Shown here: positions 1 to 64,000 of the stretch, piece by piece
Layout of the letters: each line of letters begins with the position of its first letter
Numbering within the stretch: position 1 is the first letter of the stretch
Assembly: GCA_001839685.1 (NCBI GenBank)
Contig: MLAK01001093.1
Span: 1 to 64,000, forward strand
Origin: Tritrichomonas foetus
Taxonomy: Eukaryota; Parabasalia; Tritrichomonadida; Tritrichomonadidae
Length of the DNA stretch: 64,000 bases
Reading direction: 5' to 3'
Program-made: the position numbers and the translations under genes
The notes under the pieces: model-generated
What the model was told of the DNA's origin: nothing
What the model saw: the letters and a program-made list of their open reading frames with translations, nothing else
Databases searched by the model: none

Positions 1-234
1 AGCTGCAACTTATCACAACTTATAGGTCTACTTTTTCTTCACATCATATTAGAGCAATTATCAACCCAATTTTTTTGAGAGAAGCATTCTCAAAGAATCA
101 GTAACGTGTTCATGTATAAATTTAAAAAGTTTCCATTTTTAAATAGTTTATTTTTTTTCATTTCAACAAATTCTTTGTTGAAATTCTGAATAATTCTTTA
201 TCAGATTCATCAAAATTATCAGAAATAGTTTTTG
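1..234. other. Upstream region of the CAP-domain gene
   Basis: No gene is visible. The stretch is A+T rich and contains an 11-bp perfect hairpin at 160-184 about 50 bases before the first ATG. Any gene extending in from outside the window on the left is not recognisable. Confidence 0.5.
160..184. repeat. Perfect 11-bp inverted repeat, 3-nt loop
   Basis: ATTTCAACAAA and TTTGTTGAAAT flank a TTC loop. It lies 50 bases upstream of the ATG at 235. Trichomonad 5' leaders are normally very short, so it is more likely a DNA-level element (protein binding) than an mRNA hairpin, but it could also be chance in A+T-rich DNA. Confidence 0.5.
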
Positions 235-1578
235 ATGTCGAAAGAGTCTCTTCGAGCATCATCGCTCCCAGAGAAAGTTCTCAGACGCGTTTACGATCTA
301 ATTAACGAAGTACGAAAAGAATATGAACTTCACATGCTCACATTTAGCAAAGAATTATCTTTTCTTGCCGGCGAGCATGCTTGCCAGATGTCGACTAACA
401 AAGTTCCATACGGACACGACGGATTTTATGAAAGAGAATCCCAGGCACCGCTAGCCACAGCTTTCAGTGAAAATATTGCAGTCGTTGTAAATTCTGAAGA
501 TCCAGGCCAAGACATCGTTGTAACTTGGCTCAAAAAGTCAAAACCATTTTCCAGAATTTTAGCCGGCTTCACCCACACCGGAATTGGGGTTGCAGAAAGC
601 AAAGATGGATTATTTTATTGCTGTCAAATTTTGGCCACATACAAAGTTCGATTGTCATATAAGGATCAATTTCTTTTAATGAGCCGATATGTTAATCGAG
701 TTCGTTCAATTAATAATTTAACACCACTTTCAATTTCTTTAAGTGGAGCCGCCATAATTACATACAAATGTAAAGTCGAACCATCATTTTTATCGCATTT
801 AACAAATTCAATTTGCAATAGTTTCTTTTATAAATGTAGTTCAGCAGAATTCATAAGTGAAACAATTTCAAACAGTTCTTCACTCATACAAGCATTTATA
901 GAAAAAATTCAAGGAAATGAAGATTATCTAAATTTAATCAAAAAGGAAAAATTTTCAGAATTTATCTTCGCCAAACACCAGGTTTCCGAAAATGAAATAA
1001 TTTGTATAGCAATTTTTGGCACCCCTTTGCATTCTTCAAAGATCATACCAAAGATTCATTTCAACTATCCATCAGCTTATTTGTGTTTACAGATTGTCAA
1101 TGATTATCGAATTGTTCATTCTTTGGTTCCATTTGAATTATCTCATCAATGGTGTAAAGCAGCGGACAAACATTCAGAAAAAATGATGTCATCAAAAGGT
1201 GAAATTGAAATCAGATCAATTTCAAAAAAACTTCTTCAAAAATTACCTGAAGATAATGTTCACTGCGCTGCGTGTGTAATTCCAAATTCAGTGGACCCTT
1301 TAAAAGAGTTGCTTTTGATGTGGATATCAAATCCTAAAACAAAGGCAAGACTCTTATCAGAAGCGAAACATTTTGGATTCGCCATGTCGATTTTGAATGA
1401 CAAATTTTGTTACGTAACACGGATCATTGGTACCAAGAAAACAAAGGTTTTCCAAGGAAGTAAAGCTATTCGATCTGATCCAAATTACATTCAATACATG
1501 ACTCTTACTTCAGAAGAGGCTGAAAGTCCAGATAATGCAACAGTTGATGCTCAGCTCTCTTTCCGCCTGACTGGATAA
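235..1578 (+). CDS. Double CAP-domain (SCP/YkwD-like) protein, no signal peptide
   Basis: This 447-residue protein has two CAP-superfamily regions (cysteine-rich secretory/pathogenesis-related fold). The first (about residues 15-135) shows the conserved order LAGEHACQM (44-52), GHDGF (60-64, His61), ENIAV (79-83) and TGIGVA before a hydrophobic strand. H48 and H61 fit the usual cavity positions, but the third conserved block, normally GHR, reads KPF. The second copy (about 295-425) keeps the helix and terminal strand pattern but lacks the ENI motif and looks degenerate. There is no N-terminal hydrophobic segment, so the protein is probably cytosolic, or secreted unconventionally, which is unusual for CAP proteins. 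I start at the ATG at 235. CAP domains usually bind lipids or act as protein-interaction modules; the precise role here is unknown. Confidence 0.72.
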   Translation: MSKESLRASSLPEKVLRRVYDLINEVRKEYELHMLTFSKELSFLAGEHACQMSTNKVPYGHDGFYERESQAPLATAFSENIAVVVNSEDPGQDIVVTWLKKSKPFSRILAGFTHTGIGVAESKDGLFYCCQILATYKVRLSYKDQFLLMSRYVNRVRSINNLTPLSISLSGAAIITYKCKVEPSFLSHLTNSICNSFFYKCSSAEFISETISNSSSLIQAFIEKIQGNEDYLNLIKKEKFSEFIFAKHQVSENEIICIAIFGTPLHSSKIIPKIHFNYPSAYLCLQIVNDYRIVHSLVPFELSHQWCKAADKHSEKMMSSKGEIEIRSISKKLLQKLPEDNVHCAACVIPNSVDPLKELLLMWISNPKTKARLLSEAKHFGFAMSILNDKFCYVTRIIGTKKTKVFQGSKAIRSDPNYIQYMTLTSEEAESPDNATVDAQLSFRLTG

Positions 1579-2618
1579 CACTCAATCCTGCAAGTCATCA
1601 TTCAAACGGCTTTTAGAATAATGAATGGAGAAGTGGCTAGATTAAGTTTGATTCCATCGATTCATTTTTTATTTCACGACATTTTTCATTGTTTATTGTT
1701 ATTGTATATAGTAAATTAGTATATAATCGAATATCTAGTTGATAGTGATATTTTTATTTATCAAGCGGCAGATAAATCTTCTAGTGAAGAATTGAGAGAA
1801 ATTGAATTGAATTCTAAATATGACAATGTCATATTTGATTTTTCCATTTTTTTGAATTCATGTTTGGCTGACAGATTTGACTTTGATCATCATTTGTTTA
1901 ATTGTTTTGGATGAGATTCCTGATATTGATGAATCATATGTCAAGCAATTATGCATAATGATGAACTTCATCCCGAATGACTTTATTGATACAAATTAGT
2001 AGCCCCAATATCAAACTTATATTCAACAATAATTTCAAATTGATCTGTTCATAGTTATCAAGAAGAGTTATTAAGTACGACCATGTTACAGACTAGTTTT
2101 ATTCCTTTAATATTAGAGATGAAGCGATCAAATAATTTGATAAAAAACTTCCCTTTGTTTGTCACAAAATCGGAATTTTGATTTTCTTGAGGAACTGCTT
2201 TCTTAACAAAGCAAAAAATGCATTTTATCAATAACATAGAGTCGATGCACATGATTTATATGAACACGCTTGTGATTTTTTGAGTTTGTTGAATACTAAA
2301 ATTACGCATTTTTCTCGAAAAAAACATTTCAAACAGCAATATTCAACATGGTTGTTGCAAAGAATTTATGTACAGATTCAACATCAATCTTTTTTAATTC
2401 AACTCTTTTTTTCGAAACGATTCACTCCAAATTCATGGAAAATTTTTAGAATATTACTAAATATTTGCCTAAAGTTTCAATAACACATATTGAAAGAATC
2501 TCAAATTAATTGGCCCAGAGAATCAATCAATTTTTTCGAAAACAGAAATTTCATTCTTTTTTTCAGACTTGTCCAAAAGGTTGAATGAAAGCATTTTTTT
2601 TTCGTTTTCATCCAATAA

Positions 2619-2849
2619 ATAATTGTTCGAGATGACATTTCTATCATCAGCGATCCTTCTCAAATCACCAAAAAGGGATCTGTGTTCTTTCACATTTTTG
2701 TTATTAAGAATCTAAAGACTTTAATCATAGTCCAGCATTCTCATCAGACAGGAAATAATGTGAAGACTCCTATAAATTCTATCTTTAAAATCGATTTAAA
2801 TGCAAAAACGACAGAAATCAGTGAAGTCAATCAATTCAGGCCAATATAA
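2619..2849 (+). pseudogene. Unidentified coding relic (76 open codons, no ATG)
   Basis: The frame is bounded by TAA at 2616-2618 and TAA at 2847-2849. The translation has a protein-like composition (for example SDPSQITKKGSVFFHIF and later NSIFKIDLNAKTTEISEV), with mixed polar and hydrophobic residues rather than the K/N/I/F bias of random A+T-rich DNA. I do not recognise a family. It has no start codon and no open continuation on either side, so it is most simply a fragment of a decayed gene. Confidence 0.3.
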
Positions 2850-4214
2850 CGATCTTTCGTGGAATAATGAATAGCTTCAATGATTTAAGTTGATGAAAAT
2901 ATACATATAAAATGATTTATCTCGATAAAAACTCAACATTTCTATCCCTTTTCAAAAATCATTCCTTGATCGGATTTATTGGGAATTCAAAACATACTCA
3001 CTTTTATCCATCAAAATCAATAAGTGCCAATATCATCATTTATCGAATAATATGAATCATAATTGATGAGATAAATCCAATTTATTCTAATGTTGAATGG
3101 GCAAATCGGTTACTTTCAAAATATTGAAAGAAACCGCTCTACTTTTTTCGCCAACATCGATTTTTCTCCAAAAAAATAAATTACATAGCTAGACATAAAT
3201 ATCTCTTTCAAAAAAGAAGTTGTTTATATCTGGCCTTGTCAAAACTGCTATCTCTATCTCAAAATGAGTTTCTCAATTTCCCAAAATTTTCAAACCGTTT
3301 ATCTTTTCAGAAATCCATTCAAAATCTCAAAATTTTATAATTTTCATATCATCTCACCTCATCTTTTCTATTACTAATATTGGGCTTTTCGCAAATGATT
3401 ATTTTTCAGTAAAATGTGCGTAATTCACCTTGTCTACAAATAATGGACAACTTTGAATAATATTCGAATTATTCTTGCATAAAGTGTAATCAATGAAAAT
3501 TCCTTAGGATGAACCCTCTTGAGATTTGATTGAATAGGTATAGTGGGTAAAGCTGTAAAGCTTTTATTAATTTAGTTTTGAATCTCTTTTTCACTCTCTC
3601 AAAATATGCATTATCCTTTGAAATCGATCTTTTTCAGTGGTATAGTTTTAAAATATATTGCTAATCTTGGAATAATCTGATTTGAATTTTATATGTGAAA
3701 TGATATCATTTCAAAATTTTATCTTTTTTTCTCCACAATTGATGGATATATCTATAGTCTGAATGTTATAGGCGTTATGCATTTAAAATCCAAAATTTTC
3801 ATTTTTTGAAGGAAAAAATCAATCCAACCAGAATATTTAAGATAGACACATTCAAAAAACGGAAGTTTCAAAATTGTTTGTTTCTATATTTGGTTGTTTT
3901 TGAAGATATGAGACAGTTATAATTGACTGAAACTATTTGATATCGATTTTCATCCGAAAGAGGATAATCACATTGGATAAATTTGAACAATGTCGAATTC
4001 AATTTGGCACATTTTAAGCTTCATTAAAAGAACCTTGAATTGCAATTTTTACGGAATAACAGCCTTAGTGTCCATAGATATTTAACATAAAACATAAACT
4101 CAATTTCAAAAGAATTTTTCTAAGTTCAGAAAAATTGAGTTATTATGTGAAAATTGAACTAAAATTTTTAGATGCAGAACTCTCAAATATTGTATGTATC
4201 ATTTCACCATCACA

Positions 4215-4224
4215 TCATTTTTTA
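4215..4224 (+). promoter_or_regulatory. Initiator-like element (TCATTTTTTA) of the Myb gene
   Basis: The site matches the trichomonad Inr consensus TCA(+1)YW and directly abuts the ATG at 4225, implying an 8-nt leader. Very short leaders are typical of this group. The site also supports the choice of this ATG over upstream in-frame codons. Confidence 0.5.
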
Positions 4225-5004
4225 ATGAGCTTCGACGATTCTGAGGTTTTTGATGTTGAAATGCCAAAAAAAGTAATCAAAAGGGAAAAATTTACCCCTT
4301 CAGAAGATCAACAAATCTTGAAACTTGTTGAAAAATACGGACAAGATTGGGACAAAATAGTAGAAGAATTTGGATCACAAAGATCTAAACGCCAATTACG
4401 CGAACGATGGCAAAACTATTTAAATCCAGAATGCGACTCATCCTACACAAAAGAGGAGGACGAGTTACTCATGAGATTGGTTGAAGAGCTTGGACAAAAG
4501 TGGTCAAAAATTGCATCAATGCTTGGCAACAAGTCAGGAATATCGTGTAGAAACAGACATCGCGTTCTTATTAAAATGCAAAAAAGATTTTTCCCACCAC
4601 GACCATCAAGCGCAAGACCGATGATTAAGAAAAAGCTGTTTCCAATTCCAATAGCTCGGCCATTGTCACCACCTTCTTCACAATCAGAGTCACCTCTATC
4701 TTCACAAGAAGAACCACTATTTTTCGAATCTCTGAATAATTCGATTGAAAACTATTCAGCTTCAAGCAATCATAGTGCTGAAGGATGCAATAATAGTGCA
4801 GAGGGATGCAATAATAGTGCAGAGGGATGCAATAATAGTGATTCTAATGCAGATGGAAAAGAAAATGAACACGACTTTTATAATTCATCAGACTTTGAAT
4901 ATGATTCTCCCAAAATTGAAGCAAATTGGGAAACCTGTGGAATGTTTGTTAATGAATATGATGATGAAGATGAGTTCTTCATTGATCCAGAATACTTATG
5001 TTAA
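4225..5004 (+). CDS. R2R3-type Myb DNA-binding protein
   Basis: Two tandem SANT/Myb repeats occupy about residues 22-122. The first carries PSEDQQIL...YGQDWDKI...RQLRERWQNYL and the second TKEEDELL...LGQKWSKIA...CRNRHRVL, with the spaced Trp core expected of a c-Myb-like fold. After a basic linker the C-terminal half is Ser/Asn/Glu-rich and acidic, as in many transcriptional regulators, and includes three perfect copies of SAEGCNN. Trichomonads have an expanded Myb family, some of which bind core-promoter or iron-response elements; which site this one binds cannot be read from the sequence. The frame is open for 30 codons upstream without another ATG, so I start at 4225, right after an Inr-like site. 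The 259-residue length is typical of the family. Confidence 0.88.
   Translation: MSFDDSEVFDVEMPKKVIKREKFTPSEDQQILKLVEKYGQDWDKIVEEFGSQRSKRQLRERWQNYLNPECDSSYTKEEDELLMRLVEELGQKWSKIASMLGNKSGISCRNRHRVLIKMQKRFFPPRPSSARPMIKKKLFPIPIARPLSPPSSQSESPLSSQEEPLFFESLNNSIENYSASSNHSAEGCNNSAEGCNNSAEGCNNSDSNADGKENEHDFYNSSDFEYDSPKIEANWETCGMFVNEYDDEDEFFIDPEYLC
4774..4836 (+). repeat. In-frame 21-bp tandem repeat, 3 copies, in the Myb gene
   Basis: Three consecutive 21-bp units each encode SAEGCNN. They differ by only one or two bases, and the length preserves the frame. Recent slippage or unequal exchange in a disordered region explains it; copy number may vary between strains. Confidence 0.85.
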
Positions 5005-5327
5005 TTATATATATAAAACTAAAACTCATAAGAAATTCATACTTGTTTCACTGAATTTCATTTTCATGTACGTTTAAATAATTTTCAGAATCAATGATTT
5101 GAATCATTGCCACATCACATCATTTCACAAAAACTTGCTTTGCCACATCAATTTCCAGATCGAAATTCTTAAAAAGATAACATTCAATTTCCATGTTTTT
5201 GAAGTGCTAAATAGCCACGATATAATGCCTAATTCAGAGGAGATTTATTATATTTAGGCTAAATACTTATTTACAAGGTCAATTACCTCCATCAATTTAT
5301 TCACAAAATTTTTATAAATAAAAATTT

Positions 5328-5334
5328 ACGTTAA
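5328..5334 (+). promoter_or_regulatory. ACGTTAA promoter-proximal motif
   Basis: ACGTTAA lies 8 bases before the ATG at 5343. The same or a one- or two-base variant ((A/C)CGTTWA, same orientation as the gene) is found just upstream of five other genes here. It may be a core-promoter motif; this is inference from recurrence only. Confidence 0.35.
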
Positions 5335-5342
5335 AAAATCAG

Positions 5343-6527
5343 ATGACGTCAACGGCAACTATCTACCGCGTCACAGAGAAAGATTGGGTCCCAGGACCTG
5401 ATAAATACCAGGTTCCCTCTGATTTTGGGAACAATGCGCGCAAATATACCATCGGGCACAGATACGGTTCCAAATCATCACGCGGGCCTGGCTATGAAAA
5501 CCTTCCAACAACAATTGGAACAGGCCATAAATATTCGCTTTCATCACGTCACCAGCAAGGCAAGCAATTCATTACACCTGCACCAGATTATCATCCACCT
5601 CCAATCGGTGTCGGCGCTCCGGCAAGTTCTTTCCACCAGAGGCTCACCCCACGAGAGAGAGGTGGAACTCCCGGACCAAACTACGCCCCAACTTTTTCAG
5701 GCGGTAAACAATGGACAATGAAAGCAAGAAGATTTATCGACGAGGAGAAACCATGCAGTCCAGGTCCAGGTAAATATGGCCCTCAGTACGAAAACGTTTT
5801 ACCCGCGCCACGAAAGATTCAAATCGGAAACGTTATAAATAGAAAAGTTGAAAATAACAATCCAGGACCAGGCCAGTATCCAATCGATCGATCTCTCATC
5901 AACCAACCGGCATCTTTTCACCAGCGAATTGACCAGAAGAAGCAAGACTGGGTTCCAGGTCCGGCCAAATATGAGCCTGAGAAACATTATCCAAAAGAAG
6001 GACCACAGTACAGCCTCAGGTCACGTATCGATACACCAAAGGATGTAATTCGCGCTCCATACCAAGCGTTAAAGTCAACCGTTGGTGATGGTCTCAAATA
6101 TTCTCTATCGTATCGACCAAAAGATCTCGCAAAACCTGTAACACCTGGACCAGCATACGTCCCGCCACCTTTCGGCTCCGATGCCACAAAGTGCTCACTC
6201 ACATCAAGAAGAGACACAAAGAAACCAGCACCAGGGCCAGGACCAGGCGCCTATGATGTGAATCAGCCAAATTCAGGAAGAAAATGGTCAATGAAAGGCA
6301 GAAACTTCTTGCCTGACAGGAAAGATGCTGGACCAGGAGTAGGAAAATATAATCCCGATTATGATAAAGTTTTACCATCTCCAAGAAGAAACCAAATCCT
6401 CGAACGGCCTAAAGAAAGAAATACAGTATCAGGACCAGGGTATTATGATCTTGGATCGACTTTCTCACCACCAAAGATTACAATTGGACAGAAGGAGAAA
6501 CTCGCTGTAAGGCCTGGCGTTGGATAA
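5343..6527 (+). CDS. Sperm-tail PG-rich repeat (SHIPPO/ODF3-like) protein
   Basis: The 394-residue protein is built from about eleven PG-rich repeats, each with a PGP-x-x-Y core: VPGPDKY, APDYHPP, TPGPNYAP, SPGPGKYGP, NPGPGQYP, VPGPAKYEP, TPGPAYVPP, PGPGAYDV, GPGVGKYNP and SGPGYYDL are readable in order. Proteins of this family (STPG/ODF3) associate with axonemal or cortical microtubules, often on their luminal side, and occur widely in flagellated protists. The repeats alternate with short basic segments such as MKARRF and MKGRNF, probably the microtubule-contacting parts. There are no membrane or enzymatic domains. It probably serves the flagella, recurrent flagellum or the axostyle-pelta microtubules of a trichomonad. 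The start at 5343 gives the first ATG of the frame. Confidence 0.88.
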   Translation: MTSTATIYRVTEKDWVPGPDKYQVPSDFGNNARKYTIGHRYGSKSSRGPGYENLPTTIGTGHKYSLSSRHQQGKQFITPAPDYHPPPIGVGAPASSFHQRLTPRERGGTPGPNYAPTFSGGKQWTMKARRFIDEEKPCSPGPGKYGPQYENVLPAPRKIQIGNVINRKVENNNPGPGQYPIDRSLINQPASFHQRIDQKKQDWVPGPAKYEPEKHYPKEGPQYSLRSRIDTPKDVIRAPYQALKSTVGDGLKYSLSYRPKDLAKPVTPGPAYVPPPFGSDATKCSLTSRRDTKKPAPGPGPGAYDVNQPNSGRKWSMKGRNFLPDRKDAGPGVGKYNPDYDKVLPSPRRNQILERPKERNTVSGPGYYDLGSTFSPPKITIGQKEKLAVRPGVG

Positions 6528-7442
6528 CTCATGCGTGTAATCGTGAGTTCAACACGAAGGATTTGGTTATTTTTTCACCTTGACATTTTATTGTATGATT
6601 TTTATTTTTATTTATTTAACTAAAATACGAAAATTATAAACAAATAATTCAATGTTTTTAAAACATTGTTTTACAAGCTACTATGATATTGTACTATTGA
6701 CGACAGAAGAATCATTTTCTTTCTTCAATTTCGAAATCACTCAGCAGCGAAATTTGACGTGAAAGATGAGTATTATAAATGATTCTTTTTACGATGTAAC
6801 TATAATAGTCATGTTGACAATCTCCTTAGTATCAACAATATAATAATCTGACAATACCATAAAATAAATATATTTTTCTTTTTTGATAAGTTCTAGAAAC
6901 CATCTTTATAACTTTGTGATACTTGCAAATACACTTCATAGATTACGAGTTCCACATTATTGATTCAATTCAATATATCGATAAATTTATTTATTCTTTG
7001 ATGAATGGACGAAATCATTTCCAAAAAGCTTTATTTCTCACATGCAAAACTGATTTTGTTCAAAAAATAAATAATTTGATGAAGAAATCACAATGTGAAT
7101 TATTTTATTAAACATGCAAAGAATGATTATTTATTACATGAATGAATATGAAGAATTCGTTTTTTATTTGGCAATCTAATAATATATAGAATGCGATCAT
7201 CAAGATTTATTATTATGACAGAAAAATCTAAAAAATGAGAGGATTTTTATAGTCTGCCAAAAAAAAATATATCACAAATCATTCCTTTGAAAAAAATAAA
7301 TATTCAATTTGAATTTCAAAATTTCACTGTTCTTTCAAAGAATTATATACTTTACAATACTCAAATTTTTGGTGATCCAAGATTTGAAACCAAAATTAAA
7401 ATGTCAACTCATATTTTTTTCATATAATTGTTTCATTGATTT
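6528..7442. other. Intergenic, about 0.9 kb, nothing recognised
   Basis: A+T-rich spacer before the giant gene. A 62-codon frame near 6923-7111 lacks recognisable motifs and has low-complexity composition, so I do not call it. The promoter of the following gene is expected in the last few dozen bases. Confidence 0.5.
7433..7437 (+). promoter_or_regulatory. Initiator-like TCATT before the giant gene
   Basis: TCATT matches TCA(+1)YW and sits 5 bases before the ATG at 7443, implying a leader of about 8 nt, in line with trichomonad genes. Confidence 0.4.
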
Positions 7443-10400
7443 ATGTTCATCGATACTTCCAAATCAGAAGAACGAATAAACAAAATTATTAATGCAATTC
7501 AATCAGGAATCCCAGTTCTCTTAGAAGGACCAACTGGTACCGCAAAAACACGAAGTGCCAAGAAAGCATGTGAAAGATTAAAACAAAAAGAAATTACAAT
7601 TAATTTTAGTTCACAAACCACAATTGAAGATTTACTTGGGCGAATGGCAAGAAATCCAAATAAATTTGGCGGCTTTGATTATAAAAAGGGGCCATATGCA
7701 AAAGCATTTGAAAGAGGCTATTGTTTGATTTTAGATGAAATTAATTTAGCACATGAAACCGTTTTACAATCTATTGAAGCATCACTTGATTCAGGTTATT
7801 TATCATTTGATGTTCCAGGCGTTGGAACAAAGCATATCAAGATGAATCCATCCTTTCATGTGATAGCAACCCAAAATCCACTCACTGGACGATTTGCACA
7901 AAAAAGGCAATACTTATCAACCAAGTTTCTCTCTCGTTTCCAAATAATTAGTTTTTCAAATATTGATAAAGGTGAATTGTATGAAATTGCACTTGGTTTA
8001 TCCAATAATCGTATTGATCAAAATTTGATTAGAAAACTTGTTGATTTTCATTTTGATTGGCAAAAGAAAGAGCTTAAAGAAAATCAAATTCATGTTTTTA
8101 CAATTAGAGAAATTGCTGCAACAATAAAATCAATATTGAATAGAGTTAATCCATATGAAGCAATAATGCTACATTATGGTCTTCGTTATAATCAAAAAAA
8201 ATGCAGTGAAGTTATGAAAAAAATTGAAAGTTTAGGTATACCGAAATTTGAAGGAGAATCAATAAGTGAAGTACTTAAAAGATATCCTAATATTTATCCT
8301 AATCCAACAATAGATAAAGTTGTTCGAATGTCAAATGTATTATTGAATGAATTTCACCCAATTTTATTAGTTGGCCCTGATGGATGCGGAAAAACATACA
8401 TTGCTCGATTACTTGGTTCAATTTTTGGTGAAAATAATACCAATCTTTTTATTTGTAATCAAGAAATGACAATTTCTGATATAATTGGACGTTATATGCC
8501 AATAAAAAATGATAAATTTAGTTTTGAAAGTGATTCGGACACGCCTATTCGATGGATAAATGGACCAGTTATCAAAGCAATTGAAAATGGAGATGTTTTT
8601 ATTTTCGATCAAATTGATACAGCACCATCAACAATTTTGGAAAGATTGAATTCTTTATATGATGGACTAGGAACCGATGATTTTTCATTCATCATCCATG
8701 AAAATCCAGAAAAAGGAAAAGTTAAAGTCCATCCGAACTTTAGAATTATAGCAACTGCTAGTGAAAAAGGATTAAACAATCTTTCTCCTGCATTTTTAAA
8801 CAGATTTTCAATTGTTTATGTAAATGATCAATTAGATGGTATTTCATTCAAAGAAATAGCTAATTTATGCCAAATAATTTCAAAGAATTTCAGTGAAATT
8901 AAATCTATTATTAACATTTTATATAAATCTCTTCAGGACATGACAATGGCAAGGGTTGTAAAAATTATTCGGGGCTTTTTATGTTTAAAAAATCAGTTTC
9001 CGAAAGCCAATCAATCTGATATCATTACATTTATGTATAAAATGACTGATTTAAAAAGTAATTCTCAGAATACAAATGAAATGATGTCTGAAAGTTTAGC
9101 TCAAGAAATAATAAAAGTGTTCAATAATGAAAATACGGACAAAAGAATTGATTCCTTCTTTTTCAAACAAGCTTCATCAACAAGAAAAGTAATGGCAATT
9201 TTAACAGCGTGCTCATTATGTGGACAACATGTAATTTTAATAGGAAAAACCGGTTTAGGAAAAACCGCAGCAGCGATGGCATTTTCTCGAATGTCACCAT
9301 TTTCATCAGGCGGCGAAGTTATTTCATTTAATGGTGAAACACAGCTTGATGAACTTTTTGGTTTCTTTACAATTGATAATGGAAGTTTTTCTTTACAAAG
9401 TGGCCCTTTAAGTGCTTCAATGGAGAATGGACAAGTTTTCATTGCTGATGAATTGAATCTTGCCGAGCCACAAATTATTCAAAGCTTGAATGTTGCAATT
9501 GAACCAAACCGAGGGGAATCAATTATTGTTCCTGTTATTGGGTCAAATATAGAAGTAAATAATGGTTTCTTCTTCATTGGCTGCCAAAATGATATCTCAA
9601 TGTATGGCAGAAAGCCATTACCAGAATCCTTTAAAAAGAAAATACTTTGTATAGAATATCCTGATCCTTCTCATCATGATTTATTAAATTTGGTTTCCGA
9701 AATTTCAAAAGAATTCGGCATATCAAATTCAGATGCTGAAGCAACAACTCTTTTGGTTGAACGAATAAAGAACCATCCATCTTTTAAAGGAAAACCATGG
9801 TCTCTCCGAGAAGTGAGAAAACTATTTCGTCGAGTTGAAAATTCCAATAAGCAAACAGGATTAATGAATGGTCTTACAATTTATCACCATGCTGCATTTC
9901 TCATCAGATCCAAGTTTAGACAAATAGAAAATATTTCCTCAGAAATTGTTGATATGATAGGTAGTTGCTTTAAATTGATTGATATTAAAAAGAAAAAATT
10001 ATTAATGGATATTTCAGCAGATGTAACAATTGATTTGTCCAATGAAGATAAAATCATCCTTCATAAAGGAAGTACCGCAATTACTTCTTATCAAAGTATT
10101 TTACGAACAATTCCTCAAGAATTACAGTCATTTTGGCAAGTCCTTTATGAAGCTTTTATAACTCATCATTCTGAACCACTTCTTCTTGTTGGACCATCCG
10201 GCTTCAAAACTTTTATTGCGGGAATTATTTCACCAATGTCACCTGTTGTTTATTTACATAATGATTCAACAACCTCTTCATTAATTGGACAAATCGCATT
10301 ACTTGACAAATATCAAGCGAAAAATGAATTATTAGAAATTATTCATGGTTTTATATCAAGAGAAGAAAATCCTTTACTAGAAAATCAATATCGTAATATT

Positions 10401-13400
10401 AAAACTTTGCTTGAAGAAAATGAGTTAAAAAGAGTGGATATGGATGAATTTATCCAAATGCTTTTTAATTTGGTTCCTGAATCTTTTCAAGCTGTTATTA
10501 AAAATATTGGAAATAAAATTATTGAATTCGATAATTTTGACCAAAATGGGAACATGTTTTCAAATTATACCAGTGTGTTCAAACCAGGACTTGTGACCAA
10601 AGCCATTCTCAAACAAAATTCACTTATTTTGAAAAACATTGCTCAACCATCTCCTTCCGTTTTAGAACGTTTTAATGAATTACTTTCTGTCACCCCAACA
10701 TTAACTTTATTTGAAGATTCAACAAATACTTTTACTACAAAAAATAATAAAGTATTATATGACTTTAATCAAATGTTTAGAATTATTGGAATTTGTCTTC
10801 CGCACGAAAAACGAAATCTTTCTGATGCGATGCTTTCGCGACTTACTGAAATTTCTGTACCTACATACCAAACAAAAGAACTCCCTTATGTTTTTGGAAG
10901 TATTATGGAGAATGTACCAAAGAAGCTTGCCATATCATTTAAATCTATGCTGCAAACAGCATGTAATATTTTCCAGGAGTTGTTCGATATAAATATTTCA
11001 TTTGTTCAAGTTATTCAAATAACCAAATTAACTATTAAATGGGTGGAGCAGTTTCCGGAAATGGATATTTCAAAGTTATTTGGATATGCTGTTTTAAGAT
11101 GTGCTGGTGGCAATCAACTTGATTATGAGCAACGTTTGGAATTATTACAAAGAATGACAGGAACAATGATTGAGCTGCCTTCAGATTTCGTTAAAATATT
11201 TGATAGAAGTATTTTACGAAAGAATACAACAACACCAGAATTAAGCATTTCAACAGATAATTCATTAAACCAAATTGTTGTATCATCATTGACTCAGTTT
11301 TCAATTGAAACAAGTTTTCAACAATTACCAACAGCCAATCTTCTTTTTACTCCATCAATTATTGATTTAACTGATCTAATCATTTCAATGGCTTCAATTT
11401 CCCAGTCACTAATAATCGAAGGTCCAAGTGGCTGTGGTAAAAGTTCTATCATTAACTATGTTGCTAAATGTGCTGAAGTCAACGTGATTCATGTTTCTAT
11501 TTCTCAAAGCACAACAATTGAAGATTTATTTGGAAAAGTGGAGCCAAGTACTGAATCAGATTCCCTAAAGTTCGATTTCCATGAAACACAGCTTCTTCAT
11601 GCATTAAGATCAGATCGAAAAGATGCATACATTACTTATTGGATTGTAATAGAAGAACTTCATTTAGCATCAGCTGCTGTTCTTGATGCTTTAGGTCCAG
11701 TTTTTAATGCTGATACTAATTTCATTTTATTACCAAATGGTGATTATGTAACTAAAGGTAATTATTTTGCCATTGGAATCCTTTCAAAGCCCATTACACA
11801 CCAAGCAATTGTCAATACATCTGTATATTACCGTGTTGAAGATTATACATCACAAGAATTTATTGATGTTTGTAATTATATTCTTAAAACACATAACTAT
11901 CAAGATTTCTCGGAAAATTTTGATCAGAAAATCAATAATTTAATTGAAATTAATAATTCTACAAAAGAGAAAATTCCTATTACTGTCAGAGAAACTCATA
12001 AGTTCATTAAAATGATGAAACAATCTTTGAACTTGTTGAATCCATCAACAGTATTGGAAATGCTTTTCTTAGGTAGATTTAATGACCAGAAATTGCTTAA
12101 AAAGGCGAGATCAACTTTGAAATTCAAGAATTATGATAGAATCCTGGACATTTTGATTCAAAATAATGCAACAATTCTCAATTCAGGCGAAGTTAAAATT
12201 CCCATAAATTCAAGGCATTCCCGTCACCGTGAAATTAAATCATTAACAAAATCACAAAGACAATTATTCCAATTTATTTCGCTTTCAATTTTAGCCGATA
12301 TTCCATTAGTTATTCAAGGACCAACTGCATCAGGTAAAACATACTCAATTCAATTATTTGCTGATATTGTCGGTAAAAATCTTAAAGTGATTCAATTGAA
12401 TTCCGAGACGACAAGTGCATCAATTGCCGGAGTGTATCAACCTTCAAAATCTATCTCAGACAGTGAATACCAACAAATTTCTGATACAATATCTAAGTTA
12501 ATAAAATATAATGTTCTTCCTAAAGACATTTCTCACGAAATAAGGGAAAAAGATATCAAAGAATGGAATATAGGGGTATTTAGACATATCCGAGATTTCC
12601 TTAATCAAAATTTGTCTACGTTCAACATGATGACCAAACAAATTGCCACAACGTATATCACTACAGTTGATAAAATCTTACAATTTTTCAATCATCTTAT
12701 TCGAAAAGATTCAATATTTGTTGAATCACTTATTAATGGTGATTGGCTTCTTCTTGATGGAATTGAGTCAGCCCCATCTGATCTTTTTGACCGACTTTTC
12801 ACCTTACTCGATGATGAACCAACTCTTAATTTATATGAACGAGGAAAAGGGTACTTATACTCCAAGAATTCAACAAACTCCAAGTGCAAAATTCATAATG
12901 ATTTTCGATTATTTATGACTTACAATCCGGAAAATATAAAATCCACAAACAAGATTTCTCCAGCATTTTTAAGTAGATGCAACATGTTTTCTCTTTCTTC
13001 TATTGATAGTTCGATTATTAATTCAAGTTTGGCTATTTCTGGCTTGTTAGAATCAGTTAAAATCGAAGATATAAGCGATTATATTCAAAGCTGTGTAAAA
13101 ATAGCAGAAATTCATAATACTGCCATATCAATGTCTAACAATAATGTTTTAAATAATATAACAGGAAGATCAATTATCTATTTATGTCGCTCTCTGGTAT
13201 TTTTAAATCAAATTTCTCCATCAAAAATCATTTCTAGAAATATTCTTGTTAATGCAGCTTCAAATCATTATAATCAGATTCTACACCCAAATTTAATTGA
13301 AAAAATTATGAAAACAAGGACCAAAAGAGAGACAATCAAAAGAATTAATGATATCAGATTAACAATCTCAAAACATGGATTTTTAATGACTCAAATGATT

Positions 13401-16400
13401 GATAACTTTTCTGCTGATATTCATACCCATGATGATATGCCAAACGAGTTTCCATTTCGTGATTTCGTTTATCATCTTCCAAAATTACAATTGAAAGATG
13501 TTCATGAAGTTGTTGAAAGGTTTGAAAATATGGCAAATATCATTAATTCAAAGATGAACAAAATTTCAACAAAACAATTGGCACATTTGGCATCAATTAA
13601 TACACTCCTAAATATTTTAAAGAATGTTCGACAAATATTTCAAGCCGTTATGAGTGATGCGAGATATCACTCATTGACAATTGATTCAGAACAATTATAT
13701 GCTCAAAAACAGTTTACCAGTATTATTAATCATGTTAAATGTTTGTTCCTATTGGTTCAAAACAAATTTTACGTTCCATTTATTCCCTATATACTTGTAT
13801 CAGATGATTTTGGCCAAAGTTATGCAAACCTCTTAAAAATGATTGATAATAATGCACCATTTTACTCAATAATTAAAGAAATTATCAAATATGGCGATTT
13901 TAAACACATAATTTTTGAAGAAGAAGCAAACTTCATGAAATTTGTAAATTCGATAATTCGATTTAAAAAAGAACAATTTATTATTCACTTTATAACAGCA
14001 AAAAAGAAGATTAAAGGTAATTACATTCAATTTATTCTCAATGAATCAGGCAATGCGATCTTACAAATTCATATAAAAGTCAATGGCAGTGAGATATTCA
14101 GCCAAATTTGCAAGACTAATTTTGGATTTTCTCTTCTTTCACTTGTGAATTTACTAGTAAGTGTATATGAAAAATATATTGGAAATCAAAAAACATCTCA
14201 AATACAGCCTCTTATCGAAAATGTAAACCAAGAAAATAATATTATTAATTTCAATCTTGATAATTTTTGGATCGATAATCAAGATTTAACTCATATGAAC
14301 AAAATATGTGGTTCATTATTCCGAGAAAGTGGAATTTACCAATTTTTCTATTCCGGTATTGATCGATCACTTTTTAATATATCTTATTTTTCATTGAATT
14401 CTAATGATTATAATGGTTTTATCAAATGGATGTTTTGGCTAAATGATTTTATTAATGCGTTCTCAAATATTATTTCTTCATCAAATAGAAAAGAAATCTT
14501 CTTCAACAAAGTACAACAAATAATTTCAAGTGAAAAATCATCAGAAAATTTAGATAGAATTTTAACTATCCTTTGTGCATTCCCCATTCAGACTATTCAA
14601 TTTGAATCATCAAAATATTCAACAATGGAAATTCAAGATCTCATTAACCAAATCAAAGATATTGTTTTTGATGCCAATGAAAAACTAAATGAAGCTAAAT
14701 TAAACTTATTCAAGAGTAAGAATCAAAGAGACATTGAAAGAATGTTTAATTATCTAAAACGAGAAATTTCCACAATTATCAGTCAAAATCCCGAAATGGC
14801 AAAACCTTATCAATATTTACTTAATCTGATGGACATAGTTGAACGAAATCAAACAAAATATACCTTCATACAAAAGATTAAAGAATCTCTTTCCCAAACA
14901 AAAAATACAGGAAACAAACAAAATATTTTTTCCTGGCCAACACAAAAAGATATAGCAGATTATGATCAACCATTAGATTACTTTATACTTAAAACATTAA
15001 TTGATTACACTGATGCAGTTCAACAAATTAATGAAATTGAAAGAAATCCATCTTGGCTAATAATATGTGATCTCGACAAACCAGAAACTGTTCTTAAAGA
15101 TTATCTCTTAAATGAAAGAGTCTCTCAGAATATAATAAATATTCTTCGAAGAAATACACGAGCAAATCTAATAAAATCATTATGTAGTAATAACTATCAA
15201 AATGTAAGTATGAATCATATTCGTGCATTTTTGGATGGCTTCAATGATAGATTTAAGAATATTCCTGATAGTTGGATTCCAATTATTCAAACATTAGCAT
15301 CAAAATATCCTGCAGATTATACTATTCTACTTCCAAAATATGAGCCATCTGATTTAATTGCTTTACTAATAAACCAACTTGATGGAAGTGCTGGTCCATC
15401 GATTCTTCAACAATTTAATGATTCTACACATTTATCAGAATTCAAAAACCTATATTCTACGAAATATACAAAATTTGATCAGGTGGCTATTGTTTTACAG
15501 CAAACTTTTATTAATATTTCTTCGAAATATATTCAAGAAAAGAAAAGTAAAATTACATTTGATGAAGTTTACTCACAAATATCTAAAGATTCCAATGTTC
15601 CTATCGATATTCAAGAGATTGGAAAATGCATCTCATCAATTTCAAAAATTGGATCGCAAATTAAAGATCAAAGTGGAAGTTTTAATTATGATGATATTCA
15701 AGCAATTGATTCTCATGATTATATTGACCGAAATCCTATCTCTGGATTTTACCTTTTATTACATCCAAGTGTTAAAGATTATTTGATGCCAATCAATAAC
15801 TTCCGCGGAAATTATCGTTTTCCATTGGCATTGTTTGGCTTTAGAATATTGAGTAGATCAAGTTGCATTCAAATTCAATTACCAATGCATTTTCCTACAG
15901 AAAAAATATCTTCCGAAGTTTCTAAATTAATTGTTCAAAGATTATCTGAGAACAAACATCGTAAAAGCTTACCATTCCATAATATGATTCCATTTTTGTT
16001 GGAAAATCCATCACATTACTTCCAAACAAATCATATCAAACATCTCAGATCAACTTTCATTAAAATATTGAGCTCAGTCCATGATAATATTTTATTTGAA
16101 ATGATTCAAAAATATATTATTGATTTATTACCTAAGTTCTGTGATATTTTATTAACTAATCAATGGGAAACTTTTCTTGAAGGAAATATTGATTCAAAAT
16201 ATAAAACAATACTTTCTTTGATGAAAAATCCCTGGGAATTTATCACACAAGAACTCTTGAAAGATTTCAATGAAGAAAAGGACACTATTAATGAACATCT
16301 CAAATTATTCGTGACTTTTGCTTGTAAAGGAATTAATGAAAATTGTTCAAATGAGAGGATCCAAGAAATAAAGAAATGTATCGAAAACGATGAAGATAAA

Positions 16401-19400
16401 TTCAAACAGCAGGCTAATGAAGAACTAAAAAGGCTTGAATCTTACTCGATTGAGCATGAAGAAGATCCAGAAATCAAAATTTTGAATAAATCATGGAAAA
16501 TGTATAATTCATTTTTATTAAATGCTATCAACAAGCTTCATTTTTATAGTGAAAACTTCGAAACTTCAAATCTTCCAAACGAAGGCTTTTATTCAGACTT
16601 TATTCAACATGTTACAGATGCCAAGACTTTTCTTCCAACAACAACAACAGTTCCAATTGTTGTTGTTTATCCAAAAGAGAAAAATAAACCTATTTCTATT
16701 ACAATTCGTGAAACAAACAAATCTAGTAAAACAATAAAAAGCCAGATTAAAGATAAGACTATTTTGAGATTACCTTCTGGCAGCTTTAGTATTGATGGTG
16801 ATAAAAATACGAACTGGGAAACATTAGAAATCAGATATGATCCACAATTCCAACCAATAAAACAATTCAAAATGCGCGATATGATTGAACATTATAAGGA
16901 ATTTGTTCGATCATATCAAGCCTTCAAAGAAAAGACTCAAGGAGAATCTTTAAATTCTTTGACATTAAATACTGGCTCAACAACTGTAACATTTAATGAA
17001 GATGATTTCCTAACATTTTCAAAGAATATTTCCGAAATAAAGACAAAATGGATCACAACATTTTCTAAATCAATTCCTTATAATCTTTTAAATAATGTTT
17101 TTGATGATCTTCTAAAAGACATTAATTTAATAAGAACCTATTTTCCACCACGATATAAATCTGACACAATTTTACAACCAACTGAAACACAGCAAAAATT
17201 ACAAATATTAACGAGCTTTGCAAATATTATGGAGATCAAGATAAAAGCTCTTAAAGAGGTAATTACTGACTCCTTTATCAAAAAAGACACATTATTTAAC
17301 GATAAAAATTCAGAATATCACTCAATTAAAGCTGCATCAGATTGTCTCAAAACAGATCTTATTCCAAAAGAACCTCAAATTAAGCCTAGCTATTCCAAAA
17401 TGTTTCTGAAAATGAAAACTACATCAGAATTATTATCACCGTCAATTATTACACCGGGTGGAAATGGTACTCCATATGTAAATATTAACGAAATTATCAT
17501 TGAAGTTGGTCCACTAATGAGTGGTATTCATACAACTCCTTTACAAATCCGACTTGTTAATTTTGTCACTGATGAAATAAATTGTGTGTTCATTCCAGAA
17601 GATCAAAGTCTTCCTATTCCAATTATTGAAAAATTTGTTGGTTACATTCTCATTACCATTCCAGTGGAATCACTTCAGCTTCACCTTAACACAAAAAGTG
17701 ATATTCAATTCAAAGGTGAACTCTTGATCTCTTTAGTAAGTGAGAAAAAGCAAACTAAACCGTTTGCCAAATTACCTTATTCTATTATTCTACATTTCAT
17801 ACCACCAACATTGTTCTTAAAAATCGAGGAACACCAATTTGCTGTAAAAGAAGGAAAAGCACAAATTGTAGAATTTTTCTGTACTGAAGAAACATCAATT
17901 AAAATCAGTACTCTGAACAAGCTCCAAAATTCGCCTCTTCACCTTTCTCTTCAAATATCTGAACAAAATGATAATACAGCTCGTACACCAACAGTTTTAT
18001 GCAATATTAGTAACGCAACAATTACGATGCCAAATTATGTTCCTGTATCTGATGGGATTACATCAAATAATGAAAATCATTTCTCAACTAATTTAAATAT
18101 TGTATTTTCTCCATCAATTACTAATTCAATCCAATTTAAATCACAAATTGAGAAATCACCTTTATATGTTGCGATGTTCTGTGATTTCAAAAAAGATTTT
18201 GTCGAAGATAATGCGGTTATCAACTTTGGAATGGCTGAAAGATCAGTTTTCTTCTTTATAGGATGGCTTAATCAAACAAATAAGCATATTATACCCAAAG
18301 TAGATATCATGACCTTTAATCAGAACGAAGTATCTGTTGTCTATAAACCTGGTAATATAAACTTATATAAACGACATGAACTTAAAGGTCAATCATATAT
18401 TTTTACAATTAAAGCTTTACGACAAGGTTTGAAAAGAACAAATAAAATGACAGGACAAATGACCGTTCAGTTTGACAAATTCTTCACCAAACAAATTAAT
18501 TTTGAATTAAAGTATCAACCTATTTTTATTCAGAATGATTACACAAACCATGTGAATATTCGTATTAATAATCATATCCCTCATTCAATTTATAATGGAA
18601 ACGATTTCCAACCATGTAACACACCAAGTGAAATTGCAACAGCTAGGTCATATCAATACCAATTAATTGTTTCTCCTTTCTCATTTTCTTATTATAGCTC
18701 TTATGGAGATCATTTCAGAGTTTTCTATAATAAAAATGGTGCACTTCGAATTGTTTTAACAAATGGATTGAATACACGAAGATTTTTGGATATTATTGCA
18801 GTAAATGATTACGGTGAAATTGTTTTACTGAAGAATTCTTCAGTACATCAAGATAATAACTCTCTTGTAAAGTTATTTGCTATTCATAAAAATTTGATAA
18901 ACTTTTTCTTCCCACTAGTAGGTAGATGTAAACATCATCGTCAGCATTTCCAAGTACGTCCATATGAAAATAATATTTCTTCATTTGCACACTTTTTTGC
19001 ACACTTTTTATCAAAAGATGAATCCCAAAAAAGAGGAATTTTATATGCCAAGAATTTAAAACAAATATTTCGAACTTCAACAAATGAAGCTAATTTTGCA
19101 TATTTGATTGATTTCCTTGGAGAGACTTTTTCCAGTTTTGATTATGAAAATATGTTATATCAAATTGGCCACCTTTTACATGTTGATTTGGTTAGTACAT
19201 TTCAATTTTATGCATCTCAACAAAACCCTGAATTTATTGAAGCTCAGTTCATGTGCTTTGTTCAGGTGTTATATGATTATATATGCAAACTATCGGACTA
19301 TATCGAATCTAATGATGGCTATATCTTTCTCCCGTTAACCCAGAAACAAATACAAGATGAACAAAAACAACAATTAAAGGTCGCCAAATTTGATGAAGAA

Positions 19401-22400
19401 AGTATTCAAGAATCAAAATATTTCCGATACTTTACAGACCAATTAGAAGCTCATCAAGCCAGAGAGGAAAAAAATATTCAGAAATTGCGTCAAGAGGATT
19501 ACAAAGTAACCAATATTATCAAATGGACAGCTGATAATGGTTTTGTTGGTTCTGATCAAAGGGAAGTAGATGCAATGGAAATAACATGGAAAGGTAATAA
19601 CAATGAAAGCCAAGCAACAAAAAAGATGAAAATCACAGAATCTATTACATTTTCGACAGATATTCAAATCTATACCACCAGCTCTAACAATTCACTCTTT
19701 AGTATTTTTAAATATTTTGATTCTTTACTCTTGGCAACATATCAATTTACTTTTTCATTATATTCGTCAATCCAATCCCAAAATCTCAAAAGACTAGAAA
19801 GTGATTCATATTATTTGAATTATTTGGCTACTGTTTATAATTGGGCAATCTCTGACACATCTAGAAAATATTCTGTTTTCACAAATTTTATTGATTCTTA
19901 TATTCCAGCATTTATCTCAATGGTTAAAAGACTTTATAAAGCTGGATTTACAGAATTCAAAGGTGTTCTTGAGAATGCATCACAATCCCAATATAAAGAT
20001 ACAAATGATATTGATTTCATGATTGCTCCAAGACAGGGATCATTGGCAATACCATCATTAAACTGGGACCAACCTGGTTTGAAAACTGTTCATAATAGAA
20101 ACGAAATTATTCAAAACGAAAAAGAATTTCTTAATCTAAATATATCAGAAAAAATTGAAGAAGATGATTATAATGATGACTTATTTGAAGAAGAAGAAGA
20201 AGAGGAGGAAGAAGAAGAAGAAGAAAGAGATAATTATTCTGTTAATCAAATTTTCCGAACACGAACAAGAAGAAATCGACAAAGGGGATTACTTTCTCAT
20301 ATTGATGCTCATGGTGATAAAGATCGTAAACAATTAGCTCTTATTAAAAAAGAAGCGAACAGGAAACATGCTACTTCTCGTCAAATTGTTGAAGATGATA
20401 AGTCAAACAATCTTTCAAACCAAGAATTAATCAATAGCTTAGTTGATCAAATTATTTATCATACAGAAAATTCATTAGAATGTCAAATCAATGCTAATAA
20501 TCCAATTCCTCAGAATTATTCTGTATCTAATAATAAAGAAATGAGAATTCAACAATTCATGAAGGAATCAGAATGCTTATCTGGTCAAATAATATCAAAA
20601 GCTTTATTCAGCGAAACTGTTCTCGATGCAATTGATGATTCATTCGCATCAATTTTAATTGATAGTTCATCATCAATGGATGATAAACAAAAGGCAAATT
20701 TACTTTTAATATTAATTGCATATGCCAATGCACTTAACTCGCTTAGAATTCCATATTCTATCATCATTTTTTGCGATCAAGAGTATCAATTCATTCTTAA
20801 AAAGCTTGAAGAAAAGCATGAAGAAATTCATTTCCAACGACTTCTTGATATTATGGGTGTTAGAAGACGTGTTTCTTTGATGTATGATGCAATTACATTT
20901 GCAAAAGAAAATATCAAACATTCTACAAGGAAACATCATAATATTTTTGTTCTCACTGATGGCCTTTGCAATACACTTCATCTTTCTGATCAATGGAAAG
21001 AAAGATGTCTTAATGACGGAAACACTGCGGTTTTATTCTTCTTTTTGGACATACTCAAAATGAATGAGAATGCACAAGCAGTTCGAGATATATGGGATAA
21101 ATTCAATTCTGATATTTCTGATGCGACTTCTCCAGCTATTGCATTTTATGAAGAGCCAGAAGTGATATTGAACAATCTATCATCATCATTTGCAAATAAT
21201 TTCATAAATATTTTATCAAAGTTTCATGAGACCAATATTAATGAACTGGTTCAAGCTGTGCCTTATGAAAAAATTACTAAAGTTGGCCATAATGTATTTG
21301 ATCAAGGAATAAAATATTTGGTTACAGAAATAGAGAAAACCCATGATTGCTTCATTTGTATTGATAATGATATCGAATTGGATAATTCAATTGAGTTTGA
21401 ACCTGCAATTATGAATATAGAGCCATTCTGTATCAATATTTCCAGAGTTAGTGATAAACAAAATACATTTATGAAGTATTTAATGCTTGAAACAGCTAAA
21501 ATGTTCGAAAAATCATCAATTCAAGAATTGAATTCTTACATGTTTTCACCAAACAAAGCGAGCCAATTTTCACCTTCTTCTAATGGGACAATTTTCTATT
21601 TCCCAGGACTTATTAAGTTTTTGTTAACACATGGACAGGATACCAAAATATTCCTTGAAAAGAACGCAGGTTTAATAATGAGTTATTCAATTTTTATTGT
21701 AATTGATTGTACAGTCTCATGTTTCAATGATCAAACTTATTCACATTCAATCCAATCTATTATCGGATTACTTAAATCTTTATCATATATTGACTTGCCA
21801 TCATTAACTATTATTGTAACTACTAAAAATGGTCCAATCATTCTCTGCAGTGAAACATCAACTTTAACAGCCCTCTCAGATAATTCCCCGCTCTGGATTG
21901 CTTTATTCTATTATTTCATGAACCCACATAATGAATCACACTTAATATCTGCTGTATCTTCTGTACTATCAATGCGTATGCAACAAAAGACTGTTGCTGC
22001 AACATGCTTCATATTCAGCGATGGGTGCTATGGAAAGAAAACGAGACATATAATTGCTGCATTAACAAGCAGTATTGAAGTTTATAAATCGACTATAATA
22101 ACAATTGGAATTGGTGAAACTCCAGTGAATGCTAAAAGTCTCTCAAAGCGATATTTATGGGTTCCTAATCCATCATATCTGATCAAATGCATCACATCTT
22201 TGTTTGGAAATGAATTTCCATTCCAGCAAAGCGAAATTTATAGTTCATATTCATTAGTTCCACCACAGAAAGATTCAATTTCCCATCTCGCAAGCCTTAT
22301 TAATCAACCAGATAAACTTGTCTTCGAAGAACTTTATAAAGAGCTGAATAAAGTCATTAGAAGATTCAGAGTCTATCAGGATTTCTATAACGCTGAAGTT

Positions 22401-24044
22401 GTAAAAGGTTCAGGTTATGGAATTACAGTGAATCCAGAAGGCGATGGATATGATCTCGGTAAGGATAAGCGTTATGATGGACAAAGTGTTTTATTCTGTA
22501 TGTTTTGGGATGCTTGCATTAGTGATACAGAATCACAATATATTACTGTAAATGTGTTAGTAAATGGTGTTGGAAATGATGGAGTTTCTGTTGTCAAAGC
22601 ACTCAATGATTATGGCATGACAGTGAAAATTGTACAAGATTATGAAGAAGGAATTAAATCAATGCGAAGTGGTGAATATTCACAAGTTCACATTATTTGT
22701 GGACGATGCGATGGTAAATTACCAAGTGGAGGAAATGCAAAATTGGTTGGACAATTTGTTGATTGCTGCATTTTATATTGGAAACGTGGGGGTGGATTAG
22801 TTTGGTGGACTGATAATGATCCACTTGATTATGAATTGAATCTATTTTTAGAAAGAGCCGAATTTCATAAACATGGAAAATCTAAATTAAGAATTGTTGG
22901 AAATCACTATGGTGATGGAACATTAAAGCCAGGAATAATGGATGGAAGACATTATGGATACTTCAATAATGAACGAAAAATTGCTTATGATGGAATTGAA
23001 AGAGCATCTTTCAATTATAACCTCTTTTCAATGTATGAGGGTATTACTGTTGCTTTTGCAGCAGATAGAAATGAAATTGCGCCATTTAAGCCATTTATTT
23101 ATTCATCAGATGGTGGAATATCAGCTTTGTATTATGCATCAAGCATCGAATGCGATGAAGGCGATATTTACATTGATTGTGGTTTCACCAAATTATTCAT
23201 GGAACTTAAAAAGGATGGTGTTTATCGATACATTAGAAATATTGCTGCATGGATGCTTTCAATTGAAAAGAAAGACTTAAAGTATGGATCAATGATTGAT
23301 CCAATGAAATTCCGTCCAAGTAAATTTGATTTCCAAATTAAGCATTATGTTGATTGGGAATTTAAACGTTACAATACGAACAAACTAGTTGATGTTGTAT
23401 TTTTGATTGATGGAACAGGATCAATGAGGTTCTACATTGATTCAGTTCGAGAAACATGCAATTATATATCTGACTACTGCAAGAAGAATTATAAGAATAA
23501 TCAATTCCGCTTTGGTTCAATCATTTATCGAGATAAAGCAGTTTCTTATAAAGATAAAAATGAATTCCTTAAATTATCACCAAAAATCACTGAGCTTGAA
23601 GCATTTCTTAAACAAATTAAATGTGGTGGCGGCGGCGGAGATGGCCCTGAAGATTGGTTATCTGGGTATGAAGATATGCTCAAGCTTAATTGGGGTATTG
23701 GCTCAAAAGTAGTCATTCATATTGCTGATGCACCTGGACATGGAACAATGTTCTCAGGCAAAGAAAGTGAGATGGATGATGAACATGATGAAAAATTCCC
23801 AGAAGTTGTGAAACAAGCTGCTGAATTAGGATTAATGTTCCATTGTGTATGTGGTAAGAAATACGCTTTGAGGAGCTTCAAGAAAACTGGTGAAATATAT
23901 AAGGGAGCAGGTGGAAGATATTATCACATTGTCGAAACAAATGATGGCCTTGGTGATGACCAAGAAAATATAGATGAACTCAAATCGACGATCAGAGAAG
24001 TTATCAAAAATTCCATTGATGCTGCTGTTGCTGTTCCAGTTTAA
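7443..24044 (+). CDS. Giant midasin-like hexa-AAA+ protein with VWA and GATase-like domains
   Basis: This 5,533-residue protein begins directly with six AAA+ modules of the midasin/dynein/MoxR type. Walker A sites are GPTGTAKT (29-36), GPDGCGKT (311-318), GKTGLGKT (601-608), a shortened GPSGFKT (917-923), GPSGCGKS (1327-1334) and GPTASGKT (1626-1633). Walker B acidic pairs are intact in modules 1 (D98-E99) and 3 (D669-E670); module 2 reads DQ, module 4 has no acidic pair, module 5 reads EE and module 6 DG. A long helical then beta-rich linker follows to about 4237, then an acidic run (4238-4263), a VWA domain with MIDAS DSSSS (from D4407), a weaker VWA-like region (near D4755), a Rossmann-like domain resembling class I GATase/DJ-1 folds (about 5000-5280), and a terminal VWA (DGTGSM from D5323). 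AAA ring, linker, acidic run and VWA match the order in midasin, the ribosome-assembly ATPase, but the midasin N-terminal domain is missing and the last 800 or so residues are extra. It could be a divergent midasin or a distinct AAA-VWA remodeller; I favour the latter. Confidence 0.8.
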   Translation: MFIDTSKSEERINKIINAIQSGIPVLLEGPTGTAKTRSAKKACERLKQKEITINFSSQTTIEDLLGRMARNPNKFGGFDYKKGPYAKAFERGYCLILDEINLAHETVLQSIEASLDSGYLSFDVPGVGTKHIKMNPSFHVIATQNPLTGRFAQKRQYLSTKFLSRFQIISFSNIDKGELYEIALGLSNNRIDQNLIRKLVDFHFDWQKKELKENQIHVFTIREIAATIKSILNRVNPYEAIMLHYGLRYNQKKCSEVMKKIESLGIPKFEGESISEVLKRYPNIYPNPTIDKVVRMSNVLLNEFHPILLVGPDGCGKTYIARLLGSIFGENNTNLFICNQEMTISDIIGRYMPIKNDKFSFESDSDTPIRWINGPVIKAIENGDVFIFDQIDTAPSTILERLNSLYDGLGTDDFSFIIHENPEKGKVKVHPNFRIIATASEKGLNNLSPAFLNRFSIVYVNDQLDGISFKEIANLCQIISKNFSEIKSIINILYKSLQDMTMARVVKIIRGFLCLKNQFPKANQSDIITFMYKMTDLKSNSQNTNEMMSESLAQEIIKVFNNENTDKRIDSFFFKQASSTRKVMAILTACSLCGQHVILIGKTGLGKTAAAMAFSRMSPFSSGGEVISFNGETQLDELFGFFTIDNGSFSLQSGPLSASMENGQVFIADELNLAEPQIIQSLNVAIEPNRGESIIVPVIGSNIEVNNGFFFIGCQNDISMYGRKPLPESFKKKILCIEYPDPSHHDLLNLVSEISKEFGISNSDAEATTLLVERIKNHPSFKGKPWSLREVRKLFRRVENSNKQTGLMNGLTIYHHAAFLIRSKFRQIENISSEIVDMIGSCFKLIDIKKKKLLMDISADVTIDLSNEDKIILHKGSTAITSYQSILRTIPQELQSFWQVLYEAFITHHSEPLLLVGPSGFKTFIAGIISPMSPVVYLHNDSTTSSLIGQIALLDKYQAKNELLEIIHGFISREENPLLENQYRNIKTLLEENELKRVDMDEFIQMLFNLVPESFQAVIKNIGNKIIEFDNFDQNGNMFSNYTSVFKPGLVTKAILKQNSLILKNIAQPSPSVLERFNELLSVTPTLTLFEDSTNTFTTKNNKVLYDFNQMFRIIGICLPHEKRNLSDAMLSRLTEISVPTYQTKELPYVFGSIMENVPKKLAISFKSMLQTACNIFQELFDINISFVQVIQITKLTIKWVEQFPEMDISKLFGYAVLRCAGGNQLDYEQRLELLQRMTGTMIELPSDFVKIFDRSILRKNTTTPELSISTDNSLNQIVVSSLTQFSIETSFQQLPTANLLFTPSIIDLTDLIISMASISQSLIIEGPSGCGKSSIINYVAKCAEVNVIHVSISQSTTIEDLFGKVEPSTESDSLKFDFHETQLLHALRSDRKDAYITYWIVIEELHLASAAVLDALGPVFNADTNFILLPNGDYVTKGNYFAIGILSKPITHQAIVNTSVYYRVEDYTSQEFIDVCNYILKTHNYQDFSENFDQKINNLIEINNSTKEKIPITVRETHKFIKMMKQSLNLLNPSTVLEMLFLGRFNDQKLLKKARSTLKFKNYDRILDILIQNNATILNSGEVKIPINSRHSRHREIKSLTKSQRQLFQFISLSILADIPLVIQGPTASGKTYSIQLFADIVGKNLKVIQLNSETTSASIAGVYQPSKSISDSEYQQISDTISKLIKYNVLPKDISHEIREKDIKEWNIGVFRHIRDFLNQNLSTFNMMTKQIATTYITTVDKILQFFNHLIRKDSIFVESLINGDWLLLDGIESAPSDLFDRLFTLLDDEPTLNLYERGKGYLYSKNSTNSKCKIHNDFRLFMTYNPENIKSTNKISPAFLSRCNMFSLSSIDSSIINSSLAISGLLESVKIEDISDYIQSCVKIAEIHNTAISMSNNNVLNNITGRSIIYLCRSLVFLNQISPSKIISRNILVNAASNHYNQILHPNLIEKIMKTRTKRETIKRINDIRLTISKHGFLMTQMIDNFSADIHTHDDMPNEFPFRDFVYHLPKLQLKDVHEVVERFENMANIINSKMNKISTKQLAHLASINTLLNILKNVRQIFQAVMSDARYHSLTIDSEQLYAQKQFTSIINHVKCLFLLVQNKFYVPFIPYILVSDDFGQSYANLLKMIDNNAPFYSIIKEIIKYGDFKHIIFEEEANFMKFVNSIIRFKKEQFIIHFITAKKKIKGNYIQFILNESGNAILQIHIKVNGSEIFSQICKTNFGFSLLSLVNLLVSVYEKYIGNQKTSQIQPLIENVNQENNIINFNLDNFWIDNQDLTHMNKICGSLFRESGIYQFFYSGIDRSLFNISYFSLNSNDYNGFIKWMFWLNDFINAFSNIISSSNRKEIFFNKVQQIISSEKSSENLDRILTILCAFPIQTIQFESSKYSTMEIQDLINQIKDIVFDANEKLNEAKLNLFKSKNQRDIERMFNYLKREISTIISQNPEMAKPYQYLLNLMDIVERNQTKYTFIQKIKESLSQTKNTGNKQNIFSWPTQKDIADYDQPLDYFILKTLIDYTDAVQQINEIERNPSWLIICDLDKPETVLKDYLLNERVSQNIINILRRNTRANLIKSLCSNNYQNVSMNHIRAFLDGFNDRFKNIPDSWIPIIQTLASKYPADYTILLPKYEPSDLIALLINQLDGSAGPSILQQFNDSTHLSEFKNLYSTKYTKFDQVAIVLQQTFINISSKYIQEKKSKITFDEVYSQISKDSNVPIDIQEIGKCISSISKIGSQIKDQSGSFNYDDIQAIDSHDYIDRNPISGFYLLLHPSVKDYLMPINNFRGNYRFPLALFGFRILSRSSCIQIQLPMHFPTEKISSEVSKLIVQRLSENKHRKSLPFHNMIPFLLENPSHYFQTNHIKHLRSTFIKILSSVHDNILFEMIQKYIIDLLPKFCDILLTNQWETFLEGNIDSKYKTILSLMKNPWEFITQELLKDFNEEKDTINEHLKLFVTFACKGINENCSNERIQEIKKCIENDEDKFKQQANEELKRLESYSIEHEEDPEIKILNKSWKMYNSFLLNAINKLHFYSENFETSNLPNEGFYSDFIQHVTDAKTFLPTTTTVPIVVVYPKEKNKPISITIRETNKSSKTIKSQIKDKTILRLPSGSFSIDGDKNTNWETLEIRYDPQFQPIKQFKMRDMIEHYKEFVRSYQAFKEKTQGESLNSLTLNTGSTTVTFNEDDFLTFSKNISEIKTKWITTFSKSIPYNLLNNVFDDLLKDINLIRTYFPPRYKSDTILQPTETQQKLQILTSFANIMEIKIKALKEVITDSFIKKDTLFNDKNSEYHSIKAASDCLKTDLIPKEPQIKPSYSKMFLKMKTTSELLSPSIITPGGNGTPYVNINEIIIEVGPLMSGIHTTPLQIRLVNFVTDEINCVFIPEDQSLPIPIIEKFVGYILITIPVESLQLHLNTKSDIQFKGELLISLVSEKKQTKPFAKLPYSIILHFIPPTLFLKIEEHQFAVKEGKAQIVEFFCTEETSIKISTLNKLQNSPLHLSLQISEQNDNTARTPTVLCNISNATITMPNYVPVSDGITSNNENHFSTNLNIVFSPSITNSIQFKSQIEKSPLYVAMFCDFKKDFVEDNAVINFGMAERSVFFFIGWLNQTNKHIIPKVDIMTFNQNEVSVVYKPGNINLYKRHELKGQSYIFTIKALRQGLKRTNKMTGQMTVQFDKFFTKQINFELKYQPIFIQNDYTNHVNIRINNHIPHSIYNGNDFQPCNTPSEIATARSYQYQLIVSPFSFSYYSSYGDHFRVFYNKNGALRIVLTNGLNTRRFLDIIAVNDYGEIVLLKNSSVHQDNNSLVKLFAIHKNLINFFFPLVGRCKHHRQHFQVRPYENNISSFAHFFAHFLSKDESQKRGILYAKNLKQIFRTSTNEANFAYLIDFLGETFSSFDYENMLYQIGHLLHVDLVSTFQFYASQQNPEFIEAQFMCFVQVLYDYICKLSDYIESNDGYIFLPLTQKQIQDEQKQQLKVAKFDEESIQESKYFRYFTDQLEAHQAREEKNIQKLRQEDYKVTNIIKWTADNGFVGSDQREVDAMEITWKGNNNESQATKKMKITESITFSTDIQIYTTSSNNSLFSIFKYFDSLLLATYQFTFSLYSSIQSQNLKRLESDSYYLNYLATVYNWAISDTSRKYSVFTNFIDSYIPAFISMVKRLYKAGFTEFKGVLENASQSQYKDTNDIDFMIAPRQGSLAIPSLNWDQPGLKTVHNRNEIIQNEKEFLNLNISEKIEEDDYNDDLFEEEEEEEEEEEEERDNYSVNQIFRTRTRRNRQRGLLSHIDAHGDKDRKQLALIKKEANRKHATSRQIVEDDKSNNLSNQELINSLVDQIIYHTENSLECQINANNPIPQNYSVSNNKEMRIQQFMKESECLSGQIISKALFSETVLDAIDDSFASILIDSSSSMDDKQKANLLLILIAYANALNSLRIPYSIIIFCDQEYQFILKKLEEKHEEIHFQRLLDIMGVRRRVSLMYDAITFAKENIKHSTRKHHNIFVLTDGLCNTLHLSDQWKERCLNDGNTAVLFFFLDILKMNENAQAVRDIWDKFNSDISDATSPAIAFYEEPEVILNNLSSSFANNFINILSKFHETNINELVQAVPYEKITKVGHNVFDQGIKYLVTEIEKTHDCFICIDNDIELDNSIEFEPAIMNIEPFCINISRVSDKQNTFMKYLMLETAKMFEKSSIQELNSYMFSPNKASQFSPSSNGTIFYFPGLIKFLLTHGQDTKIFLEKNAGLIMSYSIFIVIDCTVSCFNDQTYSHSIQSIIGLLKSLSYIDLPSLTIIVTTKNGPIILCSETSTLTALSDNSPLWIALFYYFMNPHNESHLISAVSSVLSMRMQQKTVAATCFIFSDGCYGKKTRHIIAALTSSIEVYKSTIITIGIGETPVNAKSLSKRYLWVPNPSYLIKCITSLFGNEFPFQQSEIYSSYSLVPPQKDSISHLASLINQPDKLVFEELYKELNKVIRRFRVYQDFYNAEVVKGSGYGITVNPEGDGYDLGKDKRYDGQSVLFCMFWDACISDTESQYITVNVLVNGVGNDGVSVVKALNDYGMTVKIVQDYEEGIKSMRSGEYSQVHIICGRCDGKLPSGGNAKLVGQFVDCCILYWKRGGGLVWWTDNDPLDYELNLFLERAEFHKHGKSKLRIVGNHYGDGTLKPGIMDGRHYGYFNNERKIAYDGIERASFNYNLFSMYEGITVAFAADRNEIAPFKPFIYSSDGGISALYYASSIECDEGDIYIDCGFTKLFMELKKDGVYRYIRNIAAWMLSIEKKDLKYGSMIDPMKFRPSKFDFQIKHYVDWEFKRYNTNKLVDVVFLIDGTGSMRFYIDSVRETCNYISDYCKKNYKNNQFRFGSIIYRDKAVSYKDKNEFLKLSPKITELEAFLKQIKCGGGGGDGPEDWLSGYEDMLKLNWGIGSKVVIHIADAPGHGTMFSGKESEMDDEHDEKFPEVVKQAAELGLMFHCVCGKKYALRSFKKTGEIYKGAGGRYYHIVETNDGLGDDQENIDELKSTIREVIKNSIDAAVAVPV

Positions 24045-24317
24045 ATCTAAATGTTAATATATTATTAAATAATATATTTTCTTCTTAATAATGAATGAGT
24101 TTACAGAATAAAGTATCTTAATTATGCATAATTTAATTTCCAAAATTTCATTTTAAACGATGATGTTTTTGTGACCTTTTCAAATTTTTCATGACTTAAG
24201 TATTTTTGATCACTCTTTTAATCGTGATATAATTGATCATCATTGATGATGGTGAACATGCGGCCAAAAAAGAAGTTATTTTTTTCATATGGTATTTGGC
24301 CGATCAGTAACTTTTAA
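24045..24317. other. Short intergenic spacer
   Basis: It contains no gene. The giant gene ends in TTTAAA, in which the stop overlaps TAAA, the polyadenylation-type motif described near trichomonad stop codons. Confidence 0.4.
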
Positions 24318-25583
24318 ATGATTTACTTGAAGAAACTCAAATTTTACATCTCACAGCGACCTCTTTTCCAAAAACTATTAAATCCTTTCCAAACATACTT
24401 TTTATCGTTCTACAGATCTTTATTCCCAATAACGAATCTTCCAAATGACTTTTGGAAAATCGGCATTGATGATCTCAAATGTTTTTTTGCGATGACCTTC
24501 ACAACTGTCTCTCTTTGGATTGCAACAGCACAAACAGGCAACCCCAACTCTGTTATTGCCTATTGGGATGGACCTAATTATATTTATGCTGCCATCACAT
24601 TATATGATATATCACATTCAAATCCATGGACAAAATATTTCAATTATCCTCCTTCTTATTTTGCTTGCCATTTACCAGGATATCCATTATTGATTCGATT
24701 TTTTGCATTTTTCACAATTGGCAATTTTTATATTGCTTCATATATCACAATTCTTTTTACTGGATATTTACTTTGTTATTCATTTCGGAGACTTCTTATT
24801 GTTTACGATTGTGTCTCCAATCCAACTTATACAACTATGCTCCTCTCAATCATTCCAATGAGACTCTTTATTTATCATAGTATCATTGCAAGTGAGCCAC
24901 TTTATTTATCTTGTGTTTACATGTGCTTTATTTTCTATAAAATAGAAAATTTCCCATTAATGATGATATTTATTTGGTATGCTTGTATTACAAGAATTGA
25001 GGGAATGCTTATTGGTGCAACAATAGGATTTTGTTATCTCTTGCGTTTTGAAATTGTGAAAGCTTTATCAATGTTTTCAACTTTTCTCTCAACAATTGGA
25101 CTTTTAATTCTCCATCGTGCAATGTTTGGCGACGCAATGGCATACATTAAATTCAATAGTGGTCATCAGGGACTAGTTGGGAAGAAGTTATTTGTCGAAT
25201 TAATTTATGGAAGATCTTCAACACATGATGTTTTATATTTACATAGTTTTATAGATTTTTATTTTCCTTATGTAATCGGAATATGTGTTGTTGTAATTGT
25301 TGCTGGACCACTTGGAATATTTGGAGCTGCATATCTTTTATATGTGGCTCTTTTACGTCATATTGACCTTTTTAGATATTCGCTTCCTTCTGCTGTTTTT
25401 GCGATTTTGATTGGGTATGATAAGCTTTGGTCTGACAAAATCAGCAAGTCAATGATTTATTTTTTTGCGCCAATTTATTTCGCTTTTTTGCTGAGTTACT
25501 CCACTGGACAAATTCACTCGAATAGATCATCTGATAAGTTCTTGATGGAAGTAATTAATGCTAATTTGGATAAGCTTCACTGA
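24318..25583 (+). CDS. Multipass GT-C mannosyltransferase-like protein (PIG-V-like)
   Basis: The 421-residue protein has about eight or nine predicted hydrophobic helices and a luminal motif early in the chain, YWDGPNY (W83, D84), followed about 30 residues later by HLPGYPLLIRFFAFF. An acidic WD motif in the first luminal loop, followed by a GYP-type block, is the pattern of GT-C glycosyltransferases such as PIG-V (GPI mannosyltransferase II), which use dolichol-phosphate-mannose in the ER. The length is a little below typical PIG-V (about 490). Family membership is moderately secure and the exact acceptor is not. The ATG at 24318 is followed by a short basic segment before the first helix. 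T. vaginalis has been reported to lack most GPI-anchor synthesis, so the substrate may be another glycolipid. Confidence 0.5.
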   Translation: MIYLKKLKFYISQRPLFQKLLNPFQTYFLSFYRSLFPITNLPNDFWKIGIDDLKCFFAMTFTTVSLWIATAQTGNPNSVIAYWDGPNYIYAAITLYDISHSNPWTKYFNYPPSYFACHLPGYPLLIRFFAFFTIGNFYIASYITILFTGYLLCYSFRRLLIVYDCVSNPTYTTMLLSIIPMRLFIYHSIIASEPLYLSCVYMCFIFYKIENFPLMMIFIWYACITRIEGMLIGATIGFCYLLRFEIVKALSMFSTFLSTIGLLILHRAMFGDAMAYIKFNSGHQGLVGKKLFVELIYGRSSTHDVLYLHSFIDFYFPYVIGICVVVIVAGPLGIFGAAYLLYVALLRHIDLFRYSLPSAVFAILIGYDKLWSDKISKSMIYFFAPIYFAFLLSYSTGQIHSNRSSDKFLMEVINANLDKLH

Positions 25584-25994
25584 TTTCGATTTCATTGATT
25601 TCATTTTTTGTGATTTGTGTAATTTTATAAATATAAATTCGTGCGATTACTTCTTTTTTGATGCTTTTTTTCACCATTTTTTGATTACATTTTTTATCAT
25701 GATATTGAATATTTCGTGTAAATTTATGTTTGAAGAATTAGAATATTTACTTCATTAAATCATATTAGTATCAGGTGGAAATCGAAGTGAATGATTCTTG
25801 CAACATGCATTTTCTTTCATATCTAAGAATTTGGTTCCCAAGAGTTTTGAATGATGTTATCAGGGCTATAAACTGTTTATTTCTGATAAAATAATTCTGA
25901 AAGCTTATGATTTTCATTCGATTTCATAATTCCCGAATTTTTGTGGTTAAAAATGAGAAAAATAATCAGGAAAGGCGAACAAGTTTCTTTTTAT

Positions 25995-26035
<41 letters not shown>

Positions 26036-26051
26036 TCTTTATTTTTATCAT
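25584..26051. other. Convergent intergenic region with a 35-A tract
   Basis: This lies between the 3' ends of two convergent genes. It contains a T-rich segment (25,584-25,760) with no credible protein and an uninterrupted run of 35 A at 25998-26032. Confidence 0.6.
25998..26032. repeat. Homopolymer run of 35 A
   Basis: Uninterrupted A run on the plus strand, 20 bases downstream of the stop of the transporter gene on the minus strand. The run is read as poly-T from that gene's strand. Confidence 0.95.
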
Positions 26052-27056
26052 TTATAACTTCGCTTTTTCTTCTTCAACTTTTGCGATTTCTTCTTCAGAA
26101 TCATTAATATATTTCTCTTCAACATGACTACATTCTGATGCATTTTTTTCTTTTGGAGGGAAAAGAGAATAAATTGCAATAGCAATTGGTATGCAAAAGA
26201 ATCCAACAAGATACAACCATGATGCTTTTTGACCAAACGCCAAAATCGAAATCAGCAACGAAAAGAAATTTGAAGTAAGAAAACTAAGATTCATTTCTGC
26301 GGCGGATGAGTGTTGCATAATGAATGGACACATGGAATAATAAATAGTCTGAATAAGTGCATATAAAAGCATGTATAAAACAACTTTCCAACTAAAGTCA
26401 TATTCTGGAATTTGTTTATATTCAAAAATGCCACATGCTACACCACTAATCACTGTTGCACTCATAGAGAACCTACACAAGTATGCAATCGCACTCGCAC
26501 TATGAACAAGATATTCTTGAAGCACAGTCGAGCCAGCAAACGACATTGCTGACAAAACAGCAAACATGTTTCCTTTCCATCTCGAGCCAGCAGTTCCATC
26601 AGCAAGGAAAACAAGAACCATGCCACCGAGACCAAGAACAAGAGAAAATAATTGTGGAATAGAAAACTTGCGTCGAAATACTGCATAAGAAAGTGGAACA
26701 ACCCAAAAAACAACAGTCGTTGTTAAAAGAAGTGACGATGCAAGTGATGTGTATGAATATGAAGCAACTGAAAATCCATCACCCATTGAATTTAATAAAG
26801 CAACACAAACATATTTCCATAACGGCAAATCTGATGATTCAATATGCCAAATATGTGCAAGAGCAAGCATAGCATACGTTAACACTAATTGAAGAAAGGT
26901 TAATGTGGAGCCATTCATATTACTGATAAGTGTAACAACAACACCCATGGCACAAAGAAATATTGAACATACTTGCCACATCATTAAAACAAACCACTTT
27001 TTATGGAGGAGTTGGCGTAACCATGGACAGCTAACTTCATCTCTGTCTTCAAGCAT
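26052..27056 (-). CDS. SLC35F-type (DUF914) nucleotide-sugar/solute transporter
   Basis: The 334-residue protein has ten hydrophobic segments in two similar halves, as in the drug/metabolite transporter superfamily. Features of the SLC35F1/F2/F6 branch are visible: PLWKYVCVALLNSMGDGFSV in the second to third helix region, SSLLLTTTVVFWVVPLSYAVF in the fourth, GxGGMVLVFLADG in the next, and SWLYLVGFFCIPIAIAIYS in the last. The N-terminus is short and cytosolic and the C-terminal tail is very acidic/basic mixed (VEEKYINDSEEEIAKVEEEKAKL, with E/K alternation). Members act at Golgi, endosomal or plasma membranes; substrates of this branch are mostly unknown. It starts at the ATG complementary to 27054-27056. 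Confidence 0.82.
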   Translation of the reverse strand: MLEDRDEVSCPWLRQLLHKKWFVLMMWQVCSIFLCAMGVVVTLISNMNGSTLTFLQLVLTYAMLALAHIWHIESSDLPLWKYVCVALLNSMGDGFSVASYSYTSLASSLLLTTTVVFWVVPLSYAVFRRKFSIPQLFSLVLGLGGMVLVFLADGTAGSRWKGNMFAVLSAMSFAGSTVLQEYLVHSASAIAYLCRFSMSATVISGVACGIFEYKQIPEYDFSWKVVLYMLLYALIQTIYYSMCPFIMQHSSAAEMNLSFLTSNFFSLLISILAFGQKASWLYLVGFFCIPIAIAIYSLFPPKEKNASECSHVEEKYINDSEEEIAKVEEEKAKL

Positions 27057-27798
27057 AAAATCACTTCTTTTGTTTTGGAGATATTGGGTGAAATCGGATT
27101 TCCAAGTGATATGAAAACGATATTATTTAATTGAAAAGGTTAATTCCTGGTTTAACAAACGGAATATTTGAATATATTTTATTAATTGAATTTGAGAGAG
27201 TGGAGATAATTTTCTGAAGGAGATAAGTTAACTCCAAAATCAACATATTGCACCACTCACAATCTGATTCCTGATTATTATAACTTTATATGCATTAAAA
27301 CAATATTTAATATATTAAATATAATAAAAAAAGTTTATACAAGAAATTTCACAAAGGATCATTTATCATTCCAATGTTTTCCTTGATGATCATCCATTCT
27401 CATTAAATGCAAGTTTTAATTAAATATATCTAAGTGTTAATTCTATACCAACTAATTTTGAAATTCACTATTATTAAAAAATAGTCAAGATTTGGAGAGA
27501 CTGCCTTTTAGACAGGATGTTTCCTAACGAAAATAAAAATAAATGAAAAAGGTTATAGTGATCTCCATGTAGGGTGAATGAGGAGAGACTTCACCATTTC
27601 AAGCTCGAAATAATAAAAAATAATGAAAAACGATCATTTCATCAACAAAAAACGTAATCAAATCATTTAAAATAGCGATAATAGTTACTATGATTTACTA
27701 TAAAACATGGTATTTCTAATAAAGCACTTCATACTATACAAACAAATTTCATTGAATTCAATTGTTTCATTTTCATATTTTCATACAAATTGTAAAAA
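27057..27798. other. Intergenic spacer, nothing recognised
   Basis: About 740 bases of A+T-rich DNA between two minus-strand genes. A short plus-strand frame near 27707 runs antisense into the neighbouring gene and is a shadow. No repeats or RNA gene were seen. Confidence 0.5.
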
Positions 27799-28395
27799 TC
27801 ATTTGTTTAAAACTTTCTTCCTTCTTTGTGGAGGAGGTGATTTCAAATCAACAAGTTGTTCTTTCAATTTTCGGTTAAGTTTGGATCGAATTTCCTGTTG
27901 AGTCGGCCTGGAAGACTGCTGAAGTGTGATTTTTTTCTTTGTCGTAATTTTCATTGTTGATGAATTTGAATGTGAGTTCAATGAAGCACTCGACTGACGT
28001 GAAATTGACGCTGTTGAAGATGCTTCTGAAATCTTTGACTGTTTTTGGTCTTTCGTTGATGCATTTCTTTGTCTTATCAAATTTTTATTTGCTGCAGTTG
28101 CGGAAGGACCCCAATTGTTTGAGTTTTTGTGATTAATAATATTAGTATTATTTGGCCTGTCGTTTCCTTCTTTCTGTCTGGTTATTTCGTTAGTAATGGC
28201 CTCATTTAAAAGCCGGAGGCGCTTTCTGATGAGATTAACTTCAGTGATGGCTTGTTGTCGGAATTGGGATAAAATTTCTTGCTGTTCAGTGAATAGCCTT
28301 TCTTTTTCTTCGTTTGTCATTGATGAGATCTGCGATCTGGTTGGAAGCTTATCACCTCTTACGAGATAAGAAATATCATTTAAAAGTTCTGACAT
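27799..28395 (-). CDS. Small basic protein with N-terminal coiled coil, unknown function
   Basis: This 198-residue protein starts at the ATG at 28395 (an upstream in-frame TTG is ignored). Residues 28-75 form a charged amphipathic helix (NEEKERLFTEQQEIL... VNLIRKRLRLLNEAITNEI) likely to coil. From about 80 on it is Asn/Ser/Lys-rich and disordered, with a Ser-rich stretch (SSTASISRQSSASLNSHSNS) and a basic C-terminus (PPPQRRKKVLNK). I do not recognise a family. An ACGTTAA motif lies 12 bases upstream. A cytoskeletal or microtubule-binding role would fit the composition but is a guess. Confidence 0.7.
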   Translation of the reverse strand: MSELLNDISYLVRGDKLPTRSQISSMTNEEKERLFTEQQEILSQFRQQAITEVNLIRKRLRLLNEAITNEITRQKEGNDRPNNTNIINHKNSNNWGPSATAANKNLIRQRNASTKDQKQSKISEASSTASISRQSSASLNSHSNSSTMKITTKKKITLQQSSRPTQQEIRSKLNRKLKEQLVDLKSPPPQRRKKVLNK

Positions 28396-28827
28396 AATAA
28401 ACAAGGATTAACGTCATGAAACCGCTAAGTATATAAAATTTTATTGAAAAAGTTCGGTCCTCATAGGAAAATTCTTCAGAAATTTTATTGTCATCTCGCA
28501 AATATCGCTTCTATTCTTTCTTTCAAGTTTATGATCATAACCTTTTATTAAGTATATTTAAAATCATTCTCTACATGACTGTTCAACCCAGAATAAAAAT
28601 ATGAGTAAAACAATTTTCTGCAATCAAAAACTATTTCATCAGATTTCACTTAAGTTTGGTTTTTGAAACCAATTTCAAAATCAGTTTAATAAGCTACATA
28701 AATTTCTATTGAATCATGCTTATCCATTTTTCAATCAAAATTAAGAAAATTTTTCAAATAAATGTTTGACAATTACAGACAAATTTGTATTGATGAAGTA
28801 TTAGAGGAGATCGTTTTAAAATGATTT
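28396..28827. other. Intergenic spacer
   Basis: About 430 bases. Apart from the ACGTTAA site at 28408-28414 serving the gene to its left, nothing was seen. Confidence 0.5.
28408..28414 (-). promoter_or_regulatory. ACGTTAA promoter-proximal motif
   Basis: TTAACGT on the plus strand reads ACGTTAA toward the gene, 12 bases before its ATG at 28395. Confidence 0.35.
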
Positions 28828-30405
28828 TCATTGGTCAGGATGTGCTAATGTTGCCTGAAGCATTTCAATTGAATATTCTAAATCATTGAATTTTTCTTTT
28901 AATTTACTCACATCAAAATTACAACCGTTACATTCTTTTTGTTTTTCTTGATTTTCATTATTTGGAATAGAATCTTGGTTGATATTTAATTTTTTCAGTA
29001 AATCAATTTCTTCGATGTAGTTTTGGTTAGTTTTTTGAATTTCATCGAAATTTTTTTCTAAAGTGTCATATTTTTGTTGAAATAATGCGAAATTACTTTT
29101 CATTAGGATTAAATCTGTCATTTCACTAGTTTGTTGACGGTTTGTTTCTTTCAATTTATTACATTCATCTTCTAAATTTTGTTTAATTTTAGTTAAATCT
29201 TGGTATTGCTTCATTAAATCATCGAATTTTTGATTCATATAGTTTGAATTTTCATCTTTTTCTGTTGTTAAAGATTGATTTTGTGAATTTAATAAACAAA
29301 TTTGTTTGGTTAATTCGTCAATTCGTTTATGGAGACTCTTATGGTTTTCAACCACTTGTTTTGAATCATTAAAGCAAGTGCAGTTTAATTGTCTGAGCTC
29401 TTTAAAAATAGAATAATATTTTTTGTATTTTTGGTGTGAGTTCTTGAATTTGATGAGTACTTGATCAGCTTTCATATTTCTGGTATCTTTCAATAAAGTC
29501 ATTCGGTCTTTAAGTTTTTCAATTTTCTTCCGTAATTTTTGATTCTGATTTTTCAAAATATTAATTTCTTCATTGTTTTTACGCTTAAATTCAAGGTTGT
29601 CTAAATGAAGTTGTGAATTTTTGTTTTGGAGATCTTCAATCACTTGAGCAGTTTGGAAATTGTCTCCAAACTTATGAATATTTTGATTTTGGATTAGTTG
29701 ATCGTTCTGCAACTTTAATTCGTTAAGTTCAATAGAATTATTTGCAATAATTACTTTCAATGAATTAATTGTAGATTGTTGTTCAGCAATTTGACTTTGC
29801 ATTAATTTTACTTGTTTACGAGCTACGAGTTTTCCTTTTTTAATACTAATACTATCATTTTTATCTATTACTTCATTTTTTGCGGATTGAAGCGCTTTGA
29901 TGTGTAATCTGAGCGAATTATTGACTTCCTTTTCATGTTTTAGCTGGTTTTGTAATAAAGTTATCTCATCTCTTGAATTCTGATAGAGCTCATATTCGTC
30001 TACCATTCTATGAGCAGTTTTGATATGTTTTTTCATTTCTGAAATGGAGTTTAATAAATAATTTATTGCTTTTTGATGCTCAACTTCATTTGACCTATTT
30101 ATCTGAATATATTCTTTTAACCAAATCGAAAAGTCTGTGAAGTTTTGGGGAATGGAAGGATCGACCAAATATAGTTCAGATATTAAAGTGCTGAAATTTG
30201 ATTCTGAATCATTTTTATGACTAAATTTGAGATTTTCAAGGAGCAAATGAAAAAAATTGGATAATTTATTGAGAAAATTATTATCTCTGAAAATTTCTTT
30301 TGTAATTTTGGTAGATGAACTTGCATCGAATTGTAAAAAAGGCATTGCTTCTTCAATGTATGAATTCAAGATTTCATTGGCGGAATCGAACAATTCGTCA
30401 TCCAT
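28828..30405 (-). CDS. Large coiled-coil protein
   Basis: The 525-residue protein has an N-terminal region of about 110 residues that looks globular and helical (FDSANEILNSYIEEAMPFLQF...). Heptad-rich coiled coil follows almost without break from about 115 to 485 (for example KNEVIDKNDSISIKKGK, QNQKLRKKIEKLKDRMTLL). A CNGC motif (residues 494-497) near the C-terminus, within an ECNGCNFDV context, is the only cysteine cluster. This could be a centrosome/basal-body, golgin-like or cytoskeletal linker protein; sequence alone does not decide. ACGTTAA abuts the ATG directly. Confidence 0.8.
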   Translation of the reverse strand: MDDELFDSANEILNSYIEEAMPFLQFDASSSTKITKEIFRDNNFLNKLSNFFHLLLENLKFSHKNDSESNFSTLISELYLVDPSIPQNFTDFSIWLKEYIQINRSNEVEHQKAINYLLNSISEMKKHIKTAHRMVDEYELYQNSRDEITLLQNQLKHEKEVNNSLRLHIKALQSAKNEVIDKNDSISIKKGKLVARKQVKLMQSQIAEQQSTINSLKVIIANNSIELNELKLQNDQLIQNQNIHKFGDNFQTAQVIEDLQNKNSQLHLDNLEFKRKNNEEINILKNQNQKLRKKIEKLKDRMTLLKDTRNMKADQVLIKFKNSHQKYKKYYSIFKELRQLNCTCFNDSKQVVENHKSLHKRIDELTKQICLLNSQNQSLTTEKDENSNYMNQKFDDLMKQYQDLTKIKQNLEDECNKLKETNRQQTSEMTDLILMKSNFALFQQKYDTLEKNFDEIQKTNQNYIEEIDLLKKLNINQDSIPNNENQEKQKECNGCNFDVSKLKEKFNDLEYSIEMLQATLAHPDQ

Positions 30406-30412
30406 TTAACGT
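30406..30412 (-). promoter_or_regulatory. ACGTTAA motif abutting the ATG
   Basis: TTAACGT on the plus strand, reading ACGTTAA then ATG on the gene strand, with no spacing. Confidence 0.35.
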
Positions 30413-30809
30413 CTTTTTGACTTTTGTCCTTATATGGTTAAATAATGACATTTGATATAAAAAGATGATTTCATAATTCTTTGATGTCTTTGCTTCTCAA
30501 TCAATTAATATTAATAGAAATAAGCAGATTTAGAGAAATATCATCTTTTATTTATTTTTGATTTGCAATTCTTGAGAAAAACATATTGCATTGACACTCT
30601 AATGTACCTTCGAATGATCATGTAATCTACAAAGATAATTAATATCTAAGATCACACACTCTTGGATAAAATGTTATTAGTTAGAAAAAATGTTATTAAT
30701 TAGAAAAAATGTTATTAATTAGAAAAAATATTATTAATTAGGAAAAATATTGTTTTTGAATAAATATAATTAGTAGTAACAAGGCGTTTAGTAAAAATAT
30801 AAGAATAAA
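30413..30809. other. Intergenic with a 19-bp tandem repeat
   Basis: It holds a 20-mer (30444-30463) that recurs at 31609-31628 and a short tandem array (30668-30752) downstream of the Rab-like gene. Confidence 0.6.
30668..30752. repeat. 19-bp tandem repeat, about 4.5 copies
   Basis: The unit is AAAAAATGTTATTAATTAG. Two exact copies occupy 30685-30722, one with a single change lies at 30723-30741, and diverged partial copies flank them. It lies 58 bases past the stop of the Rab-like gene. Confidence 0.85.
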
Positions 30810-31460
30810 TTAGCAACAGTCTTTTTTGTTATTTGGATTGTTTTGATTATCATCATTTAATTGGATTACATTTTTAGAATGTTGACGCTGTTTAGTGAAA
30901 AGCGCATATCCATCATAAAACCCGTTTTCAAAAGCTTCACTAACGCCACTTCCAGTTAAGGCTGAAGTCAGAAATATTGGTGGATCTTCAGGGAAATGAA
31001 TAGGAGCACTTTCAATAATGTTTCTGATAGCTTCTTTTTTACTTTCTAATCTTTTTTCATCATCCTTTGTGATATCACATTTGTTGATTATAAAGATTGG
31101 AATAAATTCGCCAACTTGAAGAAGATCGTTAATCTTATTTAAGTAAGCTGCAATTGTTTGGTCATTACGAGCTTCTTTCTCTTCATCATCATTTTCGAAG
31201 GCAGTAACAAAAAAGACGACTTGAGAGCCCCTGATGTACTGTTGACAGAGTTCCTGGAATTGCTCTTGTCCTGCCGTATCAACGAGGCGAAAAGGGAAAT
31301 TCCCGCCAGATTCAAGATCATATTTGACTTCAACCGAATCGATATGGACAGTGCTCTGAAAACTGTCATTTATCTCTTGTCCTTGGGAGCGTTGGATTAG
31401 CGACGTTTTCCCAACACCTGTATAGCCAAGAAAAATGCCTTTAATACTGTTTGAACTCAT
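30810..31460 (-). CDS. Rab-like small GTPase
   Basis: The 216-residue Ras-superfamily GTPase has all main G motifs: P-loop GYTGVGKT (12-19), DTAGQE with the catalytic Gln, NKCD for guanine recognition and TSA for G5. It ends in DCC, the double-cysteine tail geranylgeranylated in Rabs. The switch I region (NDSFQSTVHIDSVEVKYDL) departs from the usual Rab TIGVDF, having THS-like VHIDS, and an acidic insertion (ENDDEEKEARND) sits after G3. This suggests a divergent trichomonad Rab with unusual effectors. Membrane-traffic function is inferred from family. It diverges from the RRM protein gene, whose start lies 184 bases away. Confidence 0.88.
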   Translation of the reverse strand: MSSNSIKGIFLGYTGVGKTSLIQRSQGQEINDSFQSTVHIDSVEVKYDLESGGNFPFRLVDTAGQEQFQELCQQYIRGSQVVFFVTAFENDDEEKEARNDQTIAAYLNKINDLLQVGEFIPIFIINKCDITKDDEKRLESKKEAIRNIIESAPIHFPEDPPIFLTSALTGSGVSEAFENGFYDGYALFTKQRQHSKNVIQLNDDNQNNPNNKKDCC

Positions 31461-31644
31461 TCTTCCAAAATTTTAAAATTATGCCAATGACGAAAATATT
31501 CAATTAATTTCACCTATTACATTCAAATATGTCATGTCAAAAAGAGAAATGGTTAATTTCTTGAAAAGAAAATTCTATTAAAAAAAAGTTTGCCAATGTT
31601 TTTTTATAAATGACATTTGATATAAAAAATAATATTTTTTAACA
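31461..31644. promoter_or_regulatory. Shared promoter region of divergent Rab-like and RRM genes
   Basis: This 184-bp gap separates two divergently oriented starts. It contains the 20-mer at 31609-31628 also found at 30444-30463. No clear TCAYW or ACGTTAA site was seen beside either ATG. Confidence 0.45.
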
Positions 31645-33588
31645 ATGAAAAGTGGAACAGAAGAAGCTGAGCTAACACTATCTCAATATGGCATTATTCG
31701 AAATATAAATGTCAACCTCAAGCTTATTGATTCATCAGTTAAATTTCACGCCAAAATCTTAGATAATTTGATTATCGAAACCTCGACCTTATTTACGCGA
31801 CAAAATTTTTTGGAGTTACTTTCAGATTCAATTAAAGCTGAACACACTCCGAATGACGTAGTTCTTGCCAAAAAAATCGTTCCAAATAATACAGAATTAT
31901 ATTTTTGTCATATTCCAAACGAAACCAAAAGTCGGTCAGATTTTGAAAAGTTTATCAAAGATTTCACTTTTTCTAAAACTTTCAAAGTCAGCGCATTCAT
32001 CGCAGAAAAAGTTTTCTCAATTCGATGTTCAGATCAAGATGACTTAATCAGAATTATGACATTTCTTCCACACATTGTTTTTGAAGGAAATAAGCACATT
32101 ATGGTTGCTGATTCTTGGTTTGACCTTCCAATTATTCGATTTTCTAACCTTGAGCAAAGTATTCCCTCTGAATCTTTTCGTGATTTATTGGATTCAATAA
32201 TTATGAAAGATTACGAATCAGATGAATCAAATCAAAAAAAATATAACCCTATTGAATTCTTTCAATACCAGAAAAACAAAAATGCCAAAAATTCGAAAAG
32301 TAATATTGCAAATCTCGTTTTGAAAACTTATGAAGATGCAATCAGAATTCAAAAAATTTTTAATTTTTCTCATATTGGAGATTCTCTTGTATATGTGAAT
32401 TGGTTTGTCGATCCAACGAAACTTGAAATGCTTGAAAAGTATCGAGTTAAGGTAAAACTTCCAAACGAAATGGAAGAATTGGATTTCTTTAACGAGATGA
32501 AGCAATATGGTGATGTTTTTCGAACTTCACTTGACTCAGACAAAAAAACAATTGGTAATGTTGTTTTCAAAAATTTTGGTGATATTGAAAATTTAAAAAA
32601 TCATTATCAGTTTGAATACTGCTTTGCAAATGCTATGGTATATAATTTTCCAAATGGTACTACAGAAGATGACGTGAAAGAATATCTTTCTCCGTTCTCC
32701 GATCAAATACAATCAGTTTCTTTCAAAAACAAACAATCAACTCCACAGAACTTACCCTTTTTCTATATATCTCTTAAAACTATTCAAGGTTTACAGAATA
32801 TGTGCGAGTATATTGAACAAACACCATTTGCCTCGAAAAAGTTCGAAAAGATAAAAGTGCAACCATTTGCCATACCAACCGAAAGAAATTTGAATGCAAC
32901 AATGCAAAAATATGAAAATAAGAAAAATGAATTTTCACATTCAAATTCAATTATCATTAATGGATTTCCAATTGAAATAACTGCTAATCAAGTTCTTGAA
33001 CTCTGTTCAAATCGTGGAACAATAAAATTCTTCTCAATGAATAAGAAAAAAGAAAGTTATGAAGTTAATGTTACTTTTCAAAACTCAAGTGAAACTCAAA
33101 AAGCAATGAACGATCTCAATAATGCTGTTATAGGTGGAAAGAAAATTCTAGTGAAATCAAACGAACCTGAAGTGAAGCATGAACCTGTTGAACCTAAACC
33201 TAAGAAACATAAGCCTAAAAAAGATATAAACGATGTAAATGGAAAACCTCCTCCTAGTTGGAAAAAGAGAGAACCCCCTCTCGAAAGAAATGCACAGTCT
33301 AATAACTCTCGCCCAAACATACAAAATCGTGGTCGCGGAGGTAATAATCGTGGGAATAAAATCGAACATAGAGGTAATCGTGCATATGGTCGTGGAAACA
33401 TCAGAGGTGGTGTGAGAAGAGGTTCTCGTGGAAATTCCCGTGGTCGAGGAAGAATAAACATTAGTTATGGTGGTGGGAATCATTTGGGTAATTCTTTCAT
33501 TTTTGGGTCATCAAATTTTGAAGACAGCGATAACTATTATCATGATTTTCTTGATGATTTTGATGGTGATGATTTTGATGATTATTAA
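31645..33588 (+). CDS. RNA-binding protein with divergent RRMs and RGG tail
   Basis: This 647-residue protein contains a series of RRM-like folds. The clearest are at about 82-157 (TELYFCHIPN...), about 330-405 (AMVYNFPNGTTEDDVKEYL... with an FFYISL strand) and about 434-510 (SIIINGFPIEITANQVLELC, YEVNVTFQN as RNP1-like); a partial one spans about 215-260. A Pro/Lys hinge leads to an Arg/Gly-rich region (about 553-620) with many RGG and RGR motifs, then an acidic Asp/Phe/Tyr tail. The layout resembles a poly(A)-binding or nucleolin/GAR-type protein. RGG boxes usually bind RNA and are targets of arginine methyltransferases. RNP motifs are weak, so RNA specificity cannot be predicted. It starts at the first ATG, 17 bases after the shared 20-mer. 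Confidence 0.78.
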   Translation: MKSGTEEAELTLSQYGIIRNINVNLKLIDSSVKFHAKILDNLIIETSTLFTRQNFLELLSDSIKAEHTPNDVVLAKKIVPNNTELYFCHIPNETKSRSDFEKFIKDFTFSKTFKVSAFIAEKVFSIRCSDQDDLIRIMTFLPHIVFEGNKHIMVADSWFDLPIIRFSNLEQSIPSESFRDLLDSIIMKDYESDESNQKKYNPIEFFQYQKNKNAKNSKSNIANLVLKTYEDAIRIQKIFNFSHIGDSLVYVNWFVDPTKLEMLEKYRVKVKLPNEMEELDFFNEMKQYGDVFRTSLDSDKKTIGNVVFKNFGDIENLKNHYQFEYCFANAMVYNFPNGTTEDDVKEYLSPFSDQIQSVSFKNKQSTPQNLPFFYISLKTIQGLQNMCEYIEQTPFASKKFEKIKVQPFAIPTERNLNATMQKYENKKNEFSHSNSIIINGFPIEITANQVLELCSNRGTIKFFSMNKKKESYEVNVTFQNSSETQKAMNDLNNAVIGGKKILVKSNEPEVKHEPVEPKPKKHKPKKDINDVNGKPPPSWKKREPPLERNAQSNNSRPNIQNRGRGGNNRGNKIEHRGNRAYGRGNIRGGVRRGSRGNSRGRGRINISYGGGNHLGNSFIFGSSNFEDSDNYYHDFLDDFDGDDFDDY

Positions 33589-33644
33589 GAAAAAAATTAC
33601 TGATGAAAAGATGCTATATATTCTCATCTTAGAATCAGGCAATA

Positions 33645-33678
33645 AATAGGGCTAGCTTATAAATTCAAGCTACCTATT
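33645..33678 (+). other. Bulged 12-bp hairpin downstream of the RRM gene
   Basis: AATAGG-GC-TAGCTT pairs with AAGCTACCTATT around an 8-base loop. It starts 57 bases past the stop codon. It could be an RNA 3'-end element or chance. Confidence 0.35.
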
Positions 33679-33783
33679 TGATTAATTTTTTCTGCTTAAA
33701 ACTTATGATATATTTCTGTTATTTTGTAAAATACATGTATACATCATCATTCACGCGATTAACTTTTTTTAATAGAGCCTACA

Positions 33784-33803
33784 TTTTTTTTTTTTTTTTT
33801 TTT
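33784..33803. repeat. Homopolymer run of 20 T
   Basis: Uninterrupted T run in the convergent spacer. Confidence 0.95.
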
Positions 33804-34191
33804 ATTTGTCCCTAAGTCCAATCCAATTTTTTCTATTTTTCTTTTATGAATGGTTATCATGACCTCTTTAAAATACTACCTTGATTTTATCTTCGTTACC
33901 ACATCACTCATAATTCTATATTCTCCAAATCACGCAAAAACATTACATGGAAATGATTATGTGTTCGATCATCATTGAATTTTGCGAAAAGTGTCTTTTA
34001 ACATTTAATAAAGATACTGTATGTTTAAATCGTTACTTTGTTGGAAAATAAGTGTATTTCATCCATAGTTACTATTTTATTTGAAATTTTGATAATAACT
34101 GCTTGCACATCTAATCATTATTGAACATAATTTGATACAATAGTATAATTTTACACATAATATCATATTTTTGAACTCGCGATTCTAAAAG

Positions 34192-34251
<60 letters not shown>
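34192..34251. repeat. Homopolymer run of 60 A
   Basis: Uninterrupted A run, the longest in the window, about 120 bases past the stop of the minus-strand B56 gene and followed by an A-rich, G-interrupted flank. Its true length in the genome may vary or be mis-sequenced. Confidence 0.9.
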
Positions 34252-34253
<2 letters not shown>

Positions 34254-34372
34254 AAAAGAAAAAGAACAAAAAATGGAATTATGAAAACAAATTGTTTCCG
34301 TGATTATAACAATCGGCTTTATATTCATTGTATATAAAAAGTAAGAAAAAGATAGAAAACATAGATAATTTA

Positions 34373-36343
34373 TTAACATTCTGGTGCAGTGTCACCTATT
34401 GAAGCACGACTCTTTAGCTTTGTAATCGGCGATAATTGAGGTTTTCCAGGTAAAGTCATGATTTTAATGTTTTGTGTAGAATTTGGCATTTTTGTTAGTT
34501 TTCTACTTTTAGGAGTAAGCAAGCTATTTCCCAATGATACGTCACCCTGCTTCTCTAACAGACTCTTATGATTAATACTAGTACAGCTTTTTGTATTATT
34601 AATAACGTCATTATTATTATCAATATCATTCATATTTGTAATCTTATTACTAGTATTATTATTTTTATTATTATTGTTATTATTGCTACTATTATTATTA
34701 TTTTTGCTTCTATTATTATTATTTTTGCTTTTGTTTTTATTGTTTGATGAGTTTTGGGCTACTGTATGAATTGGTTCACAAGAAGTATAAATAGAATTTA
34801 TGATTTTATAAAGCCAGTCTTTTGCTGATGGTGCTGCATAGTTTTCAACCATTTGTAGCCAAATATTTCCAGCTTCAATTTGTTTATTTGCTTTTTCGCT
34901 TTCAGTTTGATGAAATTTTTGTCCAACTGCATCAAAGGCTGCTAAATCGCATCCTTTTAGAAGTCGCATTGAATTTAAAGCAAGAGTTTTCACCTCTTCA
35001 CACCAATGAGTCGTCGCTGCATTAAAAATTGCAGGAACAAGAATTGGATAAGTCGAACGAGATTGAACAGCAATTAATTTCATAAAAGGATCACTTTCCC
35101 AAAGCATCAAAGCTTTTTCACAAACACCAAAGTTCATTTCTGTCACACAAAAAGATAACATTTTGGAAATCATTGTTGCAGACATAACTACATTTTCCTG
35201 GCTTACTGCTTCACTTAGTTTTTCAATTTCATTCAAAAATAGAATTTGTTTAGTTGGCGATGTTTTCGGCCAATGTCTCAAAAGATAATCGAAGACTAAA
35301 ACAATGAGGGAACTATCTTTTGAAATAAATGCAAATAATATAAATATAATATTAGTTGAAAAATATTGAAATTGTGGGCAACTATGTAAAGGTAAAATTA
35401 TTTTGGTAAAAAAAGTAACATTATCTTTATGAAGTGGAACTTTATACCCTTGAACAATTGGAATTAATGAATTTAATAATTCAGCACAACCAATAGGAGT
35501 GCTGGAATCTTTAGATATGAAAAACAAATTTGAAATTTCTTTCAACATTTTATGACGATATTTGATTAGATGACGATACATACCATGAAATACATTGATG
35601 AGTTTTTCTCTTTCACGTGCATCAGGTGAAGTAAAAAGCGGTATTATTCCATGTATAATTTTGAATACTGACTTCTTACAGAATGAATAATTAAACCTTC
35701 TATTTGATATAAAAGCTAGAAAGATGTCGTAGCATAAAGAAATATGATCCCAGGAAAGTTCAACCACACGATCTGTTAAAAAATCTAAAGATGATGGAGA
35801 TGACCAGAGGTCTGGTGGTTGTGGTGTTGACCGAATTACATTTTTTGAAAAGAACCGATAAAATAATAAATATTCGTCCTCATTCATTCGGGAAACAAGG
35901 TCAATATCAGAAGCACCTCTTAGTATATCGGTTAGTATTTCTTCTTTCGCTTTTTGTGGAACACTTTGATCAGATTTTGAAAAGTCGCACATCTGACAGC
36001 ATTGTTGACACTTTTTGACAAAATGGTCTTTAATCTCTTCTCTTGGTACTTCTGACAATAGTGGATGTACTTCGAAAATCAAAAGCTTATCAACATCTAA
36101 CGAAATTGACGAAATTGAATGCAGAAAAGGCTTCGAGTCACTTAATTCCGACGAAGGTGTCTTAATAGGTAGATACTTCTTAATAATTGTATTGTTTTCA
36201 GCGGCGTCTAATTTCAATGATTCAATGATTGATTCAGATTCGATCGACGTGTTGATTAAGCTAATCGGAGATGCTTTTGTGCGTACAACGGGCTGAACAA
36301 TATGCGGACCAGAAAACCGGCTAAAAGCCGATCTGGTTTTCAT
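34373..36343 (-). CDS. PP2A B56-family regulatory subunit (with Asn-rich tail)
   Basis: This 656-residue protein carries the helical-repeat B56 core at about residues 90-520. Diagnostic segments are FTSPDAREREKLINVFHGMY (matching the DSEDPRERDFLKTTLHRIY block), KYRHKMLKEISNLFF, and LLRHWPKTSPTKQILFLNEI (family WPKTHSPKEVMFLNELEE). B56 subunits place PP2A on LxxIxE-bearing substrates in signalling and mitosis. The N-terminal 90 residues are disordered and Ser-rich. After the core comes a long Asn-rich tract (about 554-588) encoded by AAT/AAC repeats, not part of the usual family. It is convergent with the RRM gene. A second B56 paralogue lies 22 kb away in the same orientation. Confidence 0.9.
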   Translation of the reverse strand: MKTRSAFSRFSGPHIVQPVVRTKASPISLINTSIESESIIESLKLDAAENNTIIKKYLPIKTPSSELSDSKPFLHSISSISLDVDKLLIFEVHPLLSEVPREEIKDHFVKKCQQCCQMCDFSKSDQSVPQKAKEEILTDILRGASDIDLVSRMNEDEYLLFYRFFSKNVIRSTPQPPDLWSSPSSLDFLTDRVVELSWDHISLCYDIFLAFISNRRFNYSFCKKSVFKIIHGIIPLFTSPDAREREKLINVFHGMYRHLIKYRHKMLKEISNLFFISKDSSTPIGCAELLNSLIPIVQGYKVPLHKDNVTFFTKIILPLHSCPQFQYFSTNIIFILFAFISKDSSLIVLVFDYLLRHWPKTSPTKQILFLNEIEKLSEAVSQENVVMSATMISKMLSFCVTEMNFGVCEKALMLWESDPFMKLIAVQSRSTYPILVPAIFNAATTHWCEEVKTLALNSMRLLKGCDLAAFDAVGQKFHQTESEKANKQIEAGNIWLQMVENYAAPSAKDWLYKIINSIYTSCEPIHTVAQNSSNNKNKSKNNNNRSKNNNNSSNNNNNNKNNNTSNKITNMNDIDNNNDVINNTKSCTSINHKSLLEKQGDVSLGNSLLTPKSRKLTKMPNSTQNIKIMTLPGKPQLSPITKLKSRASIGDTAPEC

Positions 36344-36724
36344 TTATCTTTCGTTTGATTTTCCTGAGGAAAGAAATATCTGTTGATTATGAACGTATTC
36401 AAATCATGTAAATTGAGTCTTTTTCTATAAATTGTTTCTTTGCATCATTCTCAATCTATATTAAGAATTTTAATCAATTTGTTAATTGAAATTGTCTTAC
36501 TTTGAAGCAGGTTATGGTAATTCCGGTTTTATTTATTCAAAATATTGCTATTATTTCTTGATTGTATGTATATATGGTTTATGTTATAGAAATTATTGAA
36601 TTAAAAATAAATATGAAGAAAAAGTTACAAATAATCTCAATTTGAAAGAATAATGAATAAGGAAATTAGACTGTGAAAAATTGATAGGAGATAAATAATT
36701 ATTGAAAAAGTTAATCGAGCAAGC
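36344..36724. promoter_or_regulatory. Divergent intergenic between B56 and PAS/pseudo-cyclase genes
   Basis: About 380 bases, A+T rich. No convincing TCAYW or ACGTTAA site next to either start. Both promoters must lie here. Confidence 0.4.
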
Positions 36725-39700
36725 ATGTTCTCTAATTCACCAAATTCCGAAAACCCATCATCAGCTTTGGTGAATGAAAACATTTCACGCCCTCCATCAT
36801 CTTTCCCATCGTCTTTCCCATACTTCGAACATATACTTTCCAGCCCACCTGCTTTAATTTGGGTGTCAAACTTTATTTTATTGTTTGCTCTGATTCAACA
36901 ATACTTAACGATATATATTCCAGTTTTATTAGCATCTTTGATGACCCAAGATCAAGTTTTTTTCCCTCTTGCCGCGCCATCCAAGCTTTCAACGATATTG
37001 GGAAATGAAAATATTATCACCGACGTAGTACTCATTTTTTTGCAATACAATGTAAATATTCCTCAATTTTCAACTTATGACGGACGCATGTTTCTTTACT
37101 TTGTTCCATATTTTGTCATTATATTTATCAATCTTTTATTTTTTTACCTTTTTCAACAAAACCATGCCATTAGTCCATTCTTTTGTCAGGTTCGTTGCTT
37201 CCTCTTTTTATTTGTTCCTTCGGTGGCAATTTTGCCTATTTTAATTCGAGTCTCTTTTGCTTTAAGAGTTTATTTTCTTGATGATGGAAATTCAACAACC
37301 TATGTTCCACATGAAGTAATACTCGGTGTGATATTTCTAATTATTTTAGGAATTTTTATCTTTTGGACATCACCATTAATTTCCCATTCTCCATTTTTAG
37401 GAAATGGGCACATCCCATCTCATTTAATCACAGATTCTACATTTTTTATGAACACACAATTAGTTGATATTGTTAATGCGTGTGTTTGCATAGTTGCAAA
37501 TAATGATATTGCAATTATATTTTTTTCCGCTGTTGCATTTTTTAATGGAATTAATAAAATTTATTATGTTATTAAAAATTCATTTTTGTCAATTTTTCAT
37601 TCATCCATTGTTTGTTCAGTTGCACTCACATATTCAGCAAGTGTCATTTTTTCACTATTATCTGTTATGCTCACTCAATTTTCCAATTTTATTGCTTTAA
37701 TTGCATCTGTGTCACTTTTATTGGTTTCATATATTATATTTTATTATATCTTTGTAAAAATTGAAAAAAAGGCAACTTCAATCATAGTAAATCAACAATT
37801 TGACCTAATTCAATCATCATCAATTCCAAAATTTATTCAAATTGCATTCACTAAAGATATTTTTACGCCAAATTTAATCGAAAATATTATTAAACGATTT
37901 GATGATATTTTCACACCGGAATTTTTAATTTCTCGACTATTATGTGAAAAATCTTGTAAATTTGAAAATTTTACAATTGCTATTTCATCCCTCATCAATA
38001 TTGAAAATCTGACATTTTCACACCAATTCCTCGTTTACCAAATTTACCTAAAATTTCTGCGAAATAGTGAAAAAGCATTTGATATCAAAGGCTTAGATAA
38101 AATTTCTAAGCAAGTAGAACATTATCGAATAAGTTGTAATGATTTCTGGAATTTAATGCTCCTTGGCCGCACATGTGAAGCATTGGATATGGTTAGGTAC
38201 TATTCAAAGAAATTTACTCGCCTTTATAGGAAATTTAATCAATATTATCAAATGTCGCCGCAAAATGTTCGTGTAAATGATTTATACATTGATTTTTTTC
38301 ATTATTTCTCGACAAGTGCTAAAGATAATGAAACGTTGGTGTTTGAAGAAGACCAAAGTGCAACATCTCTTGCAACTGGTTCAGAAGCAAGTACAAATTC
38401 AAATATTATTTCACATAATTTACACAAAATATTTGATAAAACTGTTCCTTTTTATTTGATCATTCTGAGAGTTATTGGTCTTCTTTGCTTCATTGTGAGT
38501 ATATCATCAGCAATGTTTCCAATTTTCCAGTTATTTGGTGATTCTAGTTCAATAATAAACTTGACACCTGCTTTAAATCAATCACTAAATATTGTTTTGG
38601 ATTATGCAAATGTTAACTTAGCAATTTCACATGCTGTTAATTGTTCAAGATATATTTTTGACACATGTCAAGATGAATTTGATAGAATTTCTGCAACACT
38701 TGGTGAACCCGAAACTGTTGAATGTCGCACAATTACTTCATTTTATGATAATTTCGAAAAATATACTGAAAATTTATTATATAATATGAATACTATGAAT
38801 CTAAGGTTTTCGAATTTAACATCAAATGAACTTTTAGATGATGTAATTCAAGCCTGGTTTGGTCCAAGTATCTACTTATTCCCTGATTTTAAAGATATTT
38901 TGGTATTGAAAGATATTAAAATTGATGTTAATTCTATTCTTATGAGATTAGTTGATAGTGTGAAGATTAATTTTGGAATAAATCTAAATGATCGTTGCAA
39001 TAATCCATTTATTGATCGGTATAGAAGTGAATCGCATAATTATTTCAATGTTTCAACTGAAGTTCATTTAAAAATGAATCGTTCTTTGACTCATTATTTG
39101 AAATATACTGAGTATTTACAAGAATCTACTACAAACTTTTTTGGACATAAAGATGTGATTATTATGATAGTGTTTGCATTTTTAGGGTTAATTATTCCAC
39201 CTATTTTGAGTATTTGTTCTTTTAAATTCTTTTATAATACATTAAATAAATATTTTCGACCTCAAGATCATCCTAATAAAAAAATAATGAATCCTCCATT
39301 ACGAACTGATGAAGTCGAAAAATTCAGATTTCCAAAAGAATATCTTTACTCATTTTTTGCTGCGCTAATACTGATTATTATTTCAATTTCAGCTGTATTG
39401 TTGTTGTCAAATTCTTTGACACAATCAATCAATGAATTAATTAGTGAAAGTAAAATGTTAATTAGTTTGCATCGCCTGGCTTTATACACAACACTATGTA
39501 CACAAACAACATATCGAACTTGGCAATTCTACCAAGATGTAAATGTTGATAATTTATATTATGCACTTCAAAAAGATTTTATTACAACAATTACTGAATT
39601 CTATGAATCACTTTCACCTTTGAAAGTTCGGAGATTTAAGAATGGTCACCTTCCATCAGTTATGAATCCACATTGTAATTACATGAGTCGATCGAATCAT

Positions 39701-41104
39701 GATATTTATGGATGTTGGAACTTCATGCATCAAACCGAGTTGTTTTTCTTTATATTTCACTCAAACGGAATTAGACAATGGAGTGATATCATTTATGCTC
39801 ATCTTTCACATATATACGTGACACATTTAAGTAGTGATTTCTCGAAAATTGGAAATGTGTTTACTGAATATGCCATAGAAACTCAAGTTAAATTACAAGC
39901 TATTTTAGTTTATGGTATTATTTCATATTGTATCATTATATTAATAGCAATTATGCTTTTTCTGGTTAATATTATACATATTATGCATATTCAAAGGCAA
40001 ATTAACACATTCTTTATTACATTGAATCCTAATATCATTGCAGAAAATGAATGTATGATGAACTATGTAATTAGAGAAACTAATTCACCTGAAATTGATG
40101 AATATCCAAATAATACATTTATGAGCCTTTATGAAAAATCTGGTGTTGCTTTAATATTAATTAATGACCATTTAACAATCGTAGATTTCACTAAAGAAGT
40201 TCAATGTCTCTTTTCTTATCGTGCTGAACAACTGATTGGACAACAAATTGAATTATTGTTTCCAAGATTACTTGAAAATAATGATATTGAATTCTATCAA
40301 CATATTTCCATTGTTAAAAAGCGACAAGCTGAAAATACGTTTGCTCGTACAGTCACAAGTCGCTTAAGTGATGGAGCCGAAATTATGATTAAATTGAAAG
40401 TTACTGGATTTGATTTTGACGGACGATTATTCTATGTACTTGAATGTATTACTGTTGCTGATCTTTATATGTATGATGAACTAATTTTATCACATACCGA
40501 AGTATATAATGAACTTTATCTCTCATCACTCCCAATCAGTCTGTTTCAAGATGCGCATCAACCAGATTCATTTGCAGTTCAGCATTTTGACAAATATGCA
40601 ATCGTTTATGTTTATTCCCCACTTGAGACTGATGATTATGAGACTATGAAAGCACAACTGGTTTCTATTTTACCATACTTTAATGGAAATATTGGAGGTG
40701 TTGTTATCTATTGCTCGAATGTAACATTCCTTATTATTTTCGTTGATCAAAATTGCATTTTAAATGCATTACATTTTATTACTTCATATGGCGAAAACAG
40801 CTGGGGCTTTATTGTTGAAGGTGAGGATTTGGATTTAGTTCTTTTTCCACAACCTGACATTATGCTTCAGCTTCCTCCTGATGAAATTCCACTTGATATA
40901 ATGCAGGCACATGTGCCATCACTATCTTTGGAGCCAATATCAGAATTGATACCGAAAATACCAAAACTGATAAACATGTGTAAGAAAGGAAAGATTTTAT
41001 GCTCACGAAGTGTTTTGGATTTTTATTCAGGTGAGATACCACCAGAAATTGAGCACAATGTTAATTGCAACTTGAAATTGTACATGGTTGAAAGATATAG
41101 TTAA
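36725..41104 (+). CDS. Multipass receptor with PAS domain and degenerate nucleotide-cyclase domain
   Basis: The 1,459-residue protein follows the plan of the large trichomonad adenylyl/guanylyl cyclases. It has about seven hydrophobic helices in residues 43-347, a cytosolic helical region, one helix (about 575-605), an extracytosolic domain with NxS/T sites, a helix pair (810-836, 875-900), a second ectodomain, a last helix (1055-1085), then a PAS domain (about 1125-1245; SGVALILINDHLTIVDFT). The final 200 residues resemble a class III cyclase: LPISLF...FAVQHFDKYAIVYVY matches the PPSLV...FAVQ...IFIDI start and ILCSRSVLDFYSG the late SRSVYE block. The metal-binding Asp of FIDIV is absent (VYVYS), as is the GDCY motif (YCSNVTF). 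It is probably a catalytically dead cyclase homologue that senses ligand and regulates a partner, though loss of a once-active gene is possible. The reading frame is intact. Confidence 0.8.
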   Translation: MFSNSPNSENPSSALVNENISRPPSSFPSSFPYFEHILSSPPALIWVSNFILLFALIQQYLTIYIPVLLASLMTQDQVFFPLAAPSKLSTILGNENIITDVVLIFLQYNVNIPQFSTYDGRMFLYFVPYFVIIFINLLFFYLFQQNHAISPFFCQVRCFLFLFVPSVAILPILIRVSFALRVYFLDDGNSTTYVPHEVILGVIFLIILGIFIFWTSPLISHSPFLGNGHIPSHLITDSTFFMNTQLVDIVNACVCIVANNDIAIIFFSAVAFFNGINKIYYVIKNSFLSIFHSSIVCSVALTYSASVIFSLLSVMLTQFSNFIALIASVSLLLVSYIIFYYIFVKIEKKATSIIVNQQFDLIQSSSIPKFIQIAFTKDIFTPNLIENIIKRFDDIFTPEFLISRLLCEKSCKFENFTIAISSLINIENLTFSHQFLVYQIYLKFLRNSEKAFDIKGLDKISKQVEHYRISCNDFWNLMLLGRTCEALDMVRYYSKKFTRLYRKFNQYYQMSPQNVRVNDLYIDFFHYFSTSAKDNETLVFEEDQSATSLATGSEASTNSNIISHNLHKIFDKTVPFYLIILRVIGLLCFIVSISSAMFPIFQLFGDSSSIINLTPALNQSLNIVLDYANVNLAISHAVNCSRYIFDTCQDEFDRISATLGEPETVECRTITSFYDNFEKYTENLLYNMNTMNLRFSNLTSNELLDDVIQAWFGPSIYLFPDFKDILVLKDIKIDVNSILMRLVDSVKINFGINLNDRCNNPFIDRYRSESHNYFNVSTEVHLKMNRSLTHYLKYTEYLQESTTNFFGHKDVIIMIVFAFLGLIIPPILSICSFKFFYNTLNKYFRPQDHPNKKIMNPPLRTDEVEKFRFPKEYLYSFFAALILIIISISAVLLLSNSLTQSINELISESKMLISLHRLALYTTLCTQTTYRTWQFYQDVNVDNLYYALQKDFITTITEFYESLSPLKVRRFKNGHLPSVMNPHCNYMSRSNHDIYGCWNFMHQTELFFFIFHSNGIRQWSDIIYAHLSHIYVTHLSSDFSKIGNVFTEYAIETQVKLQAILVYGIISYCIIILIAIMLFLVNIIHIMHIQRQINTFFITLNPNIIAENECMMNYVIRETNSPEIDEYPNNTFMSLYEKSGVALILINDHLTIVDFTKEVQCLFSYRAEQLIGQQIELLFPRLLENNDIEFYQHISIVKKRQAENTFARTVTSRLSDGAEIMIKLKVTGFDFDGRLFYVLECITVADLYMYDELILSHTEVYNELYLSSLPISLFQDAHQPDSFAVQHFDKYAIVYVYSPLETDDYETMKAQLVSILPYFNGNIGGVVIYCSNVTFLIIFVDQNCILNALHFITSYGENSWGFIVEGEDLDLVLFPQPDIMLQLPPDEIPLDIMQAHVPSLSLEPISELIPKIPKLINMCKKGKILCSRSVLDFYSGEIPPEIEHNVNCNLKLYMVERYS

Positions 41105-41379
41105 TCATTTTGATTGTTTGTAAATTAGAATATTCATATATACTTATTTGATTTTTAGTTTGAAAAGGTAAGATGATATATATATATATATTATATATAT
41201 AATACATTCAATGTGGATTCATATAGAGAATTGTCCCTATAGATGATACAATTTCATAAATGAATCGAATAATATTTAACAGATCAGATCTAAGTAACTT
41301 TTCACAGATCACATCTGTGAATTAATATTTGGAAATGAGTAAAAGTTAGAATAATTGAATATAATTATGGTTAACGGAA
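41105..41379. other. Spacer with (TA)n microsatellite and hairpin upstream of a tRNA gene
   Basis: It includes a TA-rich microsatellite (about 41173-41202) and a 9-bp perfect inverted repeat at 41301-41321. No protein gene was seen. Confidence 0.6.
41301..41321. repeat. 9-bp inverted repeat upstream of the tRNA
   Basis: TTCACAGAT and ATCTGTGAA flank CAC. A short palindrome AGATCAGATCT sits 10 bases to its left. Both lie within 100 bases upstream of the tRNA start. Confidence 0.7.
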
Positions 41380-41451
41380 GTCCCAGTAGTATAATGGTTA
41401 GAATAGATCCTTGACACGGATCAGACAGCGGTTCGATTCCGCTCTGGGACA
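41380..41451 (+). tRNA. tRNA with anticodon GAC (Val by anticodon)
   Basis: The 72-nt cloverleaf has a perfect 7-bp acceptor stem (GTCCCAG/CTGGGAC) with discriminator A. The D arm contains TAGTATAATGG (A box) with one A-A mismatch. The anticodon stem is GATCC/GGATC with loop TTGACAC, giving anticodon GAC at 41413-41415. The variable loop is short. The T arm is AGCGG/CCGCT around TTCGATT, giving B box GGTTCGATTCC. A run of seven T immediately after (41452-41458) is a Pol III terminator. No intron or encoded CCA is present. The anticodon reads GTC/GTT (valine), yet the body, especially the A box and D loop, resembles eukaryotic tRNA-Asp, so identity should be checked. Confidence 0.9.
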
Positions 41452-41458
41452 TTTTTTT
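41452..41458 (+). terminator. Pol III terminator (T7)
   Basis: A run of seven T directly follows the tRNA discriminator base. The next gene's ATG is only 41 bases further on. Confidence 0.8.
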
Positions 41459-41499
41459 CTTGTTTTTTCCACAATCGATAAAATTTAAATTTTAAACAG

Positions 41500-43182
41500 A
41501 TGAATATATTTGTTCTATTTTTACCTGGTTTCTTTGCATCCCCGCTTTATTTTACAAACCAATACATTGTTCCCATCTCCTTAACTTCTATTTCGATTGA
41601 TCAGCGCACCCTTACAGAAAAAGATTTTATTCCATTGAATCTTTTTACTCTCGACAAAAGGCAGCCACCACAACCATTCAATTTTCTATTTCTTGGAAAG
41701 AAAGTAGTCCATTGTAATTTGCAAATTCCCTTTACAGAAAACAAAAATGTGAAATTATTTAGATTGAAAACAGATAACCAAACTTTTCCTTTGTTGATTG
41801 ATACTATCAAAAATAATTATTCTTTTAAGTTTATTGTTGATGATTTAGTTCGATTTTGTCCTTTCGGAGTTATTAATGAAAATGGGCAAGTTCAATATTA
41901 CTCAAATTTCCATTTTGATTTATATTATAATGGTAATTATGTAATTAAATATGATGTAACTCCTCAAAAATTGATGGATTTGTTACAAAAGCATAATCTC
42001 AAAATCACAGCAACTGCAGAATGGCATTCCTCAACTGTCACAGTAAATAACAGACTTGAGTTATTCGTAAGTGATACATTTTCAAATATAAAAATTCATA
42101 TTTATTCTTTAATTCAATTAATTTTCCAAATTGTTGTTATTTCTATTATCATTTATTTAATTTATCAGCAAATGATGGCAGATTTTAATTTTTCTCAAAG
42201 TATGGTTGATTTCGATGATTTCGAAGTTAAAACAAAAGATCGCGGATGGAAGATGCTGCATGGTGACATTTTCAGAAACCCAAGCAATTCGATTTTATTA
42301 ACTATTTTTGTTGGTTCAGGATCAAATTTATTTTTAACGATGTTACTTTTATTAATATCATGCTGTTGTGTGAATATAGAATATGCGAAAGATAATTTTT
42401 TATATTTTGGCATATTTTTCTATGTAATTTCGTCAATTTTTTCAGGATTTTTCACAACTACATTGAGTAACATTTTTGGAGAAAGAAAGTGGCTTCGTTC
42501 TGTTCTGGGAGCAGCCTATTTTTTCCCTGTTTTTGGTGAATTATTTTTAGTTATCGGAAATTTCTTTGGCGGTCGTTCATTTTTCTTTACACCGATTTTT
42601 GTTATTTTACTGATTTTGTTGGTTCCTGTTTTGATTCTTTCCATTTTAGGCTCCATTTATTCAATTCGGAAGCGGTTATTCACCAAACTACCATGTGAGA
42701 TTGCATTAGTTCCCCGTCAAATCCCCAAATTACCTTGGTATTTGAACGGTTGGTTTGTTTGTTTGATTGTTGGTATATTTATCTCAATTTCATTTATCAC
42801 GGAATTATTTTATATTCTTCATTCCTTCTTTCTTTCACATGTTTATAATCTTTACACTTATTTGACACTAACTTTTCTTTTCATTTTTGTATTGTCTGGA
42901 TTATCCACTATCATAATTATCTATTTTCGTCTTCAAGCTGAGTCTTACAAATGGCAATGGATTTCTTTTCTTGCACCGATGACATCTGGTCTTTTCGTAT
43001 GGATTTACTGCATCATTTTCTATTATTATTACTCTCTTGGATTCACAGTGGCGCAATTTTTGTCATATTTGTTCAAGACATTGATTATTTCTTTTGTTTT
43101 TGGACTTGTGAATGGGTTTGGCGGATATGTTGGAGCGACTGCATTCATTCGAGTTACATTTTCTAATTTGAAATTAGATTGA
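41500..43182 (+). CDS. TM9SF/EMP70 nonaspanin family protein
   Basis: The 560-residue protein fits the transmembrane-9 superfamily. It has a cleavable N-terminal signal (MNIFVLFLPGFFASP), a luminal domain of about 190 residues with a typical CPFG block (FCPFGVINENGQVQYYSN), then nine hydrophobic helices. Conserved family patterns are the WKMLHGDIFRNPSN loop after helix 1 (family WKLVHGDVFRPP), GSGSNLFLTM, IPKLPWYLN (family IPRQIPEQPWYM), and a C-terminal run ending LKLD. The KLD ending fits the KxD/E Golgi-retention signal of TM9SFs that binds COPI. Family members act in Golgi/endosome sorting of membrane proteins and in phagocytosis and adhesion in protists. It starts just after the tRNA terminator. 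Confidence 0.93.
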   Translation: MNIFVLFLPGFFASPLYFTNQYIVPISLTSISIDQRTLTEKDFIPLNLFTLDKRQPPQPFNFLFLGKKVVHCNLQIPFTENKNVKLFRLKTDNQTFPLLIDTIKNNYSFKFIVDDLVRFCPFGVINENGQVQYYSNFHFDLYYNGNYVIKYDVTPQKLMDLLQKHNLKITATAEWHSSTVTVNNRLELFVSDTFSNIKIHIYSLIQLIFQIVVISIIIYLIYQQMMADFNFSQSMVDFDDFEVKTKDRGWKMLHGDIFRNPSNSILLTIFVGSGSNLFLTMLLLLISCCCVNIEYAKDNFLYFGIFFYVISSIFSGFFTTTLSNIFGERKWLRSVLGAAYFFPVFGELFLVIGNFFGGRSFFFTPIFVILLILLVPVLILSILGSIYSIRKRLFTKLPCEIALVPRQIPKLPWYLNGWFVCLIVGIFISISFITELFYILHSFFLSHVYNLYTYLTLTFLFIFVLSGLSTIIIIYFRLQAESYKWQWISFLAPMTSGLFVWIYCIIFYYYYSLGFTVAQFLSYLFKTLIISFVFGLVNGFGGYVGATAFIRVTFSNLKLD

Positions 43183-43626
43183 TTCTATTTTTTATTGTTG
43201 ATAAAATTTTTATACATTACTTTTTTCTTTTCTTTTCTATCTATCTATCTATCTATCAATTAAATCTTAACCAAAATAGTTTCATTAATATGTGGAAAAA
43301 CTTTCCAACATGCAACTCAACACCCATGTGCAGTCCAAGAATACACATTTCTTTATTCATTTTTTACTGTTGATTATTCAATTGCAGCAGTTTGTTTCCA
43401 ATCCAATGAATGCTTTTTGAAAAACTGAACAAAGGTCAATGAATGGAATGACTAATAACAAGCATAGTGAATGAAAATATATTTTATATGACATTTTTAT
43501 TAATTGATATGAATTAATATTCCATGAAGACATCAGTTGTCATGAGACTCTCAAGTTGAGATATGGTGGGCGGCCAGATTTGTATTGAATAATTTTTGAG
43601 AGCGAGGAGACCGTTTACTTTGACCA
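43183..43626. other. Intergenic with short CTAT microsatellite
   Basis: Five CTAT units occupy 43237-43256. The rest is plain A+T-rich spacer with a CCGTTTA motif at 43611-43617. Confidence 0.6.
43611..43617 (+). promoter_or_regulatory. CCGTTTA promoter-proximal motif
   Basis: A variant of ACGTTAA in the same orientation, 9 bases before the ATG at 43627. Confidence 0.3.
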
Positions 43627-45141
43627 ATGCAATCCTTTAAAGAAAAACTCGAAGCCTATGCCAAAATCATTCTTACACAAAAATCATCAAGCGAAATAAA
43701 CCTCAATATCGCCGACTGTTCTGACAAATGTCAAAAATTATCAATTGAATATAAAGGAAAGTACGCTGATACTTGGCTCCTTCTTTCTATTCTACTCAGA
43801 AACTTCACGGCAAAAAATATTGCGCCATTTTACCAGTTTCCAATCGACGAAGAAAACATCAATTCCTATATAAATTTGATCAAATTCTTAACTTGGCTTG
43901 AATACATCTACAGAAAATATCATAACGCAAACAATGAAAAGAATATTCCATTGGTGAACCTTCGCTGTGGTGCTCATGACAAATTTTTGAGCAGCTTCAA
44001 AGGAGTTTTCGATACATGGAAGGCTGAAACTTTTCGAGGGCTTTTCGACAACAACTTAGAGACGAAAAATAAATCTTATGATATTTTCCAGGAGTACGCC
44101 ATAAAATTGGCCAATTCTGGTGACATTCCAGATCTCGAAAGGGAATATTATTTGGCCTTAACCGGCGATGAAAAATCACTTGTTAATTTATTACCTAAAG
44201 ATGAGCATAACGAAATGTGGGCAACTTTGTTTTCTCATTTTCTCACCCGAAAGCAATTCGAGGGGTTTAATGTGAAGTCAATCAACAAATTTACTCCAAT
44301 TGAATTTCAACAATTTTGTTTTTGTGACAATCTTGAAAATAAACTCCAGAATACAAATTTCATCGGAAATGCCCAAATTTGTGATGATGAATCGTTGGTA
44401 TTTTATCTCAATCTAGCCATTCTTTTTCAGAACAAAGAAGTCGCAAAATTGTTGTTACCGTCATATTTAAAGCTCCTTATTAAATACGAAATGTATGAAG
44501 AAATAAAACTATATACAACCAGAAAAATGTTTGAAATAAATGATGTGAAGAATTCTGAGAAAAAATATGATACTATTGAATTTGTAGTTGATGCAGCACT
44601 TTCAATTGATAATCCAACTGATGCTTTCATTTCTCCTTTCCAAGAAGACAGCAAAACCTTGTTGAGTTTAATCAGCAAGAAAATAATAAACAGCGACTGG
44701 AAAGATCCTTCCAAATATATGAACGCACCAAAATGGCTACGCTTTGACCAAGGGAACAGTGATGAGTTCACAAGTACTGCAATGCAAGTAATGTATAAGC
44801 TTGTGTTGAAAAATGAATTAAATATCGCCTGGAATGCTTTCGAATTGGTTTCAACGAAGTTTCCAGCTTTAGAAAACCACTTTTGGATGACTTTTTTAGA
44901 CCAGAAAAAACGATCAAATAGCAATGAAATGGAAGCTGAATATATTCAAGAAACTTTCAAATCACTCCTTCATTGGACCGTTTCGCTGAAAGGTGAATCT
45001 GTTGCTGGTTTCAAATTACTCGATAATGAAGAAGCCATCTCAAAATCGGAAGAATTGATTCAACATCTTTTCACTGTGATCACAAAAGTGTTTCAAAACA
45101 GTGAAACGTTTCAGAAATTGAAATTAATGAAGAATGAGTAA
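43627..45141 (+). CDS. All-alpha solenoid-like protein, unknown
   Basis: The 504-residue protein is predicted to be almost fully alpha-helical, with hydrophobic-polar periodicity throughout (for example YADTWLLLSILLRNFTAKNI, ESLVFYLNLAILFQNKEVAK, STAMQVMYKLVLKNELNIAW). There is no membrane segment, catalytic motif or low complexity apart from a charged C-terminal end (KLMKNE). The pattern would suit a nucleoporin of the Nup84/107 type, a COP9/eIF3-like or other scaffold solenoid, but I see no signature that singles one out. The reading frame is intact and starts at the first ATG, 9 bases after a CCGTTTA motif. Confidence 0.65.
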   Translation: MQSFKEKLEAYAKIILTQKSSSEINLNIADCSDKCQKLSIEYKGKYADTWLLLSILLRNFTAKNIAPFYQFPIDEENINSYINLIKFLTWLEYIYRKYHNANNEKNIPLVNLRCGAHDKFLSSFKGVFDTWKAETFRGLFDNNLETKNKSYDIFQEYAIKLANSGDIPDLEREYYLALTGDEKSLVNLLPKDEHNEMWATLFSHFLTRKQFEGFNVKSINKFTPIEFQQFCFCDNLENKLQNTNFIGNAQICDDESLVFYLNLAILFQNKEVAKLLLPSYLKLLIKYEMYEEIKLYTTRKMFEINDVKNSEKKYDTIEFVVDAALSIDNPTDAFISPFQEDSKTLLSLISKKIINSDWKDPSKYMNAPKWLRFDQGNSDEFTSTAMQVMYKLVLKNELNIAWNAFELVSTKFPALENHFWMTFLDQKKRSNSNEMEAEYIQETFKSLLHWTVSLKGESVAGFKLLDNEEAISKSEELIQHLFTVITKVFQNSETFQKLKLMKNE

Positions 45142-45659
45142 GATAATAGCGCATTTTTTATTGTTGATCATTAAATATAAATACTATTTTATTCATTATT
45201 CATTATATATATTTCTCATGCATCTTTTTCTGTGATTTTTGAATGTATTTTGGATAATTTTATTTTTCTCTTCATAATTGTTGTGTATTCCTTCATTACC
45301 AGTCTAAAATGATGTTTCTTCAATAAAATGATGTTTCTTCAATAAAATGATGTTTCTTCAATAAAATGATGTTTCTTCAATAAAATGATGTTTCTTCAAT
45401 AAAATGATGTTTCTTCAATGAACCAATGGCTTGAATTTCCATATTGTTTTGAAATATTTTGAAGTTTTGTCACGCACATCATAAAGACAAACTTTCTCAT
45501 TGATCACAACAATTTTTTTTTGAATGAAGCCGAACTTATTCGGTTTACATGATAAAATCATTATTTATGACAAATAGCTATATAATACACAAATATAAAG
45601 AATAGAATTCAACAAAATGAAATACAATTAATGATATTCATTAAAGAAATAATAATAAT
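45142..45659. other. Convergent intergenic with a 19-bp satellite
   Basis: Between convergent 3' ends. It holds the six-copy repeat at 45306-45419; nothing else recognised. Confidence 0.6.
45306..45419. repeat. Perfect 19-bp tandem repeat, 6 copies
   Basis: Six head-to-tail identical copies of AAAATGATGTTTCTTCAAT with no mismatch. Perfect identity points to very recent expansion or ongoing homogenisation. Confidence 0.97.
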
Positions 45660-46115
45660 TTAATTATCTAACAAAATAGCAAGGTTATTATTGTCTTGAA
45701 TTTCCATGCTGTTGAGCTGTCCAACAACAGTTGTCAAGACCTGATCTAAAAATCGAGCATAATCTTCAAATGGATGCGACTGTGATTGCGATAAAGCATC
45801 AATCTGTGGCAGGCTAAGGTGCGACTGAACTGACAGAATCGGAATGTTTTGAAAAGTGTTCACCTCAATATGGGAAAAGCATTCGTTGAAAGTCTGTTTT
45901 CGAGACTGTTCAATTTCTGGTGCAGCGATTACTGATAATGTCGTATGTTCGATTATGTCGCCCTCGTAAGAGTTTTTTCGTTTTGGTGTATCCATTGTAT
46001 AATATGGTGTTGATCCTGTGTCTCCCGTAGATTGAATAGGCTTGAGAAGAGGTATATCGATGAATGATGGATCGACTGTTGATATAGGTTCAGGACGAGA
46101 AAGGCAGCAGCCCAT
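45660..46115 (-). CDS. Small MGCC-start protein, probably myristoylated and palmitoylated
   Basis: The 151-residue protein begins MGCCLSRPEP. Gly2 with Ser6 fits the N-myristoylation pattern (MGxxxS), and Cys3/Cys4 beside it are classical palmitoylation sites, as in many Src-family and calpain-type membrane-anchored proteins. The rest has no known domain: a Pro/Thr/Ser-rich, likely disordered first part (with TPKRKNSYE, a possible kinase site) and a helical C-terminal segment (FEDYARFLDQVLTTVVGQL). A plasma-membrane or flagellar-membrane adaptor is a reasonable inference. A TCATA initiator-like site lies just upstream. Confidence 0.7.
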   Translation of the reverse strand: MGCCLSRPEPISTVDPSFIDIPLLKPIQSTGDTGSTPYYTMDTPKRKNSYEGDIIEHTTLSVIAAPEIEQSRKQTFNECFSHIEVNTFQNIPILSVQSHLSLPQIDALSQSQSHPFEDYARFLDQVLTTVVGQLNSMEIQDNNNLAILLDN

Positions 46116-46119
46116 TTAA

Positions 46120-46124
46120 TATGA
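46120..46124 (-). promoter_or_regulatory. Initiator-like TCATA
   Basis: It reads TCATATTAAATG toward the MGCC gene, implying a 6-nt leader. Confidence 0.4.
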
Positions 46125-46258
46125 TTGATCGATCTTTTATAAAAATGCTTCAATTCAATTGAATCAATTGAAATGGTAAACCCATTCAAAGCATATTTGG
46201 TTTCCATTTTGTCCAATTCAATTTATAAACAGTCACTAAATTGGCTTTCACCTTCCAT

Positions 46259-46263
46259 TCATT
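46259..46263 (+). promoter_or_regulatory. Initiator-like TCATT
   Basis: TCATT 15 bases before the ATG at 46279, on the strand of the C2-like gene. Confidence 0.35.
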
Positions 46264-46278
46264 CTCCAAGGTTAATTT

Positions 46279-47634
46279 ATGGTCAAATCTTTAAAAAATC
46301 TTGAAAGTAAAGACAAAAGAAAAATGAATCCATCACAAGATTTAATTGGCTGTGATGGCGTTGTTTCTCTCTTCCTTAGATCGGGGAAGATGATTACATT
46401 ACCCCCATCTTTGTCACCACCATTGAATATAACTCTTCGAGTAAAAAATGGCGAGTTTAGCCGTTCTTTTAAACCTGTTTCATATAATGATGGATTTCCA
46501 TATTGGAATCAGCATCTGCAGATTCCTGTCCATGTCCATGCATCAAGCAGGCATCCGTCAAATGCATTATATCTTTCGCTTGAAGTTTTAGATCAAAATC
46601 AAGGCGAAAATGCTTATTATGTAATTGGAGTAATTATTCTGCATTTACATGATCTTGTGCCTTTGTCACAATACAAGACATCCTTTCGTTTTTTCAGTCC
46701 TGACAAAGTTGCAACGCCAGTGATTGGTCTTGTCAAAATGGACGTCAAATTTATGTATGGAATTTATGGGTATGGGTATTCCATGCAAATTGACGAACAT
46801 GCTCTTCAGTCCAAAAGTGAGAACAAAAACATACTTTTTCCAAAAATTGAACCAAAATCATTTGGATCTGACATGTTTGATACCAAAGATAGTCAGCAAA
46901 TCCTTATCAATAGATTCCAATCACTTTTCCCAGGAAACTTTGACTTAGCCAAAGAATGGAACAGCAATTCTGATTACAACAACGCAGAAAATAATCAAAA
47001 CAATAACAAAAATAAAAATTCAAATAATAATCATAGTAATGACAATTCAGATAATAGAAATAATGATCAAGATGTTTTTAATCCAAATCACAGGACAACT
47101 CGGAAAGCACGATTAGAAAACTTGAAAAAAATGGTAATGCAAGAAAATCATAACCTTTCATTTGACTTAGATGAAAACGCCCACATCATTCAAGATCAGG
47201 CCAAAGAAATTATTGTCAATTTAGTCAACGTTCGCTTTATGAATTCCTACATGCATAATAGTGTTGATGTACAGAATCGAAATAGTGAATTTTCAACGAT
47301 TTACACAACCATGGGACTTAAAAACAATCATGAAAAAGGAAACAATAAAAAAACAAGAAATGATGACAAGATAAGTGGCAATAATCAAGAAAAAACTAAT
47401 GAAAGAAATAGTGAAAAAGGAAAGTCAAAGAAAAATAAAGAGAAGAAACGAAAATATGAATATTCATCTGACCAAAATTCGATGGAACTTGACGAAATCA
47501 GTAATTCAGATGAAAAAAGCTCATCAACACCAACCCGCTCTTTAACAAATTCTTACGCAGATAATTCGGTTTCAATAAGATCATCATTGAGCAGTTACAG
47601 CTCTGATTCTGACGATTATTCGATTGACCTATAA
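46279..47634 (+). CDS. C2-like domain protein with long disordered tail
   Basis: The 451-residue protein has an N-terminal beta-rich region (about residues 25-165) with the look of a C2 domain: VVSLFLRSGKMITLPPSL, then VSYNDGFPYWNQHLQIPV (the typical 'P-x-W-N' turn), then LYLSLEVLDQN and YVIGVIILHLHDLV. The calcium-binding Asp loops are not evident, so it probably binds membranes or proteins without calcium. The remainder is Asn/Lys/Ser-rich and disordered (for example NNAENNQNNNKNKNSNNN and EKGKSKKNKEKKRKYEY), ending in a Ser/Asp tail. An alternative ATG at codon 16 would remove a basic leader. It diverges from the MGCC gene across 163 bases. Confidence 0.65.
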   Translation: MVKSLKNLESKDKRKMNPSQDLIGCDGVVSLFLRSGKMITLPPSLSPPLNITLRVKNGEFSRSFKPVSYNDGFPYWNQHLQIPVHVHASSRHPSNALYLSLEVLDQNQGENAYYVIGVIILHLHDLVPLSQYKTSFRFFSPDKVATPVIGLVKMDVKFMYGIYGYGYSMQIDEHALQSKSENKNILFPKIEPKSFGSDMFDTKDSQQILINRFQSLFPGNFDLAKEWNSNSDYNNAENNQNNNKNKNSNNNHSNDNSDNRNNDQDVFNPNHRTTRKARLENLKKMVMQENHNLSFDLDENAHIIQDQAKEIIVNLVNVRFMNSYMHNSVDVQNRNSEFSTIYTTMGLKNNHEKGNNKKTRNDDKISGNNQEKTNERNSEKGKSKKNKEKKRKYEYSSDQNSMELDEISNSDEKSSSTPTRSLTNSYADNSVSIRSSLSSYSSDSDDYSIDL

Positions 47635-47769
47635 TTTGAAAATACTTTGATTGTCAAAACTTCTGAAAACTAAATTAGACTTTCATGTATGAAACAGAGT
47701 AATTTTGTTTGTTTGTTAATAAAAAACTACTGCAAATTATCTTTTTATTTTTATTGAATGATTTCTTGT

Positions 47770-49500
47770 TTAACTTTCTTGGAAAGTTGATATTAAAGAA
47801 CCATTTCCCCTTACTAGTGGAAAACGTCTCCGATTAACATTGGTATGAATTATGTCTAAATCTTCTATTTTCTTTTTATTTACAAGTCCCATATCGCCTA
47901 AAGCAGTCATATCGCATTTTATATTTACTTGTGTTTGCTTAGGAATATCAAAAAGATTGGTAATTATTTTACCCAGCCATTTTCCTCTATACCAAACTCT
48001 ACATAATGATTCACAACAAGGGTTAATTAAAATATAATCAGAATCATTTAATTCTTGATTCAATTTTATTTCTTCTTCTTGGAAAATTAAAGTTTGTTGG
48101 AATTTTTCTGTGTTCTTAATATATGTTATATTCAAAGGAAGTGAATAAACAATATTTTTGGTGTTTTTTGAAGGAGTAAATCGAATTTGCTTTAAAGTTA
48201 AATCATCATTTAATAGAATAATCGGATAACCAGAATTTTTAACGAAGCAATCATATTTTTGGCATTCAAAAGCCTTCAAAAATGATTCATATGTTAAAAT
48301 TTTACCAAAATTGATTAATTTCTGTAAGTAAAATGAAATTTCTACTAGGGTTTTATTCGAAAGTAATTGATATATAAAACAAACAGATTTTAAACAATAA
48401 ATATCATCAAAAATTTCTTCATTATCATCGTCTGAGTTAATGTCAATGTATATTGGGTCACCAAGTGCTCGAATAGATTTGTCAGTGTCTGAATTCAATA
48501 TTTTTATGAAAAATTGATTTTGATAAATTTCAAGTGCTTCCTCAGGTGTAAAGAACAAACGTAAGGCTAAAAATGTTGATATTCCTTCAATTATCCAAAA
48601 TTCATTAATTGATTTTGGATAAAATGGGAAATATTGTTTAATAATTTGTTTAGATATATACAATTTCCGATTTTTGTGGTTTTTTAAAATAGAATTTGTG
48701 AAAAGAAGCAAACCAGTGGTATTATTTTCACTTGCTATAACAGTTGAAATATTAGCAATTTGAATTGTATTAAAATGTGGTACTAAATTAAGCTTTTCTT
48801 CTATTTCATTCAACAAAATAGAGAAAAGAGAAAGATAATTATTTCCCAAATCATTTAAAGTCTGATTTTCTTCATCAGATAAAATAGTGTGATCTAAATA
48901 AATAATAAGTTTAGTTCCTTTATTTGATGTCCCTTCAAATTTTTCATAAACTCCAACAACAAGAGAAAAGAAAGAAAAAGGCAGCTCACTTTTCGGGAAA
49001 ACAAATGATCGTTGATTTCGAACTAGTGGTTGAATATGCGAACATGGGATAGAACATATAGCGCTTTGACCATCTTCTTCGACTGTAATATTTGCTGAAA
49101 TATTCGAAATATCAAATGTGTTCTGGCAAGGAATAAACAATGAACCAAAATTGGGAAATAATTGTATAACTGCTGTTGAATCGTCAATATAGGAAAAGCC
49201 TTCTTTATAATGTTCAAGTGAGCCAATAAATGAGATTGCATATGGAAAAGATGGAGATTCATTAATGCATGCAATATGAAGTGTATGTTTTACTACATTA
49301 TACATATATTTCAAATCAACACCTTTCTGTCTAACTGTGTTAATTTGAATAGATTTATCACATTTCAAAACAAGTTGGTGATTTGAAGGAACTTTATTAA
49401 TTGTGTAAAAAACTGTTCCAACATAACTCATTGATATCGGTCTGACAAGGAGTTTAATTGTATAATCTAGAATTTTAACACTCGACTCATTTTCATCCAT
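47770..49500 (-). CDS. Inactive M1 aminopeptidase-like protein (possible TAF2-like)
   Basis: The 576-residue protein has the beta-saddle plus thermolysin-like fold of M1 peptidases/TAF2 at sequence level. The region corresponding to GAMEN reads ASENNTTG (about residues 257-264), and the HExxH-x18-E zinc block is replaced by ISKQIIKQYFPFYPKS followed by NEFWIIEGIST, so only the final WxxEG half survives. The later SGYPIILLNDD matches the W-x-x-SGyPvi-V strand. Zinc ligands and general base are absent, so hydrolysis is not expected. TAF2, the TFIID subunit, is the best-known zinc-less M1 homologue, but this protein is much shorter; it may be a degenerate M1 with a scaffolding role. It starts with an initiator-like TCATAA before the ATG. 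Confidence 0.65.
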   Translation of the reverse strand: MDENESSVKILDYTIKLLVRPISMSYVGTVFYTINKVPSNHQLVLKCDKSIQINTVRQKGVDLKYMYNVVKHTLHIACINESPSFPYAISFIGSLEHYKEGFSYIDDSTAVIQLFPNFGSLFIPCQNTFDISNISANITVEEDGQSAICSIPCSHIQPLVRNQRSFVFPKSELPFSFFSLVVGVYEKFEGTSNKGTKLIIYLDHTILSDEENQTLNDLGNNYLSLFSILLNEIEEKLNLVPHFNTIQIANISTVIASENNTTGLLLFTNSILKNHKNRKLYISKQIIKQYFPFYPKSINEFWIIEGISTFLALRLFFTPEEALEIYQNQFFIKILNSDTDKSIRALGDPIYIDINSDDDNEEIFDDIYCLKSVCFIYQLLSNKTLVEISFYLQKLINFGKILTYESFLKAFECQKYDCFVKNSGYPIILLNDDLTLKQIRFTPSKNTKNIVYSLPLNITYIKNTEKFQQTLIFQEEEIKLNQELNDSDYILINPCCESLCRVWYRGKWLGKIITNLFDIPKQTQVNIKCDMTALGDMGLVNKKKIEDLDIIHTNVNRRRFPLVRGNGSLISTFQES

Positions 49501-49506
49501 TTATGA
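49501..49506 (-). promoter_or_regulatory. Initiator-like TCATAA
   Basis: Abuts the ATG of the M1-like gene on the minus strand, giving a leader of only a few bases. Confidence 0.35.
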
Positions 49507-49638
49507 AAAAGAGCTAGGAATAAATAAGCTTTTTCAGTATTTAAATGGGCGAATGATATTTGAGGCCAAATAACTTACGAAAAAGTGGAAATTTCCCTCT
49601 TTATAGAACGCAGAGAATCGACGCATCCAGTTTTAAAA

Positions 49639-50064
49639 ATGAGTAACAACGGAGATAATTTGAATCTTCATGAAAATGAGGATAAAATCAAGGAAGAAGA
49701 TATACAATTGGTTCAAGAATTAGTTTTCGATTATTTTAAAAGTAAGGCAAATCAAAATAAAAAACTGAAAGAAAATGAAGAAGAAGAAGACATAAATCAG
49801 TTAATCAATGAAGTTATAAATTATAACTCTTTAGAGCATATCACTTATAAAGATAATACCAAAAATATTTTCCGCTTTAAAAATGTTGTAAAAAAAGATG
49901 GAAATGTTTTTATTTTAGCTTATAACAAGAAAACTAAAAATGATGAATTATTAGATTTTTCATATATTGCACAAATATATCCTGACAAATTATTTAATTG
50001 GATTTCTAGGAAACAAATCTCCAAACTTCAGCCTGGTTCATTCTTGTTCCCTGCTATATATTAG
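49639..50064 (+). CDS. Small acidic protein, unknown
   Basis: I begin at the first ATG (49639), giving 141 residues; an upstream in-frame GTG would extend it, which is unlikely in a eukaryote. The first 60 residues are very acidic and helical (EDKIKEEDIQLVQELVFDYF, then ENEEEEDINQ). The rest looks like a small beta domain (NIFRFKNVVKKDGNVFILAY, DFSYIAQIYPDKLFNWIS) ending PGSFLFPAIY. I do not recognise it. It ends 82 bases from the 3' end of the convergent coiled-coil gene and is divergent from the M1-like gene. Confidence 0.65.
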   Translation: MSNNGDNLNLHENEDKIKEEDIQLVQELVFDYFKSKANQNKKLKENEEEEDINQLINEVINYNSLEHITYKDNTKNIFRFKNVVKKDGNVFILAYNKKTKNDELLDFSYIAQIYPDKLFNWISRKQISKLQPGSFLFPAIY

Positions 50065-50145
50065 CATAAATAAAATGTAAATTTATTATATAACGATGTA
50101 TATTATTTTTTATTATTATATAAAAATAGAAATAAACAATTTCAT

Positions 50146-51420
50146 TTAATGAAACCTCGTGATCGTCTTGGAAATATTATATTCAGGAACAGTAATATTC
50201 AATTCTTCGGGAATGAGAGTCTGAAGCTGTCTTAAAGATTGATTGAATTTCGCCTGTGTTGCAGCAAGCATCTTATTATCTTCCATTATATCATTTTCGA
50301 TTTCTTCTCTCTCTCTTCTTCTTCTATCTTCTATCTGTGCACGCTGATATTGTTTAATTCGATATTCTTCACGTTTCCTTTGTTGTTGGTTATACAGATA
50401 AGCATCAACTTCCTGTTTTCTAGTTGGAAAAGCCTTCTTTGTACCAAGTCTTTTATGTGCCTGTTTCTCTTTTTGAAGTGTTAGCCATTCATTATGACGT
50501 TCTTCAAGAAGTTGATCTTGTCTCATTCTTAATTCTTGCACATGCTGAGCTGCTGCTTTTGCTGCTGCAGATTCGGCAAGTTCTTGAAAATCATTATTCT
50601 TTTTGGTTTGTTTTTCTAATTCACGAGCTCTTTGTTCAACAACTTTTGTTCTCATATTAGTTTTATAAATTCTTCTTCTTTCATCTTCTGCTTTTCTTTG
50701 ATCTTGAATTTTTTGAACTTCTGATCTTTCGCGTGCAATTCTTCTTTCGTCTTCAAGATCTTTTTCTCTGTTTCTTTCCTTTCTCATCATTAATTCTTCA
50801 TTTCTTTGACGGAATTCTGCTCTTCGTTCATCAGCAAGTTGTCTAAGTCTGTTTAATCTTTCTTCTTCTTCTTTCTGTGCTTTTTTGTTTTGAATTTTGA
50901 GAACAGCTTCATATTTCTTTTCTTCAAGTCGTTCAAGCTCCTTCCTTTTTTCAACAAGTGCTAATTGTTCTTTGTATGTTTTATTAAGTTCTTGCTTCTT
51001 TTGGAGTCGCTTTAAACGTACACGCTCATCTTTCTCTTTTGCTAATTGAATTTGCTTCATTTCTGTTTCTGCTTCAGCAGCTTTTACTGTTTCATCATAT
51101 AATCGTTTTTGTTGCATATAATCTCGTTGTTTGGCGGTTGTTTTAACCATGGTGTCGTAAATTAATTTTGATCTATGTGAGCGAACTTGTGGCATGACTG
51201 AATCGTAGACTGGAGTAGGCTCTGCTTCAGTGACAGGCGTTGGGTTCACTTTATCGTTGATTTTCTTGTTCAATGGAAACATTGCTGATGTTTTTGTATT
51301 GGGAGTAACAACTGCTCCATCATGAGGTTGAAATTCATATCCTTCGGTTGGAAACAAATCATAATTTCCAATGATATCTGTTCTGGTGTAACCAGATGAA
51401 TATTTCTTGCGCATTGTCAT
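50146..51420 (-). CDS. TPH/trichohyalin-type flagellar coiled-coil protein
   Basis: The 424-residue protein has a disordered 90-residue head (YSSGYTRTDIIGNYDLFPTE...) and then an almost continuous single alpha helix rich in Glu/Arg/Lys (for example EEKKYEAVLKIQNKKAQKEEE and RERSEVQKIQDQRKAEDERR). This fits the trichoplein/plectin-head (TPH) or CFAP-type family found in basal bodies and axonemes, where proteins such as CFAP45/CFAP53 bind inside microtubules. I cannot assign the ortholog. It has an ATG at residue 1 and a second at residue 3. Upstream it shows ACGTTA in the gene orientation at 51447-51452 and ACGTTAA in the opposite orientation at 51436-51442. Confidence 0.7.
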   Translation of the reverse strand: MTMRKKYSSGYTRTDIIGNYDLFPTEGYEFQPHDGAVVTPNTKTSAMFPLNKKINDKVNPTPVTEAEPTPVYDSVMPQVRSHRSKLIYDTMVKTTAKQRDYMQQKRLYDETVKAAEAETEMKQIQLAKEKDERVRLKRLQKKQELNKTYKEQLALVEKRKELERLEEKKYEAVLKIQNKKAQKEEEERLNRLRQLADERRAEFRQRNEELMMRKERNREKDLEDERRIARERSEVQKIQDQRKAEDERRRIYKTNMRTKVVEQRARELEKQTKKNNDFQELAESAAAKAAAQHVQELRMRQDQLLEERHNEWLTLQKEKQAHKRLGTKKAFPTRKQEVDAYLYNQQQRKREEYRIKQYQRAQIEDRRRREREEIENDIMEDNKMLAATQAKFNQSLRQLQTLIPEELNITVPEYNISKTITRFH

Positions 51421-51872
51421 GATGAAATCTAATGTACGTTAAACAATAACGTGTTTCGTTCCACAAAAAATTTTAAACATTCAATATTGTGAAATTTTGA
51501 GTCAATTCAATCAATTGAATGTTTATTCGGTCTGCGAAAAAGAGGAAAAATCACCCATATGTAAATTTTTTCTGATTGAATGATTCCAGAATAAAGAGGG
51601 CAGAAAATCATTTTTCATCATTGTGTTAATGGAAAGGCATAATATGGTTAGAATTCTTTTATGTTGAATTTCATCAATAATCGTATTATTTCATACATCT
51701 ATAAAACATTTCTGATAGCATCACCCCACATAAAAACATACAAAGATGACTTGATGATAATCGATACTATCGAAAAAAGAAAAAAAATTACTTTTTTTAT
51801 CGTAATTCACAAAATGGTCAAAAAAAGGTCAAATGTGGAGGTAAAAAAATTGCTTTTGAAAAGATTTTCCCA

Positions 51873-54077
51873 ATGAGCAAAAAAAGCCCAGATCTGACTA
51901 AGTTTTTCGATCCATCAACCGAGAACGTAGTAAAGACAATCTGGGTTCAACAGATCATTCAAGGGGGCAACTATAAAAATATATTTATTGCGATAACAGA
52001 TTACTTCATTCGAATTTATACAGAAACTGACGGCGATATTCAGCAAGCAAATGCGCACAAGCACCTAGATATTGTGGGACTCGACGCTTTAGACGAAATT
52101 ACACTTCGAATTACATTTAAGAGTGAAATTGTCACAATTTTGGCTGATTCCTCCAGCAATATCCTACAGATTATCTACAGCACAGTTACGAAAGTTCTTC
52201 TACCTGATGAGTATCCCAAATGCAGCCCTGCGATCAATATTAAAAATATCCAAAATAGCAGATTTATTTTTTCCGCCATAAAAATGCGTTACTGCGCACT
52301 TTTAGCATGGCAGGGAAACACCCCCGATAAAAACGTTCTTTCAAGTTTGGACCGTTACGTCAATAAGAAGTCAAATTTTATTGATATGGGAATAATTAGT
52401 GACTATGGATTTAATGTTCCTGTTCTTCTGAATGCTTTCCAGCACCAGCCTTTGATTTCGACCATTCTGATTCCGCATCGTGAGAAAACTGATTTCTATG
52501 AATATCTGATAGATTTTCTTCCAAGCAGCAAAACATATAAAACGTTAATAATTGTTGAAACAATTCCAGAAAAATTTGAAGCAATGATTTTAGCAATAAA
52601 TCCATGTCAAAACTTGAGTTTGAAATGCATCGAATTTTTAAACGTGAAAGAAATTACTTCAAAAACGATAGCACCAATTCATAAGCTTATTAAAGATGGA
52701 CACAAACTTTGCTTGAAATTCACAAATTGTTTTATTCCAAAATGTGAAAAAAGTTTAATTCAATTAATGGACAAACAAAAAAATCTGACTGGAATTCACA
52801 TGACTTCTGTTTGGCTAAAAGATAGTGTTGCTATTAAAACTGTTGCTTTAAGATTGAAAAACTTATCTTTGCGAGGATGTAATATTCAAATTAGTGAAAT
52901 TTTGTCAATTCTTTCAAAAGTTCCAGCATCAAAATTAAAAACATTAGATTTATCAAACAATTCATGTATTACTCCAATTAATGATAAAATTTCTTTTCCA
53001 ATTACCATCAGAAAAGTAATTATGAATCATGTGAATTGGATTATTCGAAATTTCCATAAAGTCTTCTCATTGAGTTGTAATGCCAATCGTGATGTTACAC
53101 TTTCTCTTTCATACGCAACTTTTCAAGATCGTAAGTTAGAAGATGCAATGAAAGAATTTTTTAATTTATTAGGGAAAACTACATCGCCTACTCTATCAGC
53201 TTTATATTGGAATGGTTTCCCAACTGACCAAAAATTCTTTCAGTTTCTTCAAAAAGCAATTAACATCAAATTTGTCAGCTTCTCTGACTCGCAAATTAAA
53301 AATGTACGGTATTTCCAATCATTTATCGAAAGTGCTAAACTTTTAAATACAATTGATATTCACTCACTTTCTGATTCCAAAAAGATAAATGAGATAATGA
53401 AAGTTGTACTGAAAAAGTCGAGGACGATACAGCGTCTCGACATTTCTCACAATGATATAAACGACCAATCATTTAAGAAAATAGTTGAATTGTTATCGTC
53501 GAATAACAACATTCAACAAATTCTTTTAGATGATCTCAAAAATGTCTCATTTAAAGAATATCAACAATTTTTGAATCTTCTTGAATCACGTTGTACAAAT
53601 CTGAGAGTTTCTTTTCCAAGAACCGATTTTAACCGGTTTAAAGAACAGAAAGCACTGAATAATGATAAAATTCATAAATATCATAAATTATTTAATGAAC
53701 CATTCGCTGATCCTGCTATTCAGCACTCAAAAGAATGGGAAAATTTGATTTTACAAGAATATCAAGACATAAAAATAGATGATCCAATTGAACCTCCTCA
53801 AATTGTAGAGGATGACGAAGATTCAAGACATTCGATTGGATCAAACCATTCAAGTAACTCTAGACATACGCCTGATAAACAGGCATTAAAGATTCTTCAG
53901 GCAAAAGGACCCCCTTCTCTTCAAAAGCCTGTAATTAAAAAGAAAGTGAAATTTGACCTGGTTGAAATTCCGCAAATTGACAATGATCCTGTAATTCAAC
54001 AATTTAATAATCATTACTCAATTAACTACTTAATGAAAGTGCTTGAATCAATAACTAACCAATCGAATGTGGCATAA
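51873..54077 (+). CDS. CARMIL-like leucine-rich repeat protein
   Basis: This 734-residue protein begins with a PH-like domain (about 15-115; IIQGGNYKNIFIAITDYFIRIY...) and continues into a long leucine-rich repeat array (about 170-600). Readable repeats include LKNLSLRGCNI, LKTLDLSNNSCI, IQRLDISHNDINDQSFKKI and IQQILLDDLKNVS. The tail is disordered, with a Ser-rich stretch (DSRHSIGSNHSSNSRH) and a basic segment (PVIKKKVKFDLVEIP). PH plus LRR is the layout of CARMIL proteins, which link membranes and capping protein to actin assembly; trichomonads have many such proteins. I see no clear CPI capping-protein motif, so actin regulation is an inference. The ATG at 51873 is the first in the frame. 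Confidence 0.78.
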   Translation: MSKKSPDLTKFFDPSTENVVKTIWVQQIIQGGNYKNIFIAITDYFIRIYTETDGDIQQANAHKHLDIVGLDALDEITLRITFKSEIVTILADSSSNILQIIYSTVTKVLLPDEYPKCSPAINIKNIQNSRFIFSAIKMRYCALLAWQGNTPDKNVLSSLDRYVNKKSNFIDMGIISDYGFNVPVLLNAFQHQPLISTILIPHREKTDFYEYLIDFLPSSKTYKTLIIVETIPEKFEAMILAINPCQNLSLKCIEFLNVKEITSKTIAPIHKLIKDGHKLCLKFTNCFIPKCEKSLIQLMDKQKNLTGIHMTSVWLKDSVAIKTVALRLKNLSLRGCNIQISEILSILSKVPASKLKTLDLSNNSCITPINDKISFPITIRKVIMNHVNWIIRNFHKVFSLSCNANRDVTLSLSYATFQDRKLEDAMKEFFNLLGKTTSPTLSALYWNGFPTDQKFFQFLQKAINIKFVSFSDSQIKNVRYFQSFIESAKLLNTIDIHSLSDSKKINEIMKVVLKKSRTIQRLDISHNDINDQSFKKIVELLSSNNNIQQILLDDLKNVSFKEYQQFLNLLESRCTNLRVSFPRTDFNRFKEQKALNNDKIHKYHKLFNEPFADPAIQHSKEWENLILQEYQDIKIDDPIEPPQIVEDDEDSRHSIGSNHSSNSRHTPDKQALKILQAKGPPSLQKPVIKKKVKFDLVEIPQIDNDPVIQQFNNHYSINYLMKVLESITNQSNVA

Positions 54078-54171
54078 TCATTAATTTTATTTATTTATTC
54101 TTTTTTACAACATAGTTGTTTGTTTTTTATATTTATTATTAAAAAATTTTTTGTATTTAACTCTCTATTTT

Positions 54172-54173
<2 letters not shown>

Positions 54174-54218
<45 letters not shown>
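54174..54218. repeat. Homopolymer run of 45 T
   Basis: Uninterrupted T run on the plus strand, about 100 bases past the stop of the LRR gene. Confidence 0.95.
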
Positions 54219-54220
<2 letters not shown>

Positions 54221-54365
54221 GTATAATTGGAATGATTCTCGTTTTTTTAGAAACTTGATCATAAAATAAAGATAGAAATAAATGTAGATGATTTTATTCA
54301 TCATGATGAATGTGAAGAAATGAGAACTAATAAAGTTAATTATTCTTCATTAATTCTTCAAGAAC

Positions 54366-54577
54366 AAAAATGAAAAAGAAAAAACTGAATAAAGAAAGAA
54401 AAATAAATGAGATAAGAAATACCTAAATGAAGAAAGAAAAAATTAAATGAAACAAGAAAAAACTGAACAAAGAAAGAAAACTAAATGAGATAAGAAAAAC
54501 CTAAATGAAGAAAGAAAAAACTAAATGAAACAAGAAAAAATTAAATGAAGAAAGAAAAAACTAAATGAAAAAGAAAA
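54366..54577. repeat. Degenerate 20-bp purine-rich tandem repeat
   Basis: The unit is close to CTAAATGAAGAAAGAAAAAA, alternating with CTAAATGAAACAAGAAAAAA and CTAAATGAGATAAGAAAAAC, about ten copies. The plus strand is nearly all A/G. It sits just past the stop of the minus-strand gene. Confidence 0.85.
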
Positions 54578-54681
54578 CTAATATAATAAATAGTCAAAGT
54601 TAATGAATGACAAAAGTTTAATACCAATAAATATATCATAACAATATAAAATAAATAAATATAAAAAATAAAATCTGGAAC

Positions 54682-55758
54682 TCATTCCTTCCCTTCCACA
54701 TCCGAATCCTTGAAAAGCCTGAGCATTTCATTCAACTTCTCTGTCCTCTTTGGTATCTTTCTCATGTATTTCCTTGGTTTCAATTCATCATCGTCGACAT
54801 TTTTCGCTTCTTCGACGACTTTTTGAAACCTTTCCTGCTTCTGTCTGTTATTTTTTTCTTCATTTCGAGTTGCTTTTCTGACAAGCGCCTCATTTGGAAA
54901 CACTTCTGGTTTAAATGTGCATTCTTCTAGTTCTGCTGTCTCCATTTCCACCTTAATTCCAGTCATTTCGATATCTTTCAAAACAGCCTGGGCTTCGCTG
55001 TACCTGCAAGATAAACCTTTTGCCCTCTTATTTCTAGTTGCCGACATATCAGGCTTATAAGTGTATTCATCTTCATATATGTATTGTTTTCTCTTAGGCA
55101 TGGTCTTTGTAATTGACCTTACGGGCTTATTTGATTTTTTTATCATTTGTTCAGATTCTTTATTTACAAACTTCCCGCGTGGCTGCTGTTGTATGGCGCT
55201 ACCTTCGTTGGTATTTTCTGTTCGTTTTTGGGCGCTTTTGTCCTGTCTGTTGATAAATTCGTCAAAATGATTCCTCTGTGGTTGAACTGATGGCGCCCGT
55301 CGTCGATTTGATGGTGCAAACGATTGCGTTCGAGACGAGGGACGATCAGTATCCATAATTGAGCGGTTTAAATCTTTATTTCGCGAAGTAATTTTTCTCG
55401 AATTTGGATCCATACATGACTGTTTCTTACGGATTGGTTCTTGTTTATTGTTAGCTTCGGTATGCGTCTTAATATCGATCAACAAATGGCCCTCATCGTC
55501 CCATATAGAATGCGATGGCTTTTGCCTAATAAACGGTTTCGAAACTGGGACCTTTGGCATTAACGCTTCTTTTTCTTTTTGTTCTTTTTCGATATTTTGT
55601 TTTGTCTGCAAGATTTTAAATTCCTTGATCTTTTGATCTTGAAGCGATCTCTCGACAATTGATTCAGCACCTCGGGGTGTTGACCTAGATCGGCGTATTG
55701 TTGACGAACGAGACTGGTCCACCTTTCGAAGGCGGACAGGACAATTTGATGACTCCAT
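54682..55758 (-). CDS. Basic disordered protein, possibly axonemal/cytoskeletal
   Basis: The 358-residue protein is basic and largely disordered, with an Arg/Ser-rich N-terminus (SRSSTIRRSRSTPRG), a helical Lys/Glu segment (about 38-68) and a C-terminal motif ECTFKPEV followed by a charged helix. 'CTF-x-P' blocks recur in ciliate and trichomonad flagellar or cytoskeletal proteins of unknown function, so a cytoskeletal role is plausible but weakly supported. A CCGTTAA motif lies 19 bases upstream of the ATG. Confidence 0.6.
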   Translation of the reverse strand: MESSNCPVRLRKVDQSRSSTIRRSRSTPRGAESIVERSLQDQKIKEFKILQTKQNIEKEQKEKEALMPKVPVSKPFIRQKPSHSIWDDEGHLLIDIKTHTEANNKQEPIRKKQSCMDPNSRKITSRNKDLNRSIMDTDRPSSRTQSFAPSNRRRAPSVQPQRNHFDEFINRQDKSAQKRTENTNEGSAIQQQPRGKFVNKESEQMIKKSNKPVRSITKTMPKRKQYIYEDEYTYKPDMSATRNKRAKGLSCRYSEAQAVLKDIEMTGIKVEMETAELEECTFKPEVFPNEALVRKATRNEEKNNRQKQERFQKVVEEAKNVDDDELKPRKYMRKIPKRTEKLNEMLRLFKDSDVEGKE

Positions 55759-55777
55759 GTTTTTTGATGGATTTTCC

Positions 55778-55784
55778 TTAACGG
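55778..55784 (-). promoter_or_regulatory. CCGTTAA promoter-proximal motif
   Basis: TTAACGG on the plus strand; reads CCGTTAA toward the gene, 19 bases before its ATG. Confidence 0.3.
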
Positions 55785-56280
55785 ACTGAAAAACTTTGTA
55801 TGACTTTATCTTCCCAACTAACTGAATTTTTGTTTCAACGATAATACTTTTATAGATGGCAAATTATAGAAAAACTTAATGAGAGAGAAATATGAATAAT
55901 TCGGTAATATGACAATTTACGAAATATTTTTATCATCGCTTTTGTGACTAAATACTATTTGTTGAAAATTGCATTTAAATTCTTGTAGTTTTGAATTCTC
56001 TATTTGATGATAAGTCACGTTTCTCAAGAGTTTATGTGACTAATTTGCACTCTTCTGTTATTGAAGAGCATTCAATAAAAACCTATATATAAATAGAATG
56101 GAATTTTAGAAATATCATTTATTGTTGATTTAGTGGAAAAAGAATGAAATGATAAATTTTGAATGGCGAGAAAAACTTTTTTATTAAAGTTTTCATATAG
56201 ATAAAAAGATCATGATAGTTTTATTATAGATTATTTTAAATAAAAGAGTCGTCAACATGAAATTTTGTCATTCAATAAAT

Positions 56281-56290
56281 TCACTTTTTC
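56281..56290 (+). promoter_or_regulatory. Initiator-like TCACTTTTTC
   Basis: TCACT fits TCA(+1)YW and begins 27 bases before the ATG at 56308, implying a leader of about 25 nt. It supports starting the Rab at 56308 rather than at the earlier ATG at 56257. Confidence 0.45.
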
Positions 56291-56307
56291 TTTTTTCCAC
56301 TTTTTGG

Positions 56308-56928
56308 ATGAGCCAAAAAGCATCAAAACAATTTAAAGTCATAATTGTGGGAGATAGTGGAGTAGGGAAAACGTCGATAGTCAATCGATATGTTTTTAAT
56401 GAGTTTGATCCAGATATAAAACCTACCATCACAATTGGTTATGAGTCTGCTTTTTATACTGTTCCAAGTGGAGAAACAGTAAAAATAGGGATCTGGGATC
56501 CAGCTGGCCAAGAAAAATTTCGATCTCTCACTCGGCATTTTTATCGAAATATTCAAGGCGCAATTTTGGTCTATGATGTAACCAATAAAGAAACACTTAA
56601 ACATTTGGATGAATACTGGATCCCACAGCTCGAAGAATGCACTACAGAATCATATGTTTCTATCGTTGTCGGAAATAAAACCGATATGAAAAATGAAACT
56701 GATGCTTTCTCGATTGTTTCAACTCATGAAGGGATTGAATTTGCTCGCAAACACTGTGCTCTCTTTGTTGAAGTCAGTGCAAAAACCTCCGATAATGTTG
56801 AGAGTGCTTTCGCTGAGCTGATTCAACAAATTGCGATAATTCAATTTCCAGAAGAAGAAAATAACGATCAAGAAACAGTTGATATCGCTGGAGCTAATAA
56901 TTTATCTTATTATGATATGTGTTGTTAA
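56308..56928 (+). CDS. Rab family GTPase with DPAGQE switch II
   Basis: The 206-residue Rab reads MSQKASKQFKVIIVGDSGVGKTS: the P-loop GDSGVGKT (residues 15-22) starts right after a short head. Switch I has PTITIGYES, G4 is NKTD, G5 is SAK, and the C-terminus is YYDMCC with a double cysteine for geranylgeranylation. The WDTAGQE motif is WDPAGQE, replacing the Thr that normally precedes AG. Gln is kept, so catalysis may persist, but switch II geometry may differ. An earlier in-frame ATG (56257) would add 17 hydrophobic residues that no Rab has, and the TCACT initiator lies between the two ATGs, so I use the later one. Function: vesicle traffic. Confidence 0.9.
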   Translation: MSQKASKQFKVIIVGDSGVGKTSIVNRYVFNEFDPDIKPTITIGYESAFYTVPSGETVKIGIWDPAGQEKFRSLTRHFYRNIQGAILVYDVTNKETLKHLDEYWIPQLEECTTESYVSIVVGNKTDMKNETDAFSIVSTHEGIEFARKHCALFVEVSAKTSDNVESAFAELIQQIAIIQFPEEENNDQETVDIAGANNLSYYDMCC

Positions 56929-57382
56929 TAAATATTTCATTTTTACACATCTGATTTCTAAACAAGCATCATATTTTATTCGACTTTTCATATTTTTTCT
57001 TTTCAAAAGATTTTTGAATTTTGGGAAAGAACGATTGAATAAAGTGTTTGTTCCCAAAATTGTTGATTGAAAGCCTTAATTTAAAGTGTATCAGTAAACT
57101 TACTTATTAGATGTTATTATCTAATGAGAGAATAAATCTGCTACTTTTAAATATTGAGTCCATAAAAAGAAATAAATTATATGAACGTTGATGAATCAAA
57201 ATGAACTTTATTTATCACCATATTAATTTTTGATATATTCAAAATAATTATGGATTGCAAATTGAATTAAAAGAAACTCTTGTTCAAGTTCCTTGTACAA
57301 TTATTTGCCAGAATAACAATCCTTCAAAAATAATAGTATTTTCGGTGGGCTTTGCGAACTTTATCTTGACAGCGACTTGAAG
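56929..57382. other. Spacer between Rab and VIT-family pseudogene
   Basis: Nothing supported. Frames here are interrupted by stops and lack recognisable motifs. Confidence 0.45.
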
Positions 57383-58640
57383 ATGGTTTGCATGGGATTA
57401 CAATTACTTAAAAAGATAGATAATCCAGGTTTCAAATTCGAACCGGTATCAATCACAATTTCATTGTAGAATTAGCAAAAGTAACTCAGGGAATACTTAT
57501 CTTTTTTTATCAGAATGAGTATAGTTTAAAAGTAGTAATGGATCAAATCGAATCATCTGTCCAAGAAACTTCTATTTTAATTCGAACATTGATATTGTAA
57601 ATATATTATATTATGAAACTAAGCCATTCTCCCTGCCAACCTCTTTAATAAAAGATTGATGCATATTTTCATTAAAACATCAGAGAAAGTACTCAATCCA
57701 ATATTTTTACTAACAGAAAAGAATGGGGTTAATGAGGAAGAAATTATTATTGATAATATTATCAATAATAATGTAGAATTAGAAAAAATGCTTTCACATG
57801 ACAATATTAGAGATATGACAGCTAAAATAGCCATATATGATTCAACATCTATTCCAATTCTCAAAGAAAATACTATCGGAATGTCGAAGCAGGCAAATGT
57901 TTTATCCCAATTTATTCAGTTATCCTGCTTCATTAATAGCAACAAGGTTGAAAATAAGCCAATTATTGAAGATCTTATTTTTAGTGCACAACACGAGTGT
58001 GAATTCGATTTTATTCAACAACAACAATGTTTTCTTCAGCAATTTTCTTTCCAGCAGCAAAAATATCTGTAGATCCGCAATAACTTTCTATGGGTCAACA
58101 ACAACCAACAGCAAGACCAGAGAGACTTTATAAACAGTTACACCAATAGGTTTCTGGCCAACAAAAAAACTGTGGATCGAAACAAGAGTGGGGATTCTTT
58201 CAAAATCAACAGAAACACACACCAGTCTGCCATCAATCACAGCATATGAAGTTGAACCAATTCACAAAGCAGATTTGCATGAATCCCCCACTGTTCCTAG
58301 CAAAAGTTTGAAGAGTAATAATTATTCTCTCATGTATTTACTTTTACTTCAGATTCATGATGGTTAGTGGGCAAATTTGGGTGATATTGAAGAAATGACA
58401 AAGAAAAAGCAGAATATTGCGCTAATTCCAAAAAATATTCTTGATATGATTAAATCTCAATATATGGATGAAGACAAAATTTGGTCAACTTTATTCGTTC
58501 TTTCTATTCTAACGAAACATCACGAAACTCAATATGGTCAATTTCTTTTATCCAAGCAATCAAGCAGTTCCAACTTTTAAGTTCTTCATTTGAATGGGAG
58601 CAACTAATGAAAAAGCTCTAAATTTAACAATGTTAATTCC
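57383..58640 (+). pseudogene. Decayed VIT/VWA-domain protein gene
   Basis: Fragments in more than one frame line up in order with a VIT (inter-alpha-trypsin-type) domain protein. At 57383 the start region reads FKFEPVSITISL, and a shifted frame then gives VELAKVTQ, matching the VIT start. From about 57656 a long frame contains MSKQANVLSQF, equivalent to the conserved 'LSxxxxVxSxFTSF' block after the VWA domain, followed by a Gln-rich stretch. From about 58360 DG-stop-WANLGD, DKIWSTLFVLSILTKHH and, after another shift, SSSFEWEQLMKKA match the terminal 'DGSW...vWaTalala' repeat of the family. At least three frameshifts and several stops (including TAG at the DGSW Ser) break it, and the central VWA domain appears deleted. 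No such protein can be made from this copy. Confidence 0.7.
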
Positions 58641-58880
58641 CAATACTAAGTCAACATCCTATTATCACTTCCAAGAATAAACAATGATTTCTGAATATTG
58701 GTTATTTATTGATCTGCTTCTAATAATTAGAGAATCATTTTTAAAATATATTGATACATTTTTAACATTTATTTTCTTTCTAACATTTATTGATTCATCA
58801 TTCACTACACACTCTCCACAAAAATGAAAACAATTCGAATTAAACAACATTTACTATCACAAAATACAAAAAACATAAAA
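58641..58880. other. Short spacer
   Basis: About 240 bases between the pseudogene tail and the 3' end of the convergent B56 gene. Nothing seen. Confidence 0.4.
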
Positions 58881-60356
58881 TCATGAAGACAAGTATTGAT
58901 TTGCCTCACATTTCTCCAAAAATATATTCAATTTTTCTTCTTCTTCCTTCTTCACGATTGATTCATCATTTCCCACTGCAATTTCAATTATGTCAACCCA
59001 GTCAAATCGATTTTCTTTTGATTGCTTTTTAATTGTTGCTGTTGTTGCCCTTGTTGCTGGTTTTGAACGAAAATGAAAATTAGAAAGCTGATCAAGAAGC
59101 CTTACAGCTACTTCTTTTTCTTTCTCATTCCAGTGGTCGCATGCGACTTTCGCTGCTGGCATCAAAATATCTGAAATGCTGTCAGGCATTGGCTTATAAA
59201 CGTTTATGAAGTCATCATCTGTTACAAAATTTGTTGCAAGTAACGCAATTCTGAAGTTTTGTGAATATAAACAAGGTGCAATAATTTTTAAAACTAAAGG
59301 TCCCACTTTTTCAATTACTGTTGCAGGCTGGGTTGGCAAAAGCTCAAAAAATTGATGCAAAAACAGAATTTGCTTCGTAGTTGATGCTCTCGGCCAGTGA
59401 CGCTTCAAATAATGGAGACACCAAAGTGCTGTTGCTGGTTCAAGTTTTTGGAAGAAATTTGAAAGACGATGAAGTGATTCTTCAAACAAGTAAGATAAAT
59501 CTGTTGAAAAAAGTGGATAAAAAACCGTCCGAAATAACAAAAAGTTACTCTGCTTCAATGGAAGAGGAAGTGATCTGAAATAGTCAAGAAAGAGTCTCAA
59601 TATTGGAGCCATTGATAACGTATAGGTATGAACGCCATCCAGATACAAAATCACACGGGATAGAAGATGCCTCAAAATGTTTGTACGATAGCCAACATAA
59701 TTCTGTAAAATGAAAGCTAGCTCTTGTTCGATGATATTGGATTCATCATAAAATGGCGAATCGAGCTGTTGAACGAGTTTGAATGTAAAATCATCGTCTA
59801 GCATTGGCGCGCAACTTTCGATGTCTTGAAGTAGGATTTGAAAGATCTGATGGACGATTTCGATATGTTCCCAATTTTTGACAACGAAGTTCATGGGAAC
59901 CTCTGAAAATTCATTTGGAGTTTGAAAAGTTGGAATTTTTCGAAAAATATGCGATTTAATGAATTCGAGTAATTCGATATATGTATTTGGCGAGATTGCG
60001 TTTCGTAATACTGGATCGGAGATAATTGTATGAATAGTATTCAAAGTGTCCCTCTTTTTCTCTAAGGCTGGAATTGGCGGATGTGGAGCGAAATTCGTAG
60101 ATATTTGAATAATCGGATAATCCATAAAATTGTGACATCTGTGAATTAAAGGCGTCAATTCGGCAACTATCTGTGCGTTTGGCGTTCGAGGTGGCGTCAG
60201 GTCGCCCAAATTGGGAAGTCTATCGGTTTGCCCATTTTTTGGGTTGGTTGTCGTCGGGCGACACGTACGGCAACCTTGTTTATTTTTGGGGATGACGATT
60301 GATGGGTTCTGGGTATGTCTGCTTCGACCAGATTTTGAATTGATCGAATTACCCAT
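58881..60356 (-). CDS. PP2A B56-family regulatory subunit, myristoylation-type N-terminus
   Basis: The 491-residue protein has the B56 helical core at about 75-430. Diagnostic pieces are ELLEFIKSHIFRKIP, LQNYVGYRTNILRHLLSRVI, and LHYLKRHWPRASTTKQILFLHQFFEL (family WPKTHSPKEVMFLNELEE; second copy here RHWPRASTTKQILF). The N-terminus starts MGNSINSKSG, a strong N-myristoylation motif, with no cysteine directly behind it, so membrane association would rely on myristate plus the basic residues nearby (K and R in the first 30). B56 subunits guide PP2A to substrates; this one is probably membrane-directed. It differs from the other copy in this window by lacking the Asn-rich tail and by having this head. 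Confidence 0.88.
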   Translation of the reverse strand: MGNSINSKSGRSRHTQNPSIVIPKNKQGCRTCRPTTTNPKNGQTDRLPNLGDLTPPRTPNAQIVAELTPLIHRCHNFMDYPIIQISTNFAPHPPIPALEKKRDTLNTIHTIISDPVLRNAISPNTYIELLEFIKSHIFRKIPTFQTPNEFSEVPMNFVVKNWEHIEIVHQIFQILLQDIESCAPMLDDDFTFKLVQQLDSPFYDESNIIEQELAFILQNYVGYRTNILRHLLSRVILYLDGVHTYTLSMAPILRLFLDYFRSLPLPLKQSNFLLFRTVFYPLFSTDLSYLFEESLHRLSNFFQKLEPATALWCLHYLKRHWPRASTTKQILFLHQFFELLPTQPATVIEKVGPLVLKIIAPCLYSQNFRIALLATNFVTDDDFINVYKPMPDSISDILMPAAKVACDHWNEKEKEVAVRLLDQLSNFHFRSKPATRATTATIKKQSKENRFDWVDIIEIAVGNDESIVKKEEEEKLNIFLEKCEANQYLSS

Positions 60357-61351
60357 TTTTCTTCTTGGCGAATTTGAGGGAGGACGAACAGGTTCACTAA
60401 ATCTTACTTCATTTGGTTCACTCTGGAATTAGAAAAATAAAACGAAACTACCGGATAGTTACTTGTTTTCATCATTCCTCAATTATACAGAATTTTCAAA
60501 CGTTTATTTTTTTATAGAGCAACATCAAATTTATATGAAATGTGAAATGAAAATATCATATTATTTGGATCACCTTTTGTATTATTTTTTGGTGATGTTG
60601 TAATATTTATAAATAATCAAATATATAAATATGTATATATAAATTATTTTATAATCATTCTAATGCTCCATGCTGATCAAAGAATCTCCATATGCAGTTA
60701 AATGATGTAATTGTAGTGAATTGATGAATGACTGACCATTCAAATTCGATCTGGGTTCGATGGAATGATAAAATCGTTAAAACAGTAGCAATATGATAAC
60801 TCATACTTCCATGGGCACCAGTGTATCTTCCATATGGTGATGGATTTGATGAATCATTTGGAATTTAAATAATAATTTCCATATTTCAGTTTTCAGCTTC
60901 ATCGAGAAAATGAAGAATGGTTCCTTCATTCAAGAAAACACGAGCTGTAATTTAAACAGTCCATAAATAAGCATGATTCTGCCTTACCCACAACATACAA
61001 CAAGCAACCATGATGGAGATTCGAAATTAATTCCATTCATTTGGAATAAAAGAAGATCAAAAGTTATAACATTGGTCATATAAAGAAATTTGAATTGAAA
61101 TCATGATCTTTATCATCAATTCTAATATGTGTACAAAGAATTTAGGACTGAATAGCTGTTGAAACTAATTCTTAGGAGAAAAATTCCAATTCAAAAATAC
61201 AGATTTTGATGATTGGCTTCAAGAAATCATTAATCGAATATTCATTAATAAACCACTCTAGAGGCATTCAAATATAGTTAAAAATAACTTTCAACGTGGT
61301 CTTATTAATACATAAAAATCACTATAATTTTTTTATTAAACATTACTAACA
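60357..61351. other. Spacer with an unidentified coding relic
   Basis: About 1 kb without an intact gene. A minus-strand open stretch at 60655-60864 and interrupted frames up to about 61090 suggest a decayed gene. The rest shows nothing. Confidence 0.45.
60655..60864 (-). pseudogene. Unidentified coding relic (69 open codons, no ATG start)
   Basis: The minus-strand frame reads for example PNDSSNPSPYGRYTGAHGSM and ends WRFFDQHGALE before TGA at 60657-60655. Composition is protein-like, with Trp, His and Gly scattered as in a folded protein, unlike flanking random A+T frames. Upstream on the same strand the same frame carries FLNEGTILHFLDEAEN before stops. I cannot name the family. Confidence 0.35.
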
Positions 61352-63043
61352 TTATATTTTTGTAGATTTCAGCTTTTCAACAATTGGATCCCATGCTTCT
61401 CTAAAAGTATCAATCTCTAGATTTGTAAACTGATCTCTAAGTAGATCATGACATTGTAAAGTTGCGCACATTTTGGGTGTTTGCCAGCACGTAGATAAAG
61501 AATCACTGTGTACACCAAGTGGTTCATTTTTATTCATTACAGAATGATATTCTACACCAGCGACATTTGCTGCAGTATTATACCAATTCCTACATGTGTA
61601 TTTATAAGGAAAAACTTCAATTAAATGTGTAGTATGATTCTGACGAGTTGGCTGCATCCAAATAACATGTGCGAGACCACTTCCATGGAGTCCAGCAAGC
61701 ACAGAAGCACGAGAAACCAATCTTATTTGATCATCTACATCCATTACATGAAATTTAACCATTTGCACATCACAAAAATCACATGTTTTAACCATCATAC
61801 CATACAAATCATGTATATTAGCTATATTACGTGATCCTTCACCTCTATCGATTAATAAAACAAGTGGTTTCCCATTATTTCCAACAATATTTGCGGGTAT
61901 TTTCAATTCATCAAGAATTTCTTCACGCATTCCTTTTGCTGTATCTCTATTAAAATTATATTGAAAAGCAATAGAATCATCATATGTTCGTTTTGGATCA
62001 GGATTCTTCTCAAGTTTTTCAATACCTATTGTCCCTTTGTACATCAAAATTGAAGGGTTCTTTTCATCTATGATTGAAATCGGCTCAGTTGAGAAGATTT
62101 TCATGAAATCATGAAATGCCCACACTCCATCTGACCGAACATAAATCCTTCTATTCGCCTTGGTATCTGTTCCATTTAACATCTTCATGAAATGATACAG
62201 AGGAATCATGAAGTCAAAAATCGTATGCCAAAGCATATAATAGTTGTGAAAAACACCATAAATGTAACAAAAATCAGTAACTGGCTCTAAAGGATGTGGA
62301 CAAGTTGAAGGCTTATATTGTAAAACAATAGGCTCGATTACAAGCTGATCTACTGTCTTGTCAAAGGGGGGCGCCCTCGGGCCTGGAACTAAAAACGGCT
62401 CAGGGAAGTCGAAAATGGCTGGAGAAAAGAAGAAAAAGTGGTGGTCAAAATAGGCAACATTTCTGAACTCGCACCATCGAGTTTCAAAGACTTCTTTATT
62501 ATGGCAACGGAAACGAGAATATTTTTCAATGTTTTCTTCTTCTGAAAAATCAGAAGCTTCAATCAGAACTGGTTCTCTTTTCAATATGTAGGGTTCCAAA
62601 CTTTCTCTCGTTTTGGTAATGTTAACATCAGTTGAAGCACAATAAAATTCACATGAAAAATTATCAACAACTGGCATATAAAACCGTATTCTAATTGTAT
62701 TTTTGTGAAGTTCTACTAGATCTGCTGAACCAAGTGGGAAAAATATCTTTTTCCGAAGCCATGTCGTGCTTAATGCAAAATGCGATAAAATAAAGGTTGG
62801 ATCCTTTCGAGGCATATCTCCGTCATATTCAATTGTAATAATATCTGTTTCTGCGGATATTTTTTTAATTGAAGTGCAAACTTTCGGCGATGTTGGAATT
62901 ATGACGAAATTATCTGGATTTTCGAAATCGTCTGGTTCTGGGTACGGAAAATAAAAAAGTAAGACATAGTCAATTACAATGAAAGTAATTAAAAAATATA
63001 CAATAAAGAAACAATGAGATTTTCTTCTGACAGATCGCCTCAT
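61352..63043 (-). CDS. GT61-type glycosyltransferase, type II membrane protein
   Basis: The 563-residue protein has a short basic cytosolic tail (MRRSVRRKSH) and one signal-anchor helix (about 11-32; CFFIVYFLITFIVIDYVLLF), then a large luminal catalytic domain. The hallmark of the GT61 (DUF563) family, LAGLHGSGLAHVIWM, is seen near residue 450 (its His-Gly-x-Gly loop), preceded by PLVLLIDRGEGSRNI and followed by EVFPYKY. This architecture is that of Golgi glycosyltransferases such as the xylosyl- or arabinosyl-transferases and EOGT-like enzymes. The acceptor in trichomonads could be a surface lipophosphoglycan or a glycoprotein; sequence alone does not say. A CCGTTTA motif lies 7 bases upstream of the ATG. 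Confidence 0.85.
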   Translation of the reverse strand: MRRSVRRKSHCFFIVYFLITFIVIDYVLLFYFPYPEPDDFENPDNFVIIPTSPKVCTSIKKISAETDIITIEYDGDMPRKDPTFILSHFALSTTWLRKKIFFPLGSADLVELHKNTIRIRFYMPVVDNFSCEFYCASTDVNITKTRESLEPYILKREPVLIEASDFSEEENIEKYSRFRCHNKEVFETRWCEFRNVAYFDHHFFFFSPAIFDFPEPFLVPGPRAPPFDKTVDQLVIEPIVLQYKPSTCPHPLEPVTDFCYIYGVFHNYYMLWHTIFDFMIPLYHFMKMLNGTDTKANRRIYVRSDGVWAFHDFMKIFSTEPISIIDEKNPSILMYKGTIGIEKLEKNPDPKRTYDDSIAFQYNFNRDTAKGMREEILDELKIPANIVGNNGKPLVLLIDRGEGSRNIANIHDLYGMMVKTCDFCDVQMVKFHVMDVDDQIRLVSRASVLAGLHGSGLAHVIWMQPTRQNHTTHLIEVFPYKYTCRNWYNTAANVAGVEYHSVMNKNEPLGVHSDSLSTCWQTPKMCATLQCHDLLRDQFTNLEIDTFREAWDPIVEKLKSTKI

Positions 63044-64000
63044 TCTTTAATAAACGGTCATGAGAAGGTCAATTTGAAATGACCATTTTGATGATCATCG
63101 TTGGTCTATCAAGGCAAGCATTGAATTTAAAAGAATGATATTCATCATATCACGGAAGATGTCAGACTCTTTCTGTTTCACCAATTATGTTGTTCATCAG
63201 TCGCGTAAGTTCTTAGTTACAGGGAAGTATAGCATGTCAGAAAAATTGGAGATAGTATTGAAAAAATATATCAAAAAATTGTGAAGAGAAAATTTTTATT
63301 GAAAATTCACCGTTTATTTAAATATTGAAGGGAGAACATTCCAACTTTTTCAGTAAACATTCAAATAAGCTCAAAGAAAAATCAATTTAAAAGTACTTTT
63401 ATCTTTCATCCCATCCACTTTTATTAAATTAAATTAGTAAAATAAGTTCAAGTATATTTTAGTAATTCACAGGATTACTTTGGACATCTTTTCACTTCCG
63501 AGTCTTGAAGCAGGAGATCTCCACCACTCAAAAACGACTATACCTTGATTTTGGATTCCATATCATTACTAAAAGAATGAGTATATAGACATTTCATTCA
63601 TAAATCGGCAAAAAGGAAAATGATCATCCCAAAGATGAATTTATCTTTCCCATCATTGGTCATAAAACAATCGCACTAGGTGACAGTTTCTGATACCCAT
63701 ATGAAATGGAATAATTATAATTTTGATCAATATGATAAAGAAATTACCAATATGGAAAACAACACAAAAAAATATTTCTCATTTTCACATAGCAAATTTT
63801 TATATCCTTAAATTTTATATTTAGTTTTTTTTGAAAATATAAATTTTTCTTAATTAATGTTTCTATGCTAATGAACTTTTTCTAAAAGACTTTCAAATAT
63901 GTCTCAATTTATCCATCATTATACTGATACTCTGATGATATCCCGTCGATAACGAAATATTTTTTATAGTAGTTGTAATATGATAATTGAGCCGAGATTA
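63044..64000. other. Terminal spacer with possible decayed coding DNA
   Basis: No intact gene. A 41-codon ATG-started frame at 63159 and open stretches around 63440-63700 (for example DHPKDEFIFPIIGHKTIALG) look protein-like but are stopped or shifted. I could not identify a parent gene. Confidence 0.35.
63051..63057 (-). promoter_or_regulatory. CCGTTTA promoter-proximal motif
   Basis: TAAACGG on the plus strand; reads CCGTTTA toward the GT61 gene, 7 bases before its ATG. Confidence 0.3.

What the first reader, a model, noticed from the sequence alone, without database searches (positions are those of the whole stretch)
7443..24044. Giant AAA+/VWA fusion outside the usual midasin layout
One uninterrupted frame encodes six AAA+ modules starting at residue 1, a long linker, an acidic run, two VWA-like regions, a class-I-GATase-like domain and a final VWA domain. 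AAA ring plus acidic run plus MIDAS-bearing VWA is the plan of midasin, but the midasin N-terminal domain is missing and about 800 extra residues follow. MoxR-type AAA ATPases commonly work with separate VWA proteins in prokaryotes; here everything is on one chain. It may be an undescribed protein-remodelling machine.
Basis: partly seen in the sequence, partly recalled or inferred. Interest (0 to 1): 0.78.

Follow-up and report, generated by a model that had tools for sequence, protein, structure and literature searches.

The report
Giant midasin-like AAA+ mechanoenzyme family
A protist gene encodes a 5,533-residue molecular machine related to the ribosome-assembly factor midasin but distinct from it, with a different set of predicted fuel-burning sites and an extra binding tail; similar giants occur in other microbes.

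Summary
In detail: one uninterrupted frame of 5,533 codons (7443-24044, +), six AAA+ modules from residue 1, a ~2,500-residue linker, and a C-terminal VWA1-VWA2-GATase-like-VWA3 block. The genome (Tritrichomonas foetus, inferred) has a separate canonical midasin (C400), so this is not its midasin. Three paralogues in the genome and 51 distinct relatives elsewhere make it a real family. It is a midasin relative: through a bridging clade the ring is collinear with midasin, and VWA2, not VWA1, is the midasin-type MIDAS domain. [quoted passage not shown] The acidic run is local to this copy. Most likely it is a single-chain AAA+ mechanoenzyme pulling a MIDAS-bound, non-ribosomal protein ligand. 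The substrate is unknown and nothing was tested at the bench. Searches of the held literature showed no description of it.

The parts
7443..24044 (+). whole ORF, 5533 aa, one uninterrupted frame
7443..8222 (+). AAA1, catalytic pattern intact (GPTGTAKT, LILDE)
   Evidence: Walker B Asp-Glu in 49 of 49 family members
8280..9002 (+). AAA2, Walker A intact, Walker B Glu replaced by Gln (FIFDQ): probably binds but does not hydrolyse
   Evidence: Asp-Glu in 1 of 50
9150..9902 (+). AAA3, catalytic pattern intact (GKTGLGKT, FIADE)
   Evidence: Asp-Glu in 51 of 51
10095..11012 (+). AAA4, degenerate (GPSGFKT one residue short; Walker B LILKN) with long insert
   Evidence: Asp-Glu in 0 of 51
11316..12062 (+). 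AAA5, GPSGCGKS / IVIEE (Asp replaced by Glu), catalytic state uncertain
   Evidence: Asp-Glu in 7 of 51, Glu-Glu in 10
12210..13202 (+). AAA6, Walker A intact, Walker B Glu replaced by Gly (LLLDG), long insert
   Evidence: Asp-Glu in 0 of 51
13203..20609 (+). linker, weakly conserved, no Pfam family over its cut-off
20187..20225 (+). run of 13 Glu, not conserved in the family
20610..21359 (+). VWA1, MIDAS motif DSSSS here, degenerate in most relatives
21384..22142 (+). VWA2, midasin-type MIDAS domain with upstream extension, DCTVS / SDG
22233..23327 (+). GATase-like (GIFT/ThuA-type) domain, core about residues 5012-5289, no conserved nucleophile Cys at the elbow
23343..24008 (+). VWA3, integrin-beta-I-like VWA, MIDAS DGTGS intact

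Best explanation
This is a member of an undescribed family of giant single-chain AAA+ mechanoenzymes related to midasin (Mdn1/Rea1). The six modules fold into one ring. ATP hydrolysis in odd modules (AAA1 and AAA3, in fungal-type relatives also AAA5), timed by even modules that lack the catalytic Glu, moves the linker and pulls on a protein ligand held through the metal site of VWA2, as midasin pulls assembly factors off pre-60S particles. The GIFT-like pseudo-enzyme and VWA3 add a second recognition surface, probably holding the other partner of the complex being remodelled. Shown: domain content, collinearity with midasin through a bridging clade, midasin-type MIDAS domain, conserved site pattern, separate midasin in the genome. 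Inferred: ring assembly, hydrolysis, force production, docking of VWA2 on the ring. Unknown: substrate and cell function.
For: The AAA part matches Mdn1/Rea1 best in the PDB (five distinct midasin sequences, best E 1.6e-76; next an uncharacterised chain and NorQ/CbbQ, E about 1e-6 and weaker). Separate midasin C400; the ring search of the genome finds the four giants and C400, 12 candidates scored. Ring profiles share odd/even alternation with midasin; a bridging clade of 14 proteins matches midasin AAA1-6 in register (centred score 399, next 168) and the family in register (985, next -8). VWA2 aligns with the midasin MIDAS domain over 202 columns, hhalign 95.9%, E 5.8e-9; 0 of 60 column shuffles reach it, and for the upstream extension alone 0 of 200 do. 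VWA2 and VWA3 keep the metal-site residues checked in 50 of 54 and 30 of 30. Walker B Asp-Glu: AAA1 49 of 49, AAA3 51 of 51; in 37 midasins AAA2-5 each 37 of 37.
Against: Direct family-to-midasin ring register is unresolved (159 for register 0, 197 for a two-module shift); the in-register claim rests on the bridging clade, whose modules 3 and 5 were located partly with family and midasin profiles. Only 2 of 14 bridging proteins show VWA2 and VWA3, and neither of these shows the GATase-like domain. hhalign on the upstream extension alone gives a probability of only 21%. VWA1 and VWA3 also match the midasin MIDAS profile at 76% and 79%. No expression, ATPase or structure data; the linker was not modelled. 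BLAST identity to C400 in the ring is about 24%.
Confidence: 0.68

Rival explanations
1. It is simply a divergent midasin that works on pre-60S ribosomes.
For: Ring and VWA2 are midasin-related.
Against: The genome has a canonical midasin, matched to Mdn1/Rea1 through ring and C-terminus. Catalytic pattern, missing N-terminal domain, missing large AAA2 insert and extra GIFT-like/VWA3 domains differ. Four paralogues in one genome.
Confidence: 0.08
2. It is a sensor or switch of intracellular conflict or signalling, comparable to the prokaryotic MoxR-vWA ternary systems, with the AAA ring setting a threshold.
For: Kinase families in the precomputed Pfam lists of 6 of the 120 listed hits (P0017, P0019, P0022, P0023, P0024, P0031), shown to be N-terminal in P0024; a kinase-like frame upstream of the C388 copy; bpMoxR profile match; several paralogues. 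MoxR-vWA conflict systems: PMC7159879, passages.
Against: No effector or kinase domain reported in the Pfam lists seen for the window protein (25 of 41 families shown for residues 1-1900). Closest solved relatives are midasins, and a scan of prokaryotic genomes confirmed no relative of the C-terminal block.
Confidence: 0.15
3. It is a dynein-type motor.
For: Dynein-related AAA_5, AAA_6 and AAA_7 matches; a BLAST match to the T. foetus dynein C492 (51.6 bits). Strong AAA1 with a role for AAA3 also recalls dynein (PMC7311170, passages).
Against: C400 midasin scores 188 bits in the same BLAST. Family HMMs give one 24-bit module match at E<1e-5 on C492 and none on C541, both confirmed as dyneins by Pfam (stalk in both). 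Only about 100 residues lie between AAA4 and AAA5 here, too few for a dynein stalk (recalled).
Confidence: 0.03
4. Open-frame artefact, pseudogene or misassembly.
For: One draft contig; no transcript seen.
Against: Three paralogues on other contigs (C388 diverged in VWA3) and a relative from elsewhere aligned almost end to end at 46% identity (P0001).
Confidence: 0.02

Closest known systems
Midasin (Mdn1/Rea1)
   Same: Six AAA modules in one chain with odd/even alternation, long linker, midasin-type MIDAS VWA
   Different: No N-terminal domain; Walker B catalytic residues in AAA1 and AAA3, not AAA2-5; no large AAA2 insert; extra VWA1, GIFT-like domain and VWA3; no D/E-rich region
Dynein heavy chain
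   Same: Single-chain six-AAA ring
   Different: Weaker sequence match than to midasin; little room for a stalk between AAA4 and AAA5; has VWA domains
RNF213
   Same: Giant single-chain six-AAA ring with its own catalytic pattern (AAA3 and AAA4 competent; PMC7311170 passages)
   Different: RNF213 carries an E3 module; its AAA1 lacks both Walker motifs, while AAA1 here keeps them. No sequence comparison with RNF213 was run
MoxR-VWA pairs (NorQ/NorD, RavA/ViaA)
   Same: AAA ring working with a MIDAS VWA (PMC13036017 passages); NorQ and CbbQ chains are among the next best PDB matches
   Different: Separate chains and homo-hexamers there (PMC13036017 passages and recall)
IFT52 GIFT domain and ThuA/class I GATase fold
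   Different: No conserved Cys at the predicted elbow; sits in a AAA/VWA giant

Membership tests
Midasin (Mdn1/Rea1) | Six AAA modules on one chain, in midasin order | tested here: met
   Six modules. Order: through the bridging clade; the direct comparison alone is inconclusive
Midasin (Mdn1/Rea1) | N-terminal domain before AAA1 | tested here: not met
   AAA1 begins at residue 1-2; in C400 the first AAA match begins at residue 233
Midasin (Mdn1/Rea1) | Walker B Asp-Glu in AAA2-AAA5 | tested here: not met
   Window: AAA2 Asp-Gln, AAA4 Lys-Asn, AAA5 Glu-Glu, AAA3 and AAA1 intact; family counts. Midasins 37 of 37 for AAA2-5 and PMC6920918 passages
Midasin (Mdn1/Rea1) | Large helix-2 insert in AAA2 (also AAA4, AAA6) | tested here: not met
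   Walker A-B spacing medians, family against midasin: AAA2 69/164, AAA4 135/112, AAA6 134/146: kept in AAA4 and AAA6, absent in AAA2 as a rule (range 59-218)
Midasin (Mdn1/Rea1) | D/E-rich region before MIDAS | tested here: not met
   0 of 54 with a 60-residue window over 50% acidic; the window reaches 0.42, C400 0.50, so the contrast with C400 is small
Midasin (Mdn1/Rea1) | MIDAS VWA with upstream extension | tested here: met
   VWA2:
Midasin (Mdn1/Rea1) | MIDAS domain is the C-terminus | tested here: not met
   about 630 residues follow VWA2
Midasin (Mdn1/Rea1) | Pre-60S remodelling | not testable with these tools
   needs bench work
Dynein heavy chain | Dynein ring profiles | tested here: inconclusive
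   Family HMMs give one 24-bit match on C492, none on C541 at E<1e-5; BLAST 51.6 bits on C492; dynein-named Pfam models AAA_6 and AAA_7 do match the window.
Dynein heavy chain | Microtubule-binding stalk between AAA4 and AAA5 | tested here: inconclusive
   PF12777 is found in both T. foetus dyneins and is not among the 25 of 41 families shown for residues 1-1900 of the window; about 100 residues lie between AAA4 and AAA5
Class I glutamine amidotransferase | GATase fold | tested here: met
Class I glutamine amidotransferase | Catalytic Cys at the nucleophile elbow | tested here: not met
   Elbow column variable (Ala 19, Cys 14, Thr 12, others 7 of 52; Thr in the window), then Asp/Glu in 52 of 52; position assigned from the predicted strand, not from a superposition

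The most novel reading that the evidence does not exclude
A further eukaryotic class of single-chain six-AAA machines beside dynein, midasin and RNF213, older than its present patchy distribution, in which active (odd) and inactive (even) modules alternate so that the ring fires as three paired units; one branch with the GIFT-VWA3 tail, found in named organisms only in anaerobic animal-associated microbes of three unrelated groups, was passed between them by gene transfer.
Probability: 0.3. Interest if true: 0.8.

Novelty: new variant of a known kind. Interest (0 to 1): 0.6.

Why it matters
Few single-chain AAA hexamers are known (recalled), and which modules burn ATP is central to how they make force. 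A midasin relative with a different, odd-module catalytic set and a second intact MIDAS domain gives a natural experiment on that question. The bridging proteins, at least one of which databases call midasin or dynein (P0056), suggest that the class is wider than annotated.

Tried and rejected
A circular shift of the ring relative to midasin was suggested by direct module scores and rejected after the bridging-clade comparison. A stand-alone version of the C-terminal block was sought: none of 7276 word-sharing candidates reached E 0.001. Prokaryotic relatives of that block were sought: 120 pattern matches, none confirmed. PDB by sequence with the C-terminal block gave nothing significant (none; integrin beta-8 at E 0.32). 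No Pfam family was reported for the GATase-like domain or VWA2 at E up to 5. A structure search with the whole C-terminal model was filled by VWA3, so the GATase-like domain was folded alone; the Rea1 MIDAS structure was not among the rows shown, which excludes nothing. A dynein module comparison was dropped. One search lists 120 of 537 hits, and these searches see only proteins that share short words and have 0.55-1.75 times the query length, so distribution statements are lower bounds. Rows dropped before counts: C167 and C500 duplicate P0002 and P0004; the first count of Walker sites (AAA1 52 of 52, AAA3 54 of 54) included P0014, whose AAA3 and AAA5 profiles hit the same stretch, and the bridging proteins P0062 and P0074; the recount without them is. 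P0062 and P0074 remain in the 57 and are also among the 14 bridging proteins; P0090, a near copy of P0087, was left out of the 14. The midasin VWA profile used 31 of 37 midasins; an earlier one used 10. VWA3 counts use only the 30 members above 45 bits, so diverged or undetected VWA3 copies are not in them. Supports for the bridging clade were not printed; the tree is rooted at the midpoint.

Full report
What is there. The frame 7443-24044 (+) is open for 5,533 codons. The window is the start of contig C702 in a 63.7 Mb genome. Two paralogues in it have the lengths and ends of proteins named Tritrichomonas foetus TRFO_17377 and TRFO_31156, on contigs of the same lengths. AAA_5 matches six stretches.

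Not the midasin of this genome. C400 encodes a 4,086-residue protein that matches Mdn1/Rea1 through the ring and the C-terminus (E 0 and 2.4e-69). The giant has three paralogues: C167 (5,566 aa), C500 (5,758 aa) and C388 (6,082 aa); searches with the C-terminal block, the VWA2 region and the ring find these, and for the ring also C400. C388 has a diverged VWA3 (68 bits). Two other AAA giants, C492 and C541, are dyneins.

A family. Two database searches and family HMMs give 57 of 132 sequences with two or more C-terminal modules over 40 bits; 55 are distinct, 51 of them outside this genome. Named members are T. foetus, T. vaginalis (P0018, P0021), Piromyces (P0064, P0080) and Blastocystis (P0014). 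Tritrichomonas musculus (P0024) and Neocallimastix (P0066) have the ring but no C-terminal block in the sequence held. That these named organisms are anaerobic and animal-associated is recalled. Conservation peaks at the six AAA modules and in the C-terminal block; the linker is weakly conserved.

Relation to midasin. The ring's best solved relative is Mdn1/Rea1. Direct profile comparison shows odd-odd and even-even matching but leaves the register open (159 against 197). A bridging clade (14 proteins used, among them Hondaea and Rotaria; grouped in the tree) matches both midasin and the family in register. VWA2 matches the midasin MIDAS domain together with its upstream extension, beyond all of 60 shuffles for the whole domain and all of 200 for the extension. 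VWA1 and VWA3 match it less well (76% and 79% against 95.9%).

Catalytic sites. Leaving out the ambiguous Blastocystis protein and two bridging proteins, Walker B Asp-Glu is kept in AAA1 (49 of 49) and AAA3 (51 of 51), and in AAA2 in 1 of 50 (P0080), AAA4 0 of 51, AAA5 7 of 51 (P0063, P0064, P0065, P0073, P0080, P0081, P0085, all in the branch with the named fungi) and AAA6 0 of 51. The window has Asp-Gln in AAA2, Lys-Asn in AAA4, Glu-Glu in AAA5 and Asp-Gly in AAA6. In the bridging clade AAA1, AAA3 and AAA5 are Asp-Glu in 14 of 14 each and AAA2 ends in Asn in 14 of 14. In 37 midasins AAA2-AAA5 are Asp-Glu in all, AAA1 mostly Glu-Asp and AAA6 Asn-ended, in line with published mutational work (PMC6920918, passages). 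RNF213 and dynein differ again (PMC7311170, passages).

How it may work. In Rea1, ring hydrolysis drives the linker, which contacts the ring-docked MIDAS domain and can transmit force to its ligand (PMC11603028, passages). I infer the same here with VWA2, without the AAA2 insert that autoinhibits Rea1, and with a second intact MIDAS domain (VWA3). The substrate is unknown.

What is in print. Searches of the held library listed no description of this family. Of the listed papers I looked for midasin in PMC7203096 (no occurrence in the part held) and PMC2837639 (three passages, dynein-midasin kinship only). Most subscription journals and preprints are not held, so this is weak evidence of absence.

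Noticed in passing
L034 (C388:13522-14130) and L009: A kinase-like frame (HQN at the place of HRD, by eye) overlaps, in another frame, the start of the C388 giant ORF; P0024 carries an N-terminal kinase on the same chain.
   Followed up: partly
P0055, P0056, P0058, P0061, P0062, P0067, P0068, P0072, P0074, P0075, P0077, P0079, P0082, P0087: A bridging clade of giant AAA proteins with Walker B Asp-Glu in AAA1, AAA3 and AAA5; VWA2 and VWA3 detected in P0062 and P0074 only. P0056 (Hondaea) is named dynein and midasin in databases.
   Followed up: partly
P0014, P0018, P0021, P0024, P0064, P0066, P0080: Named relatives with the family-type ring are from parabasalids, Blastocystis and anaerobic fungi (lifestyles recalled); gene transfer or biased sampling.
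   Followed up: no
C853, C142, C351, C223, C423, C282 in G000: Short ORFs matching the VWA3 part of the query.
   Followed up: no
window 5343-6527: SHIPPO-repeat (sperm-tail PG-rich) protein just upstream.
   Followed up: no
window 41380-41451: tRNA-Val(gac).
   Followed up: no
window 36725-41104: 1,459-aa ORF with only a weak PAS match.
   Followed up: no
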